Positions 1-64,000 of a stretch of DNA of 64,000 nucleotides are shown piece by piece (position 1 is the stretch's first letter; each line of letters opens with the position of its first letter). Origin of the DNA: an uncultured Pseudomonadales bacterium (GTDB lineage: Bacteria; Pseudomonadota; Gammaproteobacteria; Pseudomonadales; Azotimanducaceae); assembly GCA_958296195.1 (NCBI GenBank), contig OY282455.1, forward strand, positions 2,728,001 to 2,792,000. Direction: 5' to 3'. The position numbers were made by a program, and so were the translations under genes. A model generated the notes under the pieces. The model did no database searches. It saw only the letters and a list, made by a program, of their open reading frames with translations, and was not told the origin of the DNA.

Positions 1-1073
1 CGGAACTGCGCATCCGCATTCTGGGCACCGTGCCCCATGTGGTGCTGCCGGATGTGGCGGCGGCGGACCCGGCGGCGGTCTCGGCTCTGCCCGGCGTCGC
101 TTCCGCCTACCGATTTTTTGAGGCGTCCGGCATGCTGGCCAGCGCCGCGGCGGTGGCGCCTGTCGCCGTTTACGGGGTGGAGCCGGCGAACGGGACGGCA
201 TCGGCCGGCGCCTTGCCCTTGGCCGGCATCGACGCGCAGATGTTCGACATCGGCCTTCTGGAGGCCTTGCGGCAGCCGGCCGGGCTGGTCATGGGCTTGG
301 GCTTGGCCCGACAGCTCGGCTTGGCGTTGGGGGACGAGGTGCGGTTGATCGTGCCGGAAGGCGTCCAAGGCGGCGTTCGTCCGCACTTCAAGCGCTACCG
401 GCTGAGCGGCCTGTTCGCCCTCGGCGCGGAGTTCGACTACGGCTTGATCGTCGTGCCGCGCAGTTCCTTCTCCGCCTTGGAGCGCCAGGCGTTGGGCGCC
501 GACGGTGTGCGGGTGGCTTTGGAAGATCCGCTTGCGGCGGACAGCTTCGCCGCCCGCTGGAGTGGACGCAGTGGTGAAGTCCCTGCGGAGCTTTGGACCC
601 AGAACTACGGGGAGCTCTTTCAGGCGGTTCGCATCGAAAAGGCGCTGATGTTCCTGATCCTGCTGTTGGTGGTGGCGATCGCCGGATTCAACATCGTCGC
701 TGGGCAGACCATGGTGGTCGATGGCAAGCGGGCGGACATCGCCGTGCTGCGCACCTTGGGGGCAACGGGCGCCTTGGTGCGGCGGGTGTTCCTGCTGCAG
801 GGCTTGGCGGTGGCTGGCATCGGCATCATTGCCGGGCTTGCGCTTGGAGTGTTGGCCGCCGGCCACATCGGAGTGATCATTGCCGAAGTGGAGTCCTGGC
901 TGGATTTTCGCCTGTTGGAGGGCACCTACTTTGACGCCGTGCCTGCAAAGGTGGCGATGGTGGATCTCGTCATCATCGGCGGCGCGTCTTGGCTGCTGTG
1001 CCTGCTGGCCGCTTGGCTGCCGGCCCGCCGCGCCGCCGACCAAGCACCGATCAAGGGGCTGCATCTGCCTTAG
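1..1073 (+). CDS. lolE: LolC/LolE-family lipoprotein-releasing ABC permease (5' partial)
   Basis: This is the C-terminal 357 residues or so of an inner-membrane permease of the LolCDE complex, which extracts lipoproteins from the inner membrane for LolA-dependent delivery to the outer membrane. The reading frame is open to the window edge and already starts inside the periplasmic domain (Glu-Leu-Arg-Ile-Arg-Ile-Leu-Gly-Thr-Val-Pro), so the first TM helix lies outside. Three C-terminal TM helices are visible at about 640-720, 800-880 and 960-1030, with the typical FtsX-domain phrase Asp-Ile-Ala-Val-Leu-Arg-Thr-Leu-Gly-Ala and the ending Leu-Pro-Ala-Arg-Arg-Ala. The IAVLRTLGA phrase and the residues before the last helix resemble LolE more than LolC, and in Pseudomonas LolE is the copy next to DUF2062 and comEC; the C/E choice is therefore moderate. 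It overlaps the convergent DUF2062 gene by 23 bp. Confidence 0.88.
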   Translation, partial: ELRIRILGTVPHVVLPDVAAADPAAVSALPGVASAYRFFEASGMLASAAAVAPVAVYGVEPANGTASAGALPLAGIDAQMFDIGLLEALRQPAGLVMGLGLARQLGLALGDEVRLIVPEGVQGGVRPHFKRYRLSGLFALGAEFDYGLIVVPRSSFSALERQALGADGVRVALEDPLAADSFAARWSGRSGEVPAELWTQNYGELFQAVRIEKALMFLILLLVVAIAGFNIVAGQTMVVDGKRADIAVLRTLGATGALVRRVFLLQGLAVAGIGIIAGLALGVLAAGHIGVIIAEVESWLDFRLLEGTYFDAVPAKVAMVDLVIIGGASWLLCLLAAWLPARRAADQAPIKGLHLP

Positions 1074-1590
1074 CTTTGCGCTTCGCCCTCCGTCTTACCC
1101 GCCAACGGCGGATGACGTGCAGGCGCCAGAGCACCCGCACGACGACGAAACCGCTCACCCCCGCCACCCAGCCGCAGAGCAGGCTGCCGAAGATGAGCGG
1201 ATAGCCTATGCGGGCCAAGTTGGCCCAAATCCAACCCAGGCTTAGGTCGATGGTCTCGACCTCCACCCGCATGTCCAGCAACCAAGCGCCCAAGCGATAG
1301 GTGAAGTAGAACATGGGCGCGATGGTCAAGGGATTGGATATCCAGACCAAGACGATGGCGATTGGCAGGTTGCAACGAAACACCACCACCAGCGCCGCCG
1401 CCGGCAGCATTTGCAAAGGGATCGGCAAAAAGGCGCAAAACAGCCCGATGAAGGCGGCGCCGGCCGCGGTGCGCCGGTTCAGCTGCCAAATTTCGCTCCG
1501 ATGCAGCAAAAGTCCCAAGGGACGCAGGGCGGGATTCGCACGAATTTCATCGGCGTTTGGCAGGTGCCGGCGCAGCAGTTCTTTTGGCAT
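1051..1590 (-). CDS. DUF2062 family membrane protein
   Basis: A 179-residue protein with the DUF2062 signature: a short N-terminal Pro-Asn-Ala-Asp-Glu-Ile-Arg segment, Leu-Asn-Arg-Arg-Thr before the first helix, Gly-Leu-Phe-Cys-Ala-Phe-Leu-Pro-Ile-Pro, and Trp-Ile-Ser-Asn-Pro-Leu-Thr. Three hydrophobic helices and a very basic tail are visible. The start at 1590 (Met-Pro-Lys-Glu-Leu-Leu) was chosen because DUF2062 proteins begin this way; the frame is open further upstream but that extension has no family character. Function is unknown; the family sits beside comEC in many gammaproteobacteria. Its start is only 9 bp from the divergent comEC start, so each promoter must lie inside the other gene or the neighbouring starts are slightly wrong. 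Confidence 0.85.
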   Translation of the reverse strand: MPKELLRRHLPNADEIRANPALRPLGLLLHRSEIWQLNRRTAAGAAFIGLFCAFLPIPLQMLPAAALVVVFRCNLPIAIVLVWISNPLTIAPMFYFTYRLGAWLLDMRVEVETIDLSLGWIWANLARIGYPLIFGSLLCGWVAGVSGFVVVRVLWRLHVIRRWRVRRRAKRKAKADAAP

Positions 1591-1599
1591 AAAGCCATT

Positions 1600-3777
1600 A
1601 TGCCTTTCATTCGCATCATGGTGTGGCTGGCCTTGGCGGCCTTGGCCGCAGCGGCGCTCCTCGACATGCGCCAAACGGCCCTGGCGGAGCGCGTTCCGCA
1701 TTGCGCCGCCGAGCACAGCCGGGAGCTGTTGGTCTCGGTGGCTGCGGTGGATGTCGCCGCCGCCACTGCAACCGACACAGAGCCTCCTCGGCTGCGCCTG
1801 CTGGCGGACGTGCTGGAGGACGAAGCGCTCCGCTGCCGGCTCCAGGGCCGTCGCCTAAGGCTCAATTGGTACGTCGCGCCGTCGCTCGAAGTTGGCGAAG
1901 TTTGGCGCGTGGTCGCCAGCGTTCGCGCGCCTTGGGGCCACCAAAATCCCGGTGGCTTCGACTATGAACGCTGGCTGATGAGTCAAGGCATCAACGGCGT
2001 CGGCTACGTCCGCAGCGGGGAACTGGAGCGCGCTGCGCCGGACCGCCTTAGCCGGCGGCAGCAATTGCGCACCCGGATTGCCGAGCGCGTGGCGCCATAC
2101 GCCCGAGGCGCCCAGCTGCGGGCGCTGGCCACCGGGGACAGTCAAGGGTTGACCGATGCGGACTGGTCGCTGCTGCGGCGCACCGGCACGGTGCATCTGC
2201 TGGTGGTGTCGGGCCTGCATGTCGGCTTGGTGGCGATGCTGGGCTATCTGCTTGGCCTCGGCGCCGGCCGCTTGGTGCCTTGGCTGTTGCCTTGGATGCC
2301 GGCGGGTTGGCTGGCGGCGGGGTTGTCGCTGGCGGCGATTCTCGCCTTCGTTTGGCTGTGCGGCGCCGAGGCCCCGGCTTTGCGGGCGGGAACCATGGGG
2401 ACGCTGGGCCTGCTGGCCTTGGCCGGGGGGCGGCGAGCGCCCCCGGCAAGCTGGCTGGCCTTGGCGGCGCTGGCCGTTGTCGGTCTCAGCCCCCTCTCGG
2501 TGCTGTCCCAGGGCTTTTGGCTTTCGTTTGGCGCCGTCGCCGTGCTGGTTGCCGGGTTCGCCCATCTAGCGCCCAGGCCCGGTTGGCTGGCCGGGCTTGT
2601 GCGCGCCCAGTTGCTCATGCTGTTCGCCATGACGCCGCTCACGGCGGTGGTGGTGGGGGAAATCGCCCCCGTCGCCGGACTTTCGAACCTGTTCGCCGTG
2701 CCTTGGCTTTCATTCGTGGTGGTGCCCTTGGTGATGTTGGGACTGGTTGCCGTGCTTCTGGGCTTGCCGTTGGATTGGCTGGCCTGGACCTTGGCCGACT
2801 GGTCTCTTGCGGTCTTGCTGGGCGGCTTGGAGACCCTGGCCGGCGGCGCTCCCCATTTGGCGCCCACGGCGCTTTGGCAGGGCATTTTCTCCTTGGCCGC
2901 CGGCGCCTGCGCCCTGGCGGCGCCAAACTGGCGCAGCCGGCTGGCGTGCTTGCCCCTGTGGGCGGCCGGACTGCTGGTGCTGCAGGATCGCCCCGATTGG
3001 GGCGAGTTTCAGGTTCTTGCCTTGGATGTGGGCCAAGGCAGCGCCTTGGTGGTGGACACCCGGCGGCATCGGCTGCTGTTTGACGCCGGCATGAAGTTCC
3101 CCTCCGGCTTCGATTTGGGCGAAGTCGTCGTCCTGCCAGCCTTGGCAGCCACCGGCCGGCGCCACTTGGACCGGCTGATCGTCAGTCACAACGACCTGGA
3201 CCATGCGGGAGGCGTTCCGGCGGTGCTGGCCGGCGCTCCGGTGGCGTCGGTGCTGGGAGACCTGCCCGATGGATCGGGCGAGCCCTGCGTGCGCGGCCAG
3301 CGTTGGACTTGGGATGGGGTCGCATTCGCCATCCTGCATCCGCCGCCGGGCCATGCCGCCTCCGGGAACGACAGCTCCTGCGTCCTGCAGGTCACTGCGG
3401 GGGAGGAGCGGGCGCTGTTCACCGGCGACATCAGCCGCCGCGCCGAAGGGCTGCTGGTTGACCAAGGCTTGGGCCCGGCGAGCCTGCTCGTTGCGCCGCA
3501 CCACGGCAGCGGCACCTCCTCGTCCCGAAGGTTCGTTGAAGCGGTCAATCCGTCCGTCGTCTTTGTGACCGCCGGCTGGCGCAATCGCTACGGCCATCCC
3601 CATGCGGCGGTGCTGCGCCGCTACCGGTTGCTGGGTGCCCGGATTTGGATCACCGGCGCCGATGGCGCGTTGTTCTGGTCCTCGGCCGAACCCGAAGCGG
3701 TGCGGGCGTTGCGTCGGCAGCGCCTTGGCGGTTGGCGGTGGTGGGTCAATCAGCCGCCGCCGGAGGCGCTGCGTTGA
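1600..3777 (+). CDS. comEC: ComEC/Rec2 DNA internalization protein
   Basis: A 725-residue polytopic membrane protein of the ComEC/Rec2 family, the channel that takes single-stranded DNA across the inner membrane in natural transformation. After an N-terminal helix comes a DUF4131-like region, then the Competence domain with many helices (about 2150-2950), starting with the typical His-Leu-Leu-Val-Val-Ser-Gly-Leu-His phrase. The C-terminal third is a metallo-beta-lactamase-like domain beginning Leu-Asp-Val-Gly-Gln-Gly-Ser, with His-Asn-Asp-Leu-Asp-His-Ala-Gly-Gly and the late Ala-Pro-His-His-Gly-Ser. Length matches full family members. ATG 1600 was preferred over the longer open frame to 1411 because the extension is antisense to DUF2062 and low in family-like residues. 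Confidence 0.93.
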
Positions 3778-3798
3778 AAAGCAGGGAAATGGACGCAT
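3774..3798 (+). promoter_or_regulatory. candidate heat-shock (sigma-32-type) promoter for clpB
   Basis: TTGAAA at 3774-3779, preceded by G, is followed after 13 bp by ACGCATTGT at 3793-3801, which matches the sigma-32 -10 consensus CCCCAT at most positions. Spacing and the position 36 bp before the clpB start fit heat-shock promoters of this gene in other proteobacteria. It overlaps the last codons of comEC. The -10 C-run is imperfect, so this is a moderate call. Confidence 0.42.
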
Positions 3799-3833
3799 TG
3801 TAACTAGCCGACCCGTTTTCTGGAGCCGCAGCG

Positions 3834-6419
<2,586 letters not shown>

Positions 6420-6513
6420 CCTTGGCGCGATATCAGGGCCAAGTTGCGGCGCCGCAAGCGGGCGGCGAAGACGTGTTGCAGGGCTGGCGCTTTTGGTGTT
6501 AGCGTACCGGGTG

Positions 6514-7338
6514 ATGATAAAAAAATGCCTGTTTCCCGTAGCCGGCTACGGCACCCGGTTTCTGCCGGCCACCAAGGCGATGCCCAAGGAGATGCTGCCC
6601 GTCCTCAACAAGCCCTTGGTGCAGTACGGGGTGGAGGAGGCCCTGGAGGCCGGGCTGACCGAGATCGGCTTCGTCACTGGCCGGGGCAAGCGGGCCATTG
6701 AGGACCACTTCGACCTAAGCTACGAACTCGAGCACCAAATTGACGGCACGGGCAAGGAGAAGCTGCTTGGGGACATTCGCAACCTGATGCAGCAATGCAC
6801 CTTTTCCTACACGCGCCAAAGCACCATGCGCGGCCTCGGCCACGGCATTCAAAGCGGTCAAACCCTCATCGGCGACGAACCTTTCGCCGTAGTGCTGGCT
6901 GACGATCTGTGCTTCGGCGCCCAGACCGGGGTGCTCGCGCAGATGGTGGCCGTGTTCAAGCAATTCAGATGCAGCGTCGTGGCCATAGAGGAAGTGCCGG
7001 AGACGGACACGGACAAGTACGGCGTCATTGCTGGCGAGGCCATTACCGAGCGTATCTTCCGCGTCACGGACATGGTGGAGAAACCGCCCCCGGGCGAGGC
7101 GCCGAGCAATCTGTCCATCGTCGGTCGCTACATCCTGACGCCCGACATCTTTGAAATTCTGGACGCCACCGAACCCAGTCGAGGCGGCGAAGTTCAGATT
7201 ACGGACGCATTGCTCACGCAGGCGCGGCGGGGGGCGGTGATAGCCTACAGGTTCGAGGGCAAGCGCTTTGACTGCGGTTCGGTCCCAGGGTTTGTCGAAG
7301 CCACGAACTACTGCTACGCCCGCCAGGAATTTGACTGA
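6514..7338 (+). CDS. galU: UTP--glucose-1-phosphate uridylyltransferase
   Basis: A 274-residue nucleotidyltransferase that makes UDP-glucose from UTP and glucose-1-phosphate for polysaccharides and LPS. The N-terminus has the hallmark Phe-Pro-Val-Ala-Gly-Tyr-Gly-Thr-Arg-Phe-Leu-Pro-Ala-Thr-Lys-Ala loop and the Pro-Lys-Glu-Met-Leu-Pro motif; Val-Leu-Ala-Asp-Asp-Leu and Val-Glu-Lys-Pro follow at the expected places. ATG 6514 is used; an adjacent in-frame GTG at 6511 would add one residue. A much longer open frame upstream overlaps clpB antiphase and was ignored. The gene is transcribed with its neighbours but separated from clpB by 94 bp. Confidence 0.95.
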   Translation: MIKKCLFPVAGYGTRFLPATKAMPKEMLPVLNKPLVQYGVEEALEAGLTEIGFVTGRGKRAIEDHFDLSYELEHQIDGTGKEKLLGDIRNLMQQCTFSYTRQSTMRGLGHGIQSGQTLIGDEPFAVVLADDLCFGAQTGVLAQMVAVFKQFRCSVVAIEEVPETDTDKYGVIAGEAITERIFRVTDMVEKPPPGEAPSNLSIVGRYILTPDIFEILDATEPSRGGEVQITDALLTQARRGAVIAYRFEGKRFDCGSVPGFVEATNYCYARQEFD

Positions 7339-7436
7339 CCGGCCGCTCCCGAGTGGCCCTTGACGCGGGCTAGCCCAGGTGTTTCGACCATTTGCGCTGT
7401 GCTGCCCCGGCAGCGACAGTAGGAGTTTGGCGGCGC

Positions 7437-10400
7437 ATGCAAAGCAAAGCCAATGCAGGGCAGGAAATGCAGCTGGAAAGCGGCCGACCGGAACGCCAGA
7501 GCGACTGGCGGACCTACCGGCGGCTGTTGACCGAGGTGCGGCCCTATTGGGCGCTGTTTGCGGTTTCCGTGGTGGCGTTTCTCGCCGCCAGCGGCGCCGA
7601 GGCGTATTTCCTCAAGTTGTTCGGCAGCCTGATCGACAATTGGCAGCAAGGTCTGGCGGAGGCGGCGCTGTTCATCCCCTTGGCCATGCTGGGCGCCGCC
7701 TTGGTTCGGGGCGCCGGTGAGGTGCTTGGCGAAATCACGCTGAGCCAAGTGTCCTTCACCGTGGTTCACAACTTGCGGGTGGCCCTGTTCGAGCAACTGC
7801 TGCACTTGCCCAGCGCCTTCTTCGACGTTAATTCCCAAGGGCATCTGGTTTCCCGCATCACCTTCAACGTGGCGCAACTGCGGGACACCGGCACCGACGC
7901 GCTGAAGTCCATCATCCAGGACGGCGGCAAGGTCATCGTCTTCGTCGCCTACATGTTCTATTTGAGCTGGGCGCTCACCCTGATCTTCATCGCCGCCGTT
8001 CCCGTCGTCGCCTTGGTGGTGCTCTACGCCAGCCGCAGGTTCCGCGGCATCGCCAAGCGCATTCAGACCTCCATGGGCGACGTCACCCATGTGGCTGCGG
8101 AGGCCGTTTCCGGCTACCGAGTGGTGCGCATTTTCGGCGGCGAGGACTACGAGCGGCGACGCTTCCAGCGGGTCAGCCGCGCCAATCGCCGCCGCAACCT
8201 GAAGATGGTGGCCACCAAGGTGGCCAGCACCCAGATCGTTCAGGTGCTCGTGGTGATCGCCATCGCCGTGCTGATCGGCCTGTTGGCCCGCCCGGACATC
8301 GGCTACGGGCTTTCCACCGGGGAACTGGTGATCTTTCTTGGCTTGGCCGGAATGCTGGCCCGCCCCATCCGCAAGCTCACCGAGGTGAACGTACGCCTGC
8401 AGAAGGGCCTGGCCGCCGCTGAGGACGTCTTCGCCCAGCTCGACGCTGAGCGGGAAAGCAACAAAGGCGTCGTGCAGGTTGACCGTGTGCAGGGCCGCGT
8501 CGAGTTCCGCGATGTCTGCTTCACCTACGCCGCCGCTCAAGGGGCCGTCCTGCGGGACGTCAACCTAAGCGCGGCGCCGGGCCAGACCGTCGCCTTGGTG
8601 GGCCGTTCCGGCAGCGGCAAAACCACCCTGGCCAGCCTGATCCCCCGCTTCCGCGAGGCGGAGAGCGGACAGGTGCTGATCGACGGAGTGCCGGTGGAGG
8701 AGTACGACAAGGCCAACCTAAGAAGCCAAATCGCCTTGGTCACCCAGCAGGTGACCCTGTTCAACGACACGTTGCGGGCCAACATCGCCTACGGCGCCTT
8801 GGCCGGGGCGGACGCCGACGCCATTGAGGACGCCGTGCGCCGCGCCCATGCCGACGGCTTCATCAGCCGTTTGCCGAATGGCTTGGACACGGTGGTGGGG
8901 GACGACGGCGTTCTGCTGTCCGGCGGGGAGCGGCAACGCATCGCCATCGCCAGGGCGCTGTTGAAGGACGCGCCCATCCTCATCCTGGACGAGGCGACCT
9001 CCGCCTTGGACGGCGAAGCCGAGCGCACCATCCAAGCCGCCTTGGAGGAGGTGATGCGCGGACGCACCACCATCGTCATCGCCCATCGCCTTTCCACTGT
9101 GGAAAGGGCCGACGTAATCCATGTGCTTGATGAGGGGCGCATCGTCGAACAGGGCGACCACGCCGCCCTGCTGGCCCAAGGCAAGCTCTACGCCAGCCTT
9201 TACAACACCGGCCTGCAGGATGGGAACGCGGCGCGGAGTGCAGCGGCGTACGCCGCGCCCCCGGAGAGTCGCGCAAGTCCGGCAAACCGCTGGCTTGAAC
9301 CGCTGCGGAATCGATTGGCGGGAATGGCGGGGCCTGTGCTCGGGGAGCGCCGGCGAACCGCCGAGCCCTTGGTTCGCGCTTGGCGAAGCGGCGCTTGGTG
9401 GACGCCCTTGGCGAGGCCGGCCGCTTGGCTGTTCGGACGGGTGGCGGAGCGGCGGCGCTGGGCGGCCCGCAGCGGCAGGAAGGTGCCTTGGCGGGCGCCG
9501 GTGCCGGTCGTCGTCGTCGGCAACTTGACGGTTGGCGGAACCGGCAAAACGCCCCTGGTCATCTGGCTGACGCAATGGCTGCAAGACCGCGGGCTGCGCC
9601 CAGGGGTCGTCTCCCGGGGCTACGGCGGCAGCGGCAACCGGCGTCCGCTGTTGGTTGCCGCCGATGCAGACCCGGCCCGCTGCGGCGATGAGCCGGTTCT
9701 CATCGCCGAACGCACCGGCTGCCCGGTGGCGGTCTGCCGGGACCGGGCCAAGGCGGTGGAGAAGCTGCTCGAGGCAGCGCAACTCGACTTGGTCATTGCC
9801 GACGACGGCTTGCAGCACTACGGCTTGGCGCGGGACTTGGAGATTGTCGTGGTCGATGGGCGGCGCAAGTTCGGCAACGGCCGCCTGCTGCCGGCCGGCC
9901 CCCTGCGGGAGCCGCCCAGCCGGGCTCTGCAGGCGGATTGGGTGGTCAGCAACGGCCGCCCCTGCGGGGCTGCCCCGGACGAGGCGTTGATGCGCATGCG
10001 TCCGATCGCCTTCGTGAATCTGCACAGCCGCGTTGCGTTGCCGCCGGCCGACTTTGCGCAGCGGCATGAACGGGTCCATGCAGTGGCCGGCATCGGCAAC
10101 CCCGAAGCCTTCGCCGGCACCTTGGCGGAAGTTGGCCTGCAAGCTCAACTGCATCCACTGCCGGACCACCACGCCTTCACCGGCGGGGAAGTTCTTTTCG
10201 ACGACGAGCTGCCCGTGGTTTGCACGGAAAAGGACGCCGTGAAGCTGCGCCGTTTGGCTACCTCCTTGGCGCATTGCTGGGCCTTGCGGGTGGAGGCCGA
10301 AATCGACGCCGCCGGAGAGCGAAGGCTGCAGGAGGTCATGGAGCAACGCTGCCTGCCCTTGCGGGCCGACCAGCCGTCGGGCTTGCCGCCCCAGCCGCCG

Positions 10401-10454
10401 GTCGATGAAGTCCCGCCTTTGCAGGAGCGGGCCGAACCGGCGGTTTCCGAGTGA
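7437..10454 (+). CDS. msbA-lpxK: MsbA-LpxK fusion: lipid A flippase joined to tetraacyldisaccharide 4'-kinase
   Basis: One uninterrupted frame of 1005 residues joins two lipid A enzymes. Residues 1 to about 590 are a complete MsbA-type ABC exporter: six TM helices, Walker A Gly-Arg-Ser-Gly-Ser-Gly-Lys-Thr-Thr near 388, signature Leu-Ser-Gly-Gly-Glu-Arg-Gln near 494, Walker B Ile-Leu-Ile-Leu-Asp-Glu-Ala near 515 and the switch His. A linker of about 50 residues rich in Ala, Pro and Arg follows, then LpxK from about 640: Arg-Ala-Pro-Val-Pro-Val-Val-Val-Val-Gly-Asn-Leu, P-loop Gly-Gly-Thr-Gly-Lys-Thr-Pro, Arg-Gly-Tyr-Gly-Gly, Gly-Asp-Glu-Pro, Asp-Asp-Gly-Leu-Gln-His and Thr-Glu-Lys-Asp-Ala. In most relatives these are separate adjacent genes. 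An ATG at 9324 in the linker (preceded by GGCGGGA) could also start LpxK internally. AGGAG at 7421 supports ATG 7437. The stop overlaps the kdsB GTG. Confidence 0.93.
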   Translation: MQSKANAGQEMQLESGRPERQSDWRTYRRLLTEVRPYWALFAVSVVAFLAASGAEAYFLKLFGSLIDNWQQGLAEAALFIPLAMLGAALVRGAGEVLGEITLSQVSFTVVHNLRVALFEQLLHLPSAFFDVNSQGHLVSRITFNVAQLRDTGTDALKSIIQDGGKVIVFVAYMFYLSWALTLIFIAAVPVVALVVLYASRRFRGIAKRIQTSMGDVTHVAAEAVSGYRVVRIFGGEDYERRRFQRVSRANRRRNLKMVATKVASTQIVQVLVVIAIAVLIGLLARPDIGYGLSTGELVIFLGLAGMLARPIRKLTEVNVRLQKGLAAAEDVFAQLDAERESNKGVVQVDRVQGRVEFRDVCFTYAAAQGAVLRDVNLSAAPGQTVALVGRSGSGKTTLASLIPRFREAESGQVLIDGVPVEEYDKANLRSQIALVTQQVTLFNDTLRANIAYGALAGADADAIEDAVRRAHADGFISRLPNGLDTVVGDDGVLLSGGERQRIAIARALLKDAPILILDEATSALDGEAERTIQAALEEVMRGRTTIVIAHRLSTVERADVIHVLDEGRIVEQGDHAALLAQGKLYASLYNTGLQDGNAARSAAAYAAPPESRASPANRWLEPLRNRLAGMAGPVLGERRRTAEPLVRAWRSGAWWTPLARPAAWLFGRVAERRRWAARSGRKVPWRAPVPVVVVGNLTVGGTGKTPLVIWLTQWLQDRGLRPGVVSRGYGGSGNRRPLLVAADADPARCGDEPVLIAERTGCPVAVCRDRAKAVEKLLEAAQLDLVIADDGLQHYGLARDLEIVVVDGRRKFGNGRLLPAGPLREPPSRALQADWVVSNGRPCGAAPDEALMRMRPIAFVNLHSRVALPPADFAQRHERVHAVAGIGNPEAFAGTLAEVGLQAQLHPLPDHHAFTGGEVLFDDELPVVCTEKDAVKLRRLATSLAHCWALRVEAEIDAAGERRLQEVMEQRCLPLRADQPSGLPPQPPVDEVPPLQERAEPAVSE

Positions 10455-11197
10455 GCGCTTTCAAGGTCGTCATTCCGGCCCGCTTCGCCTCCACTCGGTT
10501 GCCCGGCAAGCCTCTGCTGGACATAGGCGGGCGGGCGATGGTGGTGCGGGTGGCCGAGCAGGCGGTTGCTTCGGGGGCTGAGGAGGTGCTGGTCGCCACC
10601 GACGATGAGCGCATCGTGCAGGTAGTGGCCGCCGCCGGTCATCGGGCGGTGCTGACGGACCCCCAGCAAGCATCGGGTTTGGACCGAGTGCATGAGGTGG
10701 TTGTTGCGCAAGGTTGGCCCGACACGACCATCGTGCTCAACGTGCAGGGGGACGAACCCTTGGCGCCGCCGGCGCTCATGCGACAGTTGGCCGAGGCGAT
10801 GGCCGCCGAGCCGCTGGCGCCGATGGCCACGCTGTGCGAGCCAATTCAGCGCCGCCGTGACTTGGAGGACCCCAATGTGGTGAAGGTTGTGCGGGACGGC
10901 AAGGGATGCGCCCTCTACTTCTCCCGCGCTCCTCTGCCAATGGCGCGGGACGGCTATCCGAGCGAGTTGGGCGGCCTCTGGCGGCGGCACATCGGCCTTT
11001 ACGCCTTTCGCGCCGGTGCCCTCGGTCGATTGGCCGCGCTGCCGCCCAGCCCGTTGGAGGCCGTGGAGCGCTTGGAGCAGTTGCGGGCGCTGGAGGACGG
11101 CATGGACATCCTGGTGCTCGATGCCTGCTGCGCCGCTCCGGCCGGCGTCGATACCCCGGCGGACCTAGCCCGAGTCAGGCGGCTGCTGCCGGCCTAG
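10451..11197 (+). CDS. kdsB: 3-deoxy-manno-octulosonate cytidylyltransferase (CMP-Kdo synthetase)
   Basis: A 248-residue enzyme that activates Kdo as CMP-Kdo for attachment to lipid A. The N-terminal Val-Val-Ile-Pro-Ala-Arg-Phe-Ala-Ser-Thr-Arg-Leu-Pro-Gly-Lys-Pro-Leu is diagnostic, followed by Ala-Thr-Asp-Asp-Glu-Arg and Val-Gln-Gly-Asp-Glu-Pro. It starts at GTG 10451, whose GTGA overlaps the stop of the MsbA-LpxK gene, so the two are translationally coupled and lipid A export, 4'-phosphorylation and Kdo activation are made from one message. The small Trm112-like gene that usually sits between lpxK and kdsB is missing. Confidence 0.96.
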   Translation: MSAFKVVIPARFASTRLPGKPLLDIGGRAMVVRVAEQAVASGAEEVLVATDDERIVQVVAAAGHRAVLTDPQQASGLDRVHEVVVAQGWPDTTIVLNVQGDEPLAPPALMRQLAEAMAAEPLAPMATLCEPIQRRRDLEDPNVVKVVRDGKGCALYFSRAPLPMARDGYPSELGGLWRRHIGLYAFRAGALGRLAALPPSPLEAVERLEQLRALEDGMDILVLDACCAAPAGVDTPADLARVRRLLPA

Positions 11198-11385
11198 CCC
11201 CGCGGCAGTGCCGGCCTGCTTCGGTGGGAACTGATCGGATGATCCCGGATCGGCAACCTTCCGGGCGTTCGTGAAAGCCGGTCGGGGCCAGCGGGCTTCC
11301 GGTACGATCCCAACATTTCTTGACCAGACAATTTGCCGAAGGGCAGGGCTTGGCATGGGGTCAGTTCAGCGCCCGTTGGAGGGCT

Positions 11386-11685
11386 TCACAGTGCGCCTTG
11401 CTCCTCTGGGGATCGTGTCTTTATCTGGAGGAGCGGCGTTGGCTTGACGGGTGGCGTTGGCTTGGCGGTGGGCGCATTCCCATCGGTATCGTTGTTGCCG
11501 CAAGTGTTCAGCAAAACAAGCACCATGACCGCCAAGGCGCCAATGGCAACCCTTTGCGGCGTCAGAACGCCAAGCGCTTGATGCATCCGTTCCACGCCAA
11601 GCATCTTGATCAGCCTTTTCCTAAAGACAAACAACATGACCGCCAAGGCGCCAATAGCAATCCTTATTTTATTCGTCGGGTTCAT
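11386..11685 (-). CDS. small membrane protein with a duplicated TM segment
   Basis: A 99-residue protein not recognised as any family. Two hydrophobic segments each open with Arg-(Ile/Val)-Ala-Ile-Gly-Ala-Leu-Ala-Val-Met, 37 residues apart, and the corresponding DNA is repeated almost exactly, so the protein arose by internal duplication. Between them lies a basic loop, and after the second comes a polar tail with Thr-Pro-Pro repeats. ATG 11685 has a strong GAGGGG ribosome site 5 bp upstream. The gene lies alone in the accessory gap between kdsB and murB, on the strand opposite to them. Its function cannot be told. Confidence 0.5.
   Translation of the reverse strand: MNPTNKIRIAIGALAVMLFVFRKRLIKMLGVERMHQALGVLTPQRVAIGALAVMVLVLLNTCGNNDTDGNAPTAKPTPPVKPTPLLQIKTRSPEEQGAL
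11524..11660. repeat. 26-bp internal direct repeat, 111-bp period
   Basis: CATGACCGCCAAGGCGCCAA begins at 11524 and again at 11635; over about 26 bp the two copies differ at one position. The 111-bp period is a multiple of three and underlies the duplicated TM segment of the small protein encoded on the minus strand. Confidence 0.75.
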
Positions 11686-11747
11686 TCCGTTCCCCTCGCC
11701 AACCCAAACCACAGCATGGCGCAAGTCTAGCCGCCAGTAGGGGCATA

Positions 11748-12090
11748 GGCCACCCGGCTTGAGTTCCGGCCCACCGATACCGCAGCCCCAACTTTCGATC
11801 GCTACATCTTGTCTCAACCATCCTCATAGGCAAAAGGTGCCTTTGAGGATTGAATGCTTGGTCGGAAGGCTTGCCAAGCGGCTTACCACCAACGGAGCAA
11901 GGCCAGGCTGAACGCCCGGAAAGCCGCAACACGGCGCACTGGACGGGCTGCCAACGGCGGCGCCAAGCCCAACGCGGCGAAGCTGGCCGGCGCCAAGGCC
12001 GCCAAGGCCACATCCGACTGGAGCGCCCGGAAACTAATTGTCCCAACCCCTCCCCGACAAGGGGAACCCTTCCGCTTGGCGCACTGGCAG
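11748..12090. repeat. 343-bp direct repeat, copy 1
   Basis: Positions 11748-12090 match 12865-13207 without gaps; I count about 11 mismatches, nearly all transitions and all in the last two thirds. Each copy contains an imperfect hairpin (11822-11848 here, arms CCTCA.AGGC and GCCT.TGAGG) and then a GAGGA ribosome site and the first 79 codons of a terminase-like gene. Copies end at the same codon (after Leu-Ala-His-Trp-Gln), beyond which they diverge. The 774 bp between them hold the rest of one fragment and a small coiled-coil gene. Confidence 0.9.
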
Positions 12091-12288
12091 TTCGATTGGC
12101 TGAAAGACGCCTTCGCTCCGGGCGTCAAGGAGGCCGCGTTGTCGATAGCCAGGCGCAACGGCAAGTCCTTTCTGATTGGCGTTGTGTTGCTCGCGCACCT
12201 ATGCGGGCCCGTTGATCAGGGCGGCCTCGTGCGCGAATGCGACCTTGGGGACGAATGCCCGGAGCGGGCGCACGTCCTGGCCAACTAG
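11854..12288 (+). pseudogene. phage terminase large subunit, N-terminal remnant
   Basis: The 144-codon frame starts at ATG 11854 after a GAGGA site. After a basic Ala-Lys-rich leader it reads Gly-Glu-Pro-Phe-Arg-Leu-Ala-His-Trp-Gln-Phe-Asp-Trp-Leu, then Ala-Arg-Arg-Asn-Gly-Lys-Ser-Phe-Leu, which is the arrangement of the N-terminal ATPase of phage terminase large subunits, where the Arg-Lys/Arg-Asn-Gly-Lys-Ser stretch serves as Walker A. The frame stops about 300 residues short, before Walker B and the nuclease domain, and no other phage structural gene follows. It is read as a dead prophage remnant; family assignment is by motif only. Confidence 0.55.
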
Positions 12289-12598
12289 TCGCCGCGAGGC
12301 CCAAAACGCCTCCAAAGCGCCAAAAGCAGGGTTTTCTGTCCCCAGGGCGGGAATTTCGGCCCACTGGGAAGCCCGCGGAGCGGCCCTAATAGCCACCAGC
12401 ACTCAATCCACCTTGCTAGATGGCATGGGGCAGCGAGCTGCCCCTACCAACTCCCTTGTGGCCACCCCACCCCCAAGCCGGCGCCAACCGCTGGTGGCCC
12501 GTGCGCCGAATGGCGCACGGGAAAGGCGTTGCCGCTTGCGGCTGGCCAAGATGGGTGATAGGCTTGGCCCACCAGTTCGCCAAAACGGAGGCTGCATC
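12289..12598. other. no recognisable gene
   Basis: This 310-bp gap between the terminase remnant and the coiled-coil gene holds short overlapping frames only. I see no codon pattern, hairpin with a T-run, or RNA gene. GGAGG at 12587-12591 is the ribosome site of the next gene. Confidence 0.5.
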
Positions 12599-12841
12599 GT
12601 GGATTTTGAGGCTTGGTCGCAAACTGGCGTCATTATTGGTGCAGTGTTTTGGGCATTCATTTGGTTGCGCAGCAACCAGCGGGAACTGCGCGAAGACCTG
12701 CGCGAAGGCCAGCGGGAGCTGCGCGAAGACCTGCGGGAGCTGGCCAAAGACCACCAAGGGATAGACCGTCGGTTGGCGCGCATCGAAGGGGCGCTGATCG
12801 CGCAAGGCCTTAATTTGCCGGAGATGGAGCCGGCGGCCTAA
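12599..12841 (+). CDS. small one-TM coiled-coil protein
   Basis: An 80-residue protein with one N-terminal TM helix (residues about 8-22, Gly-Val-Ile-Ile-Gly-Ala-Val-Phe-Trp-Ala-Phe) followed by a charged amphipathic coil in which Arg-Glu-Leu-Arg-Glu-Asp-Leu-Arg-Glu occurs twice in tandem, then Asp-Arg-Arg-Leu-Ala-Arg-Ile-Glu-Gly and a short acidic tail. Small anchored coiled-coil proteins of this build are common and uncharacterised in marine proteobacteria. The GTG start at 12599 is set by a GGAGG site 7 bp upstream; no ATG in frame fits. It lies between the two 343-bp repeats, so it may have arrived with them. Confidence 0.6.
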   Translation: MDFEAWSQTGVIIGAVFWAFIWLRSNQRELREDLREGQRELREDLRELAKDHQGIDRRLARIEGALIAQGLNLPEMEPAA

Positions 12842-12864
12842 ACGGGGAACGGAGAGGGCCAATG

Positions 12865-13207
12865 GGCCACCCGGCTTGAGTTCCGGCCCACCGATACCGC
12901 AGCCCCAACTTTCGATCGCTACATCTTGTCTCAACCATCCTCATAGGCAAAAGGTGCCTTTGAGGATTGAATGCTTGGTCGGAAGGTTTGCCAAGCGGCT
13001 TGCCACCAACGGAACAAGGTTAGGCTGAACGCCAGGAAAGCCGCAGCGTGGCGCACTGGACGGGTTGCCAACGGCGGCGCCAAGCCCAACGCGGCGAAGC
13101 TGGCCGGCGCCAAGGCCGCCAAGGCCACATCCGACTGGAGCGCCCGGAAACTAGTTGTCCCAACCCCTCCCCGACAAGGGGAACCCTTCCGCTTGGCGCA
13201 CTGGCAG
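12865..13207. repeat. 343-bp direct repeat, copy 2
   Basis: Second, about 97 percent identical, copy of the block at 11748-12090, including the hairpin at 12939-12965 and the start of the terminase-like frame. It abuts the upstream region of murB. The first 118 bp are identical between copies, suggesting a recent duplication or gene conversion. Confidence 0.9.
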
Positions 13208-13267
13208 AACGCAGGGAGTCCCGTCCGTTCATTAGACCCATGTTGCCGTCGATCTTCCCGTGGTTGA
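12971..13267 (+). pseudogene. second, shorter copy of the terminase N-terminus
   Basis: This 98-codon frame repeats the basic leader and the Gly-Glu-Pro-Phe-Arg-Leu-Ala-His-Trp-Gln phrase of the gene at 11854, then leaves the repeat and runs into unrelated sequence before any Walker A residue. It cannot encode a functional ATPase. Confidence 0.5.
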
Positions 13268-13334
13268 AATTGCTGGCGCCAAGGCCAACTTGGATGCGCC
13301 GCCAAGCCTAAGGTTGCGTAGTATAGGGCGCGGG

Positions 13335-14351
13335 ATGAAGCCCTCCTCGCAGTCTCCGGCTTGGACGCCGGTACACAACGCTCTTGGCGTGCCCTGCGCC
13401 GCACGGTGCCGGCGTTTCGTTCGCTCCGAACAGGAGCTGATCGAGGCCTTGTCCCGTTGGCCGGACGCGCTGGTGGTGGGCCAGTGCAGCAACCTCGTTT
13501 TGCCCAAGCGGTTGGAATGCCCCCTTTTGGTGGCGGCTTGGCGCGGCTTGCGGTTGGTTCGGGAGGGTGCGGACGCGCTGCTGACCGCCGCCGCCGGGGA
13601 AAGCTGGCATGCCTTGGTTCGCTACAGCTTGGGCCAAGGGCTTGGCGGTTTGGAGAACCTGGCGCTGATTCCAGGGAGCGTCGGCGCCGCGCCCATTCAG
13701 AACATCGGCGCCTACGGAGTGGAGCTGGCCGAGCGCCTGACCGAAGTGCGGGTGTTTGACCGGCAGGACGCCCGCATCCGTGCCCTGGTGCCCTCAGCCT
13801 GCGGGTTCGGCTATCGAACTAGCCTCTTCAAGGTGCAGCCGGGCCGCTATGCGGTGCTGGGGCTTACCCTGCGCTTGGGCGCCGGCAACCCCTTGGTGCT
13901 CGACTACCCGGACATCAAGCGGGAGCTGGCCCGTGCCGGGCACGGCGAACCCAGCCGGCGTCAGGTTGCTGAAGCGGTGATGCGCGTTCGTCGCCGCAAG
14001 CTGCCGGACCCCAAGGTCTGGGGCAACGTTGGCAGCTTCTTCAAGAATCCGGTCGTCTCCAAAGACGCAGCAAGGCGCTTGGCGCAAAGTCATCCCAGCT
14101 TGGTGGCCCATCCCACCGCCGGTGGCGCCAAGCTGTCGGCGGCGCAATTGATCGATCTGTGCGGGTGGAAAGGGCGGCGGCAGGGCAAGGTGGGCGTTTG
14201 GCGCCGCCAACCCCTGGTGCTGGTCAACCACGGGGGCGGGGCAGGGGAGGACTTCCTAGCCCTTGCGGAGCGCATTCGCCAGTCCGTCATGGAGCGTTTC
14301 GGCGTGTACTTGGCGTTGGAGCCCACCGCCGTCAGTCCCCAGACTCCTTGA
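13335..14351 (+). CDS. murB: UDP-N-acetylenolpyruvoylglucosamine reductase
   Basis: A 338-residue flavoprotein that reduces UDP-GlcNAc-enolpyruvate to UDP-MurNAc, a cytoplasmic step of peptidoglycan synthesis. It has the type I MurB layout: FAD-binding N-terminal domain, [20 protein letters not shown], Cys-Gly-Phe-Gly-Tyr-Arg, and [10 protein letters not shown] with the catalytic Ser. The usual Gly-x-Gly-Ser-Asn turn near residue 50 reads Gly-Gln-Cys-Ser-Asn. ATG 13335 follows GGGCGCGGG and matches the family start; the frame is open to 13260. The last 20 bp overlap the convergent rne gene. Confidence 0.95.
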
Positions 14352-16863
14352 CTTCCGCTTCCTGCTGCCGGCGCCGGATCTCCCTAGGATCGTTCCAAGC
14401 CCGGCCGCCGGTTGAGTCCGCGGCATCCGGTGTCTGCACCGCCGCCCTCGGAGTCGCATCCGCTTCGCTGCCGCTTGCTTCGCTCTTGGCGGCCGGCGTA
14501 GAGGCCATGCTTGCATCCGGCGCTTCCGGCGCGGAAGTGTCCAGGAGGGGAGGCGATGGCGCCACCGCAGGGGCGGCCGGCGCTTGGCCCACTGCCTCGG
14601 CTGGCGCTGCCGGCGTCGGTTCGTCAGCACGGTCAGCGCCCGGTTTGGTGGAACGGGGGGTGCGCGAACCTCCAGGCGCTTCATTTGGACGGGCCTGCTC
14701 CGCCACTTTACTGCGGTCGCGGCGCGGCAGCCGCCGGCTCTGGGCCAAAAGCTCGTCGGAGGGCGCCCGGCTTGCCGGACTTTCGGCGCCATTTCCCGAC
14801 TCCCCCTTGCCTTGCCGTTGGTTGGCGTCGCCGGCTGATTCCGCGCTGACCTCTCCGGCCGCTGGGGCGGTTTGCCGCGACGGCTTCTCCGCCCGCTCCC
14901 GTCCTCTGCGCGATCTTTCGCTGCGCTCCTTCTTGCCGCCGTTGTCGGACTTGGCCTTTCGATCAACGCTGTGGCCCTCTTTGGGGCCGCCTTTGCGTTT
15001 TTTCACTACTACCGCTTCCCGCGACACCTTCCTGTCTTGGCGGCGGTTAGGCTTGCCGTTGTCCTTGCCGCCTCTGGCGGTGGGCTTGGCTGCCGGCTTG
15101 GCCGCGCCGCGCTTGCTCTGGCGCCGCGTCTTTTTGCCGGCGGCCTTGGCCGGCTGCGCAGCCGGCGAGGCATCGGAAAACAGGCTGGCCCACAGGCGGC
15201 GCCAGAACCCCGGCTGATTGTCGGTCGCTGTGGCCGATTTTGCCTTGGTTGGCGCCGGTGCAGTCGGCGGAACCGTCTTCACCACCGGCTCGTCCGCCGT
15301 TGCGGCTACGCTTCTGCGGGGGGAGGGGCCTTCGGCTTCGGGCGCGGCAAAGTCCGTGAGCTCGTAGCTCGGTGCGTCGAGGTCGGCGCCTTCATCGCCG
15401 TTCCGGATGCCCTGCACCTCGTACTGAGGGGTCTCCATGTTGACGTTGGGCACGATGACGATGTGGGTCTTGGTGCGCCGCTCGATGTCGATCACCTCCT
15501 GGCGCTTTTCGTTCAGCAGATAGGAGGCGATGTTGAGCGGCACGAGGGCGCGGACTCTGGCGCTGCGCTCCTTCAGCGACTCCTCTTCGACGATGCGCAG
15601 GATGGCCAACGCCAGCGACTTGGTGTCCTGAATGCGGCCTTGGCCGCTGCATCGCGGGCAAATCTCCGTGGTGAGCTCCTCCAGGGACGGGCGCAGGCGC
15701 TGCCGCGACATCTGCATCAGCCCGAACTGGGAGATGCGGCCTATCTGCACTCGGGCGCGGTCCTGGCGCAGGGCGCTGCGCATCCTGTCCTCCACCGCCC
15801 GCTGGTTCTCCACGCTCGACATGTCGATGAAGTCGATGACGATCAACCCGCCCACATCGCGCAGCCGCAGTTGCCGGGCCACTTCCTCCACGGCCTCCAT
15901 GTTGGTCGTCATCGCCGTCTCCTCGATGTCCGCCCCCTTGGTGGCGCGGGCCGAGTTGATGTCTATGGAGACCAGAGCCTCTGTCGGGTCGATGACGATG
16001 GCGCCGCCGGACGGCAGCTTGACGCTGCGGGTGAAGGCGCTGGCGATTTGGCGTTCGATCTGATAGCGGCTGAACAGGGGAATGGGCTCGCTGTGCAGCT
16101 TCGCTCGTTGCCGGTAGTTCGGCATCACCTGCTCAATGAATTGCTGGGCCTCGTCAAGGGCTTCCTGCCGGTCAACGATGAGCTCTCCCACGTCCTTGCT
16201 GAGGTAATCGCGAATGGCGCGCAGAATGAGGCTGTTCTCCGCATAGAGCAGCTTGGGCGCGGTCTCCACCTCTCCGGCCGCCTGAATCGCCTGCCACAGG
16301 TTCAGCAGGTAGTCCAGATCCCACTGCAGTTCCTCGGCGCTGCGGCCCACGCCGGCGGTGCGGATGATCACGCCCATGCCGGAGGGGACATTCAGTTGCG
16401 CCAAGGTCTCCCGCAGTTCGTTGCGGTCCTGCTGGGGAACTCTTCTGGACACGCCGCCGGCGCGGGGGTCCGTCGGCATCAGCACCATATAGCGGCCAGC
16501 TAGGCTGATGAAGCCGGTGAGGGCGGCGCCCTTGGTGCCGCGCTCCTCCTTCTCCACCTGCACGATGAGCTCCTGTCCCTCCTTGAGCAGTTCCTTGATG
16601 TTCTTGCGGCCGCCGTCATGAGGCTCGCTGAAGCTCTGCGGCGCGATGTCCCGCAGGGGCAGGAAGCCGCGGCGCTCGGGGCCGAAATCCACGAAGGCCG
16701 CCTCCAGGCTGGGCTCGACCCGAATGACCTTGCCCTTGTAGATGTTGCCCTGGGTCTGTTCGCGGCGGCGGTTTTCGAGGTGCAGGTCATAGAGCTTCTG
16801 GCCATCGACCAGAGCCACCCGCAGCTCTTCGGGCTGGGTGGCGTTGATTAGCATGCGTTTCAT
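14332..16863 (-). CDS. rne: ribonuclease E
   Basis: An 843-residue endoribonuclease, central to mRNA decay and rRNA/tRNA maturation and scaffold of the degradosome at the inner membrane. The N-terminal half has the S1 domain (Asn-Ile-Tyr-Lys-Gly-Lys-Val, Glu-Ala-Ala-Phe-Val-Asp-Phe-Gly), the DNase I-like catalytic region with Asp-Ile-Asn-Ser-Ala-Arg-Ala-Thr and Ile-Val-Ile-Asp-Phe-Ile-Asp-Met, and the zinc-link Cys-Pro-Arg-Cys-Ser-Gly-Gln-Gly near residue 404. From about 500 on it is disordered, rich in Lys/Arg then Ala/Pro/Glu, as in degradosome scaffolds. The start is the invariant Met-Lys-Arg-Met-Leu-Ile-Asn-Ala. AAGGA lies just upstream. The length and long tail argue for RNase E over RNase G. 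Confidence 0.96.
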
Positions 16864-17388
16864 GGCAGGTTCCTTGGCTTAAGGCGCCTTAAGCCGGGCA
16901 AGGACCTGGGTGGATGGACAGCCACGCCGCCTTGACGGCGGCCTGAAGATTCGGCCAGAGCTGGGAGCGCGAGCGGGTTCGGGACGTCCGTGCGCAGGCC
17001 CGCGCCGTGCGGCGGCTCCCGAAAACTGCTGTTGTGCCCTAGTGCATAGCTTTGCTTGCTCTGGCCGGCTCTTGGTTTGCGTTGCTAGATGGCTGTCAGG
17101 GGCGTTCGGCCAAGGGCCGCAACGCCTTGATTCTTCCGTCCCAAGTCTTGCCTTGGCGGCAAGCGCTGGTTTCGATTCGATGTCGGTTTGTCGGTTCGTT
17201 GATCAAATTGTTCCTAGGGTGGGGCGCTCATGATTGTTTTGGCGGCACCCCACATCGGCAGGTTCAGCTAGTTTGGGCTGCGCGTTCGCGCCTAAGCCGC
17301 TGCAAAGTTCGCATCGGCAACCCCTGAACCTCCCTCACGGCGCGGCATCATAGCAGCATTGCGGATGGCCGGCAAACATTGTACGGGT
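16864..17388. other. rne leader and intergenic DNA
   Basis: This stretch upstream of rne holds no credible gene. It begins with a 20-bp perfect palindrome next to the rne ribosome site and otherwise shows short direct runs of GTTCG-like sequence near 17170-17200. In other gammaproteobacteria the rne message has a long structured leader that RNase E itself cleaves; a similar role here is inference from position. Confidence 0.45.
16876..16895. promoter_or_regulatory. 20-bp perfect palindrome in the rne leader
   Basis: GGCTTAAGGC is followed directly by its exact reverse complement, centred 22 bp upstream of the rne ATG and touching the AAGGA ribosome site (16870-16875 on the minus strand). As DNA it could be an operator; as RNA it would form a stem next to the ribosome site. 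Confidence 0.55.
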
Positions 17389-17550
17389 TCAGGGGATGCG
17401 GAACTTAGAGGGGCAGTCCTTGGTTGTTTGAAGATACTCGTCCGGGGTCTTCCAGTCGAGGGCTTGGTGAGGTCTCACGTGATTATGGAATTGCTGGTGT
17501 TCCGCCAAGGCGATGCTGGCCTCGGCGACAAGGCCGGTGACGCCGATCAT
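17389..17550 (-). pseudogene. transposase C-terminal remnant (IS3/IS481 integrase type)
   Basis: The minus-strand frame ends Phe-His-Asn-His-Val-Arg-Pro-His-Gln-Ala-Leu-Asp-Trp-Lys-Thr-Pro-Asp-Glu-Tyr, the conserved tail of rve-type integrase transposases (Tyr-Asn-x-x-Arg-Pro-His-x-Ala-Leu-x-x-x-Thr-Pro). Only about 50 codons remain; no catalytic DDE residues or inverted repeats are visible. Confidence 0.7.
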
Positions 17551-17606
17551 GCTACAACCTCCGCCGCAGGCTTTGATGCTCTCAATTTTGCGCCGAGGAG
17601 AAAGTC

Positions 17607-18570
17607 ATAGTTAAGCCGATACTGATTATCTTGTTGGCGGTTGCGGCCTTCGCTGCCCTCTCCGCCCCAACCACCTTTGCCGCCACGCCGTATTGAACTT
17701 GCGATCCTTCGCAGGGGCGCATCCGCCAAGTGCGATGCACCTTTTTCTATGACGAGGACAGCGTCCCTTCCGTGAACAGGGGGATCATCCACGGCTTCCT
17801 GCACCCACCTTACTACCCGCCCCCTGATTTGGGCGTCGCAATGGTCTCCAGCCAATGCAGTGAGGCCGGTGGCGACTGGTGACGGCCGGGCCCTGGTTTG
17901 GTGGATGTGAGCGCCGAGGGGCTGATCTTCAACTACACCACCGTCGCCGATACGCCTTCGCGTTTTCTCGTGGCTTTGACGGCGCTAGTGACCGGCGCAG
18001 GGCGCTCCCGACCTCGTAGTGCAGGGGACGCCGTGAGCGACAGAACGCTTGCCCCCGGCCAGTCCTTCAATTTTAGGGCGGCTGTCTTCAAGGATGATGG
18101 AGGTGCCGTCGGTGGGGACGCGGCTGCGACCACACTATGCTGCTACCTCTCCGAAGACCCTACTTTGAACCCTCTAAGCCCACCATCCTCTAAGCGCGCC
18201 GTCCAGCGGCGTTGATGAGGTGGTTGGCAGGGACGCGGTAAGGGCCATTAACTGGAATTCCGCCTTCACGGACGAGGACATGACCTCCCGAGAGGACATT
18301 CAATTGACCGCACCGGCCACGGTGGGCGAGGATTACTACTACTACGCCTGTGTCGCCCCCGTGCCCGGCGAAACAGGCGCTAGCCTTATGAACAACTGTT
18401 CGGCAACGACCGCGGAGGACGCAGTGGGGATGCTTGTGGGCGACGAACCCGATCTGGCCGCCGAAGGGTCGTCGGTCAGCGACGACATTCTGGGGCCTGG
18501 GCAGTCCTGCAACCGTTATTGTGCAAGGTGGCAGGCGCCGTCGCTGGACAGTGAAGGGCCTGTTTCATGA
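17607..18570 (+). pseudogene. decayed secreted CARDB-type repeat protein
   Basis: Broken reading frames run on the plus strand. After AGGAGA at 17597 comes a signal-peptide-like stretch without a normal start codon (the codons are ATA GTT), ending Phe-Ala-Ala-Thr-Pro-Tyr, then an in-frame TGA at 17694 and a further 61 codons to TGA 17880. Downstream, in shifted frames, occur Val-Ser-Asp-Arg-Thr-Leu-Ala-Pro-Gly-Gln-Ser-Phe, Leu-Thr-Ala-Pro-Ala-Thr-Val-Gly-Glu-Asp-Tyr-Tyr-Tyr-Tyr-Ala-Cys-Val, and again Val-Ser-Asp-Asp-Ile-Leu-Gly-Pro-Gly-Gln-Ser, which is the repeating pattern of CARDB-like adhesion domains. At least three frameshifts or stops interrupt it. It ends at the rluC start. Confidence 0.65.
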
Positions 18571-19538
18571 GCGGTTCAGTCCGCCGCGTTGAGGCGGAGA
18601 ATTCGGGCCAGCGCATCGACAATTTCCTGGTGCGCGTTCTCAAGCCCCTGCCCAAGGCCCGCATCTACCGCATGCTGCGCCGCGGCGAAGTGCGGGTGAA
18701 CGGCGGCCGCATCAAACCACACTACCGGGTGCAGGCCGGCGATGAGCTGCGGCTGCCGCCGGTTTGGCGGGTGCGGCCGCCGGCCGAGGCGGGCCGAGGG
18801 GGCGCGGCGTCCGCGCCGGCCGGCAAGGGCCTGATCGCCTTGCTGGGGCGGCGCACCCTGTTTGAGGACGAGGGCCTGCTGGTCATCGACAAGCCCTCCG
18901 GCGCCGCCGTGCATGGCGGCAGCGGCATTCGCTTTGGCGTCATTGAGGCCCTGCGCAGCGGGCGCGGAGACCGCTTCCTGGAGTTGGCCCACCGCTTGGA
19001 CCGAGACACCTCCGGCTGCCTGATGATCGCCAAGTCCCGCGCCGCCTTGGGCGAATTGCAGCAAATGCAGCGCTCGAAGCGCTTGGCGAAGTCTTATCAG
19101 TTGCTTGTGTCAGGACGCTGGCCGAAGAGCCGCAACCTAGTGGAGCTGCCCCTGCACCGCTATGTCACCGCGGCGGGGGAGCGGCGGGTGCGGGTGGCGG
19201 CGGACGGCAAGCCGGCCCGCACCGGCTTCAGCCTTTTGCACTCCTGCGCCGCTGGTTCGTGGCTAAGGGCTAGGCTGCACACCGGGCGCACCCATCAGAT
19301 TCGCGTCCACGCCGCCGCCACCGGCCATCCGTTGCTAGGTGAGGACAAATACGAGACGCCGGCGTCCTTGGCTTGTTCCACAGCGGCGCGGGTGCCTCGG
19401 CTGTGCCTGCACGCCGACAGCATTCGCCTGCCGTGGCGGGGTGCGGAGTTGCGCCTGGAAGCGCCCTTGCCGCCGTTGTTTGCGGAGGTTTGGCGGCGCT
19501 TGGAGGATGGTCTTCCAGAGCCGGCTCGCCCCGATTGA
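18567..19538 (+). CDS. rluC: 23S rRNA pseudouridine synthase RluC
   Basis: A 323-residue RluA-family enzyme that makes pseudouridines in 23S rRNA. It has an N-terminal S4 RNA-binding domain (Arg-Ile-Tyr-Arg-Met-Leu-Arg-Arg-Gly-Glu-Val-Arg-Val-Asn) and the catalytic motif His-Arg-Leu-Asp-Arg-Asp-Thr-Ser-Gly with Asp145 as nucleophile, then Leu-x-Thr-Gly-Arg-Thr-His-Gln-Ile-Arg-Val-His. The assignment to RluC rather than RluD rests on the S4 type and the position divergent from rne and beside yceF, exactly as in E. coli. The start overlaps the end of the upstream pseudogene frame by 4 bp. Confidence 0.93.
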   Translation: MSGSVRRVEAENSGQRIDNFLVRVLKPLPKARIYRMLRRGEVRVNGGRIKPHYRVQAGDELRLPPVWRVRPPAEAGRGGAASAPAGKGLIALLGRRTLFEDEGLLVIDKPSGAAVHGGSGIRFGVIEALRSGRGDRFLELAHRLDRDTSGCLMIAKSRAALGELQQMQRSKRLAKSYQLLVSGRWPKSRNLVELPLHRYVTAAGERRVRVAADGKPARTGFSLLHSCAAGSWLRARLHTGRTHQIRVHAAATGHPLLGEDKYETPASLACSTAARVPRLCLHADSIRLPWRGAELRLEAPLPPLFAEVWRRLEDGLPEPARPD

Positions 19539-19587
19539 GGGGATCGATGCCGAGCGGGACGGGGTGCTTGGCGGCGCGGAATGCGCC

Positions 19588-20196
19588 TCAGCCGAGGGGG
19601 TTCAAGCCAACCCGCCGCAGCATGGCGCAGAGACGAATCAACGGCAGGCCGACCAAGGCGCTGGGGTCCGTGCTCTCAACGCGCTGAAGTAGGCTGGCGC
19701 CCAGCCCCTCGGAACGAAAGGCGCCGCAGCAGTCGAACGGCTGGTCCTGTTCGACGTAGCGCTCTATCTCGGCGGCGCTGAGGTTTCTGAACTGCACAAG
19801 GGTTGTCTCGGTGGCCAGTTGCTCGGCACCGGCGCCGCTGCCGCCGCCAACCCATTCACGAACGCATAGGCTGGTTAGAAAGTACACTTCCCGCCCGGAC
19901 AGCTCCGCCAATTGGGCGACGGCCTTGGCTCGGCCGCCGGGCTTGCCGAGGATGCGCTCCCCCTCTGGTCCGGCAACCACGGCCACTTGGTCGGAGGCCA
20001 CAACCACTCCTTCGCCTAAACGCGCCCCCACCTTGGCCGCCTTGGCCGCGGCCAGCCGCTCCACCAGCGCCGCCGCGGCTTCCCCCGGTCGCGGGGATTC
20101 GTCAATGTCCGGGCTAACAACCCTGAAGGGCAGGCCGAGCCGCCGCAGCAGCTCCTGGCGGTAGCGGGAGGACGAGGCGAGGATCAATTCCGGCAT
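19588..20196 (-). CDS. yceF: Maf/YceF nucleotide pyrophosphatase (7-methyl-GTP type)
   Basis: A 202-residue Maf-family protein; this subgroup hydrolyses m7GTP and similar non-canonical nucleotides. The N-terminal Leu-Ile-Leu-Ala-Ser-Ser-Ser-Arg-Tyr-Arg-Gln-Glu-Leu-Leu-Arg-Arg-Leu is diagnostic, followed by Asp-Ile-Asp-Glu-Ser, Ala-Ser-Asp-Gln-Val and Gly-Lys-Pro. The start at ATG 20196 fits the family; the long upstream extension is antisense to yceD and was discarded. It is divergent from yceD, sharing a 98-bp intergenic region, the same layout as E. coli. Confidence 0.92.
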   Translation of the reverse strand: MPELILASSSRYRQELLRRLGLPFRVVSPDIDESPRPGEAAAALVERLAAAKAAKVGARLGEGVVVASDQVAVVAGPEGERILGKPGGRAKAVAQLAELSGREVYFLTSLCVREWVGGGSGAGAEQLATETTLVQFRNLSAAEIERYVEQDQPFDCCGAFRSEGLGASLLQRVESTDPSALVGLPLIRLCAMLRRVGLNPLG

Positions 20197-20216
20197 GGAC
20201 GCACGGCCGCGGACTT

Positions 20217-20253
20217 GGCGTCGCCGCAAGCATACCTTTACAGCGGCGACGCC
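20217..20253. promoter_or_regulatory. 11-bp perfect inverted repeat over the yceD promoter
   Basis: GGCGTCGCCGC at 20217-20227 is repeated as its exact reverse complement at 20243-20253, with 15 bp between. The -35 box of the yceD-rpmF-fab promoter sits at the end of the loop and the right arm fills most of the spacer, the position of a repressor operator. The shared intergenic region means it could act on yceF too. Confidence 0.5.
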
Positions 20254-20265
20254 GATACCTATGAT
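20237..20265 (+). promoter_or_regulatory. sigma-70-type promoter of the yceD-rpmF-fabD operon
   Basis: TTTACA (20237-20242), 17 bp, TATGAT (20260-20265): five of six matches in each box with optimal spacing, 30 bp before the yceD start. Confidence 0.65.
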
Positions 20266-20294
20266 GCGCGACCGAAACGGATGCGGCCATCGCG

Positions 20295-20807
20295 ATGAGC
20301 GCTTTGCAGGAACGCTTTCGACTGTCTGAGTTGGCGGCTCGGGAGGCGGAAGTCGAGCGGGATGTCGAGGCCGCCGGCTTGCAGCGGTTTGCGGCCTTGT
20401 GCCGCTGCTTGGCGCCGATTCGGGTACGGCTGCGGTTTCGCTTGGACGAGGCCGGCCGCGTGCAGGTGCAGGGGTGGTGCTCCGTGCCGCTCGTCGTGGA
20501 GTGCCAGCGCTGCTTGGCGCCGGTGGAGCGGGCGCTGGCGGCGGAATTCGCCTGCACCGTCGTCGGCAGCGACCGGGAGGCCAGCCGCCTGGGCGCCGAC
20601 CGCTGCGTTGTGCTCCTGAACGGCGATGAGGCCGGGCTTGCGCAGCTCGTGGAGGACGAACTGATTCTCGCCCTGCCCGCACGGCCTTGCACGGATGCGG
20701 ATTGCCCGAAGGCCCCGGCTAGGGCCTTCCCGGAGGCGGCGCCGGGCGAGGTTGCAAAACCATTGCAGGCGCTGGCCGTGTTGCTGGCGGCGCCGGACGA
20801 CGAATGA
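20295..20807 (+). CDS. yceD: YceD (DUF177) large-ribosomal-RNA accumulation protein
   Basis: A 170-residue DUF177 protein. In E. coli the yceD product is needed for normal 23S rRNA levels. The conserved Cys-Gln-Arg-Cys-Leu motif near residue 77 and the later Val-Glu-Asp-Glu-Leu-Ile-Leu-Ala-Leu-Pro are present, and rpmF follows 18 bp downstream, the standard pairing. It opens the operon under the promoter just upstream. Confidence 0.9.
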   Translation: MSALQERFRLSELAAREAEVERDVEAAGLQRFAALCRCLAPIRVRLRFRLDEAGRVQVQGWCSVPLVVECQRCLAPVERALAAEFACTVVGSDREASRLGADRCVVLLNGDEAGLAQLVEDELILALPARPCTDADCPKAPARAFPEAAPGEVAKPLQALAVLLAAPDDE

Positions 20808-20825
20808 CCAACAGGAGATAGGCTT

Positions 20826-21017
20826 ATGGCGGTCCAAAAGAGCAAGGTGTCCCGGGCTCGGCGGGACAAACGCCGTTCCCATCATCGGCTCAAGAGCCCG
20901 GCGCTGTCCGTTGACCCGACCAGCGGGGAGGTGCATAGGCGCCACCAGGTCACCGCCGATGGGTTTTACCGCGGCAAGCAGGTTCGCGATCTCGAACCCT
21001 ACGGCGAAGACGACTAG
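20826..21017 (+). CDS. rpmF: 50S ribosomal protein L32
   Basis: A 63-residue basic protein starting Met-Ala-Val-Gln-Lys-Ser-Lys-Val-Ser and containing Arg-Arg-Ser-His-His-Arg-Leu, as in all bacterial L32 proteins. A cysteine zinc ribbon is absent, as in other gammaproteobacterial L32. Its stop codon is followed immediately by the fabD start, so expression is tightly coupled. Confidence 0.97.
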
Positions 21018-21938
21018 ATGGGCCTCGGCTTCGTCTTTCCTGGGCAGGGCGCCCAATTTGTTGGCATGTTGGCCGATGTCGCGGAGCAGCACGCTGCGGT
21101 TCGGCGGCGTTTTGACCAGGCGGCGGACGCCATCGACATGGATCTGTGGCGCATCGCCAGCCAGGGGCCGGAAGCCGAGCTGGCCGCCACGGCGGTGACC
21201 CAACCGGCCCTGCTGACCGCCAGTGTCGCCCTTTGGGAGGTCTGGCGCAGCCAAGGCGGCGCGGCGCCGGCCTTGCTGGCCGGGCACAGCCTTGGAGAGT
21301 ATTCCGCCTTGGTCTGCGCCGGTGGACTGGAGTTCGCCGCGGCCGTCCGCTTGGTGCATCGGCGCGGGCAGCTAATGCAGGAGGCCGTGCCTAGGGGCGA
21401 GGGCGCGATGGCGGCGGTGCTCGGCCTTGACGACCAAGAAGTTGAGGCCGCTTGCGCCGCTGCTGCTGGCGTGGTGTCCGCGGCGAACTACAACGCCCCC
21501 GGCCAGGTGGTCATCGCCGGGGCCGCCGCCGCCGTCGAACAGGCTGCAGCCCTGTGCCGCGAACGGGGCGCCAAGCGAGCGGTCTTGCTTGACGTCAGCG
21601 GCCCCTTTCACTGCGCCCTCATGACGCCGGCTCGGGAGCGGTTGGCGGAGGCGCTTGATGCGGCCGGCGTCAGGCGTCCTGAGACTCCTTTGGTGCGCAA
21701 TGTTGACGCCACCATAGCCGCCACCGCCGCCGCAGTGGAGGAGGGGCTGTTGGCGCAGTTGTCGGCACCCGTTCGTTGGCGTCAATGCGTCGCACGAATG
21801 CGGGAGGCCGGCGTCACCCGCTTGGTGGAGTGCGGTCCTGGCAAGGTGCTGACCGGCCTGGCCAAGCGCATTGACCGCTCGCTGGCCGTCGGCAGCATAG
21901 GCACGTTGGACGGCCTCGCCGCCGAATTGGAGGCCTGA
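21018..21938 (+). CDS. fabD: malonyl-CoA--ACP transacylase
   Basis: A 306-residue enzyme that loads malonate onto acyl carrier protein. It shows Phe-Pro-Gly-Gln-Gly-Ala-Gln at the N-terminus, the nucleophile elbow Gly-His-Ser-Leu-Gly-Glu-Tyr with Ser91, and the active-site His in Gly-Pro-Phe-His near 201. It begins right after the rpmF stop. plsX and fabH, which lie between rpmF and fabD in E. coli, are absent; if not elsewhere in the genome this would affect phospholipid start-up and initiation of fatty-acid synthesis. Confidence 0.97.
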   Translation: MGLGFVFPGQGAQFVGMLADVAEQHAAVRRRFDQAADAIDMDLWRIASQGPEAELAATAVTQPALLTASVALWEVWRSQGGAAPALLAGHSLGEYSALVCAGGLEFAAAVRLVHRRGQLMQEAVPRGEGAMAAVLGLDDQEVEAACAAAAGVVSAANYNAPGQVVIAGAAAAVEQAAALCRERGAKRAVLLDVSGPFHCALMTPARERLAEALDAAGVRRPETPLVRNVDATIAATAAAVEEGLLAQLSAPVRWRQCVARMREAGVTRLVECGPGKVLTGLAKRIDRSLAVGSIGTLDGLAAELEA

Positions 21939-22038
21939 GCTAGCAAATGGGTGCGTTCGCCCCTGCATGGCGCCGCCGGCCGGTATGGCGCATCGGCCAT
22001 CCGGCTGCGGCCGGCGCAACTGGGTGCCGGCGCTCTTT

Positions 22039-22782
22039 ATGACTGCTGCCGCGCCGGGTCAGAAAGTCGCCTTGGTGACGGGCGCCAGCCGAGGCATTGG
22101 CGCGGCCATCGCCGAGCGGTTGGCCGCGGACGGCTTTTTCGTCGTGGGCACCGCCACCACGGAGGCCGGCGCGGCCGCCGTCAGCGAACGGTTGGCGGAA
22201 AACGGCCAGGGCCGCTGCCTCAACATTGCCGATCAAGCCAGCGTGGACGACTTCTTCGCCGGCGTTGCGGAGGCGCCGGGGATGCCCGCCGTGCTGGTGA
22301 ACAACGCCGGCGTCACCCGCGACAACCTGCTGCTGCGCATGTCCGATGAGGAATGGCGCACCGTGATCGACACCAACTTGACCGGCCTCCACCGCATGAT
22401 CAAACCGGTGCTGCGCGGCATGATTCGGGCCCGCTGGGGCCGCATCGTCAATCTGAGTTCGGTGGTGGCGCGAATGGGCAACCCTGGGCAGGCCAACTAT
22501 GTGGCCTCCAAGGCGGCCGTGGAGGGCCTGACCCGCGCCCTCGCCCTTGAGGTGGCGTCCAGAGGCATCACCGTCAATGCGGTGGCGCCGGGCTTCATCC
22601 GCTCGGACATGACGGCGGCCCTCAAAGAAGGACAAATGCAGCGCTTGCTTGAGCGCATCCCCCTCGGCCGGGTGGGCGATGGCGCGGACGTGGCTGCGGC
22701 GGTGGCCTTCTTGGTCAGCGACCAAGCCGGCTACGTCACTGGCGAAACCCTGAATGTCAACGGCGGCCTGCGCCTTGGTTGA
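22039..22782 (+). CDS. fabG: 3-oxoacyl-ACP reductase
   Basis: A 247-residue SDR that reduces 3-ketoacyl-ACP with NADPH. It contains Thr-Gly-Ala-Ser-Arg-Gly-Ile-Gly, Asn-Asn-Ala-Gly-Val-Thr-Arg-Asp, Ser140/141, and Tyr154-x-x-x-Lys158, and ends with the family phrase Gly-Glu-Thr-Leu-Asn-Val-Asn-Gly-Gly. ATG 22039 gives the normal FabG length; the frame is open upstream to 21967 without family similarity. Its place between fabD and acpP confirms the fatty-acid role among the many SDRs. Confidence 0.97.
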   Translation: MTAAAPGQKVALVTGASRGIGAAIAERLAADGFFVVGTATTEAGAAAVSERLAENGQGRCLNIADQASVDDFFAGVAEAPGMPAVLVNNAGVTRDNLLLRMSDEEWRTVIDTNLTGLHRMIKPVLRGMIRARWGRIVNLSSVVARMGNPGQANYVASKAAVEGLTRALALEVASRGITVNAVAPGFIRSDMTAALKEGQMQRLLERIPLGRVGDGADVAAAVAFLVSDQAGYVTGETLNVNGGLRLG

Positions 22783-22827
22783 ACGGCGGCATCAAAACCG
22801 CTGCGGACCCCTGGCGGGATACTGATC

Positions 22828-22854
22828 TTGAATTGACTGCGAGCGGTCTATAAT
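22828..22854 (+). promoter_or_regulatory. promoter of acpP
   Basis: A perfect TATAAT at 22849-22854 lies 46 bp before the acpP start. TTGAAT at 22828-22833 gives a 15-bp spacer; an overlapping TTGACT is too close. A separate strong promoter for acpP is expected because ACP is made in great excess over the enzymes. Confidence 0.6.
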
Positions 22855-22900
22855 ATGCGCCGCCCCGCAATGCGGAACCTCATTGGGAGACAGCCTGAGC

Positions 22901-23134
22901 ATGAGCAGCGTTGAAGAACGAGTCAAGAAGCTTATTTGCGAGCAGCTTGGCGTGAAGGAAGAGGAAGTGAAGGACGAAGCGTCCTTCGTTGAGGACCTAG
23001 GTGCCGATTCCTTGGATACGGTCGAATTGGTCATGGCCCTTGAAGAGGAATTTGAAACCGAAATTCCCGACGAAGAGGCCGAAAAGATCACTACCGTCAA
23101 GGAAGCCATCAACTACATCCGCTCCCAAAGCTAA
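22901..23134 (+). CDS. acpP: acyl carrier protein
   Basis: A 77-residue acidic protein with the phosphopantetheine site [10 protein letters not shown], Ser at about residue 37. It carries growing acyl chains for FabD, FabG and FabF encoded on either side and for lipid A synthesis. ATG 22901, preceded by GGGAGA, is the family start; the open frame begins six codons earlier. Confidence 0.98.
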
Positions 23135-23234
23135 GCCAAGGTCGGGCCGCCCCGCTTGCCTTGCCGGCCGGGTCCGCCAGCCGTGCGGCTTTCCGGGCGG
23201 CGCAAAGCCGCTGCTGCGCACGAGGAATCAGCGT

Positions 23235-24470
23235 ATGACCAGACGTAGAGTGGTAGTCACCGGCTTGGGCCTCCTGTCGCCCATCGGCGGCACGGTGGCT
23301 GAGTCCTGGCGCAATGCCGTGGCCGGGACCAGCGGCATCGGGCCGATTGATCGGTTCGACACCACTGGCTATGGGGTGACCTTCGCCGGGCAAATTCGGG
23401 ATTTTGACCCCGAGCAGTACATGGACCGCAAGGAGGCGAGGCGGCGGGACGAGTTCATTCAGTTCGGCATCGCCGCCGGCGTGCAGGCCATTGCCGACGC
23501 CGGCCTGCCGTCCCATCCGGCGGACGCCCACCGCTACGGTGTTGCCGTCGGCTCCGGCATCGGCGGTCTCTACACCATCGAGAAGACCCATTCCACGCTG
23601 CTGAACAACGGCCCGCGCCGGGTGTCGCCCTTCTTCGTGCCGAGCAGCATCATCAACATGATCAGCGGCAATCTCTCCATCATGTACGGTTACACTGGCC
23701 CCAACATTGCCGTGGTGACCGCCTGCACCACCGGCAATCACAACATCGGTTTGGCGGCGCGGATGATTCAGCACGGCGACGCCGATGTCATGGTGGCGGG
23801 TGGCGCAGAACTGGGCACCTCGCCGGTGACGGTGGCTGGGTTCGCCACCATGAAGGCCCTGTCCACGCGCAACGACGACCCCCAAGCCGCCAGCCGGCCT
23901 TGGGACCGCGACCGGGACGGCTTCGTGCTTGGCGAAGGCGCCGGTGTGCTGGTGCTGGAGGAACACGATCGGGCCAAGGCCCGGGGCGCCAACATCTACG
24001 CTGAGGTTCTGGGCTTCGGCATGAGCGCGGACGCCCACCACATCACCAGCCCTCTGGAAAGCGGCGGTGGCGGTATCGCCTGCATGGAGAACGCCCTCGC
24101 CGATGCGGGGCTGGCCGCGGATGCAATCGACTACATCAACGCCCACGGCACCTCCACGCCCTTGGGGGACGTGGCGGAGACCAGAATGATCAAGCATGTG
24201 TTCGGCGCCGACACTCGGGTGCCGATAAGCTCCACCAAGTCGATGACCGGCCATCTGCTCGGTGCCGCCGGTTCGGCGGAGGCCATCTTCACCATCCTGG
24301 CGATACGCGACCAGGTGTGCCCGCCGACCATCAATCTGGACAGCCCGGACGACCAATGCGATCTGGACTATGTGCCCCACACCGCCCGCGACGCCTCTGT
24401 GCATACGGGCCTGACCAACTCCTTTGGCTTTGGCGGCACCAACGGCACTCTGATCTTTGGCGCCGTTTAA
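23235..24470 (+). CDS. fabF: 3-oxoacyl-ACP synthase II
   Basis: A 411-residue condensing enzyme that elongates acyl-ACP. The Cys-His-His triad is visible: Thr-Ala-Cys164-Thr-Thr-Gly, Asn-Ala-His-Gly-Thr-Ser-Thr-Pro, and [10 protein letters not shown], then Asn-Ser-Phe-Gly-Phe-Gly-Gly-Thr-Asn near the C-terminus. Length and context downstream of acpP mark FabF rather than FabB. ATG 23235 is 100 bp after acpP. pabC, which usually follows, is absent and mltG comes next. Confidence 0.97.
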
Positions 24471-24491
24471 GCCGTTGAGCGCCGCCGCTCC

Positions 24492-25541
24492 GTGATTGGC
24501 CGCCGCGGCCTCGCGGTTTTGGCCGCCGCGTTCGTTCTAGCGCTGGTCTTAGCCGCTGGATCCAGCTGGCTTGCGAGCCGCTGGTGGCGGTCGCCGCTGG
24601 CCGTGCAGCAGCCGACGATCCTGACCATCCAACCCGGCAGCACGGCCCTAGGCGTCGCCGCCGATCTGCAGGCGGCCGGCTTGCTGGCCAATGGTCGGCC
24701 GCTGCCGTGGATCTTGCGCCTGCGGGGGGAGGCCGGGCGGCTCAAGGCCGGCGAGTACGCCGTCGTCCCCGGCGACACCATTGGTGCGCTGATGGCCCGC
24801 GTGGTCAAGGGCGAGGTCATGCGCCACGAGTTCCGCATTCCCGAAGGGCGGCGCATCGCCGACGTGCTCAACGCCATGCGGGCCGAGGCCCGACTGGGGC
24901 AGTTCTTGGCCGAGGCTCGCACGGAGACCTTGTTGGCCGACCTCGGCCTCGACCCTGCGGCGGATGCGCCCGTCCCCAACCACGGGGAGGGCTGGTTCTT
25001 TCCGGACACCTACCAATTCACCGCTGGTGAAGACGGCCGCGACCTGTTGTTGCGCGCCCACGCCAAAATGCGGGAGGAGTTGAACGTCGCCTGGTCGCAG
25101 CGGCAGCCGGACCTGCCCTATGGGTCGCCATACGAGGCGCTCATCGCCGCCTCGCTGATCGAGAAGGAGACCAGTCGCGCCGAAGACCGCCCCCACGTCA
25201 GCCAAGTGTTGGTGGCCCGCCTGCACAGGAACATGCGCCTGCAGGTGGACCCGGCGGTCATCTACGGTTTGGGCGCCGCCTTTGACGGCGACCTGAGGCG
25301 GGTGGACCTGCGCCGGCCGACGCCCTACAACACCTATGTGCAGCGCGGCTTGCCGCCGACGCCCATCGCCTTGCCGGGGCGCCAAGCGCTGCTGGCTGCG
25401 GTTCGCCCCAGCGGGGCGGACTACCTCTACTTCGTGGCTCGGGGCGACGGCTCCAGCCAGTTTTCGAGAACCTTGGCGGAGCACAACGCGGCGGTGCGCA
25501 AATTTCAGTTGCGCAAGCAGTCGCCGGCCGGCGGGGATTGA
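24492..25541 (+). CDS. mltG: endolytic murein transglycosylase MltG
   Basis: A 349-residue inner-membrane enzyme (YceG family) that cuts nascent glycan strands and sets their length. One N-terminal TM helix is followed by a LysM-like region and the catalytic domain with Ala-Ser-Leu-Ile-Glu-Lys-Glu-Thr, where Glu224 corresponds to the catalytic Glu, and the late Tyr-Asn-Thr-Tyr and Gly-Leu-Pro-Pro-Thr-Pro-Ile phrases. GTG 24492 gives a natural N-terminus. The order fabF-mltG-tmk-holB-pilZ is that of most gammaproteobacteria minus pabC. Confidence 0.95.
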   Translation: MIGRRGLAVLAAAFVLALVLAAGSSWLASRWWRSPLAVQQPTILTIQPGSTALGVAADLQAAGLLANGRPLPWILRLRGEAGRLKAGEYAVVPGDTIGALMARVVKGEVMRHEFRIPEGRRIADVLNAMRAEARLGQFLAEARTETLLADLGLDPAADAPVPNHGEGWFFPDTYQFTAGEDGRDLLLRAHAKMREELNVAWSQRQPDLPYGSPYEALIAASLIEKETSRAEDRPHVSQVLVARLHRNMRLQVDPAVIYGLGAAFDGDLRRVDLRRPTPYNTYVQRGLPPTPIALPGRQALLAAVRPSGADYLYFVARGDGSSQFSRTLAEHNAAVRKFQLRKQSPAGGD

Positions 25542-25594
25542 TGAAATCGGCCAGTTCGGCGAACCTTGCAGGACGGCAAGGCGGTTGACCAGCA

Positions 25595-26221
25595 GTGAAC
25601 GGCAAGTTCATCACTTTGGAAGGCATCGACGGCGTCGGCAAGAGCACCCAGATGGGTCGCGTCCAGCGTTTGCTCGCGGACGCCGGCGTTAACGCAATCC
25701 TCACCCGGGAACCCGGCGGTACGCCCTTGGCGGAGGAGGTCCGGGCGCTGCTGCTCGCCAAGCGCGCCGAGCCGGTTGCGTCCATGACCGAATTGCTGCT
25801 GATCTTCGCCGCTCGCAGCCAACACTTGCAGCAAGTCATTCTTCCGGCTTTGCAGGCGGGAACTTGGGTGGTTTGCGAACGCTTCACGGATGCCACCTAC
25901 GCCTACCAAGGCGGCGGGCGGCAGCTAGGTGAGGCGGCGGTGGCGTTCTTGGAGGAATTGGTGCAGGGAGAATTGCAGCCGCACTTGACGATCTACATTG
26001 ACGTCGAGGCCAAAACCGCCGCCAGCCGCATGAGCGGACGCATCGGCGACCGCTTTGAAAGTGAGCGGACCGCCTTTTTTTCGCGGGTCCGCGCCGCCTA
26101 CTTGGCGCGAGCGCGGTGCCAGGAGCGCATTCTCGTGGTCGATGGCGCCAAGGCGGAGGACGAGGTGGCCGCCGCCATTGCCGCGGCGCTGCGCCCGCTG
26201 CTGCCGACGGGGAGCAACTGA
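25595..26221 (+). CDS. tmk: thymidylate kinase
   Basis: A 208-residue kinase that phosphorylates dTMP. P-loop Gly-Ile-Asp-Gly-Val-Gly-Lys-Ser-Thr (9-17), Thr-Arg-Glu-Pro-Gly-Gly-Thr, and Glu-Arg-Phe-Thr-Asp-Ala-Thr-Tyr-Ala-Tyr-Gln-Gly are in place. It uses a GTG start at 25595 and its TGA overlaps the holB ATG by one base in an ATGA junction at 26219-26223, so the two are coupled. Confidence 0.96.
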   Translation: MNGKFITLEGIDGVGKSTQMGRVQRLLADAGVNAILTREPGGTPLAEEVRALLLAKRAEPVASMTELLLIFAARSQHLQQVILPALQAGTWVVCERFTDATYAYQGGGRQLGEAAVAFLEELVQGELQPHLTIYIDVEAKTAASRMSGRIGDRFESERTAFFSRVRAAYLARARCQERILVVDGAKAEDEVAAAIAAALRPLLPTGSN

Positions 26222-27123
26222 TGGAGCTGCCTTGGCAGGCGTCCAACAAGGCGAGCCTCGCCGCCGCGGTCGAAGCCGGCCGGCTGCCGCACGCCATTTT
26301 GCTGAGCGCCTATCCCGGTTGGGGCGCCGCCGAACTCGGCGCTTGGCTGGCGCTGCAAGTCCTGCAGCACCGCCGCGCTGTTGACGCCCGACAACTGGCG
26401 CATCCGGACTTTCGCTGGTTGGCGCCGGAGCGAGGCCGCATTCCCGTTGACGACATCCGCCGACTGTGCGAATTCGGCCAGGGCACCCCGCAGATTGCGC
26501 CGGCCAAGGCGGCGGTGATCGAAGACGCCGACCGGATGAACGTCAACGCCGCCAACGCCCTGCTGAAGACCTTGGAGGAGCCGCCTGGGAACACCTATCT
26601 GATCCTCACCAGCCACCGCGCCGGCGCACTGCCGCCCACCATCCGCAGTCGCTGCCAAAACGTGGCCATCGCCCGGGACATGGATGCCGCGCGGACTTGG
26701 CTGACGGATCGAAAAGCTCAGGATTTGCTGCCGGACTATGACGGAGCGCCTCTGTTGGCGGCGGCCGGCGCCGCGCAGGGGGAGCGGCCCTTGGCCGGCC
26801 TGTTGGCGGAGCTTGCCGGCGCCGGCCGCGAGCGGGCCGCGGAATTGCTTGAAGAGTTGCTGGAGCTGGACCCGCTGCGCTTGACCGCCCGTTGGGCGCG
26901 TTGCCTGATTCGCTCCGCCGCCGCGGCCGCCTCCGGCGATTCCGCGACAACCGCCGCCCTGCCGCCCTTGCCGGCCGACCGGCGCCTGTTTGCCTTTGTT
27001 GATGAACTGCTGTGGTTTCATCTGCGAGTGTCCCTGTCCAACAGCGTCAACCTAAGGTTGGAGATGGAGCGCCTCTGCCACCTGTGGCGCGACCTAGTGA
27101 AACGCGGGACAGCAGGGCAATGA
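26221..27123 (+). CDS. holB: DNA polymerase III subunit delta'
   Basis: A 300-residue clamp-loader subunit with the HolB order: N-terminal AAA-like domain without a working P-loop, His-Pro-Asp-Phe-Arg-Trp-Leu-Ala-Pro-Glu, Ile-Pro-Val-Asp-Asp-Ile-Arg, Asp-Ala-Asp-Arg-Met-Asn-Val-Asn-Ala-Ala-Asn-Ala-Leu-Leu-Lys-Thr-Leu-Glu-Glu-Pro and Arg-Ser-Arg-Cys. The four cysteines that bind zinc in E. coli delta' are missing: the segment before His-Pro-Asp is shortened and Cys-free. Translation is coupled to tmk through an ATGA overlap. Confidence 0.93.
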   Translation: MELPWQASNKASLAAAVEAGRLPHAILLSAYPGWGAAELGAWLALQVLQHRRAVDARQLAHPDFRWLAPERGRIPVDDIRRLCEFGQGTPQIAPAKAAVIEDADRMNVNAANALLKTLEEPPGNTYLILTSHRAGALPPTIRSRCQNVAIARDMDAARTWLTDRKAQDLLPDYDGAPLLAAAGAAQGERPLAGLLAELAGAGRERAAELLEELLELDPLRLTARWARCLIRSAAAAASGDSATTAALPPLPADRRLFAFVDELLWFHLRVSLSNSVNLRLEMERLCHLWRDLVKRGTAGQ

Positions 27124-27451
27124 ACCTTGAACTTCCGGAAAAGGGGCTGTTTTAGCGCCGGGTTAGCGGTTGGCGCAGCCTAGTGCAACCCCCGTGGCAA
27201 GGCTGCCTGGACGGTTGGGTTTCCGGCCAATTAGATGGGTTGTGGTCGCGCCGAGCTGGCGGTTGGTGCAACCTGTTGCGGTTTGGGCTGCATCGGCCAG
27301 GGAGATTTCCGGCACCGCATGGTCCTTCGGCTGCAACCGCAGCGGAGCCTTCTCCCACGACAACTTGCGAGATTCCCCACTAGGCGCGGCGCTTGGATTG
27401 TGGATGCTGGGCAAGGTTGCATTTTTGATTTGAATTTGGGAGGTCTGCGCC
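27124..27451. other. intergenic, no recognisable gene
   Basis: This 328-bp gap between holB and the PilZ gene has only short overlapping frames and no clear hairpin. GGGAGG at 27440-27445 is the ribosome site of the PilZ gene. Confidence 0.5.
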
Positions 27452-27799
27452 ATGACGGACGCCAACCCAGCCGACGGCATCCTCTCCTTGACCATCAAGG
27501 ACCGAGCGGCGCTGCAGGCGGCCTACATGCCGTTCATCCGCAATGGCGGCCTGTTCGTGCCGAGCACCCGCTCCTTCGCCTTGGGCGACGCGGTCTTCCT
27601 GCTGCTGCGGCTGCTCGATGACCCCAACCGCATTGGCGTGGCCGGCAAGGTGGTGTGGGTGACCCCGCCTGGCGCCGCCCGCCGCAAGCCCGCCGGCGTG
27701 GGGATTCAATTCAACGAACCGAACAGCGCCTTGCAGGCCCGCATAAAAAGCTGGCTGGGCGACGCCCTGAACGCAGGCCGGGAAGGCCACACGCTCTGA
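27452..27799 (+). CDS. PilZ domain protein
   Basis: A 115-residue type IV pilus-linked PilZ protein of the kind always found after holB. It reads Gly-Gly-Leu-Phe-Val-Pro-Ser-Thr-Arg, Gly-Asp-Ala-Val-Phe-Leu-Leu-Leu, Gly-Lys-Val-Val-Trp-Val-Thr-Pro-Pro-Gly and Gly-Val-Gly-Ile-Gln-Phe, as in P. aeruginosa PilZ, which lacks the c-di-GMP-binding Arg motif and acts with the PilB ATPase and FimX. No N-terminal RxxxR motif is present here either. With comEC upstream it hints at pili and DNA uptake. tatD, the usual next gene, is missing. Confidence 0.9.
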   Translation: MTDANPADGILSLTIKDRAALQAAYMPFIRNGGLFVPSTRSFALGDAVFLLLRLLDDPNRIGVAGKVVWVTPPGAARRKPAGVGIQFNEPNSALQARIKSWLGDALNAGREGHTL

Positions 27800-27849
27800 T
27801 CCGCTTTGTCAACCCAAGTCGAAACGCAGCCTTGCCGATGCGTCCGACC

Positions 27850-27889
27850 GCCCGCTGAGCAGCGGTGCGTTTAGGGCGCGGGCCTTTTT
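27850..27889 (+). terminator. candidate intrinsic terminator after pilZ
   Basis: GCCCGC (27850-27855) pairs with GCGGGC (27878-27883), followed by CTTTTT. A smaller nested stem CCGCT/AGCGG lies inside. It sits between the convergent PilZ and peptidase genes. Confidence 0.45.
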
Positions 27890-27890
27890 C

Positions 27891-30140
27891 CTAGCTGTCC
27901 GCACAGGGTGCTGGGCGGAGGCGCCTGGCGAAGAAGTCCAGAATCAGGTTGAAGCGATGGATGGCCACGGCCCTTTGCTGCATGGAGTGCTTGGCGTTCG
28001 GATAGGCCATCAACTCGAACGGCTGGTTGCGCTCCTGCAGGGCCTGCATCAGCCGCATGGAGTGAGTGAACACTACGTTGTCGTCGGACATGCCGTGCAT
28101 CAGCAGCAGGGCGCCTTGCATGTTGTCGAGGTGGGGCTGCACGGCGCTGGCCTCGTAGCCTTCTGGGTTGTCCGCCGGTTGGCCTAGGTAGCGTTCGGTG
28201 TAGCAACTGTCGTAGATACGCCAATCGGTCACGGGCGCCACTGCCACGGCGGCTTTGAACAGCTTCGGAACTTGGGCGAGGCACATCAGGGCCATGTAGC
28301 CGCCGTAGCTGTGGCCGAACACGCCGATTCGGTCGCCATCGACCCAAGGCAGGGCGGCGGCGAACTCGGCACCTCTGGCTTGGTCGCGCACTTCCACGTC
28401 GCCCAAATGCCGGTGGATGGCGATCTCGAAAACCCGCTCCCGATTGGCGCTGCCGCGATTGTCCAGCTCCAGCACCCCGAAGCCGTGCTGGGCAAACAGT
28501 TGCAGCAGCAGGGGCGGCCAGTCGTTGCGCACCCGCTGAACGCCGGGGCCGCCATAGACGTAAACGATCAAGGGCGCTGGGGCGGCTAGGCACCGCGGGC
28601 GAGTGAGGCGGTAGTGCAGGGTCTGGCCATCCTCCGCCTCGATGGCGCCGAGTTGTGGCCTGACGTGTTCGGCCGCGAATGCATGGTAGGGGTGGTCGGG
28701 GCTGAACTGGACGCGCTTTGCTCCGGTCGAGGTTGCGGTCTCCCACTTTGTTTGGCTATCGATGTTTCCCTGCGCACCCTTTGGCGAACTCGGTGCTTGC
28801 GGGGGATGCCCCAGAGCATTGCCGAACGAAACGCACCGCAAAGGCCGCAAAGGGCCGTCTGGCGGACCGAAGCGGGTTTCCTTGGGCGTCGTTAGGCTGG
28901 AGTGGTGGTCGATGATCCAACTGCGGTCCTCGGTTGCGCTCAGCTCGTGCCAACCCTCGGCGGTCAGGCGCTCAAGCTCGCGGGATTGCAAGTTCAGGCG
29001 GTAGAGGTGCTGTTCGGTGGGCGTCTCGAACCAACCAGAGAAGAAAACCCGCTGCGCATCGGCGCAAAGCACCCGATTGACGCGCCCTCGGCCCGAGGTC
29101 AACCGCTCACAGCCGCCGCCTCGGTAGCGGTGTAGATGGCTTGCGCCATCCCGTTCGGAGGTCCACAAATAGTCGTCCTGGCCGATTGCGGTGAAGTTGT
29201 CGTGCAGGTTGATCCAAGCGGCGGCGTTCTCTTCGATTAGGATGCGTTGGCTTAGGTCGTCCAGCCGGATCAGCTTCAAACGCAGTCGAGTTTGGGTGCG
29301 GTTGAGCATCTGCACCGCTAGGCCGTCCTTGACGAAGGCCACTCGGGCCAGGTAGTCGTCCGCTGCGTCAGCGCAGTGGATCCAACGGGTGGCGCCAGTT
29401 TCGAGATCATGGAGGGCGAGGGTGGTTTGTGGGTTCGCTTCGCCGGCGAAGGGATAGTGTTGCTCGATTAGCTGCGGGCCATCGGCATCGACCTCAAAGC
29501 GATGGCTGGGCTTGACCGGCGACAGGTCCACGCGGGTGAAGGCGATCTGCCGGCCATCCTCCCGCCACCAATGGCCTTCGAAGCGGTGCAGCTCCTCTTG
29601 GGCCAGAAAGTCAGCGCTGCCGAAACTGACGTTGGGGTCCTCGGAGGCGGCGACGGTCTGCGCCGCGCCGTCGTCAAGGGAGCAAACGTAGAGGTTGCCG
29701 TCGCTGACGCAGCTTAGGCGCCGTCCTTGGGGAGCCAGCTTGAGGTCTGTGCAGCGACGGCCCTGCGGGGTCACTTGGCGCACTTCGCCTGTAGCGGCAT
29801 CGAGCAGGTGGCCGGCGCCGTCGGCGATGAGCAGCACCGAGGACCCGTCGGCCAGCCATTGATGGCCGGTGATGCCGGCGGCGAAGGAGCGCCGCCGCTC
29901 CAGCGCCGCCCGCTCCGCAGCGCTAGGCGTTCCGGCGGCTGCCAAGTCCAAGCTCCGAACCCAACACTCGCCTTGGCCCGTGGCTGGGTCGGCCCGCCAG
30001 AGGTCCAGCCGTTCGCTGTTCTCCGCTGCGCCGAGCAGAAAGCTGACACAGGCACCGTTCGGCGCCATCCGCAAATCCCGAGGCGGCTCCGGAAACAGGG
30101 GCGGGTCGGCGAACAACCGTTCAGGAGTCAGCTTCGCCAC
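27891..30140 (-). CDS. S9 family peptidase (dipeptidyl peptidase IV-like)
   Basis: A 749-residue serine peptidase with an N-terminal beta-propeller and C-terminal alpha/beta hydrolase. The nucleophile is in Gly-His-Ser-Tyr-Gly-Gly-Tyr-Met (about residue 611), the Asp in Ser-Asp-Asp-Asn, the His in Lys-His-Ser-Met. The double-Glu loop Ala-Gln-Glu-Glu-Leu-His-Arg, which holds the substrate N-terminus in DPP IV, marks subfamily S9B, so it probably removes N-terminal X-Pro dipeptides. No signal peptide, so likely cytoplasmic, working with the prolidase upstream. Residues about 415-480 contain a Pro/Ser-rich stretch that does not look like the family and is probably an in-frame insertion. Confidence 0.9.
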   Translation of the reverse strand: MAKLTPERLFADPPLFPEPPRDLRMAPNGACVSFLLGAAENSERLDLWRADPATGQGECWVRSLDLAAAGTPSAAERAALERRRSFAAGITGHQWLADGSSVLLIADGAGHLLDAATGEVRQVTPQGRRCTDLKLAPQGRRLSCVSDGNLYVCSLDDGAAQTVAASEDPNVSFGSADFLAQEELHRFEGHWWREDGRQIAFTRVDLSPVKPSHRFEVDADGPQLIEQHYPFAGEANPQTTLALHDLETGATRWIHCADAADDYLARVAFVKDGLAVQMLNRTQTRLRLKLIRLDDLSQRILIEENAAAWINLHDNFTAIGQDDYLWTSERDGASHLHRYRGGGCERLTSGRGRVNRVLCADAQRVFFSGWFETPTEQHLYRLNLQSRELERLTAEGWHELSATEDRSWIIDHHSSLTTPKETRFGPPDGPLRPLRCVSFGNALGHPPQAPSSPKGAQGNIDSQTKWETATSTGAKRVQFSPDHPYHAFAAEHVRPQLGAIEAEDGQTLHYRLTRPRCLAAPAPLIVYVYGGPGVQRVRNDWPPLLLQLFAQHGFGVLELDNRGSANRERVFEIAIHRHLGDVEVRDQARGAEFAAALPWVDGDRIGVFGHSYGGYMALMCLAQVPKLFKAAVAVAPVTDWRIYDSCYTERYLGQPADNPEGYEASAVQPHLDNMQGALLLMHGMSDDNVVFTHSMRLMQALQERNQPFELMAYPNAKHSMQQRAVAIHRFNLILDFFARRLRPAPCADS

Positions 30141-30260
30141 GTTCAGGCAGGCGGTGTCGCAGACCGACGCGAAGGTTTTACCTGGCTGAACACCGATCTC
30201 ACTTGCACCTGCCTCAAATTGGAGCGCACGGCGTCCGCACCACGATATGGAAATTAAATG

Positions 30261-30288
30261 CCTGATGAATCAATGAATTGCCATCAGG
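30261..30288 (-). terminator. candidate terminator after pepQ
   Basis: CCTGATG (30261-30267) and CATCAGG (30282-30288) form a 7-bp stem, with CAAT/ATTG pairing inside the 14-nt loop. On the minus strand the hairpin is followed by ATTTAATTT. It lies 80 bp after the prolidase stop. Confidence 0.42.
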
Positions 30289-30368
30289 TTTCGGCGGCTT
30301 GCAACCTCGAATGGCGATTCCTAGATTGGTTTTTGCTCGGCTGCTGCGCGGTTGGAGGAAACCCACCG

Positions 30369-31703
30369 TCATGCTGTGCGTTGCGCTTGGGCGAAGGCTG
30401 CGCGGGTCAGGTTGCTTGCGCCGTCGGCGGTGACTAGCACGTTGTCCTCAATACGGACGCCGCCGCAGGGCGTCAGCGACTCCACCAGCGGCCAATTCAC
30501 CTCGGCGCCGCCCGGCTGGGTGCGCAGTTCCCGCAGCAGCATGGGAATGAAGTACAGGCCGGGTTCGACGGTGAAGACCATGCCGGCTTCAATGCTGCGC
30601 GTCAGGCGCAAGGTCTCGTGGCCCTTCGGCGGCGGCGCTTCGTCGCCTTGCGGGCTACTTTGCCAGCCGCCGACGTCGTGGGTTTGCAGGCCCAGCAGAT
30701 GGCCGAGGCCGTGGGGCATGAAGGTTTGCGAAACGCCTTGCTCGAAGGCGGCCGCGGCGCTGCACTTGACCAACCCAAAGCGGCGGAGCAGTTCGCAGAG
30801 GCGTCGGTGCATGGCTAGGTGCAGCTCCACATAGTGCAGGCCCGGCTCGATGGTGTCTATGAGGCCGCGCTGCTGTTCGTCCAAGGCGTTGATGAGTTCG
30901 GCGAAGGCGCCGGCCTCCGGCGTTGCCCAGGTTCTGGTGATGTCGCAGCCGTAGCCGCGGCAACTGGCGCCGGCGTCGATCAGCAGGACGCGGCTGCCCG
31001 GCGGGCGGCTGCGGGCATAGTGTTGGTAGTGCAGCACGGCGGCGTGCTCGTCGAGGCCGACGATGCAGGGGTAGGGCAGGTCCGCCTCCGTTTGCTTGGA
31101 CGCCGAGAGGTAGGCGCTTAGGATGTCGAACTCGCTGCCGCCATCGTAGTAGGCATCCCGCGCCGCCAAGTGGCCGGCCACGCCGCTGGCCATGGCTTGA
31201 CGCAGGCAAGCGACCTCAAAGTCCGTTTTCCAGGCCCTTTGATGGTGCAGGCGGTTGACCAGCGAAGCGGGATTCAATTCCGCATCCAGGCTTGCCGGCG
31301 CCCTTGCGCCAATGAAGGCGGTGCGGAGGCGCTTGGCGTCTCTGCGCAGCGCCTCCTCCAATTGCTCCGAATCAGCGAAAACAGCCAGTTCAAAGTGCGC
31401 AGCCGCCCAGTCCGGCAAGTCCGGCGGCAAGTGCCAGTAGTCTTCGGGCCGGTGAAAGTAGAGCTTGGGCCGGCGCCCGGGCGCGAAAAGCAGGGCGGCG
31501 CCGACGCAACCGCGGTGCGGAAACCAGAGAGCGAAGTGGGGATTGGGCCGAAAGAACGCCTCCAAATCGTCAAACAGATGGCGTTGCGGCACCCCGGCCG
31601 CGACTATGGCGGCCGCAAAGCCGGCCGCCTCCAAGGCTTGTTCCCATTGCGCCGCCACGGAGCGCAAATGGGCTTGGTATTGCTGTTCGTCCACGCTTTC
31701 CAT
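30369..31703 (-). CDS. pepQ: Xaa-Pro dipeptidase (prolidase)
   Basis: A 444-residue M24B metallopeptidase splitting X-Pro dipeptides. All five metal ligands are visible: Asp in Leu-Ile-Asp-Ala-Gly, Asp in Gly-Cys-Asp-Ile-Thr-Arg-Thr, His in Pro-His-Gly-Leu-Gly-His, Glu in Thr-Val-Glu-Pro-Gly and Glu in Gly-Val-Arg-Ile-Glu-Asp-Asn. The N-terminal domain matches the gammaproteobacterial PepQ type. ATG 31703 was chosen over the upstream TTG because Met-Glu-Ser begins the recognisable domain. It precedes the DPP IV-like gene on the same strand and could finish its X-Pro products. Confidence 0.93.
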   Translation of the reverse strand: MESVDEQQYQAHLRSVAAQWEQALEAAGFAAAIVAAGVPQRHLFDDLEAFFRPNPHFALWFPHRGCVGAALLFAPGRRPKLYFHRPEDYWHLPPDLPDWAAAHFELAVFADSEQLEEALRRDAKRLRTAFIGARAPASLDAELNPASLVNRLHHQRAWKTDFEVACLRQAMASGVAGHLAARDAYYDGGSEFDILSAYLSASKQTEADLPYPCIVGLDEHAAVLHYQHYARSRPPGSRVLLIDAGASCRGYGCDITRTWATPEAGAFAELINALDEQQRGLIDTIEPGLHYVELHLAMHRRLCELLRRFGLVKCSAAAAFEQGVSQTFMPHGLGHLLGLQTHDVGGWQSSPQGDEAPPPKGHETLRLTRSIEAGMVFTVEPGLYFIPMLLRELRTQPGGAEVNWPLVESLTPCGGVRIEDNVLVTADGASNLTRAAFAQAQRTA

Positions 31704-31845
31704 CGCCACCCATTTTAGCCTAGCGGCCCCAATCCGCGAGTGTTTCAAGAAATGGTCCCCTGAAGGGTTTTACTGTATACGTTACGAGGCAGCGATAAGA
31801 TCGTCTGAGTGAAAGCAGCGGAGTTGGGTTAAAACGGATGGCAGG

Positions 31846-32120
31846 GTGAAGTTTAAGCACAAAGGCCTAGAAGCATTGATGGAGAGCGATGACTCTCGCC
31901 ATCTCCAAGCGGATCTAATTCCGCGCATCAAGCATGTACTTCTGCTTCTGGAGGCAGCCCAGTCGCCGTTGAGCATTGATACGCGTCCTGGATTCCGTTT
32001 GCACCAGCTCAAGGGCGACCGCAGGGACAATGGAGCATAAGTGTTTCCCGCAATTGGCGGATTGTGTTCCGATTCGTTGATGGAGAGGCGGTAGACGTCG
32101 ACTTGGTCGACTATCACTAA
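31846..32120 (+). pseudogene. higB: HigB-type toxin, frameshifted
   Basis: From GTG 31846 the frame reads Lys-Phe-Lys-His-Lys-Gly-Leu-Glu and Pro-Gly-Phe-Arg-Leu-His-Gln-Leu-Lys-Gly-Asp-Arg-Arg-Asp and then hits TAA at 32038. In the next frame the typical HigB end follows: Trp-Ser-Ile-Ser-Val-Ser-Arg-Asn-Trp-Arg-Ile-Val-Phe-Arg-Phe, Asp-Gly-Glu-Ala and Val-Asp-Tyr-His before TAA at 32118. One missing base near 32026-32031 explains this. HigB is a RelE-fold ribosome-dependent mRNase. GTATAC at 31773-31778 upstream may be part of an operator. A sequencing error or recoding could also explain the break. Confidence 0.75.
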
Positions 32121-32155
32121 CCACCTGCCCAATTGGGCAGGGGAAATCGCCTCCA

Positions 32156-32410
32156 TCAGGCCGCTTGGCGTCGCCGGCGTTCTTGAGCGAGATCGTAGAT
32201 GGCTTGCAGCCGCATCCAAGTGTCAGCGTCGCTCCAGCCGAGGTGTTCCAGAGAGAGCGCGATGGCTGGCGTTATGCCCTGCTTGCCGTTCAGCACCCGC
32301 GACAGCCTATTCCGCGACAGCCCCAAATGTTTAGCGCATTCGGCCACTGTCCAGCCCATCGCGTCTATGTCATAGCGGATGCCGCAGCCTGGATGAGGTG
32401 GATTGTTCAT
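32156..32410 (-). CDS. higA: HigA-type antitoxin (HTH XRE)
   Basis: An 84-residue HigA protein: Asn-Asn-Pro-Pro-His-Pro-Gly at the N-terminus, an HTH with Thr-Val-Ala-Glu-Cys-Ala-Lys-His-Leu-Gly-Leu-Ser-Arg-Asn-Arg-Leu-Ser, Asn-Gly-Lys-Gln-Gly-Ile-Thr-Pro, and Asp-Thr-Trp-Met-Arg-Leu-Gln-Ala-Ile-Tyr-Asp-Leu. GGAGC lies just before ATG 32410. Normally higA follows higB on the same strand; here it is convergent with the broken higB, 36 bp apart tail to tail, so the usual co-expression cannot occur. Confidence 0.85.
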   Translation of the reverse strand: MNNPPHPGCGIRYDIDAMGWTVAECAKHLGLSRNRLSRVLNGKQGITPAIALSLEHLGWSDADTWMRLQAIYDLAQERRRRQAA

Positions 32411-32508
32411 GTTGCTCCTGCTTGCTCGACTGTGGGCGCATCTGGGCCTCATCGTACCCCAAATAGCCTCGTTTAGCTAAATCAAAACAGCCGCCGGCAC
32501 AGCGCGGC

Positions 32509-32539
32509 TTGCCACCGATACTCCATTCTGTGGTAGATT
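32509..32539 (+). promoter_or_regulatory. candidate promoter of the molybdenum hydroxylase operon
   Basis: TTGCCA (32509-32514) and TAGATT (32534-32539) with TGG just before the latter, forming an extended -10. The 19-bp spacer is long. It lies 65 bp upstream of the first gene. Confidence 0.33.
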
Positions 32540-32603
32540 GCGCCCCGATGCGGCTTGCGCCATGATGTGCAGCCGAAACCCCGGAATTGAACAGGGAGGA
32601 TGC

Positions 32604-33485
32604 ATGGGGGAATTCGCCTATGTGGCGCCAACCAGCGTGGCCGACGCCATCGACGTTCTGCAGGAGCACGCCCGCAGCGGGCGGCGCGTCCAGGCGCTGG
32701 CCGGCGGCACCGATCTCTTGGTTCAGTTGCGGGGGGTGGACAAGGCCCCTAGAACCATCGTTGACGTCAAGAAGATTGAGGAAACCAATCGTTTGGACAT
32801 CGGCAGCGACGAGATCTACATCGGCGCCGCCATTCCCAGCGCCTTGTTGAACGAAAACGCGGAGTTGAAGGCTCTGCTGCCGGGCTTGGTCGAGGCGGCG
32901 GATCTAATCGGCTCCTCGCAGATCCAGGGGCGGGCCACCTTGGGCGGCAACCTCTGCAATGCCTCCCCCGCGGCGGACACTACCCCAGCGATGATCGCCA
33001 ACCGAGGTGTTTGCGTCATCGCCAGCGGCGGCGGCAGCCGGGAAATGCCGGTGGAGGCGTTCTGCACCGGCGTCGGTGTCAACGCCTTGGCCGCCGACGA
33101 GTTTTTGCTTGGCTTGAAGTTCCCGCGCCCTCCGGCGCGCACCGGGGACGCCTACCTGCGCTTCATCCCGCGCACCGAAATGGACATTGCCGTGGCGGGC
33201 TGCGGGGTCAGCCTGACCTTGGACGACACCGGCGTCTGCACAGCGGCGCGGGTGGGCATCGGCGCCGTGGCGCCGACGCCGCTTCGGGTGGACGCCGCCG
33301 CCGAGGCGCTGCTCGGCACCGGAGTGGGAGATGCGGCCTTGGCCGCGGCGGGCGTGGCCTGCACGGCGGCGTCCTCGCCGATATCGGACAAGCGGGGCAC
33401 CGTGCAATACCGCCGCAAGGTCGTCGCCGTGCTCTGCCGGCGCGCCGGTGCCATCGCCCGGGGGCGCGCCCTCGGCGCAGCCTAA
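32604..33485 (+). CDS. xanthine dehydrogenase family, FAD-binding subunit
   Basis: A 293-residue FAD subunit of a molybdenum hydroxylase. It has both FAD motifs, Ala-Gly-Gly-Thr-Asp-Leu-Leu-Val (33-40) and Thr-Leu-Gly-Gly-Asn-Leu-Cys-Asn (112-119), and the CO-dehydrogenase-type C-terminal domain. It passes electrons from the iron-sulfur subunit to an acceptor. GGGAGG upstream of ATG 32604 fixes the start. The order FAD subunit, iron-sulfur subunit, Mo subunit, with 12- and 53-bp gaps, makes one operon in the cytoplasm. Confidence 0.92.
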   Translation: MGEFAYVAPTSVADAIDVLQEHARSGRRVQALAGGTDLLVQLRGVDKAPRTIVDVKKIEETNRLDIGSDEIYIGAAIPSALLNENAELKALLPGLVEAADLIGSSQIQGRATLGGNLCNASPAADTTPAMIANRGVCVIASGGGSREMPVEAFCTGVGVNALAADEFLLGLKFPRPPARTGDAYLRFIPRTEMDIAVAGCGVSLTLDDTGVCTAARVGIGAVAPTPLRVDAAAEALLGTGVGDAALAAAGVACTAASSPISDKRGTVQYRRKVVAVLCRRAGAIARGRALGAA

Positions 33486-33497
33486 GGAGTCGCATCA

Positions 33498-33977
33498 ATG
33501 AGCAAGATTCACGTTCAGACCACCATCAACGGCGAGCAGGTCGATTTCCTGTGTCCGCCCCAGCAGTCCCTACTTGAAGCCCTGCGCGAGACCTTGGGCA
33601 TGCTGGGTACCAAGGAAGGCTGCGGCACCGGCGATTGCGGTGCCTGCTCGATCATTCTCAACGGGCGTCTGGTCTGCTCCTGCCTCATGTTGGCCGCGGA
33701 GGCGCAAGGGCAGGAGATGACCACCATTGAAGGCATCGCCGACGCGGACGGGCTGCATGTCCTGCAGGAGAAGTTCCTTGAGCATGCGGCGCTGCAGTGC
33801 GGCATTTGCACACCTGGGTTCATCGTCGCCGCCAAGGCCCTGCTGGACCGGGATCCCAACCCTGACGAGCGGACCATCCGCTATTGGCTGGCCGGCAATC
33901 TATGCCGTTGCACGGGGTACGACAAGATCGTCAGGGCCGTTCAGGACGCCGCGCAGCAGTTGGCCTACGAGGCCTAG
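33498..33977 (+). CDS. xanthine dehydrogenase family, [2Fe-2S] subunit
   Basis: A 159-residue iron-sulfur subunit with two [2Fe-2S] sites. The plant-ferredoxin-type cluster uses Cys42, Cys47, Cys50 and Cys62; the second uses Cys101, Cys104, Cys136 and Cys138 in the Cys-Gly-Ile-Cys and Cys-Arg-Cys-Thr-Gly-Tyr motifs. All eight ligands are intact. It links the Mo and FAD subunits on either side. Confidence 0.95.
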   Translation: MSKIHVQTTINGEQVDFLCPPQQSLLEALRETLGMLGTKEGCGTGDCGACSIILNGRLVCSCLMLAAEAQGQEMTTIEGIADADGLHVLQEKFLEHAALQCGICTPGFIVAAKALLDRDPNPDERTIRYWLAGNLCRCTGYDKIVRAVQDAAQQLAYEA

Positions 33978-34030
33978 CCCAATTCAGAAATCAACGCCTT
34001 TAATCAATTGATCCCTTAAGGAGGCTGAAA

Positions 34031-36289
34031 ATGGCGGAAGCCGTGGACTATCAGGTTTTGGGAACCCGGCCCGTGCGCCCGGACGGGGTGGACAAGGTGA
34101 CTGGCCGGGCGCAGTTCGGCGCCGACCAGAACCTTCCGAACATGCTGCATGGCAAAATTTTGCGCAGCCCCCACGCCCACGCCCGCATCAAGCGGGTGGA
34201 CCTTTCCAAGGCGCTGGCCATGGACGGAGTGTGCGCTGCGGTCACCGGAGCGGACTTTCCCACCGTCGCCAGCGGCGTGTCCATCGGTGAGGCCGGTGGG
34301 GACGTAATGGATATCGCGCACAACGTCATGGCTAGGGACAAGGCGCTCTACCACGGCCATGCGGTGGCCGCGGTGGCGGCGACCTCCTTGGAAATCGCCG
34401 AGCAGGCCCTTGACGCCATAGACGTGGAGTACGAAGTCCTGCCGCCGGTGCTTGACGTCCTGCAGGCCATGGCCCCGGCCGCCCCGCTGCTCGACGAAAA
34501 CTGCTTCACCAAAAACCTGCCGGAGAAGCCGGACAAGCCCAGCAACGTCGCCTCGGTGATGGCTCTGTCCAGAGGCGACGTAGAGGCCGGCTTCGAGCAG
34601 GCGGACCTGGTGGTGGAGGGCGAGTACCGCATCCCCATGGCCCATCAAGGCTACATTGAGCCGCACGCCTGCACGGCCACCGTCAATGAAGAGGGCAAGG
34701 CCACCGTCTGGTGCTGCACCCAAGGCCAATTCGACTTCCGCACCGCCATCGCCAAGATCCTGGACTGGAAGGTCGGCGACATGAAGGTCGTTCCCTCCGA
34801 GATCGGCGGCGGCTTCGGCGGCAAGACGGTGGTTTACCTGGAGCCGGTGGCGGTGCTGCTGTCGCAGCGGGCGGGCCGCCCGGTGAAGATGGTGATGAGT
34901 CGGGAGGAGGTGTTCCGCGCCACCGGCCCCACCTCCGGCACCGTTTGCCGGGTCAAGGTGGGCGCCAAGCAGAACGGCCGCATCACCGCGGCCAAGGCGT
35001 GGCTGGCCTACGAGTCTGGCGCCTTCCCGGGAGCGCCCGTGGGCCCCGGCGCCATGTCCATCTTCGCGCCCTACGATTTGGAGAACTTTTTGGTGGAGGG
35101 CCACGAAGTGCGGGTGAACAAGCCCAAGGTGGCCGCCTACCGCGCCCCGGGAGCGCCACAGTCCATGCATGCCATGGAGGTGGCCTTGGACGACCTAGCC
35201 CGGCAACTGAACATGGACCCCCTGGACCTGCGCATGGTCAACGCCGCCGACGAAGGCACGCAGGCGCCCTATGGCCCGAAGTTCCCGGCCATCGGCTTCA
35301 AGGCCTGCATTGAAGCGGCGAAGAAGCACCCGAACTACACAGCGCCGCTGCTGGAAGGGGCCGGCCGCGGCGTCGCCGCCGGGTTTTGGTTCAACGTCGG
35401 CATGCAGTCCAGCGCCGAGGTGCGCCTCAATGAGGACGGCACGGTCATCGTCATGGAGGGCAACCCGGACATCGGCGGCTCCCGCGCCTCCATGAGCCTG
35501 ATGGCGGCGGAGACCTTGGGCGTTCCCTATGAGCAGGTCAAAACCTACGTCGGGGACACCGAAAGCACCGGCTTTTGCAACCTGACCGGCGGCAGCCGCA
35601 CCACCTTCGCCACGGGAATGGCCGTGGTGCGGGCCTGCGAGGACATCATCGCGCAGTGCAGGTCCCGGGCTGCGGCCACTTGGGGAGTGGACGAGGAGCA
35701 GGTGGAGTGGCGGGACGGCCAGGCCGTTCCGGCACCGGGGGTCAATGCGGACGTCAACCCCTTGAGCCTTGCGGACTTGGCGGCCGGCGCACCGAGAACC
35801 GGCGGCCCCATTTTGGGCCGGGCGTCCTTGAACGCCCAAGGCGCCGGCGCCAGTTTCTCCGTTAACTTCACCGACCTTAAGGTGGATCAGGAAACCGGCG
35901 CCGTGGAGGTGCTGTCCTTCACCGCGGTGCAGGACGCCGGCAAGGCCATTCATCCCGCCTATGTGGAGGGGCAGATGCAAGGCGGCGCCGCCCAAGGCTT
36001 GGGCTGGGCGCTCAACGAGGAGTACATCTACGACGCCGACGGGGTGATGGAGAACGCCGGCTTTCTGGACTACCGAGTGCCCGTGGCGTCGGATTTGCCC
36101 ATGATCGACACCGAGATAGTCGAGGTGCGCAATCCGAGCCATCCGTACGGGGTGCGCGGCGTTGGCGAAACGCCCATCGTGGCGCCGCTGGCGGCTACGG
36201 CCAACGCGGTGCGGGACGCCATCGGCATTCGCATCAACGACCTGCCGCTGTCGCCGCCGCGCATCCTCGCGGCGCTCGGCGGCGAATGA
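34031..36289 (+). CDS. xanthine dehydrogenase family, molybdopterin-binding subunit
   Basis: A 752-residue catalytic subunit. It shows Ser-Pro-His-Ala-His-Ala-Arg-Ile near the N-terminus, Thr-Gln-Gly-Gln-Phe, Gly-Gly-Gly-Phe-Gly-Gly-Lys, Ala-Tyr-Arg-Ala-Pro-Gly and the catalytic Val-Gly-Glu with Glu713. The Cys-containing loop that binds copper in true CO dehydrogenase is replaced by Ala-Tyr-Arg-Ala-Pro-Gly-Ala-Pro, so it hydroxylates some other substrate, such as an aldehyde, N-heterocycle or aromatic CoA; which one cannot be told. AAGGAGG lies ahead of ATG 34031. Confidence 0.93.
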   Translation: MAEAVDYQVLGTRPVRPDGVDKVTGRAQFGADQNLPNMLHGKILRSPHAHARIKRVDLSKALAMDGVCAAVTGADFPTVASGVSIGEAGGDVMDIAHNVMARDKALYHGHAVAAVAATSLEIAEQALDAIDVEYEVLPPVLDVLQAMAPAAPLLDENCFTKNLPEKPDKPSNVASVMALSRGDVEAGFEQADLVVEGEYRIPMAHQGYIEPHACTATVNEEGKATVWCCTQGQFDFRTAIAKILDWKVGDMKVVPSEIGGGFGGKTVVYLEPVAVLLSQRAGRPVKMVMSREEVFRATGPTSGTVCRVKVGAKQNGRITAAKAWLAYESGAFPGAPVGPGAMSIFAPYDLENFLVEGHEVRVNKPKVAAYRAPGAPQSMHAMEVALDDLARQLNMDPLDLRMVNAADEGTQAPYGPKFPAIGFKACIEAAKKHPNYTAPLLEGAGRGVAAGFWFNVGMQSSAEVRLNEDGTVIVMEGNPDIGGSRASMSLMAAETLGVPYEQVKTYVGDTESTGFCNLTGGSRTTFATGMAVVRACEDIIAQCRSRAAATWGVDEEQVEWRDGQAVPAPGVNADVNPLSLADLAAGAPRTGGPILGRASLNAQGAGASFSVNFTDLKVDQETGAVEVLSFTAVQDAGKAIHPAYVEGQMQGGAAQGLGWALNEEYIYDADGVMENAGFLDYRVPVASDLPMIDTEIVEVRNPSHPYGVRGVGETPIVAPLAATANAVRDAIGIRINDLPLSPPRILAALGGE

Positions 36290-36464
36290 GTTGCCGATGT
36301 TCGGCGTTCGCCGGTGCGGTCGGTCCTAGCCCGGATGGTTCGCGAGGGCCCTAAGGTTTGCACTATACGCCACCCTCGGTCTGTGCTTAGGATTGCATGA
36401 TAACTATCTGAAAGGAAATAATATTTCTTTCTGGAGAAAGCGGTTTGCGGGGACGTTTGGACAG

Positions 36465-36485
36465 CCCCGCCAAATGCTGGCGGGG
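36465..36485. other. 8-bp perfect hairpin in the moaD-like gene leader
   Basis: CCCCGCCA (36465-36472) and TGGCGGGG (36478-36485) enclose a five-base loop. It follows an AT-rich imperfect inverted repeat at about 36410-36431. No T-run follows. The 267-bp leader between the Mo subunit and the small MoaD-like gene holds no other gene; the hairpin may be a weak terminator or part of a structured leader. Confidence 0.4.
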
Positions 36486-36556
36486 AGAGTGGAGATGCAC
36501 ATCCTGAACGGGGCCGGCAGGCGCTCCCGGCAAGTCTGAGGGGGGCTTGGTCGCAC

Positions 36557-36799
36557 ATGGCCACGGTGGTGTTTCCGGATCACCTGCTGGGATGTACCAA
36601 CGGCCAACGGCAAGTGGAACTGCTGGTGGACAACTATCGGGAGTTGCTGTTGGCTCTGGAGAAGCAGTGGCCCGGCATTGGGGAGGCTCTAGCCAAGTCC
36701 GCTGTTGCCATAGACGGTCAAATTTACCAAGACGCCTTTTTAGAGCCGGTCAACGCCGACAGCGAAATTTTTTTCATGGCAAGGATTGAGGGGGGCTAG
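36557..36799 (+). CDS. MoaD/ThiS-like sulfur-carrier protein
   Basis: An 80-residue beta-grasp protein. It begins Ala-Thr-Val-Val-Phe-Pro-Asp-His-Leu and runs through Arg-Gln-Val-Glu-Leu-Leu-Val-Asp-Asn-Tyr-Arg-Glu-Leu-Leu and Asp-Gly-Gln-Ile-Tyr-Gln-Asp-Ala-Phe to Ile-Phe-Phe-Met-Ala-Arg-Ile-Glu-Gly-Gly at the very C-terminus. The terminal Gly-Gly, adenylated and thiocarboxylated in this family, and the hydrophobic pattern define it. Position right after a molybdenum hydroxylase suggests molybdopterin sulfur supply, but use in cysteine or thiamine pathways is possible. No MoaE is nearby. Confidence 0.75.
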   Translation: MATVVFPDHLLGCTNGQRQVELLVDNYRELLLALEKQWPGIGEALAKSAVAIDGQIYQDAFLEPVNADSEIFFMARIEGG

Positions 36800-37265
36800 C
36801 CCGCATACTGCACCAAGGGCCGTGCAGACCGCATCGGCCTATCTCGAAGCTTGTGAGCAGGCCTATCTCCTGTTCTCGTGCCCGTGGTTCTCCTATTCGG
36901 AACGTAAACGGTCGCAGAGAAACCGCATGTACTACCCCGTGGACACGGCGTTGCGGCGAGTCGCCGTGACTCGCACTGGCGGCGACCTGGGCAAAGCGTT
37001 GGAGATCGCCACATTCGTTGAGCTTAGGAAGCGCCATCAGGACGTTTTCTATTGGCGGGGCGCCGGAGAAGTGGACTTCGTAATCAATGCCAGCGGCGGC
37101 CCCACTCCCATCCAAGTCACCGCACAAGGGGCCACGGAACGTCATTTGCGCTCGCTGGACGCCTTCTACGAGGCGTTTCCGCACGCTAAAGCAGCAGTGT
37201 TCGTGACAATGGAGGACTTCACGGATGTCCTTGCGCAATTTGACCGCCGCAACGCCGAGGGATGA
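36786..37265 (+). pseudogene. DUF4143 (AAA+ ATPase) C-terminal fragment
   Basis: The frame encodes only the C-terminal DUF4143 domain of COG1373-type ATPases: Tyr-Leu-Glu-Ala-Cys-Glu-Gln-Ala-Tyr-Leu-Leu-Phe, Pro-Trp-Phe-Ser-Tyr-Ser, Met-Tyr-Tyr-Pro-Val-Asp-Thr-Ala-Leu, Phe-Val-Glu-Leu-Arg-Lys-Arg and Gly-Glu-Val-Asp-Phe-Val. The N-terminal AAA module of about 250 residues with its Walker motifs is missing, and the sequence begins directly against the end of the MoaD-like gene, so an older gene has been cut. No sound start codon is visible. Confidence 0.65.
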
Positions 37266-37445
37266 GGTCGTCTTGCCAATCCAAGGTGAAGACCGCCGGC
37301 GTGGGAAGCGTCCTAGGGGCCGAATAAACTATCGGCAAAAGGGGGTTCTTGGATTGCCTTGGCGGAAGGCCGTCCTTTGCCGGCATTGGCGGGCCGACCG
37401 GTTTATCATCGCTGTTCCGCGCAAGAGAGCAATCGAGGCCCCTTC

Positions 37446-38240
37446 ATGCTTGTTGAACAAATTTGGACCGGCAACGCCTACCGCAACTTCAACTATCTGA
37501 TCGCCTGCCCGGAGACAGGCGAGGCGCTGGCTGTGGATCCCTTGGATCATGAAAAGTGCCTAGCCGCCGCCCAGGCCAAGGGCTGGGAGATCACTTGGAT
37601 TCTGAACACCCATGAGCACTTCGACCACATCGGCGGCAATGAGCCGCTGCAGCGGGCCACCGGGGCGCGGATTATGGCCCACGGCAACGCCGGCGGCGCC
37701 ATTGCCGGCTTGGAGCGCGGCCTGAGCGCCGGGGACGTCGTGCAGGTGGGCAAGACCGTGGAGTTGCTGGCCTTGGACACCCCAGGCCACACCATGAGCC
37801 ATGTATGCCTGCTGTCCCAAACCGACGCGCCGGCCCTGTTCTGCGGGGACACCCTGTTCAACGCCGGCGCCGGCAACTGCCACAACGGCGGCCATCCGAA
37901 CGAGCTTTACGAGACCTTTGCCTCCCAGCTGGAGCGCCTGCCGGACACAACGCAGGTCTATCCCGGCCATGACTACATCACCAACAATCTGGCCTTCACC
38001 CTGGACCGGGAGCCGGACAACCAAGCTGCGGCCGACCTGCTTGCCGACCTGGAGTCGAACCATGACCCCGACGCGGCGATGGTCACAACCCTAGGCCAGG
38101 AGAAGGAGTTCAACACTTTTTTCCGCCTGACCAGCCTGTCCGTCATCGCTCGGCTTAGGGAGAAATTCCCCGAACTCGGTGAGTCGCCGGCGCCGCAGGA
38201 GGTGTTCCTGAAACTGCGCGAACTGCGCAATAGCTGGTAG
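37446..38240 (+). CDS. gloB: hydroxyacylglutathione hydrolase-like metallohydrolase (glyoxalase II family)
   Basis: A 264-residue metallo-beta-lactamase-fold hydrolase. The binuclear motif is Thr-His-Glu-His-Phe-Asp-His-Ile-Gly (55-63), followed by Thr-Pro-Gly-His-Thr, Cys-Gly-Asp-Thr-Leu-Phe and Tyr-Pro-Gly-His-Asp-Tyr. The usual Gly-Cys-Gly-Arg after the Asp ligand is replaced by Ala-Gly-Ala-Gly-Asn-Cys-His-Asn-Gly-Gly, and a C-terminal domain of the glyoxalase II type is present. It probably splits S-lactoylglutathione or a similar thioester. ATG 37446 was chosen from family length. Confidence 0.82.
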   Translation: MLVEQIWTGNAYRNFNYLIACPETGEALAVDPLDHEKCLAAAQAKGWEITWILNTHEHFDHIGGNEPLQRATGARIMAHGNAGGAIAGLERGLSAGDVVQVGKTVELLALDTPGHTMSHVCLLSQTDAPALFCGDTLFNAGAGNCHNGGHPNELYETFASQLERLPDTTQVYPGHDYITNNLAFTLDREPDNQAAADLLADLESNHDPDAAMVTTLGQEKEFNTFFRLTSLSVIARLREKFPELGESPAPQEVFLKLRELRNSW

Positions 38241-38362
38241 GCGTAGACCAGCCGCATGGCTGTGCGCCGGCACAGCGCCGCAACCACGCGAGCGTTCTTC
38301 TGGACATAGAGGCCCGTCATCCCACCCGCCGCGTCCACCGGGGGCTGCGCGAAGCGGCGCGT

Positions 38363-39898
38363 TTGGCGGCGCAGGGCAAGCTGGGCATGGCGGAGGGCGT
38401 CTGCCGGGACTATCTGCAGCGTTGGCCTACGGACGTCAACGCCATCCGCCTGCTGGCGGACATCGCCCTGCAGCTCGGGGTCCACGAAGACGCGGTGAAG
38501 CTGCTGCGCCGCTGTCTGGAACTGGCGCCGGACTACCACTTGGCGCGCAACAACTACGCCAATGCGCTCAGCAAAGTGGGCGAGTACGAGGCGGCGCTGC
38601 GTGAAATCGAGCGGCTGGAGCGGGCCGAGCCGCAGAACCTCTCCCATCCGGTGCTGGCGGCCGCCGTGCTGGTCAATGTCGGCGCCTATCAGCAGGCGAT
38701 CGAGCGCTACGAGCGCATTCTGGCCGAAGCGCCGGATCACGCACGGCTGCAAATGAGCTACGGCCACGCCCTGAAGACCTTGGGCCGCCAAGATGAGTCC
38801 GTCGCCGCCTACCGCCGCGCCATCGCCTTGCAGCCCGACTTGGGGGAGGCTTGGTGGAGCCTCGCCAACCTCAAGACCTTGCGCTTCACCGCGCAGGACA
38901 TTGCGGCCATGCGCCGGTGCCTAGCCCGCAGGGGGCTGGACGCCGAGGACGAATGGCATCTGCACTTCGCCTTGGGCAAGGCGCTGGAGGACGGGAAGGA
39001 CTATGACGCAGCCTTCGCCGCCTACGCCAAGGGCAACGAGCTCAAGCGGACGCGAAGCGGCTACGACGCGGCGGAGAACACCGCCGCCTTGGAAAAAATC
39101 GCCGCCTCCTGCACTCGGCAACGCTTCGAGTCACGGCGGGGCTGCGGCCATCCGGCGCCGGACCCGATCTTCATCGTCGGGCTGCCCCGGGCCGGCTCCA
39201 CCCTGCTGGAGCAGATTTTGGCCAGCCACTCCATGGTGGACGGCACCATGGAGTTGCCCTACATCCCCCAGTTCGCACGGCGCTTGGGCGGCAAGAAGAA
39301 GCGGGACGATCCTTCAGAGTATCCGGATGTCCTGTGGCGGCTGACCGACGGCCAATGCCGCGCCCTAGGCCGGGAGTTTCTGGACGCGGCCGGCATTCAG
39401 CGGTGCGGCGCCCCGTTCTTCATCGACAAGCTGCCGAACAACTTCGCCCATGTGGGCCTGATTCACTTGATGCTGCCGAACGCCAAGATCATCGACGCCC
39501 GCCGCCACCCTTTGGCCACCTGCTTCAGCGGCTTCAAGCAATTGTTCGCCGCCGGCCAGGAGTTCAGCTATGGCTTGGCGGACATCGGCCGGTACTATCG
39601 GGACTACGCGGCCCTGATGGAGCATTGGGACAGAGTTCTGCCGGGCAGGGTGCTGCGGGTGTGCTACGAAAGCGTCATCGATGATCTGGAGGGCGAGGTG
39701 CGACGCCTGCTCGACTACTGCGGTCTGCCCTTCGAGCCCGGCTGCCTTGCCTACCACCGCAACCGCCGGGCGGTGCGCACCGCCAGTTCGGAGCAGGTGC
39801 GCCAACCCATCTACCGGGACGCCGTGGCGCAGTGGCGGCGTTTCGAGGCTCATCTGGGGCCGTTGCAGCAGGCGCTTGGCCCCGTTCTTGACGGCTGA
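38363..39898 (+). CDS. TPR-containing sulfotransferase
   Basis: About 511 residues: five or six TPR units (roughly 1-240, with repeated Ala-x-x-x-Tyr patterns) followed by a sulfotransferase domain. The PAPS-binding loop is Pro-Ile-Phe-Ile-Val-Gly-Leu-Pro-Arg-Ala-Gly-Ser-Thr-Leu-Leu-Glu (268-283) and the 3'-phosphate region has His-Pro-Leu-Ala-Thr-Cys-Phe-Ser. Such fusions are common in marine proteobacteria and may sulfate peptides or glycans. The start is doubtful: the frame stays open back to gloB but offers only TTG 38363 or ATG 38387, and no ribosome site is clear. Confidence 0.8.
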   Translation: MAAQGKLGMAEGVCRDYLQRWPTDVNAIRLLADIALQLGVHEDAVKLLRRCLELAPDYHLARNNYANALSKVGEYEAALREIERLERAEPQNLSHPVLAAAVLVNVGAYQQAIERYERILAEAPDHARLQMSYGHALKTLGRQDESVAAYRRAIALQPDLGEAWWSLANLKTLRFTAQDIAAMRRCLARRGLDAEDEWHLHFALGKALEDGKDYDAAFAAYAKGNELKRTRSGYDAAENTAALEKIAASCTRQRFESRRGCGHPAPDPIFIVGLPRAGSTLLEQILASHSMVDGTMELPYIPQFARRLGGKKKRDDPSEYPDVLWRLTDGQCRALGREFLDAAGIQRCGAPFFIDKLPNNFAHVGLIHLMLPNAKIIDARRHPLATCFSGFKQLFAAGQEFSYGLADIGRYYRDYAALMEHWDRVLPGRVLRVCYESVIDDLEGEVRRLLDYCGLPFEPGCLAYHRNRRAVRTASSEQVRQPIYRDAVAQWRRFEAHLGPLQQALGPVLDG

Positions 39899-40043
39899 GT
39901 GCGCCGGCCAGTCCAACCGCCGTCGCTTGCGGGTCCGCAGAAGGGATGTGTCCGCGCAGATTGGGTCGGCCGGCGCCTCCGAATTTGCATTGCGTCTCAT
40001 ATTGGGTAAGGTGTGCCCCAACGTAATTGCCTAAGGTTGCTCC

Positions 40044-42464
40044 ATGTTCAAACGCTCCGCCTCCAAGGGACCTTGCCTGTTCGCCTTGAAACCGGTCGCC
40101 CGTGCGGTGCGGCAGACGTCCTTGGCCTCCGCCGGCGCCGCGGTGCTCGCCTTCGGCGGTGCTGCGCCGGTGGTTTTGGCCCAAGGCAGCGGGCTGGCCA
40201 TTGAGGAGGTCATCGTCACCGCGCAGAAGCGCGACGAAAGCGTTCAGGATGTGCCCATCAGCATCGACGTGCTTGGCCAGGCCGATTTGGAGGAGCACGG
40301 CGTCACGGACTTGGAGGACTTCGTGCAGTTGCTGCCTTCCGCGAGCTACGCCAGCCTAGGCCCGGGCACTGGGGACATCTACATTCGCGGCATCTCCAGC
40401 GGCGGCGAGAACGCCTTGGGCTCCACGCCGAACGTCGCTGTTTACCTTGACGAGCAGCCGATCACCGCCGTCAACGCCTACCTGAATCCGCACATCTACG
40501 ACATCGCCCGCATTGAAGCCTTGGCCGGCCCGCAGGGCACCCTGTTCGGCGCCAACTCCCAATCCGGCAGCATCCGCATCATCACCAACAAGCCGAATCC
40601 AGCCGGCTTTGAGGCTCAATACGATGTGGAGTTCGGCGCCATCAGGAAGGGGGACGTCGGCTACCTGCTTGAGGGCATGGTGAACGTGCCGCTGAGCGAC
40701 CGGGCGGCGTTTCGGGTGGTGGCTTGGCGCAAGGAGGACGCCGGCTTCATCGACAACCTGCCCACCGCCTACACCTTCAGAAACGACAATGTGCGCGCCG
40801 GCCTGTCCGACCCGGCCTTGATAGCCGCCGCCGCCGACATCAGGGTGGACAACGAGGACGTGGTGGAGAAGAACTTCAACGAGGCCACCACCACGGGCGC
40901 CCGCGCCGCCCTCGGCATCGACCTGAACGACAACTGGACCGTTACCGCCGGCGTCATGCGCCAGGAGTTGGAGTCTCAAGGGGTCTGGGACCATGATCCC
41001 GAGGAAGTGGGCGACTTGGAGGTAGTGCGCCTGCTGCCGGACGAGAACGACGACGAATGGACGCAGATTTCCCTAGTGGTGGAGGGCAAGATCGCCGGCC
41101 TTTCCCTCACCTACGCCGGCGCCCGCCTGGACCGGGACACCAACAATAAGGCGGACTACTCGATTTACGCGGACTACTTCGTCTCCGGCGGCTTCGTGCA
41201 ACGCTTCTATTCCTGCTATGTCGCTTACTTCGGGGACTGCGTGGACCCCCGCACCCTGTTGACCCAGGACGAAACCTACGACCGGGACAACCACGAGCTG
41301 CGCATCGCCTCCGCCCAGGACAAGCGCTTCCGCTGGCTGCTCGGCGCCTTCTACGAGAACGACAGGCACGCCTTCGACTGGGAGTGGCATGTGCTTGGCC
41401 TGGATGGCTTAGCCACTGCGGGAACCCCAGCCGCGGTGGAGCCGCCGGACATCTACTGGACCACGGACCAAGTGCGCAAGAGCGAGGAGTTGGCCTTCTT
41501 CGGCGAAGTTGGCTTCGATCTGTCGGATCAGCTCACCGCCTCCTTTAGCGCCCGCTGGTTCGACTCCAAGATCAATCTGCGCGGTTTCTCCGGCACCATC
41601 TGGTTCCCGGGCCGGTTCGGCGCCCGCACGGAGGACTTCAACACCGATCTGGTCACCGAGGACCAGGACGCGGTCATCAAGGCCAGCCTTTCCTGGCATG
41701 TCACCGACGACGTCATGGTTTACGGAACCTATTCGGAAGGCTATCGCCCCGGCGGCCTCAACCGGGTGTTCAACACTCTGATCGGCGGCGTCTATAAGCC
41801 GGATTTCGTCGAGAACATCGAGGTGGGCGTCAAGGCCTCCGCCCTGGATGGGCGGCTGCGCTACAACTTCTCCGCCTTCACCATGGACTGGGACGACTTC
41901 CAACTAACCCGCTTCGACATTTCCGTGTCCCCGTTGACGCTGACCGACAACGTGGGCAACGCCCGCAGCCGCGGCTTGGAGGGGGACTTCGCCTACCTGC
42001 TCACGGACAGCTGGAGCCTGTCCGCGGCCTTTTCGCTGATCGAGGCTGAGATCGCCGAAGACTACTGGATCAACAAGGCCAACATCGGCGATGGCAATCC
42101 AGATGCGGAGAAGGGGCGCGAACTGCCTAGGGTGCCGGAGTTCAAGGCGAACCTGACCTCCCGCTACGGCTTCACTCTGGCCGGCATGGACGCCTACGTC
42201 CAAGGCTCCTACGTTCATACGGGGGCGTCCTGGAACACCCTGTTTGACGGCAGCAACAACATTCGCAATCGGCGCAAGCAGCACGCCTACGACATTCTCA
42301 ACCTAGCGGTGGGCGTGGAGCAGGGCGGCTGGGCAGCGGAGTTCTTCATTCGCAACCTCACCGACGAACGTGGCGAAGTGTTCAAGAACGGCGCCTCCTG
42401 GGACGCCCGCATCACCACCAACAGACCCCGCACCATTGGGCTGCGTTGGCGGCAGAAGTTTTAG
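40044..42464 (+). CDS. TonB-dependent receptor
   Basis: An 806-residue outer-membrane receptor. A signal peptide ends near residue 48 (Val-Val-Leu-Ala-Gln), then Ile-Glu-Glu-Val-Ile-Val-Thr-Ala-Gln-Lys-Arg forms the TonB box and plug start, with Val-Pro-Ile-Ser-Ile, Tyr-Ile-Arg-Gly-Ile and Gly-Pro-Gln-Gly-Thr-Leu-Phe-Gly-Ala as plug motifs. The barrel ends in Phe (Gln-Lys-Phe). This subfamily, named for siderophores but widespread in oligotrophs, imports unknown substrates. It opens the scavenging island; the other receptor at 51470 is of the same subfamily. Confidence 0.93.
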   Translation: MFKRSASKGPCLFALKPVARAVRQTSLASAGAAVLAFGGAAPVVLAQGSGLAIEEVIVTAQKRDESVQDVPISIDVLGQADLEEHGVTDLEDFVQLLPSASYASLGPGTGDIYIRGISSGGENALGSTPNVAVYLDEQPITAVNAYLNPHIYDIARIEALAGPQGTLFGANSQSGSIRIITNKPNPAGFEAQYDVEFGAIRKGDVGYLLEGMVNVPLSDRAAFRVVAWRKEDAGFIDNLPTAYTFRNDNVRAGLSDPALIAAAADIRVDNEDVVEKNFNEATTTGARAALGIDLNDNWTVTAGVMRQELESQGVWDHDPEEVGDLEVVRLLPDENDDEWTQISLVVEGKIAGLSLTYAGARLDRDTNNKADYSIYADYFVSGGFVQRFYSCYVAYFGDCVDPRTLLTQDETYDRDNHELRIASAQDKRFRWLLGAFYENDRHAFDWEWHVLGLDGLATAGTPAAVEPPDIYWTTDQVRKSEELAFFGEVGFDLSDQLTASFSARWFDSKINLRGFSGTIWFPGRFGARTEDFNTDLVTEDQDAVIKASLSWHVTDDVMVYGTYSEGYRPGGLNRVFNTLIGGVYKPDFVENIEVGVKASALDGRLRYNFSAFTMDWDDFQLTRFDISVSPLTLTDNVGNARSRGLEGDFAYLLTDSWSLSAAFSLIEAEIAEDYWINKANIGDGNPDAEKGRELPRVPEFKANLTSRYGFTLAGMDAYVQGSYVHTGASWNTLFDGSNNIRNRRKQHAYDILNLAVGVEQGGWAAEFFIRNLTDERGEVFKNGASWDARITTNRPRTIGLRWRQKF

Positions 42465-42489
42465 TCGAGATTGCAGCCAAGCTGTTCTT

Positions 42490-42517
42490 ACATTGAAAAG
42501 ACATCTATTTTCAATGT
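42490..42517. terminator. 10-bp perfect hairpin after the TonB receptor
   Basis: ACATTGAAAA (42490-42499) and TTTTCAATGT (42508-42517) with an 8-base loop, 26 bp after the receptor stop. The A/T arms would place U residues at the stem end in either direction, but no T-run follows, so termination is likely yet not certain. Confidence 0.45.
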
Positions 42518-42685
42518 GTTAGGCATGGAATTTGGATAATTTTCAGGATTTTTGACTGTGGCGCTAGGTGCCGCGGGCTTCGGCATGTTGGCTGCGGGCG
42601 GCGGCGCATCCAGGGCGTTGGGGGCGGGCGGAGTCCTGCTGCTGGGTCGGTGAAATTTTGTAGCGCAATAAATTGTGGGAGGGAA

Positions 42686-44542
42686 ATGCTGAATCCTTTG
42701 CTGCGGGGCCACATCGTTTTGTGGCTGGCGGGGCTGCTGCTGGTGGGTTCGGAATTGGCGGCGGCGGGGGAATATTCCCAGCCCGTGGGCCAGGACTACC
42801 CCAAGAACCTCTATTGGGGGGACACCCACCTGCACACGCGCAATTCGGCGGACGCCTATTCCCTGGGCAACATGAACCTGACGCCGGCGGACGCCTACCG
42901 CTTCGCCCAAGGCCAGCCGGTCACCGCCCACAACGGAATGCGGGTGCAGTTGCGCCGACCCCTGGACTTTCTGGTGGTCTCCGACCACGCCGAATATCTT
43001 GGCGGCTACTATAGGTTCAACGTGGGCGACCCCATCGTCACCGACACGGCGGCCGGCCAGCAATGGAAGGGCTATTTGGAGGAGGGGGATCCGGACAAGC
43101 TGATCGGCGCCTTCGTCAACAGCATGTTGGACCCGGAAAACCACTTCGCCTTCCCGGAGCGCGTCCGGCGGTTGATCTGGCAGGATGTGGCGCAGACTGC
43201 CGACGACTACAACAAGCCGGACCGCTTCACCGCCCTCACAGGCTACGAATGGACCGTGGCCGTTGAGGGGAACAACCTGCATCGGGTGGTGATCTACAAG
43301 GACGGCGCCGACAAGGTCGGCCAAGTGCCGCCGTTTTCCGGACAGGACAGCTTGGACCCCAGGGATCTCTGGAACGCCTTGGCCCGCTACGAGGCGGAGA
43401 CCGGCGGCGAGGTGATCGCCGTGCCCCACAACGGCAACCTCTCCAACGGCCGGATGTTTCCCGCCACCACCTTGGACGGCGAGCCGATTGACGCCGACTA
43501 CGCCCGCCTGCGCGCCCGCTGGGAGCCCGTCTATGAAGTCACTCAGGTCAAGGGTGACTCCGAATCCCATCCCACCCTTTCCCCCGATGACGAGTTCGCT
43601 GACTTCGAGAATTGGGATTGGGACAACATTGGCCGCAGCGCTCCCAAGGAGGACTGGATGCTCGCCCACGAGTACGCTCGGGGCGCCCTCAAGCTGGGGC
43701 TGCGCTACGAGGCGGAGTTGGGCGTCAATCCCTTCAAGATCGGGCTGATTGGCAGCACCGACGGGCACAACAGCATCTCCACCCCGGAGGAGGACAACTT
43801 CTTCGGCAAGTTCCCGGAGTCGGAGCCGGGGATTGAGCGGACGCTCAACGCCATGGCGAATGATCGGCTTTGGCAAAACTGGAACATCGTCGCCTCCGGC
43901 TACGCGGCGGTTTGGGCGCGGCGCAACACCCGCGCCGACCTGTTCGACGCCATGAAGCGCCGCGAGGTTTACGCCACCACCGGGTCGCGCATTCGGGTGC
44001 GCTTCTTTGGCGGCTGGAACTATCCGGCAAACTTGGTGGACCGGCCGGCTTACTTGGACGTCGCCTACGGCGAAGGGGTGCCCATGGGCGGCGACCTGAC
44101 CGCGGCGCCGGCCGATGCGGCGCCGACCTTCATCGTGGTCGCCGCCAAGGACCCGGACGGGGCCAACCTGGACCGGGCGCAGATCGTCAAGGGTTGGCTG
44201 GACAAGGAGGGCGTCCTGCAGGAAAAGGTCTATGACGTGGCTTGGTCCGGTGGCCGAACCCCGCACCCGGAGACCGGCAAGGTGGGGCCAGTGGGGTCAA
44301 CGGTGGACCTCGAAACCGCCACCTATGACAACAGCATCGGCACCGCGGATTTGGCCGTGGTTTGGCGGGACCCGGACTTTGACCCGGCAGAGCGGGCCTT
44401 CTACTATGCTCGGGTGATCGAAATCCCCCGTCCGCGCTGGACCGCCTACGACGCCGTTTACTTCAATCTGGACCTGCCGGAGGAAATCCCGCTGTCAGTC
44501 CAAGACCGCGCCTACACTTCACCGATCTGGTACACGCCCTAG
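42686..44542 (+). CDS. DUF3604 domain protein, secreted
   Basis: A 618-residue protein of the DUF3604 family, a PHP-like metal-dependent fold of unknown substrate. The signal peptide ends about Ala-Ala-Ala-Gly (residue 28), so it acts in the periplasm. Metal-site phrases are Tyr-Trp-Gly-Asp-Thr-His-Leu-His-Thr, Val-Ser-Asp-His-Ala-Glu-Tyr, Val-Pro-His-Asn-Gly-Asn and Gly-Ser-Thr-Asp-Gly-His-Asn-Ser. GGGAGGG before ATG 42686 fixes the start. The family often sits with TonB receptors and amidohydrolases, as here, and probably works on an imported compound. Confidence 0.9.
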   Translation: MLNPLLRGHIVLWLAGLLLVGSELAAAGEYSQPVGQDYPKNLYWGDTHLHTRNSADAYSLGNMNLTPADAYRFAQGQPVTAHNGMRVQLRRPLDFLVVSDHAEYLGGYYRFNVGDPIVTDTAAGQQWKGYLEEGDPDKLIGAFVNSMLDPENHFAFPERVRRLIWQDVAQTADDYNKPDRFTALTGYEWTVAVEGNNLHRVVIYKDGADKVGQVPPFSGQDSLDPRDLWNALARYEAETGGEVIAVPHNGNLSNGRMFPATTLDGEPIDADYARLRARWEPVYEVTQVKGDSESHPTLSPDDEFADFENWDWDNIGRSAPKEDWMLAHEYARGALKLGLRYEAELGVNPFKIGLIGSTDGHNSISTPEEDNFFGKFPESEPGIERTLNAMANDRLWQNWNIVASGYAAVWARRNTRADLFDAMKRREVYATTGSRIRVRFFGGWNYPANLVDRPAYLDVAYGEGVPMGGDLTAAPADAAPTFIVVAAKDPDGANLDRAQIVKGWLDKEGVLQEKVYDVAWSGGRTPHPETGKVGPVGSTVDLETATYDNSIGTADLAVVWRDPDFDPAERAFYYARVIEIPRPRWTAYDAVYFNLDLPEEIPLSVQDRAYTSPIWYTP

Positions 44543-44593
44543 CACCGCTAAGGGGTCCAAATGGAACGCGTTGAATCCAACGGGATTTGAGCG

Positions 44594-45931
44594 TCAAGGC
44601 GTTTTAATCAAGCTGCGGCGTAGAATTCGGCTGCCGTAGGTGGAAACCCGCCATCCGGGTGGGTCGCTCCGGTTCGGGGCCGGCCATTGCAGGGCTTGCT
44701 CCCGTCCGCCGATGAGCACCCGCTTAATGCGTTGGCGGTCGCCAAGCACCCGCACGTCTTGGGCCGGATCTCCATCGACCAGGATGAGGTCGGCCAGGCG
44801 TCCGGGCGCGACGGCGCCGGTCTCGCCGTGCCGGCCGATGGCGCGGGCCGCCTCGCTGGTGGCGGCTTGAATGGCCTGCAGGGGCGAAAGTCCCAGATCG
44901 CGGACGAACACCTCCAGTTCCCGATAGTGCCAGTCCCCGTAAGGGGTCAGGGAAAAACCACTTTCGGTGCCGCACAGCAGGGGCACGCCGGCCTCGTAGG
45001 CGCGTCTTAGCATGGCGCAACTGGATTCGATCTCCTTTTGGAAGATGGCCCGGATTTCCGGTCCGGCGGCCACTTGGTCGCCGTAGTCCGCTAGGTTGGC
45101 TTGGAAGGTGAAGGTGGGGACGATGGGAACGGCAGCTTCGACCACAGCCCCCAGCGCCGCTTCGTCCATGTAGGTGGCGTGCAGGATGAGGTCGAAGCCG
45201 GCTTCGGCGGCGTCCTTGATGCTGTCCGCGCCCCGGCAGTGGCCCACCACTGGGGTGTCCAGGGAGTGGGCCACATCCACCACCAACTCCAGCTCATTGC
45301 GCCGCCACGCCTGGGCCTCCCCGGCCCTCTTTTGCCGGGGGGTCAAGCCGGTGACATGCACCTTGATCCAATCCACGCCGCGCTTGATTTGGCGGCGCAC
45401 TTCGGCGGTGATCTCGCCCGCGGAGCGCACCACCTTGCCGTAGCCGATGAGGCCCTCATCCGGGATCAACCGGCCCGCCGTGCCGCCGGCTGCGGTGAGC
45501 AGGGCGTTGCCGCCGGTGGCCATGCGCGGCCCCGGCACGATGCCGGCCTCAATGGCGTCCCGCAGATCCACGCCGATCTCGAACAGGCTGTCCGCGTCCA
45601 GAAAGCCGGTGACGCCGGCGCACAGCAGTTTTCTGGCGTTGACTGCGGCGATGATGGCCGCCAGCCCCTCGCGGCGATGGTGGAACAGCTCGTCGTTGGA
45701 GCTGGGTTCGTCAAAGCTGATGTGGCAGTGGGCGTCTATGAGGCCGGGCATGACCGTCAACCCATTGGCGTCCACGCGCTCCATCTTCGCGGCCACCTCT
45801 GGCGGCGGGGCGTCGCCCACACTGAGGATGCGTTCTCCCGCAATGACCACATCGGCTCGCTTGGGCGGACTGCCCAGTCCGTCGATGACGGTGCCGTTTT
45901 CGATGATCTGCGTATTCACGGGCTGCGCCAT
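44594..45931 (-). CDS. amidohydrolase family protein
   Basis: A 445-residue metal-dependent amidohydrolase of the imidazolonepropionase-like group. It shows Gly-Leu-Ile-Asp-Ala-His-Cys-His (His68, His70), Ile-Lys-Val-His-Val-Thr-Gly with the likely bridging Lys, Val-Gly-His-Cys-Arg-Gly, Leu-His-Ala-Thr, and Cys-Gly-Thr-Glu-Ser, then a C-terminal beta domain with Ala-Asp-Leu-Ile-Leu-Val-Asp-Gly-Asp-Pro. No signal peptide. ATG 45931 lies 4 bp after the stop of the PQQ lipoprotein gene, so the two form an operon and probably act on one substrate. The substrate (amide, lactam or peptide) cannot be told. Confidence 0.88.
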   Translation of the reverse strand: MAQPVNTQIIENGTVIDGLGSPPKRADVVIAGERILSVGDAPPPEVAAKMERVDANGLTVMPGLIDAHCHISFDEPSSNDELFHHRREGLAAIIAAVNARKLLCAGVTGFLDADSLFEIGVDLRDAIEAGIVPGPRMATGGNALLTAAGGTAGRLIPDEGLIGYGKVVRSAGEITAEVRRQIKRGVDWIKVHVTGLTPRQKRAGEAQAWRRNELELVVDVAHSLDTPVVGHCRGADSIKDAAEAGFDLILHATYMDEAALGAVVEAAVPIVPTFTFQANLADYGDQVAAGPEIRAIFQKEIESSCAMLRRAYEAGVPLLCGTESGFSLTPYGDWHYRELEVFVRDLGLSPLQAIQAATSEAARAIGRHGETGAVAPGRLADLILVDGDPAQDVRVLGDRQRIKRVLIGGREQALQWPAPNRSDPPGWRVSTYGSRILRRSLIKTP

Positions 45932-45935
45932 GCGG

Positions 45936-47915
45936 TCAATCTTCCGGTACGGCGAACACCAGCAGGGCGTTGCCCGGTTCGTGGAAATAGAGTCCATAGC
46001 CGGAGTTGATGGCCACATGGCCGTCGGCGACGGCCGGGCCGGCGCCGCCGCTCATGCCGCCGCCCCTGGCGGTAAGGCCGTTTACCGCGGCGGCTGGCTG
46101 GGTGGTGTCGTAAGCCCAAAGGACTTCGCCGTCGGCGGCGGAGTAGGCGCGGAGGAAGCCGTCTAGGTGGCCGGCGAGGACCGCGCCGGGAATGGCGGTG
46201 ACGGCGGCGGACACGCCGGGGTCGCAGAACTCCCTCTCCGGTGCGCAAATGTCCTCCTGCACATGGCGCCACATAACCTCTCCGGAAGCCGCATCGATGG
46301 CGTGAACCCCTGGGCGAGCCAATTCCGGGTCCAGCCAGTCCCCGTTGCGGGTGTCGTTCATGTCGTTGATCGGCGCGTAGAGCAACCCTTCGGCGGCGGC
46401 CATGCCGAAGTGGACGCCGCCCTGAATGCTGCCGCGCCCGACCCTGGTGGACCAAAGCATGGCGCCTTGGTTGTCCGGATCCAGGCCATAGACCGCACCG
46501 TTCTTGTTGCCCACCGCCAGCACGGAGCGGCCTTCAGCTTCGATGAGCACCATGCTGGAGCCGTGGTCTAAGTCCGGCCCGTTCTCGGCGGGGCAATTGG
46601 GATTGTCCGCCATCATGCAGGCCACGTTCCAAGCGTCCCCGGCGGTGCTTTGCCGGGTCCAGACCCGCTCGCCAGTGGTCAGATCGACGGCGATCACCGC
46701 ATCGCTGTTGCCGTCGGCCGGGGATGAGTAGTTTTCGCCGGTGCCGAAATAGGCCAGATTGCGCTTGAGGTCCACCGCCGGGCTGGACCAAACGGGGGCA
46801 CCGGAAGGCGCCAGCACCGCGGTTCCGGCGCTGGTGGTGGCCACCTGCACAGGGGGGTCGGGAATGGTGGAGTGGGACCAGATGATTGCGCCCGTCTCCG
46901 GATTGACCGCCAACACCTTGCCTTGGAAGGTGCAGCAGGCGTAGTCAGGGTCGGCGGCGGGGGTGACCTCCAAGGATGAGATCGGCACCAGCAGTTTGTC
47001 ACCGGCCAGCGCCGGAGTGCCGGTGATGGTGGCGCTGGGGTGGTCATCCGCCTTGATGGACCAGACCAATTCACCGGTCAAGGCGTGTACGGCGTACAGC
47101 TTGGCCAAAATGTCGCCGAAGAAGGCGAGGGGTGGGCCTGTGTCGGCAGCGGCGTTTGCCGCTTGCCCTGCGCCTTGCGCCATCGCCCCTTCCGGAATTG
47201 GGGCGACGGTCGAGGGCTCCCATGCACTGAGCACGATGCCGGTGCGCACCTCGGCGCTGGCTTGAAAGGTCCAGCGCTCGCAGCCGGTCTCCAAATCGAA
47301 CGCATAGACGGTGCCGTCCTGGCTGCCGACAAAGACCGCGCCCATGGCGATGGCCGGATGGGAGCGGGCGCGCAGCGCGTTGGGAAAGGCGAATGCCCAC
47401 TTCAGCTTCAGCTTGCCGATGTCCGCCGTCGCTAGCTGGGCGGTTTCCGCATTGACGAAGCGGGCGGTGTCGTGGCCCCAGCCCACCCTTGGCACCGGGC
47501 GGGATAGGTCGAATTGGGCGGCCTCCCCGATGCAGGACGGTGCTGCTGCGGCCGGCGCTTCGGTGTCGTAGCGGGCCCGGCTGAGGTATTCGGCGATCTG
47601 AATGCGCTGCTCGGCGTTCAGGTGCGCTGCTTGCGGTCGCATGATGCCGTCCGTCATGGAAGCCACCAAGATTTGCGGCGTCATCATTTCCAGCCAAATC
47701 AAGTGCGGTGCCCGGCTGACGCCGCCGGCGTGGCAGGATGCGCAGTGTTCGGCGTAAAGCGGGGCGCCGGGCATTTCCTGGCGAGGGCCAAGATCATCCG
47801 CGGTGGCTTGGAACTGATCGGTGGAGGTCAGGGAGGCCGGCGCCGCTGCCGGATCATCGGGCGGTTGGCAACCGGCCGCCAAGGCGCAGAAGATCAGGTA
47901 AGCTGGCAAGGCCAT
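45936..47915 (-). CDS. PQQ-dependent quinohemoprotein dehydrogenase, lipoprotein
   Basis: A 659-residue exported lipoprotein: signal Leu-Ala-Ala-Gly-Cys with lipid-modified Cys16, a cytochrome c domain with Cys58-Ala-Ser-Cys-His62, and an eight-bladed PQQ propeller with repeated Ala-x-Asp-x-x-x-Gly-x-x-x-Trp units. The cytochrome-first order is that of polyvinyl-alcohol-dehydrogenase-type quinohemoproteins. It would oxidise an alcohol or aldehyde in the periplasm and pass electrons to the respiratory chain. The ATG at 47915 is used because the lipobox follows directly; the open frame reaches 48068. It is divergent from the Rieske gene across 256 bp that should hold both promoters. Confidence 0.88.
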   Translation of the reverse strand: MALPAYLIFCALAAGCQPPDDPAAAPASLTSTDQFQATADDLGPRQEMPGAPLYAEHCASCHAGGVSRAPHLIWLEMMTPQILVASMTDGIMRPQAAHLNAEQRIQIAEYLSRARYDTEAPAAAAPSCIGEAAQFDLSRPVPRVGWGHDTARFVNAETAQLATADIGKLKLKWAFAFPNALRARSHPAIAMGAVFVGSQDGTVYAFDLETGCERWTFQASAEVRTGIVLSAWEPSTVAPIPEGAMAQGAGQAANAAADTGPPLAFFGDILAKLYAVHALTGELVWSIKADDHPSATITGTPALAGDKLLVPISSLEVTPAADPDYACCTFQGKVLAVNPETGAIIWSHSTIPDPPVQVATTSAGTAVLAPSGAPVWSSPAVDLKRNLAYFGTGENYSSPADGNSDAVIAVDLTTGERVWTRQSTAGDAWNVACMMADNPNCPAENGPDLDHGSSMVLIEAEGRSVLAVGNKNGAVYGLDPDNQGAMLWSTRVGRGSIQGGVHFGMAAAEGLLYAPINDMNDTRNGDWLDPELARPGVHAIDAASGEVMWRHVQEDICAPEREFCDPGVSAAVTAIPGAVLAGHLDGFLRAYSAADGEVLWAYDTTQPAAAVNGLTARGGGMSGGAGPAVADGHVAINSGYGLYFHEPGNALLVFAVPED

Positions 47916-48171
47916 GGTCGCAGACCCCCAGGGGAATGGGCGGCGGGCGGAACCTTGGGCCTGGCGGCTGGCGGGAGCGGGATGGCTGGTCCAATTGCCA
48001 GCGCAGCGCAACCAAATTCGGCGCTTGGGTTTGGTGTTCCTGCGGTCAACAAAAACGGTTGACTTCATGCGGGACTGGCCTCGTACGCTCGGCGTTGGGC
48101 GTGATTGTAAACTAGGCTCACTTATTTGATTTCTCCGCGTTCAAGAATGGACTGGCGGCAAGGAAAGGGAA

Positions 48172-49407
48172 ATGACAAGCACCGATGATGCGGCGCACGA
48201 CTCCATGCTGGCGCTGACCCGGCGCGTTCTGCGCCTGCACGAAGCCGGTTCCACGGACATGGCGGCGGCGCCGATGCGTCAGTCCTTGGACGCCTATGTG
48301 AACCCCGAACGCTGGGCCCACGAGGTGGACAAGATTTTCCGGGAGTTGCCGCTAGCCCTCGCCTTGTCCGTGGAGCTGCCCAACGTTGGGGACTACCGGG
48401 CGCTGCACGTCGCCGGCGTTCCGGTGCTGATGGTTCGGGGCGGTGACGGCCAGGCGCGCGCCTACGTCAACGCCTGCCGCCACCGGGGGGCGCCGGTGGT
48501 GGAGGACGGGCGTGGGCATCAGGACAAGGGCCGCTTCCTCTGCCCGTACCACGCCTGGGCCTACGACGACCGGGGCGCCCTTGTAGCGATGTTCGGTGAA
48601 CGCACCGTCGGCGAGCTGGAGCGCCAGGATTTGGGGTTGCTGGAGTTGCCGTCAGCTGAACGCAGCGGTTTCATTTGGGTGGCCTTGAAGCCCGGCTGCG
48701 ATTTCGACATCGACGCTTGGCTGAGAGATTTTCGGCCCCGCTTGGACTCCCTGCGGCTGGCCGACTGGCATCTTTACTGCCAGCGGGAAGTCGAGGGCCC
48801 CGGCTGGAAAGTGGCTTGGGACGGCTACCTTGAAGGCTACCACCAGCAAATGGTGCATCCGCAGACCGTGGGCAAGAACACCATCGCCAACCTCATGGCC
48901 TGGGACGCCTACGGCCCCCATCAACGCATCGTGTTTGGGCGCAAGTCCCTGCCGCAACTGTCCGGCAAGCCGGAATCCGCATGGGATGCGCAGGTACACA
49001 TCCGGCTAATTCACTCCGCCTTTCCAAACCTCTCCATATCGGGCATTGTCGGCGGCCACTGCTTGGTGAGCCAGCTATATCCGCTGCCGGACATGGCGCA
49101 CACCCTGACGGTGCAGACCGTCCTGGTTGAAGCCTTGCCGCGGACGGCGACCGAGCGCGACGCCGCCGAGGTGTTCAGTCAGATGGCGCTGCAAGCCGTG
49201 CGTGACGAAGACTACGCCATCGGCCGGCGCATTCAGGCCGGCCTGGGCGCCGCCAAGGAAGGCTTCATCTTTGGCCGCAACGAGCCGTCGCTGCAGCACT
49301 ACCATCAATGGGTGGAGCGCATTGCGCAGTGGGAGCCGCAAGCAGCGGATGAGAAACAAGCGGCAAGGAATAGGAGCAGGCAACGGGGACATGGACATGC
49401 AGCTTGA
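48172..49407 (+). CDS. Rieske aromatic-ring-hydroxylating oxygenase, alpha subunit
   Basis: A 411-residue oxygenase. The Rieske [2Fe-2S] ligands are Cys102-x-His104 and Cys124-x-x-His127. The catalytic domain has Glu-Gly-Tyr-His225 and His230 as iron ligands, with a late Asp-Glu-Asp-Tyr-Ala segment supplying the carboxylate. No beta subunit or reductase is adjacent, so it is of the single-component-alpha type whose electron donor lies elsewhere. Substrates of such enzymes include aromatics, quaternary amines and steroids. The start is ATG 48172. Its 3' end overlaps the SDR gene by 17 bp. Confidence 0.92.
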   Translation: MTSTDDAAHDSMLALTRRVLRLHEAGSTDMAAAPMRQSLDAYVNPERWAHEVDKIFRELPLALALSVELPNVGDYRALHVAGVPVLMVRGGDGQARAYVNACRHRGAPVVEDGRGHQDKGRFLCPYHAWAYDDRGALVAMFGERTVGELERQDLGLLELPSAERSGFIWVALKPGCDFDIDAWLRDFRPRLDSLRLADWHLYCQREVEGPGWKVAWDGYLEGYHQQMVHPQTVGKNTIANLMAWDAYGPHQRIVFGRKSLPQLSGKPESAWDAQVHIRLIHSAFPNLSISGIVGGHCLVSQLYPLPDMAHTLTVQTVLVEALPRTATERDAAEVFSQMALQAVRDEDYAIGRRIQAGLGAAKEGFIFGRNEPSLQHYHQWVERIAQWEPQAADEKQAARNRSRQRGHGHAA

Positions 49408-50173
49408 CGGCAGAGTGGCGGTCATCACCGGCGGCACCCGCGGCATCGGGCGGGGCATCGCCGAAGCCTTTTTGGCGCAGGGCGCCAGTGTGCTGGTGAA
49501 CGGGCGGTCGCTGGAAAAGGGTGAGCAGGCCCTCAAGGAAATGGGCGCCGGTGAACGCGCCCTGTTCGTGGCTGGCGACGTGCGTGTGCAGCAGGAGGTG
49601 GAGGCCGTGGTCGATGCGGCGGTGGAGCGCTTCGGCAAGATCGACATTTTGGTCAACAACGCCGGCGGCTCCTCCGGCTTCGCGCCGGTGGCGGAACTCA
49701 GCGACGCGGCTTGGCAGGAAGCCTTGAACTGGATGCTGAACGCCACCTTCTGGGGAACCCGGCGGGCGCTCAAGGACATGCTCAAGCGGCAGTGGGGGCG
49801 CATCATCAACATCAGCTCCGTGGAGGGCCGGCAGGCCAACAAAGCGGCGGTCTCCCACTACATCACCAACAAGCACGCCATCAACGGCTTCACCAAGGCG
49901 GTGGCCTTTGAGAACGGCCCTTTGGGCATCACTTGCAACGCCATCTGTCCCGGCGGAGTGGAAACCGATTTGATGAAGGGTGCCGGCCGCGCCGCCGGCG
50001 AAGCGCTGGGCCAAACTTACGAACAGTTTTTGGACAGCTACGCCCAGGCAGCGGCCATCAAGCGGCTCAACACCGTCGAGGAGGTGGCGGCCATGGCCAT
50101 GCTGCTCGCTTCGGAGGCGGGCGGCGGCATCACCGGCGCATTTCTCAATGTGGATGGAGGCACCGCGCTTTGA
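49391..50173 (+). CDS. SDR family oxidoreductase
   Basis: A 260-residue NAD(P)-dependent short-chain dehydrogenase with Gly-Gly-Thr-Arg-Gly-Ile-Gly, Asn-Asn-Ala-Gly, Ile-Ser-Ser, Tyr-Ile-Thr-Asn-Lys as the Tyr-x-x-x-Lys pair, and Asn-Val-Asp-Gly-Gly at the C-terminus. ATG 49391 overlaps the end of the Rieske gene, with a second Met two codons on, so the two are coupled and this enzyme likely oxidises a Rieske-derived diol or alcohol. Confidence 0.9.
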   Translation: MDMQLDGRVAVITGGTRGIGRGIAEAFLAQGASVLVNGRSLEKGEQALKEMGAGERALFVAGDVRVQQEVEAVVDAAVERFGKIDILVNNAGGSSGFAPVAELSDAAWQEALNWMLNATFWGTRRALKDMLKRQWGRIINISSVEGRQANKAAVSHYITNKHAINGFTKAVAFENGPLGITCNAICPGGVETDLMKGAGRAAGEALGQTYEQFLDSYAQAAAIKRLNTVEEVAAMAMLLASEAGGGITGAFLNVDGGTAL

Positions 50174-50395
50174 GGGGCAGCCGTCAGGCGCAAGGCCCCG
50201 ATTCTTCGCTGAGTGGCGCGATGGTCGCACGCTGTTTGCTTGCCAGCGCTTGTCCCCAGCGGCGTCCAGGTTGCATGGCGTCGCGTCGGTCACTATGGAG
50301 GCGCAGGAATGCGCCCTTTGGCGCAAGGTTGTTTTGCGCAAAGTTGGCGCACCTGTTGAAATTAGCCCGCATTTATTGAATTGAGGGAGTTAGGC

Positions 50396-51154
50396 ATGGG
50401 AAGAGTGCAGGACAAGGTCGCCATAGTCACCGGTGCGGCCTCCAATCCGGGGCTTGGCTACGCCACGGCGGTGGCGCTGGCGGGCGAAGGCGCCCGCGTG
50501 GTGGCGACGGACTTGGACGCCGCCGGTGCCGAGCGCTGCGCCGAGGCCATTCGCCGCGCCGGTGGGAAAGCCTTGGCGCTGGGCCAGGACGTGACCAGCG
50601 AGGCGGATTGGAACAACGTTATCGACCACACCCTGGATGCCTACGGCTGTCTGGACGTGTTGGTCAACAACGCCGGCATCGCCGTCTTGAGGCGGCTGGA
50701 GGACATGACGCTGGCGGACTGGAATCGACAGATCGAGGTCAACCTCACCAGCGTCTTTCTGGGCTGCAAAGCCGCCTTGGCGCCCATGCGGGCGGCCGGC
50801 GGCGGCTCCATCATCAACCTGTCGTCGGTGGCCGGCCTGGTCGGCATGGCCACCTGCACAGCCTACGGGGCGGCCAAGGGCGGGGTGCGCATCATGTCCA
50901 AGTCCGTCGCCGTGGAGGGCGCGGCGGACAACATCCGCTGCAACTCCGTGCATCCGGGCGTCATCTGGACCAACATGCAGGCGCAGGCCACGGGCCTGAG
51001 CGAGCCCCAGCCGGTGGCGCCGGAGCGGGTGCCCATGGGCCGCATGGGCGAACCCCAGGACATCGCCAACTGCGTGCTCTACCTTGCCTCCGACGAGTCC
51101 AACTACGTCAGCGGCGCGGAGTTCACGGTCGATGCGGGGATGACGACGCAATGA
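50396..51154 (+). CDS. SDR family oxidoreductase
   Basis: A second short-chain dehydrogenase, 252 residues. It has Thr-Gly-Ala-Ala-Ser-Asn-Pro-Gly-Leu-Gly, a cofactor loop of the NAD type with Asp in Ala-Thr-Asp-Leu-Asp, Asn-Asn-Ala-Gly-Ile-Ala, Leu-Ser-Ser, and Tyr-Gly-Ala-Ala-Lys. GAGGGAG precedes ATG 50396. It is downstream of the Rieske and first SDR genes and is probably in the same pathway. The stop overlaps a small ORF in an ATGA junction. Confidence 0.9.
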   Translation: MGRVQDKVAIVTGAASNPGLGYATAVALAGEGARVVATDLDAAGAERCAEAIRRAGGKALALGQDVTSEADWNNVIDHTLDAYGCLDVLVNNAGIAVLRRLEDMTLADWNRQIEVNLTSVFLGCKAALAPMRAAGGGSIINLSSVAGLVGMATCTAYGAAKGGVRIMSKSVAVEGAADNIRCNSVHPGVIWTNMQAQATGLSEPQPVAPERVPMGRMGEPQDIANCVLYLASDESNYVSGAEFTVDAGMTTQ

Positions 51155-51303
51155 CCTGCAAGCTGGCTATTTTGGTGTTGCTGATCCTTGGATTTGGTGG
51201 TCTTGGAGGCTTTCTGCAGACTGCAGGGCGCAGTCGATGGCCTCATGACGACGATGGCGCCGGCGCTGTCATTTGGGCCAGCATGCGCCAGCCCGCGTTA
51301 TGA
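51151..51303 (+). CDS. possible 50-residue membrane peptide
   Basis: ATG 51151 overlaps the SDR stop as ATGA and opens a 50-codon frame: Met-Thr-Cys-Lys, then a Leu/Gly-rich helix (Leu-Ala-Ile-Leu-Val-Leu-Leu-Ile-Leu-Gly-Phe-Gly-Gly-Leu-Gly-Gly), then a polar tail with three Asp. Translational coupling and a clean TM helix support it; no homolog is recognised and the frame could be chance. Confidence 0.35.
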   Translation: MTCKLAILVLLILGFGGLGGFLQTAGRSRWPHDDDGAGAVIWASMRQPAL

Positions 51304-51379
51304 CCCCGCTCGCATACTCTCAATCCCTGCCGAAAGAACCCGGGACAAAGTCCTATATGTGCTGAGCGAGATCACGCGG

Positions 51380-51407
51380 TTGACAGCGCCTTGAAAACCG
51401 TCAGAAT
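51380..51407 (+). promoter_or_regulatory. candidate promoter of the second TonB receptor
   Basis: A perfect TTGACA at 51380-51385, 16 bp, then CAGAAT at 51402-51407, 63 bp before the receptor start. The 315 bp between the SDR and receptor genes hold only this and the small peptide frame. Confidence 0.42.
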
Positions 51408-51469
51408 TGCCGGTCCAAGATGCGGGCGCATGGATGGGCGCTGCGGTCATTTTTTTTGGAGGGGCAATC

Positions 51470-53884
51470 ATGATGCGTTTTTTGCGAAATTCTGTCGCGC
51501 TTGCGGGATTGCTGGCGCTCGTCGGGGGCTTTGGCAGCGGCGGCTATTCGGCTGCGGCTTGGGCGCAGCAGCAGGATGCCTCCGGGTTGATCGAGGAGGT
51601 GGTGGTAACCTCCCGGCGGCGGCAGGAGTCACAACAGGACGTGCCGCTTTCGGTGACCGCCTTCGGCGCGGAGCAGATCGAGCAGCTCAAGCCGCAGACC
51701 TTGCGGGACTTCGATGGGCTGGCCCCCAATGTCTATCTGGGCATGAACACCGCCGGCCCTGGCGCCAGCGCCCTGTACATTCGCGGCATCGGCTACTCCG
51801 ACATCGAGAAGACGCAAAGCCCCCAAGTGGGGGTGATCGTCGATGGCATTCAGATGGGCTCCAGCACCGGGCAACTGATCGACGTGTTTGATGTGGAGAG
51901 CATTGAAGTCAACCGCGGCCCGCAGGGTGTGCTGTTCGGCAAGAACACCATCGGCGGCAACATCGTCGTCAACCGGGTGCGGCCCCAGTTCAACGAGTTT
52001 GGGGTCAAGGTGGCCGGGGAGATCGGCAACTACGACTCCAGAATCCTCAAGGGCCGGGTCAACATTCCGCTGGTCGATGACACTCTGGCCCTGAAGGTCG
52101 GCGCCATCATGCGGGAGCGGGACGGCTTCTACGACAACGTCACCCTAGGGGACTCCGCCGGCGATGTCGATTTCTCCTCCCAAACCTTGGCCCTGCGCTG
52201 GGCGCCTTCGGACAAGTTCGACGCCATCCTCACCTACGACCGCATCAAGGACCGGGGGCAGATCCCGCCCCAGGACCCGCGCTTCAACGGCGACGACCCC
52301 TTCGAGAACTTGGCGGACAAGAAGGAGCCGATGTGGTACGACGTGGATCAGGTGGGCTTGCGGGCGGAATGGGAACTGCCCAACGGCTACGTTCTCAACG
52401 CCATCACCGCCTGGCACAGCGGCGATGATCTGGTCAACCAGGACTTTGACGGCGGCGCCATCGACGGGGGCGCGACTCCGTTTGCGCAGTTGCACACCTT
52501 GCGAGATCAGGAGTTTGACGTGTTCACTCAGGAGATTCGTCTCTCCGGGGACTTTACCGACAACGTGGATTTCCTGGTCGGCTTCTACTACTTCAGTTCG
52601 AACCTGGAGTTTCAGCAGAACACCAACAATGTGCTGCAACTGCCGCCTGTCGCTCTCAGTCCGGCCTTGGTTGGATTGCCTTGCGCAGTGATCGGATCCC
52701 CGGCCATCACGGGACTGGGGCTGCGCGCCAACCCGGGCATCGGCGACGCGCTCTGCCAATTCCCCAACGCCCGCAGCATTCAGCGCGCTGGTGAGGACGT
52801 CAAGTCCATCGCCCTGTTCGGGGCCATCAACTGGCGGCCGACTGACAATCTGGAGCTGAGCTTCGGCGCCCGCTACATCAGTGAGGACAAAGACGCCTAC
52901 AACTCCTACTTCGACTATACGGACGGCACCTTCGACACCACGCCGGTGACTCAGGAGTTCAATTTCGCCGGCCGCCCGGAGCGGGCCGGCGTCGCCTACG
53001 ACGTGTCGGACAGCTGGGACGACGTGATTTTGCTGGCCTCCGCCACTTGGGCCATCACCGAGCAAAACCGTGCCTACGTCAGCTATTCGGAGGGTTTCCG
53101 CAGCGGCGGCTTCAGCATCCGCTCCGCCCGGGACCCTTCCGAAGCAGCCTTTCAGCCGGAGGACGCCTTCCAACTTGAAGCCGGCCTGAAGAACGAGTTC
53201 TTTGACCGCCGCCTGCGTCTCAACGCCGCCTACTTCTACTTGGAGCGGGACGGCAGCCAATTCAGCTCCATCATTCCCCTGCCGCCCGGCTCCATTCCCG
53301 GCACCACCACCATCATCAACAACGGCGGCACCTCCGAGTACTCCGGGGTTGAACTGGAGTCCCAATGGCTGATCAACGACAACTTCACCCTAGTGGTGAA
53401 CGGCGGCATCCTAGACGTCAAAAACCAAGCCTTCACCATCGACTGCTCCATTCTTGACGGCTGCGCCACCGGCGTTCCCGGGGTGACGGACCCGGCCGGC
53501 ACGTTGCGCACCTTGGGCGGCAATGACGACTCCCGACAGCCGGATTGGAACGTCTCCGTCACCTTGGCGTTTGACCGGCAAGTGGGTCCCGGTCGCTTCT
53601 CCGCCAACGTTGGCTGGAAGAAGGTGGGCAACTTCCTGCTGGTGAACACCGGCGGTGGCGCCGATCAACGGCTGTTTGAGGGCGGCTACTTCGGCCTTGA
53701 CGCCCGGGTGGCCTATGAGTGGGCCTTGGCCAACGGCGGCACCGTCTCCATCGCCGCCTTCGGCAAGAACCTCACCGATGAGCAATGGCGGGAGCAGGCC
53801 CTGTTCCTAGGCGGCTTTAGGACTGGCTTCCAAGGCTGGGGCGCTCCGCAAACCTACGCGGTGGAGTTCTCCTACACGATGTAG
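51470..53884 (+). CDS. TonB-dependent receptor
   Basis: An 804-residue outer-membrane receptor: signal peptide ending near residue 33 (Ala-Ala-Trp-Ala-Gln), TonB box and plug start Ile-Glu-Glu-Val-Val-Val-Thr-Ser-Arg-Arg, Tyr-Ile-Arg-Gly-Ile, Gly-Pro-Gln-Gly-Val-Leu-Phe-Gly-Lys-Asn, and C-terminal barrel strand Ala-Val-Glu-Phe-Ser-Tyr-Thr-Met. GGAGGGG upstream of ATG 51470 fixes the start, with a second ATG right after. Together with the MFS gene downstream it can move a small organic substrate over both membranes. Confidence 0.93.
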   Translation: MMRFLRNSVALAGLLALVGGFGSGGYSAAAWAQQQDASGLIEEVVVTSRRRQESQQDVPLSVTAFGAEQIEQLKPQTLRDFDGLAPNVYLGMNTAGPGASALYIRGIGYSDIEKTQSPQVGVIVDGIQMGSSTGQLIDVFDVESIEVNRGPQGVLFGKNTIGGNIVVNRVRPQFNEFGVKVAGEIGNYDSRILKGRVNIPLVDDTLALKVGAIMRERDGFYDNVTLGDSAGDVDFSSQTLALRWAPSDKFDAILTYDRIKDRGQIPPQDPRFNGDDPFENLADKKEPMWYDVDQVGLRAEWELPNGYVLNAITAWHSGDDLVNQDFDGGAIDGGATPFAQLHTLRDQEFDVFTQEIRLSGDFTDNVDFLVGFYYFSSNLEFQQNTNNVLQLPPVALSPALVGLPCAVIGSPAITGLGLRANPGIGDALCQFPNARSIQRAGEDVKSIALFGAINWRPTDNLELSFGARYISEDKDAYNSYFDYTDGTFDTTPVTQEFNFAGRPERAGVAYDVSDSWDDVILLASATWAITEQNRAYVSYSEGFRSGGFSIRSARDPSEAAFQPEDAFQLEAGLKNEFFDRRLRLNAAYFYLERDGSQFSSIIPLPPGSIPGTTTIINNGGTSEYSGVELESQWLINDNFTLVVNGGILDVKNQAFTIDCSILDGCATGVPGVTDPAGTLRTLGGNDDSRQPDWNVSVTLAFDRQVGPGRFSANVGWKKVGNFLLVNTGGGADQRLFEGGYFGLDARVAYEWALANGGTVSIAAFGKNLTDEQWREQALFLGGFRTGFQGWGAPQTYAVEFSYTM

Positions 53885-53893
53885 GCGCTGTCG

Positions 53894-53912
53894 CTTGCCG
53901 GCTTTCGGCAAG
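53894..53912. terminator. hairpin after the second TonB receptor
   Basis: CTTGCCG (53894-53900) and CGGCAAG (53906-53912) with a five-base loop, 10 bp after the receptor stop. No T-run follows, so it may serve mainly to protect the transcript end. Confidence 0.35.
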
Positions 53913-54108
53913 TCGCGGCTGGCGACAACAGGCATTCACTTTTGCGGTGGATGCCTGCTGTGGCTGGGGTCGTCAAGGACTATGGCCAGGGCCGCCTCTT
54001 GGCTGACTCGGCTGTTCGCCAGCCCATGACTTGGTTGCGCCGAATGTCCTCCTTGCCCCACCGCTAGCGCCTTCATTTTGCCAGCGGGTGTTCTCTTGGG
54101 GGAATAGG

Positions 54109-55479
54109 ATGGGAAACGCACAGAGCCGCCAAGCGCCATCGGCGCCGGGCGAAGCGGTGCCGGCGCAGCCGGCCCCCGACGCCTATCCGCATCCAGCCTA
54201 CGCTTGGGCGGTGGTCGGCGTGCTGGTGCTGGCGGCGCTGGTGGCCTACATCGACCGGCAGGTGGTGGCCATCGTGGTCGATCCGATGAAGGCGGATCTG
54301 GGCGTCAACGATGCGCAGATCGGCTGGCTCTACGGCGTCTTCGCCGTGTTCTACGCCATCGCCGCACTGCCCATTGCTTGGCTGGCGGACCGCAAGAGCC
54401 GCAAGTTCATCATCGCCGCCGGCATCTTCTTCTGGTCTCTGATGACCATGGCCTGCGGCCTGTCGCGCAGCTTTTGGCATGTGCTGCTGGCCCGCATCGG
54501 CGTGGGCGTGGGAGAGGCCACCCTAAGCCCGGCCGCGACCTCCTTGGTGGGGGACTTCTTTCCTAGGCGGCGGGTGCCGTTGGCGCTCTCGATTTTCCAG
54601 ACCGGCGCCATCATGGGTTCCGGCATCGCCTTCATCATCGGCGGCTATGTGCTCGGCTTGGTGCAGGAAGCACCGCCGTTGACGCTGCCGATTTTCGGGG
54701 AACTGCGGCCTTGGCAGCAAACCTTCGTTTATCTGGGGGCGCCGGGGTTGCTTGTGGCGCTGCTGTTCGCCTTGCTGCGAGAGCCGGCGCGGCGCTCCGG
54801 CGCTCAGGTCGGCGGCGGGCGGCTGCGCGACCTCTCCGCCTTCTACCGCAGCAACCTTAAGGCCCTGATGCTGCATCATTTGGGCTTCCTTTCCTTGGTG
54901 CTGGCCGGCTACGCCTTTGTGTTCTGGACGGTGTCCTACTTCGTGCGGGTGCATGGTTATGAGGCGGCGGAGGCTTCGCTGATCTTCGGCTGGATCTTCC
55001 TGATTGCCGGCCCGGTCGGGCCGATTCTGGTGGCCCTGCTGGCCCGTCGCTTGAGCGATCAGGGCGCCGCCGACGCCAACATCGTCGGCGGCATGGTCGG
55101 CGGCGCGGCGGCCATCCTGATCATCTTGGCGATCCAATTCACGCCGAGCGCCTTTTGGGCCTTCGTGCTTTACGTCCCAGCCATGGCGGCCATCAACTCG
55201 CCCTTCGGCATCGCCGCCGGCGCCCTGCCGGTCATCACGCCGCCGAATCTGCGCGCCCAGGTAGCGGCGGTCTATCTGTTCGTAACCTCGGTGGGCATGC
55301 TGCTGGGGCCACCGATCACCGGCGTCTTCAACGAATACGTCTTCCCGGAAGGGGAGGGTGTGCGCTACTCCTTGGTGACCGTCTCCAGCGTCTTCGGCCT
55401 GCTCGGCCTAGCCCTCCTGCAACTGGCCCGCAAGCCCTACGCCCTCAGCTTGCAGGCCGCTGACCGTAGGGACCCATAG
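54109..55479 (+). CDS. MFS transporter (Spinster-like)
   Basis: A 456-residue carrier with about 12 TM helices. After a polar N-terminal tail come Tyr-Ile-Asp-Arg-Gln and Gly-Trp-Leu-Tyr-Gly-Val-Phe-Ala-Val-Phe-Tyr-Ala, the loop Ala-Asp-Arg-Lys-Ser-Arg-Lys, and Gly-Val-Gly-Glu-Ala, typical of Spinster-like MFS members found in catabolic clusters. GGGGGAA before ATG 54109 sets the start. It ends 11 bp before the convergent lipoprotein gene and closes the scavenging island. Confidence 0.9.
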   Translation: MGNAQSRQAPSAPGEAVPAQPAPDAYPHPAYAWAVVGVLVLAALVAYIDRQVVAIVVDPMKADLGVNDAQIGWLYGVFAVFYAIAALPIAWLADRKSRKFIIAAGIFFWSLMTMACGLSRSFWHVLLARIGVGVGEATLSPAATSLVGDFFPRRRVPLALSIFQTGAIMGSGIAFIIGGYVLGLVQEAPPLTLPIFGELRPWQQTFVYLGAPGLLVALLFALLREPARRSGAQVGGGRLRDLSAFYRSNLKALMLHHLGFLSLVLAGYAFVFWTVSYFVRVHGYEAAEASLIFGWIFLIAGPVGPILVALLARRLSDQGAADANIVGGMVGGAAAILIILAIQFTPSAFWAFVLYVPAMAAINSPFGIAAGALPVITPPNLRAQVAAVYLFVTSVGMLLGPPITGVFNEYVFPEGEGVRYSLVTVSSVFGLLGLALLQLARKPYALSLQAADRRDP

Positions 55480-55490
55480 GCATTTCGGCA

Positions 55491-56267
55491 CTATGAAGGC
55501 GAGATAAAGGACTTCAACTGATTGGCGAGGCTGGTGCAGGCTGAGGAGCGCACACGGGCGATGATGGGAATGGGCACGATGACCGCCGGCATGTAGCTCA
55601 TGCCGGTGGCTTCGGAACTGATCTTGCCGGCGTTCGTGCCCGTATCGATGTCCCATACCGAAGCCTCGTAGGACGAGTCGTTCTCCCAGGACAGGAAGCC
55701 GAAGCAGCCGCCGCCGCCGGGGGTTACGGCGCAGGTCAGGGAGCCGCTGGAATCGGTGCGCTCGGTGGAGCCCTCTATCCACACCAGATACTTCAGGCGC
55801 ATCCGCTCTAGGCGTGCGGCCAAGGGCGGTTGCTTGATGATCTCCGGCAGGTCGGCGCTGTTGACGGGTGCGATGCGCGGTTCGAACCAGGGGAAGACGG
55901 CGTCGATGAACTGCTGTTCGTCAATGACGTTGATCCCTTCGGCCCCGCGGCTCATGCTGTCCCCCACGCAGGTGATGAAGTCCAGCTCCGTTTCGTCCGT
56001 GGTGGGTTGGCTGCGGCGACCGAGCACGACGATGGCGTCGCCGCCGGCCATCGCCGTGTCCGTCTCCCGAATCTCCTGCACCGTGGCGGTGACGCAGCCG
56101 CCTAGCAGAGTGCAAACGGCCAGAAGGAGCGCCAAGGCGGACAACGCGGGGTTGCTGGGCTGGTGGGTGGGGCTTGCATCGCCGCGCCGCAACCTGAATT
56201 CGACTTGGGGCGGGGCCGCCCTGCTGGCTGGGTGGCCCTTGCGCATTGTTGGTTGCTTTGGCTTCAT
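55491..56267 (-). CDS. uncharacterised lipoprotein, last gene of the VWA/ExbB-like operon
   Basis: A 258-residue protein with a delayed signal sequence and lipobox Leu-Leu-Gly-Gly-Cys (Cys58). The mature part has Gly-Asp-Ala-Ile-Val-Val-Leu-Gly, a predicted beta-rich core, Leu-Lys-Tyr-Leu-Val-Trp-Ile-Glu-Gly, two Cys in a Gly-rich loop (Val-Thr-Pro-Gly-Gly-Gly-Gly-Cys), and Tyr-Glu-Ala-Ser-Val-Trp-Asp. I do not recognise the family. The residue after Cys is Val, which favours sorting to the outer membrane. Its ATG overlaps the stop of the gene before it (ATGA), so it is translated with the operon. Confidence 0.75.
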   Translation of the reverse strand: MKPKQPTMRKGHPASRAAPPQVEFRLRRGDASPTHQPSNPALSALALLLAVCTLLGGCVTATVQEIRETDTAMAGGDAIVVLGRRSQPTTDETELDFITCVGDSMSRGAEGINVIDEQQFIDAVFPWFEPRIAPVNSADLPEIIKQPPLAARLERMRLKYLVWIEGSTERTDSSGSLTCAVTPGGGGCFGFLSWENDSSYEASVWDIDTGTNAGKISSEATGMSYMPAVIVPIPIIARVRSSACTSLANQLKSFISPS

Positions 56268-56947
56268 GCCGGCGCTCCTAGTTCCTTCGCCAACCAAGCC
56301 TGCACCGCCGGCACGGTGGCGAACTGCTGGGTGAAGAAGGCCATGGCGTCTCGGCAGGCGGCCATAGCCGCATCCTGCAGGGCGCTGCCGGTGCCGGCGT
56401 GGTTTTGTTTGTGCGCCTTGCCGTAGGCGGTCAACTCCCAATCGCCAAGTTCAGCGCCTTGGTTGTCATGCAGCTTGAAGCGGTAGCGAAGCCAGACCTC
56501 GTAGTAGTCCGAGCGGCTTTGCTCGGGGGTGGCGAACTGCACCTCCTCAATGGACGGCGCCAGCACGCCGGCGACGTCTCGATGCCGTGCTGCCACTTGC
56601 TTGACAAGCCGGTGGCCCACGAACATGCCGTCCAGCAGGTTGGCGAACATGGACGGCTGTGCGGAACCGAGTTCAATCTCCCAGTCCCCCCGTTTCTCCA
56701 AGGACTCCCGATGGGTGTAGGCGAGCAGCGCTTCATCAAGGTAGAGGCCGATCGGCAAGGGAACCTTTTCCACCAAGGGCACGGGAAACTGCGTAGGCAC
56801 CGCCACCTTGGCTCCGGCGCAACCCACCAACAGGGTCACAATCGATAGCAGCAGGGATGCCTGGGCAACTTTGACGCCATTCCGCCTTGCGGCGCAGTTG
56901 GCGAACCCTCGGAAAACGGTCGGCGATTGGTTGATGGCAAAAGGCAT
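56264..56947 (-). CDS. uncharacterised lipoprotein of the VWA/ExbB-like operon
   Basis: A 227-residue protein with lipobox Leu-Leu-Val-Gly-Cys (Cys43), followed by Ala-Gly, so outer-membrane sorting is expected. It contains Pro-Leu-Pro-Ile-Gly-Leu-Tyr-Leu-Asp-Glu-Ala-Leu and a pattern of alternating strands (Val-Trp-Leu-Arg-Tyr-Arg-Phe-Lys-Leu), the kind seen in small envelope-assembly lipoproteins, then a helix with many Ala near the C-terminus. Family not recognised. ATG 56947 was chosen; a TTG 15 bp upstream is possible. It lies 43 bp after the first VWA gene. Confidence 0.75.
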   Translation of the reverse strand: MPFAINQSPTVFRGFANCAARRNGVKVAQASLLLSIVTLLVGCAGAKVAVPTQFPVPLVEKVPLPIGLYLDEALLAYTHRESLEKRGDWEIELGSAQPSMFANLLDGMFVGHRLVKQVAARHRDVAGVLAPSIEEVQFATPEQSRSDYYEVWLRYRFKLHDNQGAELGDWELTAYGKAHKQNHAGTGSALQDAAMAACRDAMAFFTQQFATVPAVQAWLAKELGAPA

Positions 56948-56989
56948 TTCTTTGCGGGACAAACAGGCTGCTGCGACGTGCCGCCTAGA

Positions 56990-57982
56990 TTACTGGAATT
57001 CAGACAGACCTACAAAGGTGCCCTCGTTGCGGTGCGCCAACTCCCGCATCAGGGCGGCGAAGCGGTAGATGCGGGCGTTGGGCCGCTGCAAATGCACCGG
57101 GAAGCCCACGGCGTTGATGCGCACCCGCCGCCGCCCGCTCTCGTCGGCGACGTTGATGCGGTCCACGGCATCGACCACCTCCTCTATGGAGCCACCGCTG
57201 TAGTCATCACCGAACACATAGATGCCGATGCGCTTGTCCGGCGCGTAGAAGGTGTCGATGGCGGCCTGAATGCCCTCCACCGGGCTGGAGTTGCTGAATG
57301 GGCTCCAACTGCGCAGGGTGTTGATGATGGATTGCCGACGGGCCGGCGTGTCGGGAATCCACTGGCCGCGGTAGCCTGAGAACATGTACTCGCCCATGTC
57401 GTTCATCACTTGGATGCCCTTGACGGTGGGATAGACGTCCAGAGTCTCCTGCACCTTGCGCAGCACTTGCGGCCAAGCGCCGTTGAACATGCTGCCGGAG
57501 GTGTCGATGACGAAGATGATGTACTCGCTATCAACGGCGATGCCGCCGACGAGGTCGCTTTGGCGGCGGAAGTCCAAGCCCAGCAGACGCTCCATTTCGT
57601 CGGTGAGGGTTTGGCGGGCGGCGGCGAGCTTCAGGGTCTGTCGGCGCATTTCGTCATTCATTTCAGTGGTGGCGTTGAATTGGCCAAGGATGCGGGTCAA
57701 CTCCTTGCGCATGGCGGCCAGCGCGAGCAGGTTTTTGTCCAACTGGGCGGCGGCTTGCTCCACCTGCCGACGCAGCTCCCGGATCTGGCCTTGAATGTCG
57801 TGCAGGGCTTGCTCCCGGCTGGCGACCTGCCCCTCCAAGCTGACCGAGGATTTCTCCAGCAGCACCGGCGCCACTGTTTTGGTGATGAGCAGCAACAGGA
57901 TGATGGCGCCGAAGCCGCAGCAGATCACGTCCAGGAAGGAGACGCTGAACTCCTCCATCGGCCGACGCCCGCGAATGCTCAT
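56990..57982 (-). CDS. VWA protein with ExbD-like N-terminal helix (VWA-1)
   Basis: A 330-residue protein. N-terminal basic Arg-Gly-Arg-Arg-Pro, then Phe-Ser-Val-Ser-Phe-Leu-Asp-Val-Ile-Cys-Cys-Gly-Phe-Gly-Ala and one TM helix (about 13-36), a coiled coil (50-130) and a von Willebrand factor A domain with MIDAS Asp160-Thr-Ser-Gly-Ser164. The Phe-Leu-Asp-Val before the helix parallels Phe-Ile-Asp-Val in ExbD, where the Asp is needed for proton flow. By ExbD topology the VWA domain faces the periplasm. It is a paralogue of the gene upstream, 13 bp away. Confidence 0.85.
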   Translation of the reverse strand: MSIRGRRPMEEFSVSFLDVICCGFGAIILLLLITKTVAPVLLEKSSVSLEGQVASREQALHDIQGQIRELRRQVEQAAAQLDKNLLALAAMRKELTRILGQFNATTEMNDEMRRQTLKLAAARQTLTDEMERLLGLDFRRQSDLVGGIAVDSEYIIFVIDTSGSMFNGAWPQVLRKVQETLDVYPTVKGIQVMNDMGEYMFSGYRGQWIPDTPARRQSIINTLRSWSPFSNSSPVEGIQAAIDTFYAPDKRIGIYVFGDDYSGGSIEEVVDAVDRINVADESGRRRVRINAVGFPVHLQRPNARIYRFAALMRELAHRNEGTFVGLSEFQ

Positions 57983-57995
57983 GGCAAGCGCTCCA

Positions 57996-59090
57996 CTAGG
58001 GCCAGTCCTTGGAGGGCGCCATGTAGGCGCCGCCGCTGGTGCGGGCTAGGTTCCAGAAGGCGGCGGAGGCCAAGGGGTCCCCCTCCATCGGCATCAGGAT
58101 GACGTTGATCGGCACCTGCGGAGGCAGTTGGCGCAGCGCCTCGCGGAACAGGTTGAGCCGATCGGCGCCGGAAATGGTCGCCCGCCGCGGTTTTCTGGCG
58201 CCTTGGGTGGGCAGGGAGTCGGTCACCAAATAGACGTTGTCCGGCAAGGGATTCAAGGTGCTCAGCTTAGCGGCTAGGCGCTCCAGGCTGGTGCCGCCGG
58301 TCGGGATCATGGCGCTAAGGCGGTCGATGGCCGCCGATAGCGCCCGTCCATCGCCCAAGGGCGCCCATTGGTCTTCGCTGTCCGGCACCAAGGACCGCGC
58401 CTCTTCGTTGAAGGCGAACAATTGGAAGTCCGCATCCAGGGGCAGTTGCGCGGCCAGCCACTCCGCCGTGCGCACCGCCCGCCGCCACTTGGGGGCGTTG
58501 CGCCGGCGCTCTTCCGGCATGTTGCGGCGGCGCAGCACGTTGACGATGGTTTCGTCGAGCATGCTGGCGGACACGTCAATCGCGATGAGAATGTTGCGCC
58601 CGCCCACCTTGAGACCCGTGAGGTACTGCCGGTCCCCCTCACCGACGAAGGCCCGCGCCTTGCCGCCTTCGTTGGCCTTCTCCATTTGGCGCAGCCGTTG
58701 CACCTCCTCCTCGCGGGACTCGACGTCGCTGCTGAGCTTCTCCAAGGAGGTGCGCTCCGCGGAGGAATCCGCACTCAGTTCGTCCAGCGCCTCGCGGGAC
58801 TGGCTCAGATCGGCCTCCACGCTCACTAGCTGGCGTTGCGATGCGCTCAGCCGTTGCGCCAGAGTCTCCAGGCGCTCCTTCCATTCAAACAAGTCCTTCT
58901 CGCCCGTCTGCACCTGATAGTCGAGCAGGCGGACTTCGGCTAGCTGATCCCGATTGACGACCTTGGCGTTCTCCTCGGTTGCATGGTTGATGATGAGGAA
59001 GATCAGCACGACCGCCCCGAAGCCGCACGACATGACGTCCAGAAACGCCATGGAGAAGACGCTGGGCCGCCGCCCGCGACGGCGCGTCAA
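57996..59090 (-). CDS. VWA protein with ExbD-like N-terminal helix (VWA-2)
   Basis: A 364-residue paralogue of VWA-1: Arg-Arg-Arg-Gly-Arg-Arg-Pro, then Phe-Ser-Met-Ala-Phe-Leu-Asp-Val-Met-Ser-Cys-Gly-Phe-Gly-Ala and a TM helix, a coiled coil with heptads (45-140), and a VWA domain with MIDAS Asp172-Val-Ser-Ala-Ser176, Thr in Thr-Gly-Gly-Thr-Ser and Asp in Val-Thr-Asp-Ser. The start is TTG 59090, which overlaps the stop of the actin-like gene as TTGA; the N-terminus then matches VWA-1, supporting it. The two probably form a hetero-oligomer around the ExbB-like channel. Confidence 0.85.
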   Translation of the reverse strand: MTRRRGRRPSVFSMAFLDVMSCGFGAVVLIFLIINHATEENAKVVNRDQLAEVRLLDYQVQTGEKDLFEWKERLETLAQRLSASQRQLVSVEADLSQSREALDELSADSSAERTSLEKLSSDVESREEEVQRLRQMEKANEGGKARAFVGEGDRQYLTGLKVGGRNILIAIDVSASMLDETIVNVLRRRNMPEERRRNAPKWRRAVRTAEWLAAQLPLDADFQLFAFNEEARSLVPDSEDQWAPLGDGRALSAAIDRLSAMIPTGGTSLERLAAKLSTLNPLPDNVYLVTDSLPTQGARKPRRATISGADRLNLFREALRQLPPQVPINVILMPMEGDPLASAAFWNLARTSGGAYMAPSKDWP

Positions 59091-60220
59091 GGGCCGTCCT
59101 CCACGACGATGAGTTGGAAGCGCCGCCCGTCCTTTTCGTGTACTTCACCCACGCGCCCCCCTTCCGGCAAGCCGAAGGGGTTGCCGGGCAGGGGCCAGGC
59201 CCGCTGGCCGTGCAGCGCATGGGTGGCCGCCTGCGGGCTTGCTTGAGGGGATGGCGCGGCGGCTTTTTGGGGCAATGCCGCAACCAGCTTCAACTCGCTC
59301 AGGGCGTCTGCGTGCTGGGCGGCGGCGCGGCTTAAGGCGTCCTCCGGCAGAGCCTCCGGGCGCAGGCCGAGGCTGCTCAACGCCGCCATCAGGCCTGGCA
59401 GAGCGGCGCTGCGCGGCGCCACCAGCAACTGGGCGTCGTGGGGAACTTTCTCGGCCGCCGGGGCTAGGCGTTGGGCCAGCTTGTCCTGCAGGGCGGCGCG
59501 GCTGAGCTGAGTGCGCCGCACGGTGCCCCGATATTGGATTTCCAAGGCCAGATCGGCTTGGCCGTCGCTTCGGCACCAGGTGTGCAGTTGGTCATAGAGT
59601 TGCTGCTCGGTGTCGGCGGCGTGCAGGGGATCGAAGCGCAGGTCCTGCACGAAGCGGTCCGCCGCCAAGTTGGCCCAACCGTCCAGGCAGGAGTTGAGGC
59701 CGGCGCTGGTCAGGGGTTCAACCGCGCCGCGGCTCAAGTTTTCGCCGTCGCGAAGCTCGGTGAGGCAGCAGTGCGTGGCATGCAGGTCCAGAAGCCAGGT
59801 GGGTGGTCTAAGCGCCGCGGCGCTGGCCAGCAACAGGGCTGCATCCACGAAGGCGCGAATCTCCAGGCCGGCTTCGTTGGCGATGCCGAGCAGAACGCCG
59901 AGTTGCTCCCTAGCCAGAAATCCCGAAACGGCGACGATGGCCGGCTGCTCCGCCAGATCCCTTAGTTCCAGCAGGTGCCGATAGACCAGGTCCGCATGGT
60001 TGGCCACCTGCCGCCCGGGATTCGGCAGCGGGTCCGCATTCAGCCGCGCCAGATATTGTTGATTCGCCTTCTGTGGATGCCGGCGGGCGCTCTTAAGGGC
60101 TGCGTCGCCGAACGCCAAGGCGTCGCCGTCGAGATAGGCGATGGCCGGTTGTTGATAAAGGATGCGACCGTCTTGGTGAAGGCTGAGCGCCGCGTCGTTG
60201 ATCTCAAGCACCAAGGGCAT
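59087..60220 (-). CDS. divergent actin/Hsp70-fold protein
   Basis: A 377-residue protein whose layout fits the ASKHA fold: a first strand pair (Val-Leu-Glu-Ile-Asn-Asp), Ala-Phe-Gly-Asp-Ala-Ala-Leu-Lys-Ser-Ala-Arg-Arg as in Hsp70-like proteins, Val-Ala-Val-Ser-Gly-Phe, and a second phosphate region Leu-Leu-Asp-Leu-His-Ala-Thr near 143. The Gly residues of the usual Asp-x-Gly phosphate loops are replaced, so ATP hydrolysis may be weak or lost. The C-terminal 60 residues are Ala/Pro-rich and then strand-like. No TM helix; cytoplasmic. It is coupled to VWA-2 through TTGA. GspL-like divergent members are an alternative reading. Confidence 0.6.
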   Translation of the reverse strand: MPLVLEINDAALSLHQDGRILYQQPAIAYLDGDALAFGDAALKSARRHPQKANQQYLARLNADPLPNPGRQVANHADLVYRHLLELRDLAEQPAIVAVSGFLAREQLGVLLGIANEAGLEIRAFVDAALLLASAAALRPPTWLLDLHATHCCLTELRDGENLSRGAVEPLTSAGLNSCLDGWANLAADRFVQDLRFDPLHAADTEQQLYDQLHTWCRSDGQADLALEIQYRGTVRRTQLSRAALQDKLAQRLAPAAEKVPHDAQLLVAPRSAALPGLMAALSSLGLRPEALPEDALSRAAAQHADALSELKLVAALPQKAAAPSPQASPQAATHALHGQRAWPLPGNPFGLPEGGRVGEVHEKDGRRFQLIVVEDGP

Positions 60221-60316
60221 GGCTAGGTCCGGCGTTTGGGGCAGCGGTGAATGTGGGCGACGTTTAGCTGCCGGCGGCAGGCCAAGCAGCGGCGCCGTTG
60301 GGTTTGGGCAAGTACG

Positions 60317-61120
60317 TCATTGGCCGCGCACCTGCAAGTGGCTCATTAGGCGCTGGTCGCAATAGGTTTGCACGTCCAGCGCCAAGCGCTCCTGAATGAG
60401 CTGCAGTTGATGCATCAGGAACATGATGACGATGCTGATGACCAAGGCGATGAAGGTGGAGTTGAAGGCCACGCCAAGGTTGGCCGTGACGCCGGCGATG
60501 TCTCCCTCCACGGCCTTGTAGGCTTGGCCCAGGGCTTGGCTAATGCCCCGCACTGTGCCGATGAAACCTATGCTGGGAATCGCCCAGGCGATGTAGCGGA
60601 CCATGGCCAGTTCGCTGTCAAGCCGGTCCGATTCGGTGTCGCAGACCGCCTTGACGGCCACCGCAACGTCCTGCACGTTGCGGGTGGAGGCGAAGCGCTG
60701 CAAGGCGGACAGCAGCGCTCTCGGCAGCAGCCGTTCGCGCACGGTCGCCGGCAGCGCCTGAATGGGGCGGGCGTATTCCCGGGCGTCCTCCGGCAGTATG
60801 CTCAGGCCGTCCGCCACCTTGATGATGTCTTCGGCGAAGAGGCGGCGTTCGCGCAGGGCGCTGCGGCCCTTGTAGCCCATGATCGCCACGGCCCAGAGCA
60901 TCAGCACGAAGCAGGATTCCTGCTCGAAGTCCTTGAGCATGACGTAGATGGACTGCTGTTCGTCAACGCGCTCGCCGGCCGCCGCCTGTTCCGCCCGCAG
61001 TTCAATAACCGCTTGGGCGTTGGGGCGCACGACGGTGATGTAGAGCAAATGCACGACGATGAGCGCCAGCACCAGGGCGGCTATTTGGTAGATCAGCTCC
61101 GTGGGCAGTTGGCGCTTCAT
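60317..61120 (-). CDS. MotA/TolQ/ExbB-family proton channel protein
   Basis: A 267-residue membrane protein with TM helices at about 8-30, 66-82, 172-196 and 212-238. The family motif reads Ile-Pro-Ser-Ile-Gly-Phe-Ile-Gly-Thr-Val-Arg-Gly (181-192), with the final helix Asn-Leu-Gly-Val-Ala-Phe-Asn-Ser-Thr-Phe-Ile-Ala-Leu, matching the TolQ/ExbB pore helices that surround the stator Asp. The large cytoplasmic loop (85-170) is in place. In known systems the partner is ExbD, TolR or MotB; no such gene is here, but the two VWA proteins carry an ExbD-like helix. ATG 61120 overlaps the stop before it (ATGA). Confidence 0.9.
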   Translation of the reverse strand: MKRQLPTELIYQIAALVLALIVVHLLYITVVRPNAQAVIELRAEQAAAGERVDEQQSIYVMLKDFEQESCFVLMLWAVAIMGYKGRSALRERRLFAEDIIKVADGLSILPEDAREYARPIQALPATVRERLLPRALLSALQRFASTRNVQDVAVAVKAVCDTESDRLDSELAMVRYIAWAIPSIGFIGTVRGISQALGQAYKAVEGDIAGVTANLGVAFNSTFIALVISIVIMFLMHQLQLIQERLALDVQTYCDQRLMSHLQVRGQ

Positions 61121-61410
61121 ATGTCCACCGGGAAGGGTACGGCGAAGTCTTCGGAGATCTCTTCGGAGGGCAGGAAAACCTCTTGCTGCGGCCCTTCGTC
61201 CCCGGAAGCCTCGCGGTCTTCAGCTTGGTTGGCGCGGTGGTTTTGCTCCTGCGCTGTGGGGTTCTCCGCCGGCGAATTCGCCATCATCGGCTGAACTTCG
61301 GCGTTGAGGGCGACAGCAAAAAAGGCGAGGCTGCAATGCAGCAAAGCGGCAGTGGCCCAGCGCCGGCCTAAGCCCGAACGGGGGCGGGTGCGCAGCCTTG
61401 GGCGAGCCAT
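61117..61410 (-). CDS. small one-TM protein of the VWA/ExbB-like operon
   Basis: A 97-residue protein: basic N-terminus, one TM helix (about 20-37, Ala-Ala-Leu-Leu-His-Cys-Ser-Leu-Ala-Phe-Phe-Ala-Val-Ala-Leu), then an acidic, Gln/Glu-rich tail ending in Val-Pro-Phe-Pro-Val-Asp-Ile. Family unknown. Its stop overlaps the ExbB-like start (ATGA). The frame is open upstream and an ATG at 61557 would add 49 residues of basic, low-complexity sequence; ATG 61410 looks better because the TM helix is then near the N-terminus. Confidence 0.55.
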   Translation of the reverse strand: MARPRLRTRPRSGLGRRWATAALLHCSLAFFAVALNAEVQPMMANSPAENPTAQEQNHRANQAEDREASGDEGPQQEVFLPSEEISEDFAVPFPVDI

Positions 61411-61711
61411 TCCCGAGTCACGCGGCCGGCGCAGCAAAGTATTCAACCAGTCCGACCCGCTGTGGCCAAAATCGTTCCGGAATGCCGCGGTCCGCCCGTA
61501 GGCGCCGCCTTTGGCGGTTTTGGCGCCGAGTGGTTTGTCGTTGGGTCCTCTGTGCATTACACCGTTGCCCGAGTGCTTGGATGCGGATGGCGTTTGCCAA
61601 CAGCATAACGCCTTGTTTATTTGCAGCCCATGTTTCCTGTTTGCGCAAGCTGGGGCGTTTCGACCGCCGCGCAGCCTAATTGCCCTTTGCGCAACAACTG
61701 GGCCGCGAGTT
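61411..61711. other. gap inside the operon, no separate gene
   Basis: These 301 bp between the SUMF1 gene and the small TM gene are the only sizeable gap in the operon. They hold a short hairpin, CCGCC-TTT-GGCGG at 61505-61517, and an open frame continuous with the small TM gene. An internal promoter is possible but I cannot point to good boxes. Confidence 0.4.
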
Positions 61712-63757
61712 TCACGGTGCCGCCTCCGCAAAGCGGGCGATTCTAAAGCCCAGATCCGGCCGGCCGTCGATGCCGTAGTCGCGGAATGACAGTCTAAGGT
61801 CGGTAATGGTGCCATGCATCCAGCTGGAGCCGCGCATGACATGATACTCCCCTGCCGCTGGTCCCATGGGGCCAGCGCCTTCCGGCACCGGGTGCTGATA
61901 GTAGTCGTTGACCCACTCCGCCGCGTTGCCGCCCAAGTCGAAGAGCCCCTTGGCGTTGGCGGCGAACGTGCCCACCGGCGCCGCCACTGCGTAATTGTCG
62001 TTGTAGCCGAAGATGATCCGCCCGACCAAGTGCCCGGCGGAGCGGTCCGCGTAGTTGCCGTGGCGGTCGGGTGGCGGCAGGGCGTCGCCCCAAGGAAAGC
62101 GCAGCAGCGTCGTCACGCCGTCTTGGGTGCGGGCCGCCCAAGCCCACTCCGCCTCCGTCGGCAGCCGATAGCCGGTGGCCTGGGGGTTGAAGCCGGTCGC
62201 CTTGCCGAACTCCTCAGTGTAGAACAGGGGCATGTTTTCTTGGCGGGACAGCCAGTTGCAGTAGAGCGCGGCGTCGTGCCAGCTTAGGGCTACGGCGGGC
62301 TGGTCGTCCTTGTTCAGGGGCTGGTCCTCGTAGGATCCGGAGTCGTGGCCGCTGGCGAAGGCCCTGAATTCGGCGTTGGTGACCTCCTTGACGGCGAGGT
62401 AGAACAGCCGTTGCAGCGCCACTTCGCGCAGGGTTTCGTTGGCCCGTCGGCCGGCTTCCCTTCTTGAGGCGCCTAGGGTGATGGGGCTGGGCTGCATCAA
62501 CCTCAACACCTGGCCTTGGGTGGTGGCGATTTCCGGGCGCAGCGCCGCCAGCCGGGCCTCCTCCAGAGTCAGCAGGCTGACCTGCACCTCCAAGGTAAGC
62601 CCTGGCCGCGGGATGACTTTGGTGCGGTGGTCAGCGTAGCCCGGTGCGGTGATTTTCAAGTCGTGGGGGCGGGCCGGCAGTTTCAAGATTTGGTTGGCCG
62701 GCCCGGCCGGACGTCCGTCCACATGCAGTTCGGCCGTGGCTGGGGAGGCTTGCACCGAAACCGACCCGACCAGTTGCTTGAGTTCCAGGGACAGCGTTCG
62801 CGTTTCGCCGGCTCGAAGGTTTAGGCTCGCCTCCCGTGCCGTAAAGCCGGCTTTGAAGGCCCGTACGCGATAGGCGCGGCCGGAGCGTAGTTCCGCCCGC
62901 AGCGGTGACTCGCCCTGATATTGGCCGTTGATGGTCACGCCGGCGCCGGCCGGTCGAGTGCTTACGCTCAACCGGGCGTCGGCCTGCCGGAGCTTGATGA
63001 GGGCGGGTGTACGCCGCTCTTGGGCGGCAACCAAAATGCGCTGGCGACGGGTCTGATGGCCGTCGAGCAGCAGGGCCACCTCGTGCTCCCCAGCTAGGAT
63101 CTCCACCGTCGCCGGGGTGCGTCGGCCAGTGTCCTCCCCATCGACCAGAATGCGGGCGCCGGGCGGCTCGGTGACGTAATGTACTGCGCCCCAATTGGGC
63201 GCCAATTCGACCCTGACCCGCTCCGGCTGCTGTCGTCCGGCAACTGTCACGGACAGCTCTTTTGCTTGATGGCGCGGATGGGTGAAGCGCAAGCGCCGCT
63301 TCCCAGCCGGCACGGGAATGTCCGCCAAGGGGGTTGTGCCGATGGCCTTGCCGGCGATGCTCACCGAGGCGCCGGTGGGCGTGGAGTGGAAGCTCAGCAG
63401 GCCAGGCAGTGGAGTGAACTCGAAGGCGAAGGCTTGGTTCCGTTCGGGGCCGACCTGCAGCATTTCGTCCAGCGGATGGTGGCCGGCGAGTTCGGCCCGC
63501 ACCCGATAGGCTTGGCGCAGCAGCAGGTGAACGCCGCCGAAGGCGAGGGCGGGGCCACCGGACAGCTCCACCTGTTCGGCCGGCGGCGAAAACGCCAACT
63601 CCACCGAGCGGGCGGTGAACAAGAAGATCAGCAAGGCGGCGGCGGCCAGCGCGACCGCCCCTAGGGCAGCCGGCAACGGCGCGATCCTGAAGCGCCTTGG
63701 CGCCGCTGCGTCCGGCGGCCGGTAGCGGACGGGTTCGATCACCGGACCGTCGGTCAT
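61712..63757 (-). CDS. PEGA-repeat and SUMF1-domain membrane protein
   Basis: A 681-residue protein with one TM helix (about 28-50), four PEGA-type beta domains (about 120-187, 191-257, 261-328 and 330-397; each with Ser-x-Pro-x-Gly-Ala-x-Val-x-Ile/Val-x-Gly and a later Gly-x-His/Tyr-x-Val/Leu) and a C-terminal SUMF1/formylglycine-enzyme-like domain (417-681) with Val-Thr-Asn-Ala-Glu-Phe, Tyr-Arg-Leu-Pro-Thr-Glu-Ala-Glu-Trp-Ala-Trp, Gly-Asn-Ala-Ala-Glu-Trp-Val and Arg-Gly-Ser-Ser-Trp. The Cys pair of active formylglycine enzymes is not there, so the domain is likely binding or structural. PEGA domains bind cell-wall or glycan surfaces. ATGA overlap with the gene before. Confidence 0.88.
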   Translation of the reverse strand: MTDGPVIEPVRYRPPDAAAPRRFRIAPLPAALGAVALAAAALLIFLFTARSVELAFSPPAEQVELSGGPALAFGGVHLLLRQAYRVRAELAGHHPLDEMLQVGPERNQAFAFEFTPLPGLLSFHSTPTGASVSIAGKAIGTTPLADIPVPAGKRRLRFTHPRHQAKELSVTVAGRQQPERVRVELAPNWGAVHYVTEPPGARILVDGEDTGRRTPATVEILAGEHEVALLLDGHQTRRQRILVAAQERRTPALIKLRQADARLSVSTRPAGAGVTINGQYQGESPLRAELRSGRAYRVRAFKAGFTAREASLNLRAGETRTLSLELKQLVGSVSVQASPATAELHVDGRPAGPANQILKLPARPHDLKITAPGYADHRTKVIPRPGLTLEVQVSLLTLEEARLAALRPEIATTQGQVLRLMQPSPITLGASRREAGRRANETLREVALQRLFYLAVKEVTNAEFRAFASGHDSGSYEDQPLNKDDQPAVALSWHDAALYCNWLSRQENMPLFYTEEFGKATGFNPQATGYRLPTEAEWAWAARTQDGVTTLLRFPWGDALPPPDRHGNYADRSAGHLVGRIIFGYNDNYAVAAPVGTFAANAKGLFDLGGNAAEWVNDYYQHPVPEGAGPMGPAAGEYHVMRGSSWMHGTITDLRLSFRDYGIDGRPDLGFRIARFAEAAP

Positions 63758-64000
63758 TGTTGCAGAACTTCCCGGCAACGAATGTCTATGGGTGCCATGC
63801 CTTCGACCACGGTGATCTGGGTGCGGACGTCCCGGCAGCCGTCCCGGCTGCCGATGAGCGTATAGGCGCCGGGGCGCAGGTGCAGGCGTTTTTCGGAAAA
63901 ACGCCCTAAGGGGCCGATGTTGGAGAGCAGCACCTCGGTGGCGTTGTCCGAGCGCAGCACCACCGGCACCGGATTGCCGTAGCGCTGCAGCAGGGCGTCC
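63754..64000 (-). CDS. first visible gene of the VWA/ExbB-like operon (5' partial)
   Basis: About 81 C-terminal residues remain of a protein that continues past the window edge. They form a small beta domain with Val-Leu-Leu-Ser-Asn-Ile-Gly-Pro-Leu-Gly, Leu-Arg-Pro-Gly-Ala-Tyr-Thr-Leu-Ile-Gly-Ser-Arg-Asp-Gly-Cys-Arg-Asp-Val, close to the PEGA pattern found in the next gene. The stop overlaps the SUMF1 gene start as ATGA. What the N-terminal part is cannot be told. Confidence 0.7.
   Translation of the reverse strand, partial: DALLQRYGNPVPVVLRSDNATEVLLSNIGPLGRFSEKRLHLRPGAYTLIGSRDGCRDVRTQITVVEGMAPIDIRCREVLQQ

Follow-up and report, generated by a model that had tools for sequence, protein, structure and literature searches.

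A twelve-gene block extending beyond the window

The window, by which we mean the whole 64,000-nucleotide stretch of DNA analysed (G000:C1:2728001-2792000), lies within a single-contig genome of 4.3 Mb. It contains part of a block of twelve genes, A to L, all on the minus strand, that extends about 5 kb beyond the window. An earlier reading made from the letters alone (the sequence-only reading) had described the genes between 55491 and 64000, and these were found where it had placed them. The gene that it saw cut by the window's edge is D, which encodes a TPR protein and is preceded by two lipoprotein genes, C and B, and then by A, which encodes a TPR protein with a TonB C-terminal domain. 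The twelve genes are listed here, with positions in the window or, where so marked, in the stretch L002.

A: L002:15707 to about 17100, minus strand, outside the window; TPR and TonB C-terminal domain
B: L002:14546 to about 15541, minus strand, outside the window; Gly/Ser/Pro-rich predicted lipoprotein
C: L002:13341-14543, minus strand, outside the window; predicted lipoprotein of 400 residues
D: 63754..64000, minus strand (3' part; the gene runs to window-equivalent position 65316; L002:11755-13317); predicted TM-anchored TPR protein
E: 61712..63757, minus strand; predicted inner-membrane-anchored protein with four PEGA stretches and a SUMF1-like domain that lacks the catalytic cysteines
F: 61117..61410, minus strand; small, probably secreted periplasmic peptide, start uncertain
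G: 60317..61120, minus strand; channel subunit of the MotA/TolQ/ExbB family
H: 59087..60220, minus strand; Hsp70-NBD-fold protein, no hydrophobic anchor seen
I (VWA1): 57996..59090, minus strand; TTG start, N-terminal FLDV helix, coiled coil, VWA domain
J (VWA2): 56990..57982, minus strand; N-terminal FLDV helix, coiled coil, VWA domain with MIDAS D-S-S
K: 56264..56962, minus strand; predicted lipoprotein, listed start TTG, later start possible
L: 55491..56267, minus strand; predicted lipoprotein, no Pfam match

Four of the eight junctions within the window are 4-base overlaps, with ATGA at D/E, F/G and K/L and TTGA at H/I. Five such overlaps had been claimed from the sequence; the fifth, at G/H, does not stand, since the ATGA present there lies outside the frame of H.

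In the source genome, a ClpX-like gene recognised by eye (L002:about 17299-18579, plus strand) lies divergently beside the operon start. Among 144 stretches, the genome's own included and many of them ending near the block, a clpX match was found in the source genome only. An MFS gene downstream of the block is shared with one genus mate only (two records), again with many stretches ending near the block, so that the flanks carry little weight as evidence. Two long plus-strand ORFs near the operon, at 40044-42464 and 51407-53884 of the window, resemble TonB-dependent receptors by eye.

Invariant residues in a TolQ-like channel and two VWA proteins

The assignment of G as an ExbB/TolQ-like channel, proposed from the sequence alone, was confirmed by its match to MotA_ExbB (PF01618; 4.9e-14, 52.6 bits against a cut-off of 22.9); a profile search of the PDB with G returned no match at E <= 0.01. 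Two threonines of G, Thr189 and Thr222, which by motif we take to be the counterparts of the pore threonines of ExbB/TolQ, are each present in 126 of 126 unique rows. In both VWA families the N-terminal helix resembles FLD[VI]..CGFGA, and the Asp of this helix is invariant as well (134/134 unique rows for VWA1 and 128/128 for VWA2). The unique rows comprised 134 of 144 VWA1 ORFs (one low-scoring ORF was left out and the others were duplicates), 128 of 138 VWA2 ORFs and 126 of 135 channel ORFs. No exclusion was made for want of the helix, and the single low-scoring VWA1 ORF that was left out also has the motif.

The VWA Pfam score is below the cut-off in the window's own I and J, but VWA_2 matched 29 of 34 members of the VWA1 family at E <= 0.1 (best 1.8e-8), and the residues of the MIDAS vary hardly at all. 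The two VWA proteins named in the sequence-only reading hold up. Specifically, the MIDAS Asp of VWA1 was found in 131 of 134 rows, with two gaps, and the D, S and S of the VWA2 MIDAS each in 127 of 128, with one gap. A profile search of the PDB with VWA1 returned mainly coiled-coil matches among the best 60 of 103.

We also looked for a conventional ExbD/TolR partner of the channel, which had been thought absent. No ExbD (PF02472) was found in the block; the three ExbD genes of the source genome lie at 2.985, 3.096 and 3.825 Mb, the block being at 2.78-2.80 Mb, and none of the three is near the second operon described below either. Among the 24 genomes searched, 18 carry the block (own included), and in 0 of these 18 was an ExbD found inside the block stretch. 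The source genome has six MotA_ExbB matches, two of which adjoin VWA pairs. Neither I nor J matched PF02472 at E <= 1, and hhalign comparison of the VWA N-termini with 24 motif-picked ExbD sequences gave probabilities of 0.8-2.5%, little more than the 0.0-1.9% of six control N-termini. What had been called ExbD-like helices on the VWA proteins is an invariant Asp in the ExbD-like position of an N-terminal helix, and the likeness to ExbD seen here is one of motif and position. Taken together, the sequences make axle or stator subunits the best reading of the two VWA proteins, and we regard the inference of a motor as well supported at this level.

Gene order is conserved and the block occurs in two forms

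Gene presence was scored by running profiles of the twelve proteins on the gathered loci. VWA1 was found in 144 loci, from which 9 duplicates were removed; 39 of the 135 unique loci lay too near a contig or stretch end, which left 96. Seven genes form a nearly constant core, with B in 95 of these loci, C in 93, D in 95, E in 95, G in 95, I in 96 (as the bait) and J in 96, and the remaining genes are found in 74 (A), 84 (F), 85 (H), 75 (K) and 72 (L); as the loci were gathered via H or I, the presence of each of these two in its own searches is by construction. Whether the genes are conserved as a block, a question raised by the sequence-only reading, is answered by the presence of the core genes in 93-96 of 96 loci and by their order. 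Because the exact order A to L is kept in 59 of the 96 informative unique loci, even though the identity of H drops to about 25% within the aligned set, we consider the conservation of order to go beyond chance. In six loci (L051, L052, L056, L057, L060 and L062) reversed K and L lie between A and B, and in four of them (L052, L056, L057 and L062) A matches two ORFs.

A minimal form, consisting of B, C, D, E, G, I and J, was found in 9 of the 96 loci. The Hsp70-like protein H and the TPR/TonB_C protein A are missing from this seven-gene form, which alone occurs in a second class. The source genome itself carries this minimal set (B C D E G I J) once more, in a strongly diverged copy, at G000:C1 about 3.2418-3.2501 Mb (L178:9752-18119), in which both VWA helices have the Asp, in the motifs LLDV and LLDA. 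In a channel tree of 38 hand-picked loci (alignment of 126 rows), seven rows of the minimal type cluster at 90/88; 48 of 500 shuffles of the minimal label scored as low, which makes the grouping alone not strong evidence. The second copy forms a very long branch of odd composition, and its placement is unsure. In family f114, G follows J in L185 and L189, the L187 stretch yielded no G, and C went undetected in L187 and L189.

Among 58 genomes, counting the source genome, H was detected in 37: in 9 of 9 of the genus, 25 of 28 other family members and 3 of 21 other members of the order. A VWA1 profile at E <= 1e-15 matched 31 of 369 genomes drawn from the class and 15 of 398 drawn from the phylum, each figure counting the source genome; 12 of the latter 15 come from a single family that lies outside the class. 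Scanning GTDB genomes turned up at least 567 relatives; the best 80 named loci were taken forward, a set that favours near kin and includes Parahaliea, Chromatocurvus, Pseudohaliea, Pseudohalioglobus and Aestuariicella. For H, 35 of 36 relatives were taken in, G033, at a contig end, being left out; for VWA1, loci were taken in from 19 of 30 other genomes of the class search and from 8 of 14 of the phylum search, plus one already included. L067 was excluded from alignment A1 and L051 from A5.

This distribution bears on whether the block could be an anti-phage defence of the Zorya kind. A MotA/ExbB-type channel is present there too, and G weakly matches ZorA2 (0.0052). However, of the 37 genomes of the family, the source genome among them, 34 have H, Pfam recognised no nuclease or helicase in the block, and the PADLOC matches, obtained with ten of the twelve proteins (B and C left out), are weak and mostly to coiled coils, with no other Zor match. 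We therefore consider a defence role very improbable.

An Hsp70-fold protein without canonical nucleotide motifs

The predicted fold of H is that of the Hsp70/actin ATPase superfamily, specifically the Hsp70 NBD. The sequence-only reading had described an actin-like partner; the fold part of that description stands, and a role as an active ATPase finds no support. The motifs DxGT[TSC], DxGGG[TS] and GG[ST]xRxP are the canonical Hsp70 nucleotide motifs, and each was found in 0 of 35 members. Single glycines near the motif places survive in some members, so that H may still bind nucleotide. At least one relative has an FHA-like C-terminal region, and a profile search of the PDB with H returned only weak FHA-like and other matches (best 0.027).

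An Hsp70-fold partner would also suit an assembly or chaperone system of the Bat/MoxR kind, in which the VWA pair would provide metal-dependent binding heads and the channel would be regulatory rather than mechanical. Bat operons contain membrane VWA proteins plus TPR proteins, an arrangement that the two membrane VWA proteins and the TPR proteins of the block resemble, and the almost invariant MIDAS residues fit such heads. On the other hand, no MoxR ATPase was recognised by Pfam among the twelve block genes, H lacks the canonical nucleotide motifs and is missing from the minimal form, and the channel gene is kept in 95 of 96 loci. We judge an assembly system of this kind to be rather improbable, and retain the motor reading.

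Predicted envelope proteins of the block

E contains four PEGA stretches (Pfam PEGA, 4.7e-41) and an FGE-sulfatase/SUMF1 domain (9.9e-36), as the sequence-only reading had recognised; the glycan-binding role that it proposed for the PEGA protein found no support. The catalytic cysteine pair of the formylglycine-generating enzyme, SUMF1, presumably sits near the C-terminus; in the SUMF1 catalytic region, no Cys was found in 33 of 33 aligned members of E. Anchors and lipobox-like sites were scored with a simple pattern and a hydropathy threshold. By this measure 106 of 108 rows of E show a hydrophobic stretch at the N-terminus and 1 of 108 shows a lipobox-like site, and D has a hydrophobic stretch in 97 of 97 rows. 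Lipobox-like sites were found in most rows of B and C, in 84 of 101 rows of K and in 66 of 97 rows of L. B has a long Gly/Ser/Pro linker followed by a conserved ending like DDDIIARQLREAA..E.DPELREKLWEEYRRYK; the minimal form in another class (L253) has a related ending.

The predicted model of C (moderate, pLDDT 78.1) has a fold common to the outer-membrane lipoproteins or domains FlgT, PelC, CsgG, PqiC and TolB-N; a profile search of the PDB with C gave no match at E <= 1. Because many lipoproteins have this fold, it does not point to Tol specifically. A Tol-specific identity of C was considered and set aside: Foldseek placed TolB first (1e-3), but VIA ranks FlgT, PelC and CsgG above TolB, and Pfam TolB_N matched 1 of 29 members (0.0017), which indicates a shared fold only and not kinship with Tol.

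A matches the TonB C-terminal domain PF03544 (30.4 bits against a cut-off of 24.6), as do 15 of 24 members at E <= 0.001, and the family profile of A matches TonB structures (TonB2, 2.4e-13). F, which the sequence-only reading had taken for a small TM protein, resembles by eye a secreted peptide and probably is one; its apparent parts are a signal sequence, an acidic linker and, at the C-terminus, an acidic motif like F.P[ST]E.ISED..V.FPVDI, which is conserved in an alignment of 111 rows. As a candidate transducer of the TolA/TonB type (membrane His, SHLS) F was rejected: the window's own F has a His, but no column of the hydrophobic stretch is conserved.

Several of these proteins might instead belong to a gliding or secretion engine like GldKLM/type IX or Myxococcus AglRQS-Glt, in which one channel and two B-type subunits would drive an outer-membrane ring or adhesin carrier. 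CsgG and FlgT form rings, the entries for PelC are titled dodecamer, and C shares the fold of all three. In NCBIfam, E is matched best by GldK (3.5e-21; 76 bits, where the cut-off is 350). AglRQ/S likewise combines a single channel with two different Asp-helix partners (PMC9389320); GltG and GltJ are termed TonB-like there, and A has a TonB C-terminal domain. Against this, the GldK match of E reflects the shared SUMF1 domain, and neither Pfam (twelve genes) nor NCBIfam (ten of the twelve) picked out an outer-membrane barrel, an adhesin or a type IX gene in the block. We regard such an engine as the main rival to the Tol-like motor set out below, albeit an unlikely one.

Comparison with known systems

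The motor core is of a kind already described in 2025, and the block is a fuller variant of it. The sequence-only reading had known of no system with VWA domains as stator heads; that claim is superseded by a TPH-vWA/TolQ-like motor in print (PMC12204202; Mol Biol Evol 2025, msaf138), for which the reference is Idiomarina loihiensis. In that paper, TM-tethered vWA proteins are reported to co-occur tightly with tolQ homologues, without tolR/exbD and mostly as heterologous pairs, and AF3 puts the conserved Asp helix within the Thr ring; the first vWA family is presented there without a reported phenotype, and for the second none is given. Our block shares with this motor, by its published description, the VWA pair beside a TolQ-like gene (G in 95/96 and J in 96/96 loci), the lack of ExbD in the cluster, the conserved helix Asp and the conserved channel Thr. 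The difference lies in the partners: section 8 of the paper names no PEGA, SUMF1, Hsp70-like, TonB_C or lipoprotein partners, and the words SUMF, PEGA and formylglycine are absent from its main text. In the open-access PMC literature we recognised no account of the non-motor genes of the block.

Other systems share subsets of these features. Tol-Pal (TolQRA-TolB-Pal-CpoB) has a TolQ-family channel, TPR proteins, a TolB-N-like fold as in C and a TonB/TolA-type C-terminus as in A; in contrast, the block has the VWA pair in TolR's place, and no TolB propeller or Pal/OmpA-like domain was found by Pfam at E <= 1 in the twelve genes. ExbBD-TonB shares the channel family and the TonB C-terminal domain, whereas the block lacks ExbD and carries the TonB domain on the TPR protein A, which is missing from the minimal form. 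GldLM-GldK of type IX secretion and gliding combines a 5:2 motor with a SUMF1-domain protein, and E matches GldK at 3.5e-21; however, that match falls on a generic SUMF1 domain and stays far short of the GldK cut-off, and E has a hydrophobic anchor, with a lipobox-like site in 1/108 rows only. AglRQS-Glt, as described in PMC9389320, likewise has one channel, two different Asp-helix partners and TonB-like proteins in the wider system, but AglQ/S bear TolR-like peptidoglycan-binding domains and not VWA domains.

Proposed mechanism

Our reading as a motor is supported because the block is conserved, ExbD is absent and the Asp and Thr residues are invariant; because A carries a TonB C-terminal domain and C an outer-membrane lipoprotein fold; and because D and E are anchored, B, C, K and L carry lipobox-like sites in most rows, and an AlphaFold 3 prediction made independently for this type of motor (PMC12204202) agrees. 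We think that the operon probably encodes a machine driven by the proton-motive force that spans the envelope and has a VWA axle, with a Tol-like task the most likely one.

We propose that G, from its family and its invariant Thr pair, forms a TolQ/ExbB-type ring and that I and J replace ExbD/TolR, with their N-terminal Asp helices inside the G ring, probably as a heterodimer; the whole would then be a proton motor of the 5:2 type with a VWA heterodimer as its axle. Proton flow would turn or lever two coiled-coil stalks and, with them, the periplasmic VWA heads that bear the MIDAS. These heads may engage partners in the periplasm, namely D (TPR) and E (PEGA/SUMF1), both predicted to be anchored in the inner membrane, and force would be passed on to the outer-membrane lipoproteins B and C and, in the extended versions, also to K, L, the peptide F and A with its TPR and TonB C-terminal domain. 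H is predicted to be a cytoplasmic scaffold on the inner face and probably not an ATPase. Under this model, the machine proper would consist of B to E, G, I and J, to which the extended form adds A, F, H, K and L. The task may be the moving or tethering of outer-membrane lipoproteins or of a ring, and through this the upkeep or remodelling of the envelope; Tol-like work on the outer membrane is, in our estimate, the most likely role.

A bolder proposal, which we put forward tentatively, is that the block constitutes a third self-contained proton-driven system for force across the envelope, beside Ton and Tol-Pal. Such a system would have its own VWA-heterodimer axle, with the MIDAS gripping acidic ligands (for example the F tail, SED..V.FPVDI-like), its own PEGA/TPR collar at the inner membrane and its own outer-membrane lipoproteins, with the cytoplasmic Hsp70-fold protein as an optional regulator, and would exist as a minimal form of seven genes and an extended form of twelve.

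Few motors draw on the proton gradient to act at the outer membrane, and those that do are central to the biology of the envelope. What is new here is a widely conserved, full parts list for one such candidate, in two forms of 7 and 12 genes. The block thus provides a testable list of parts, two natural versions and several cultured carriers with which its job may be found.
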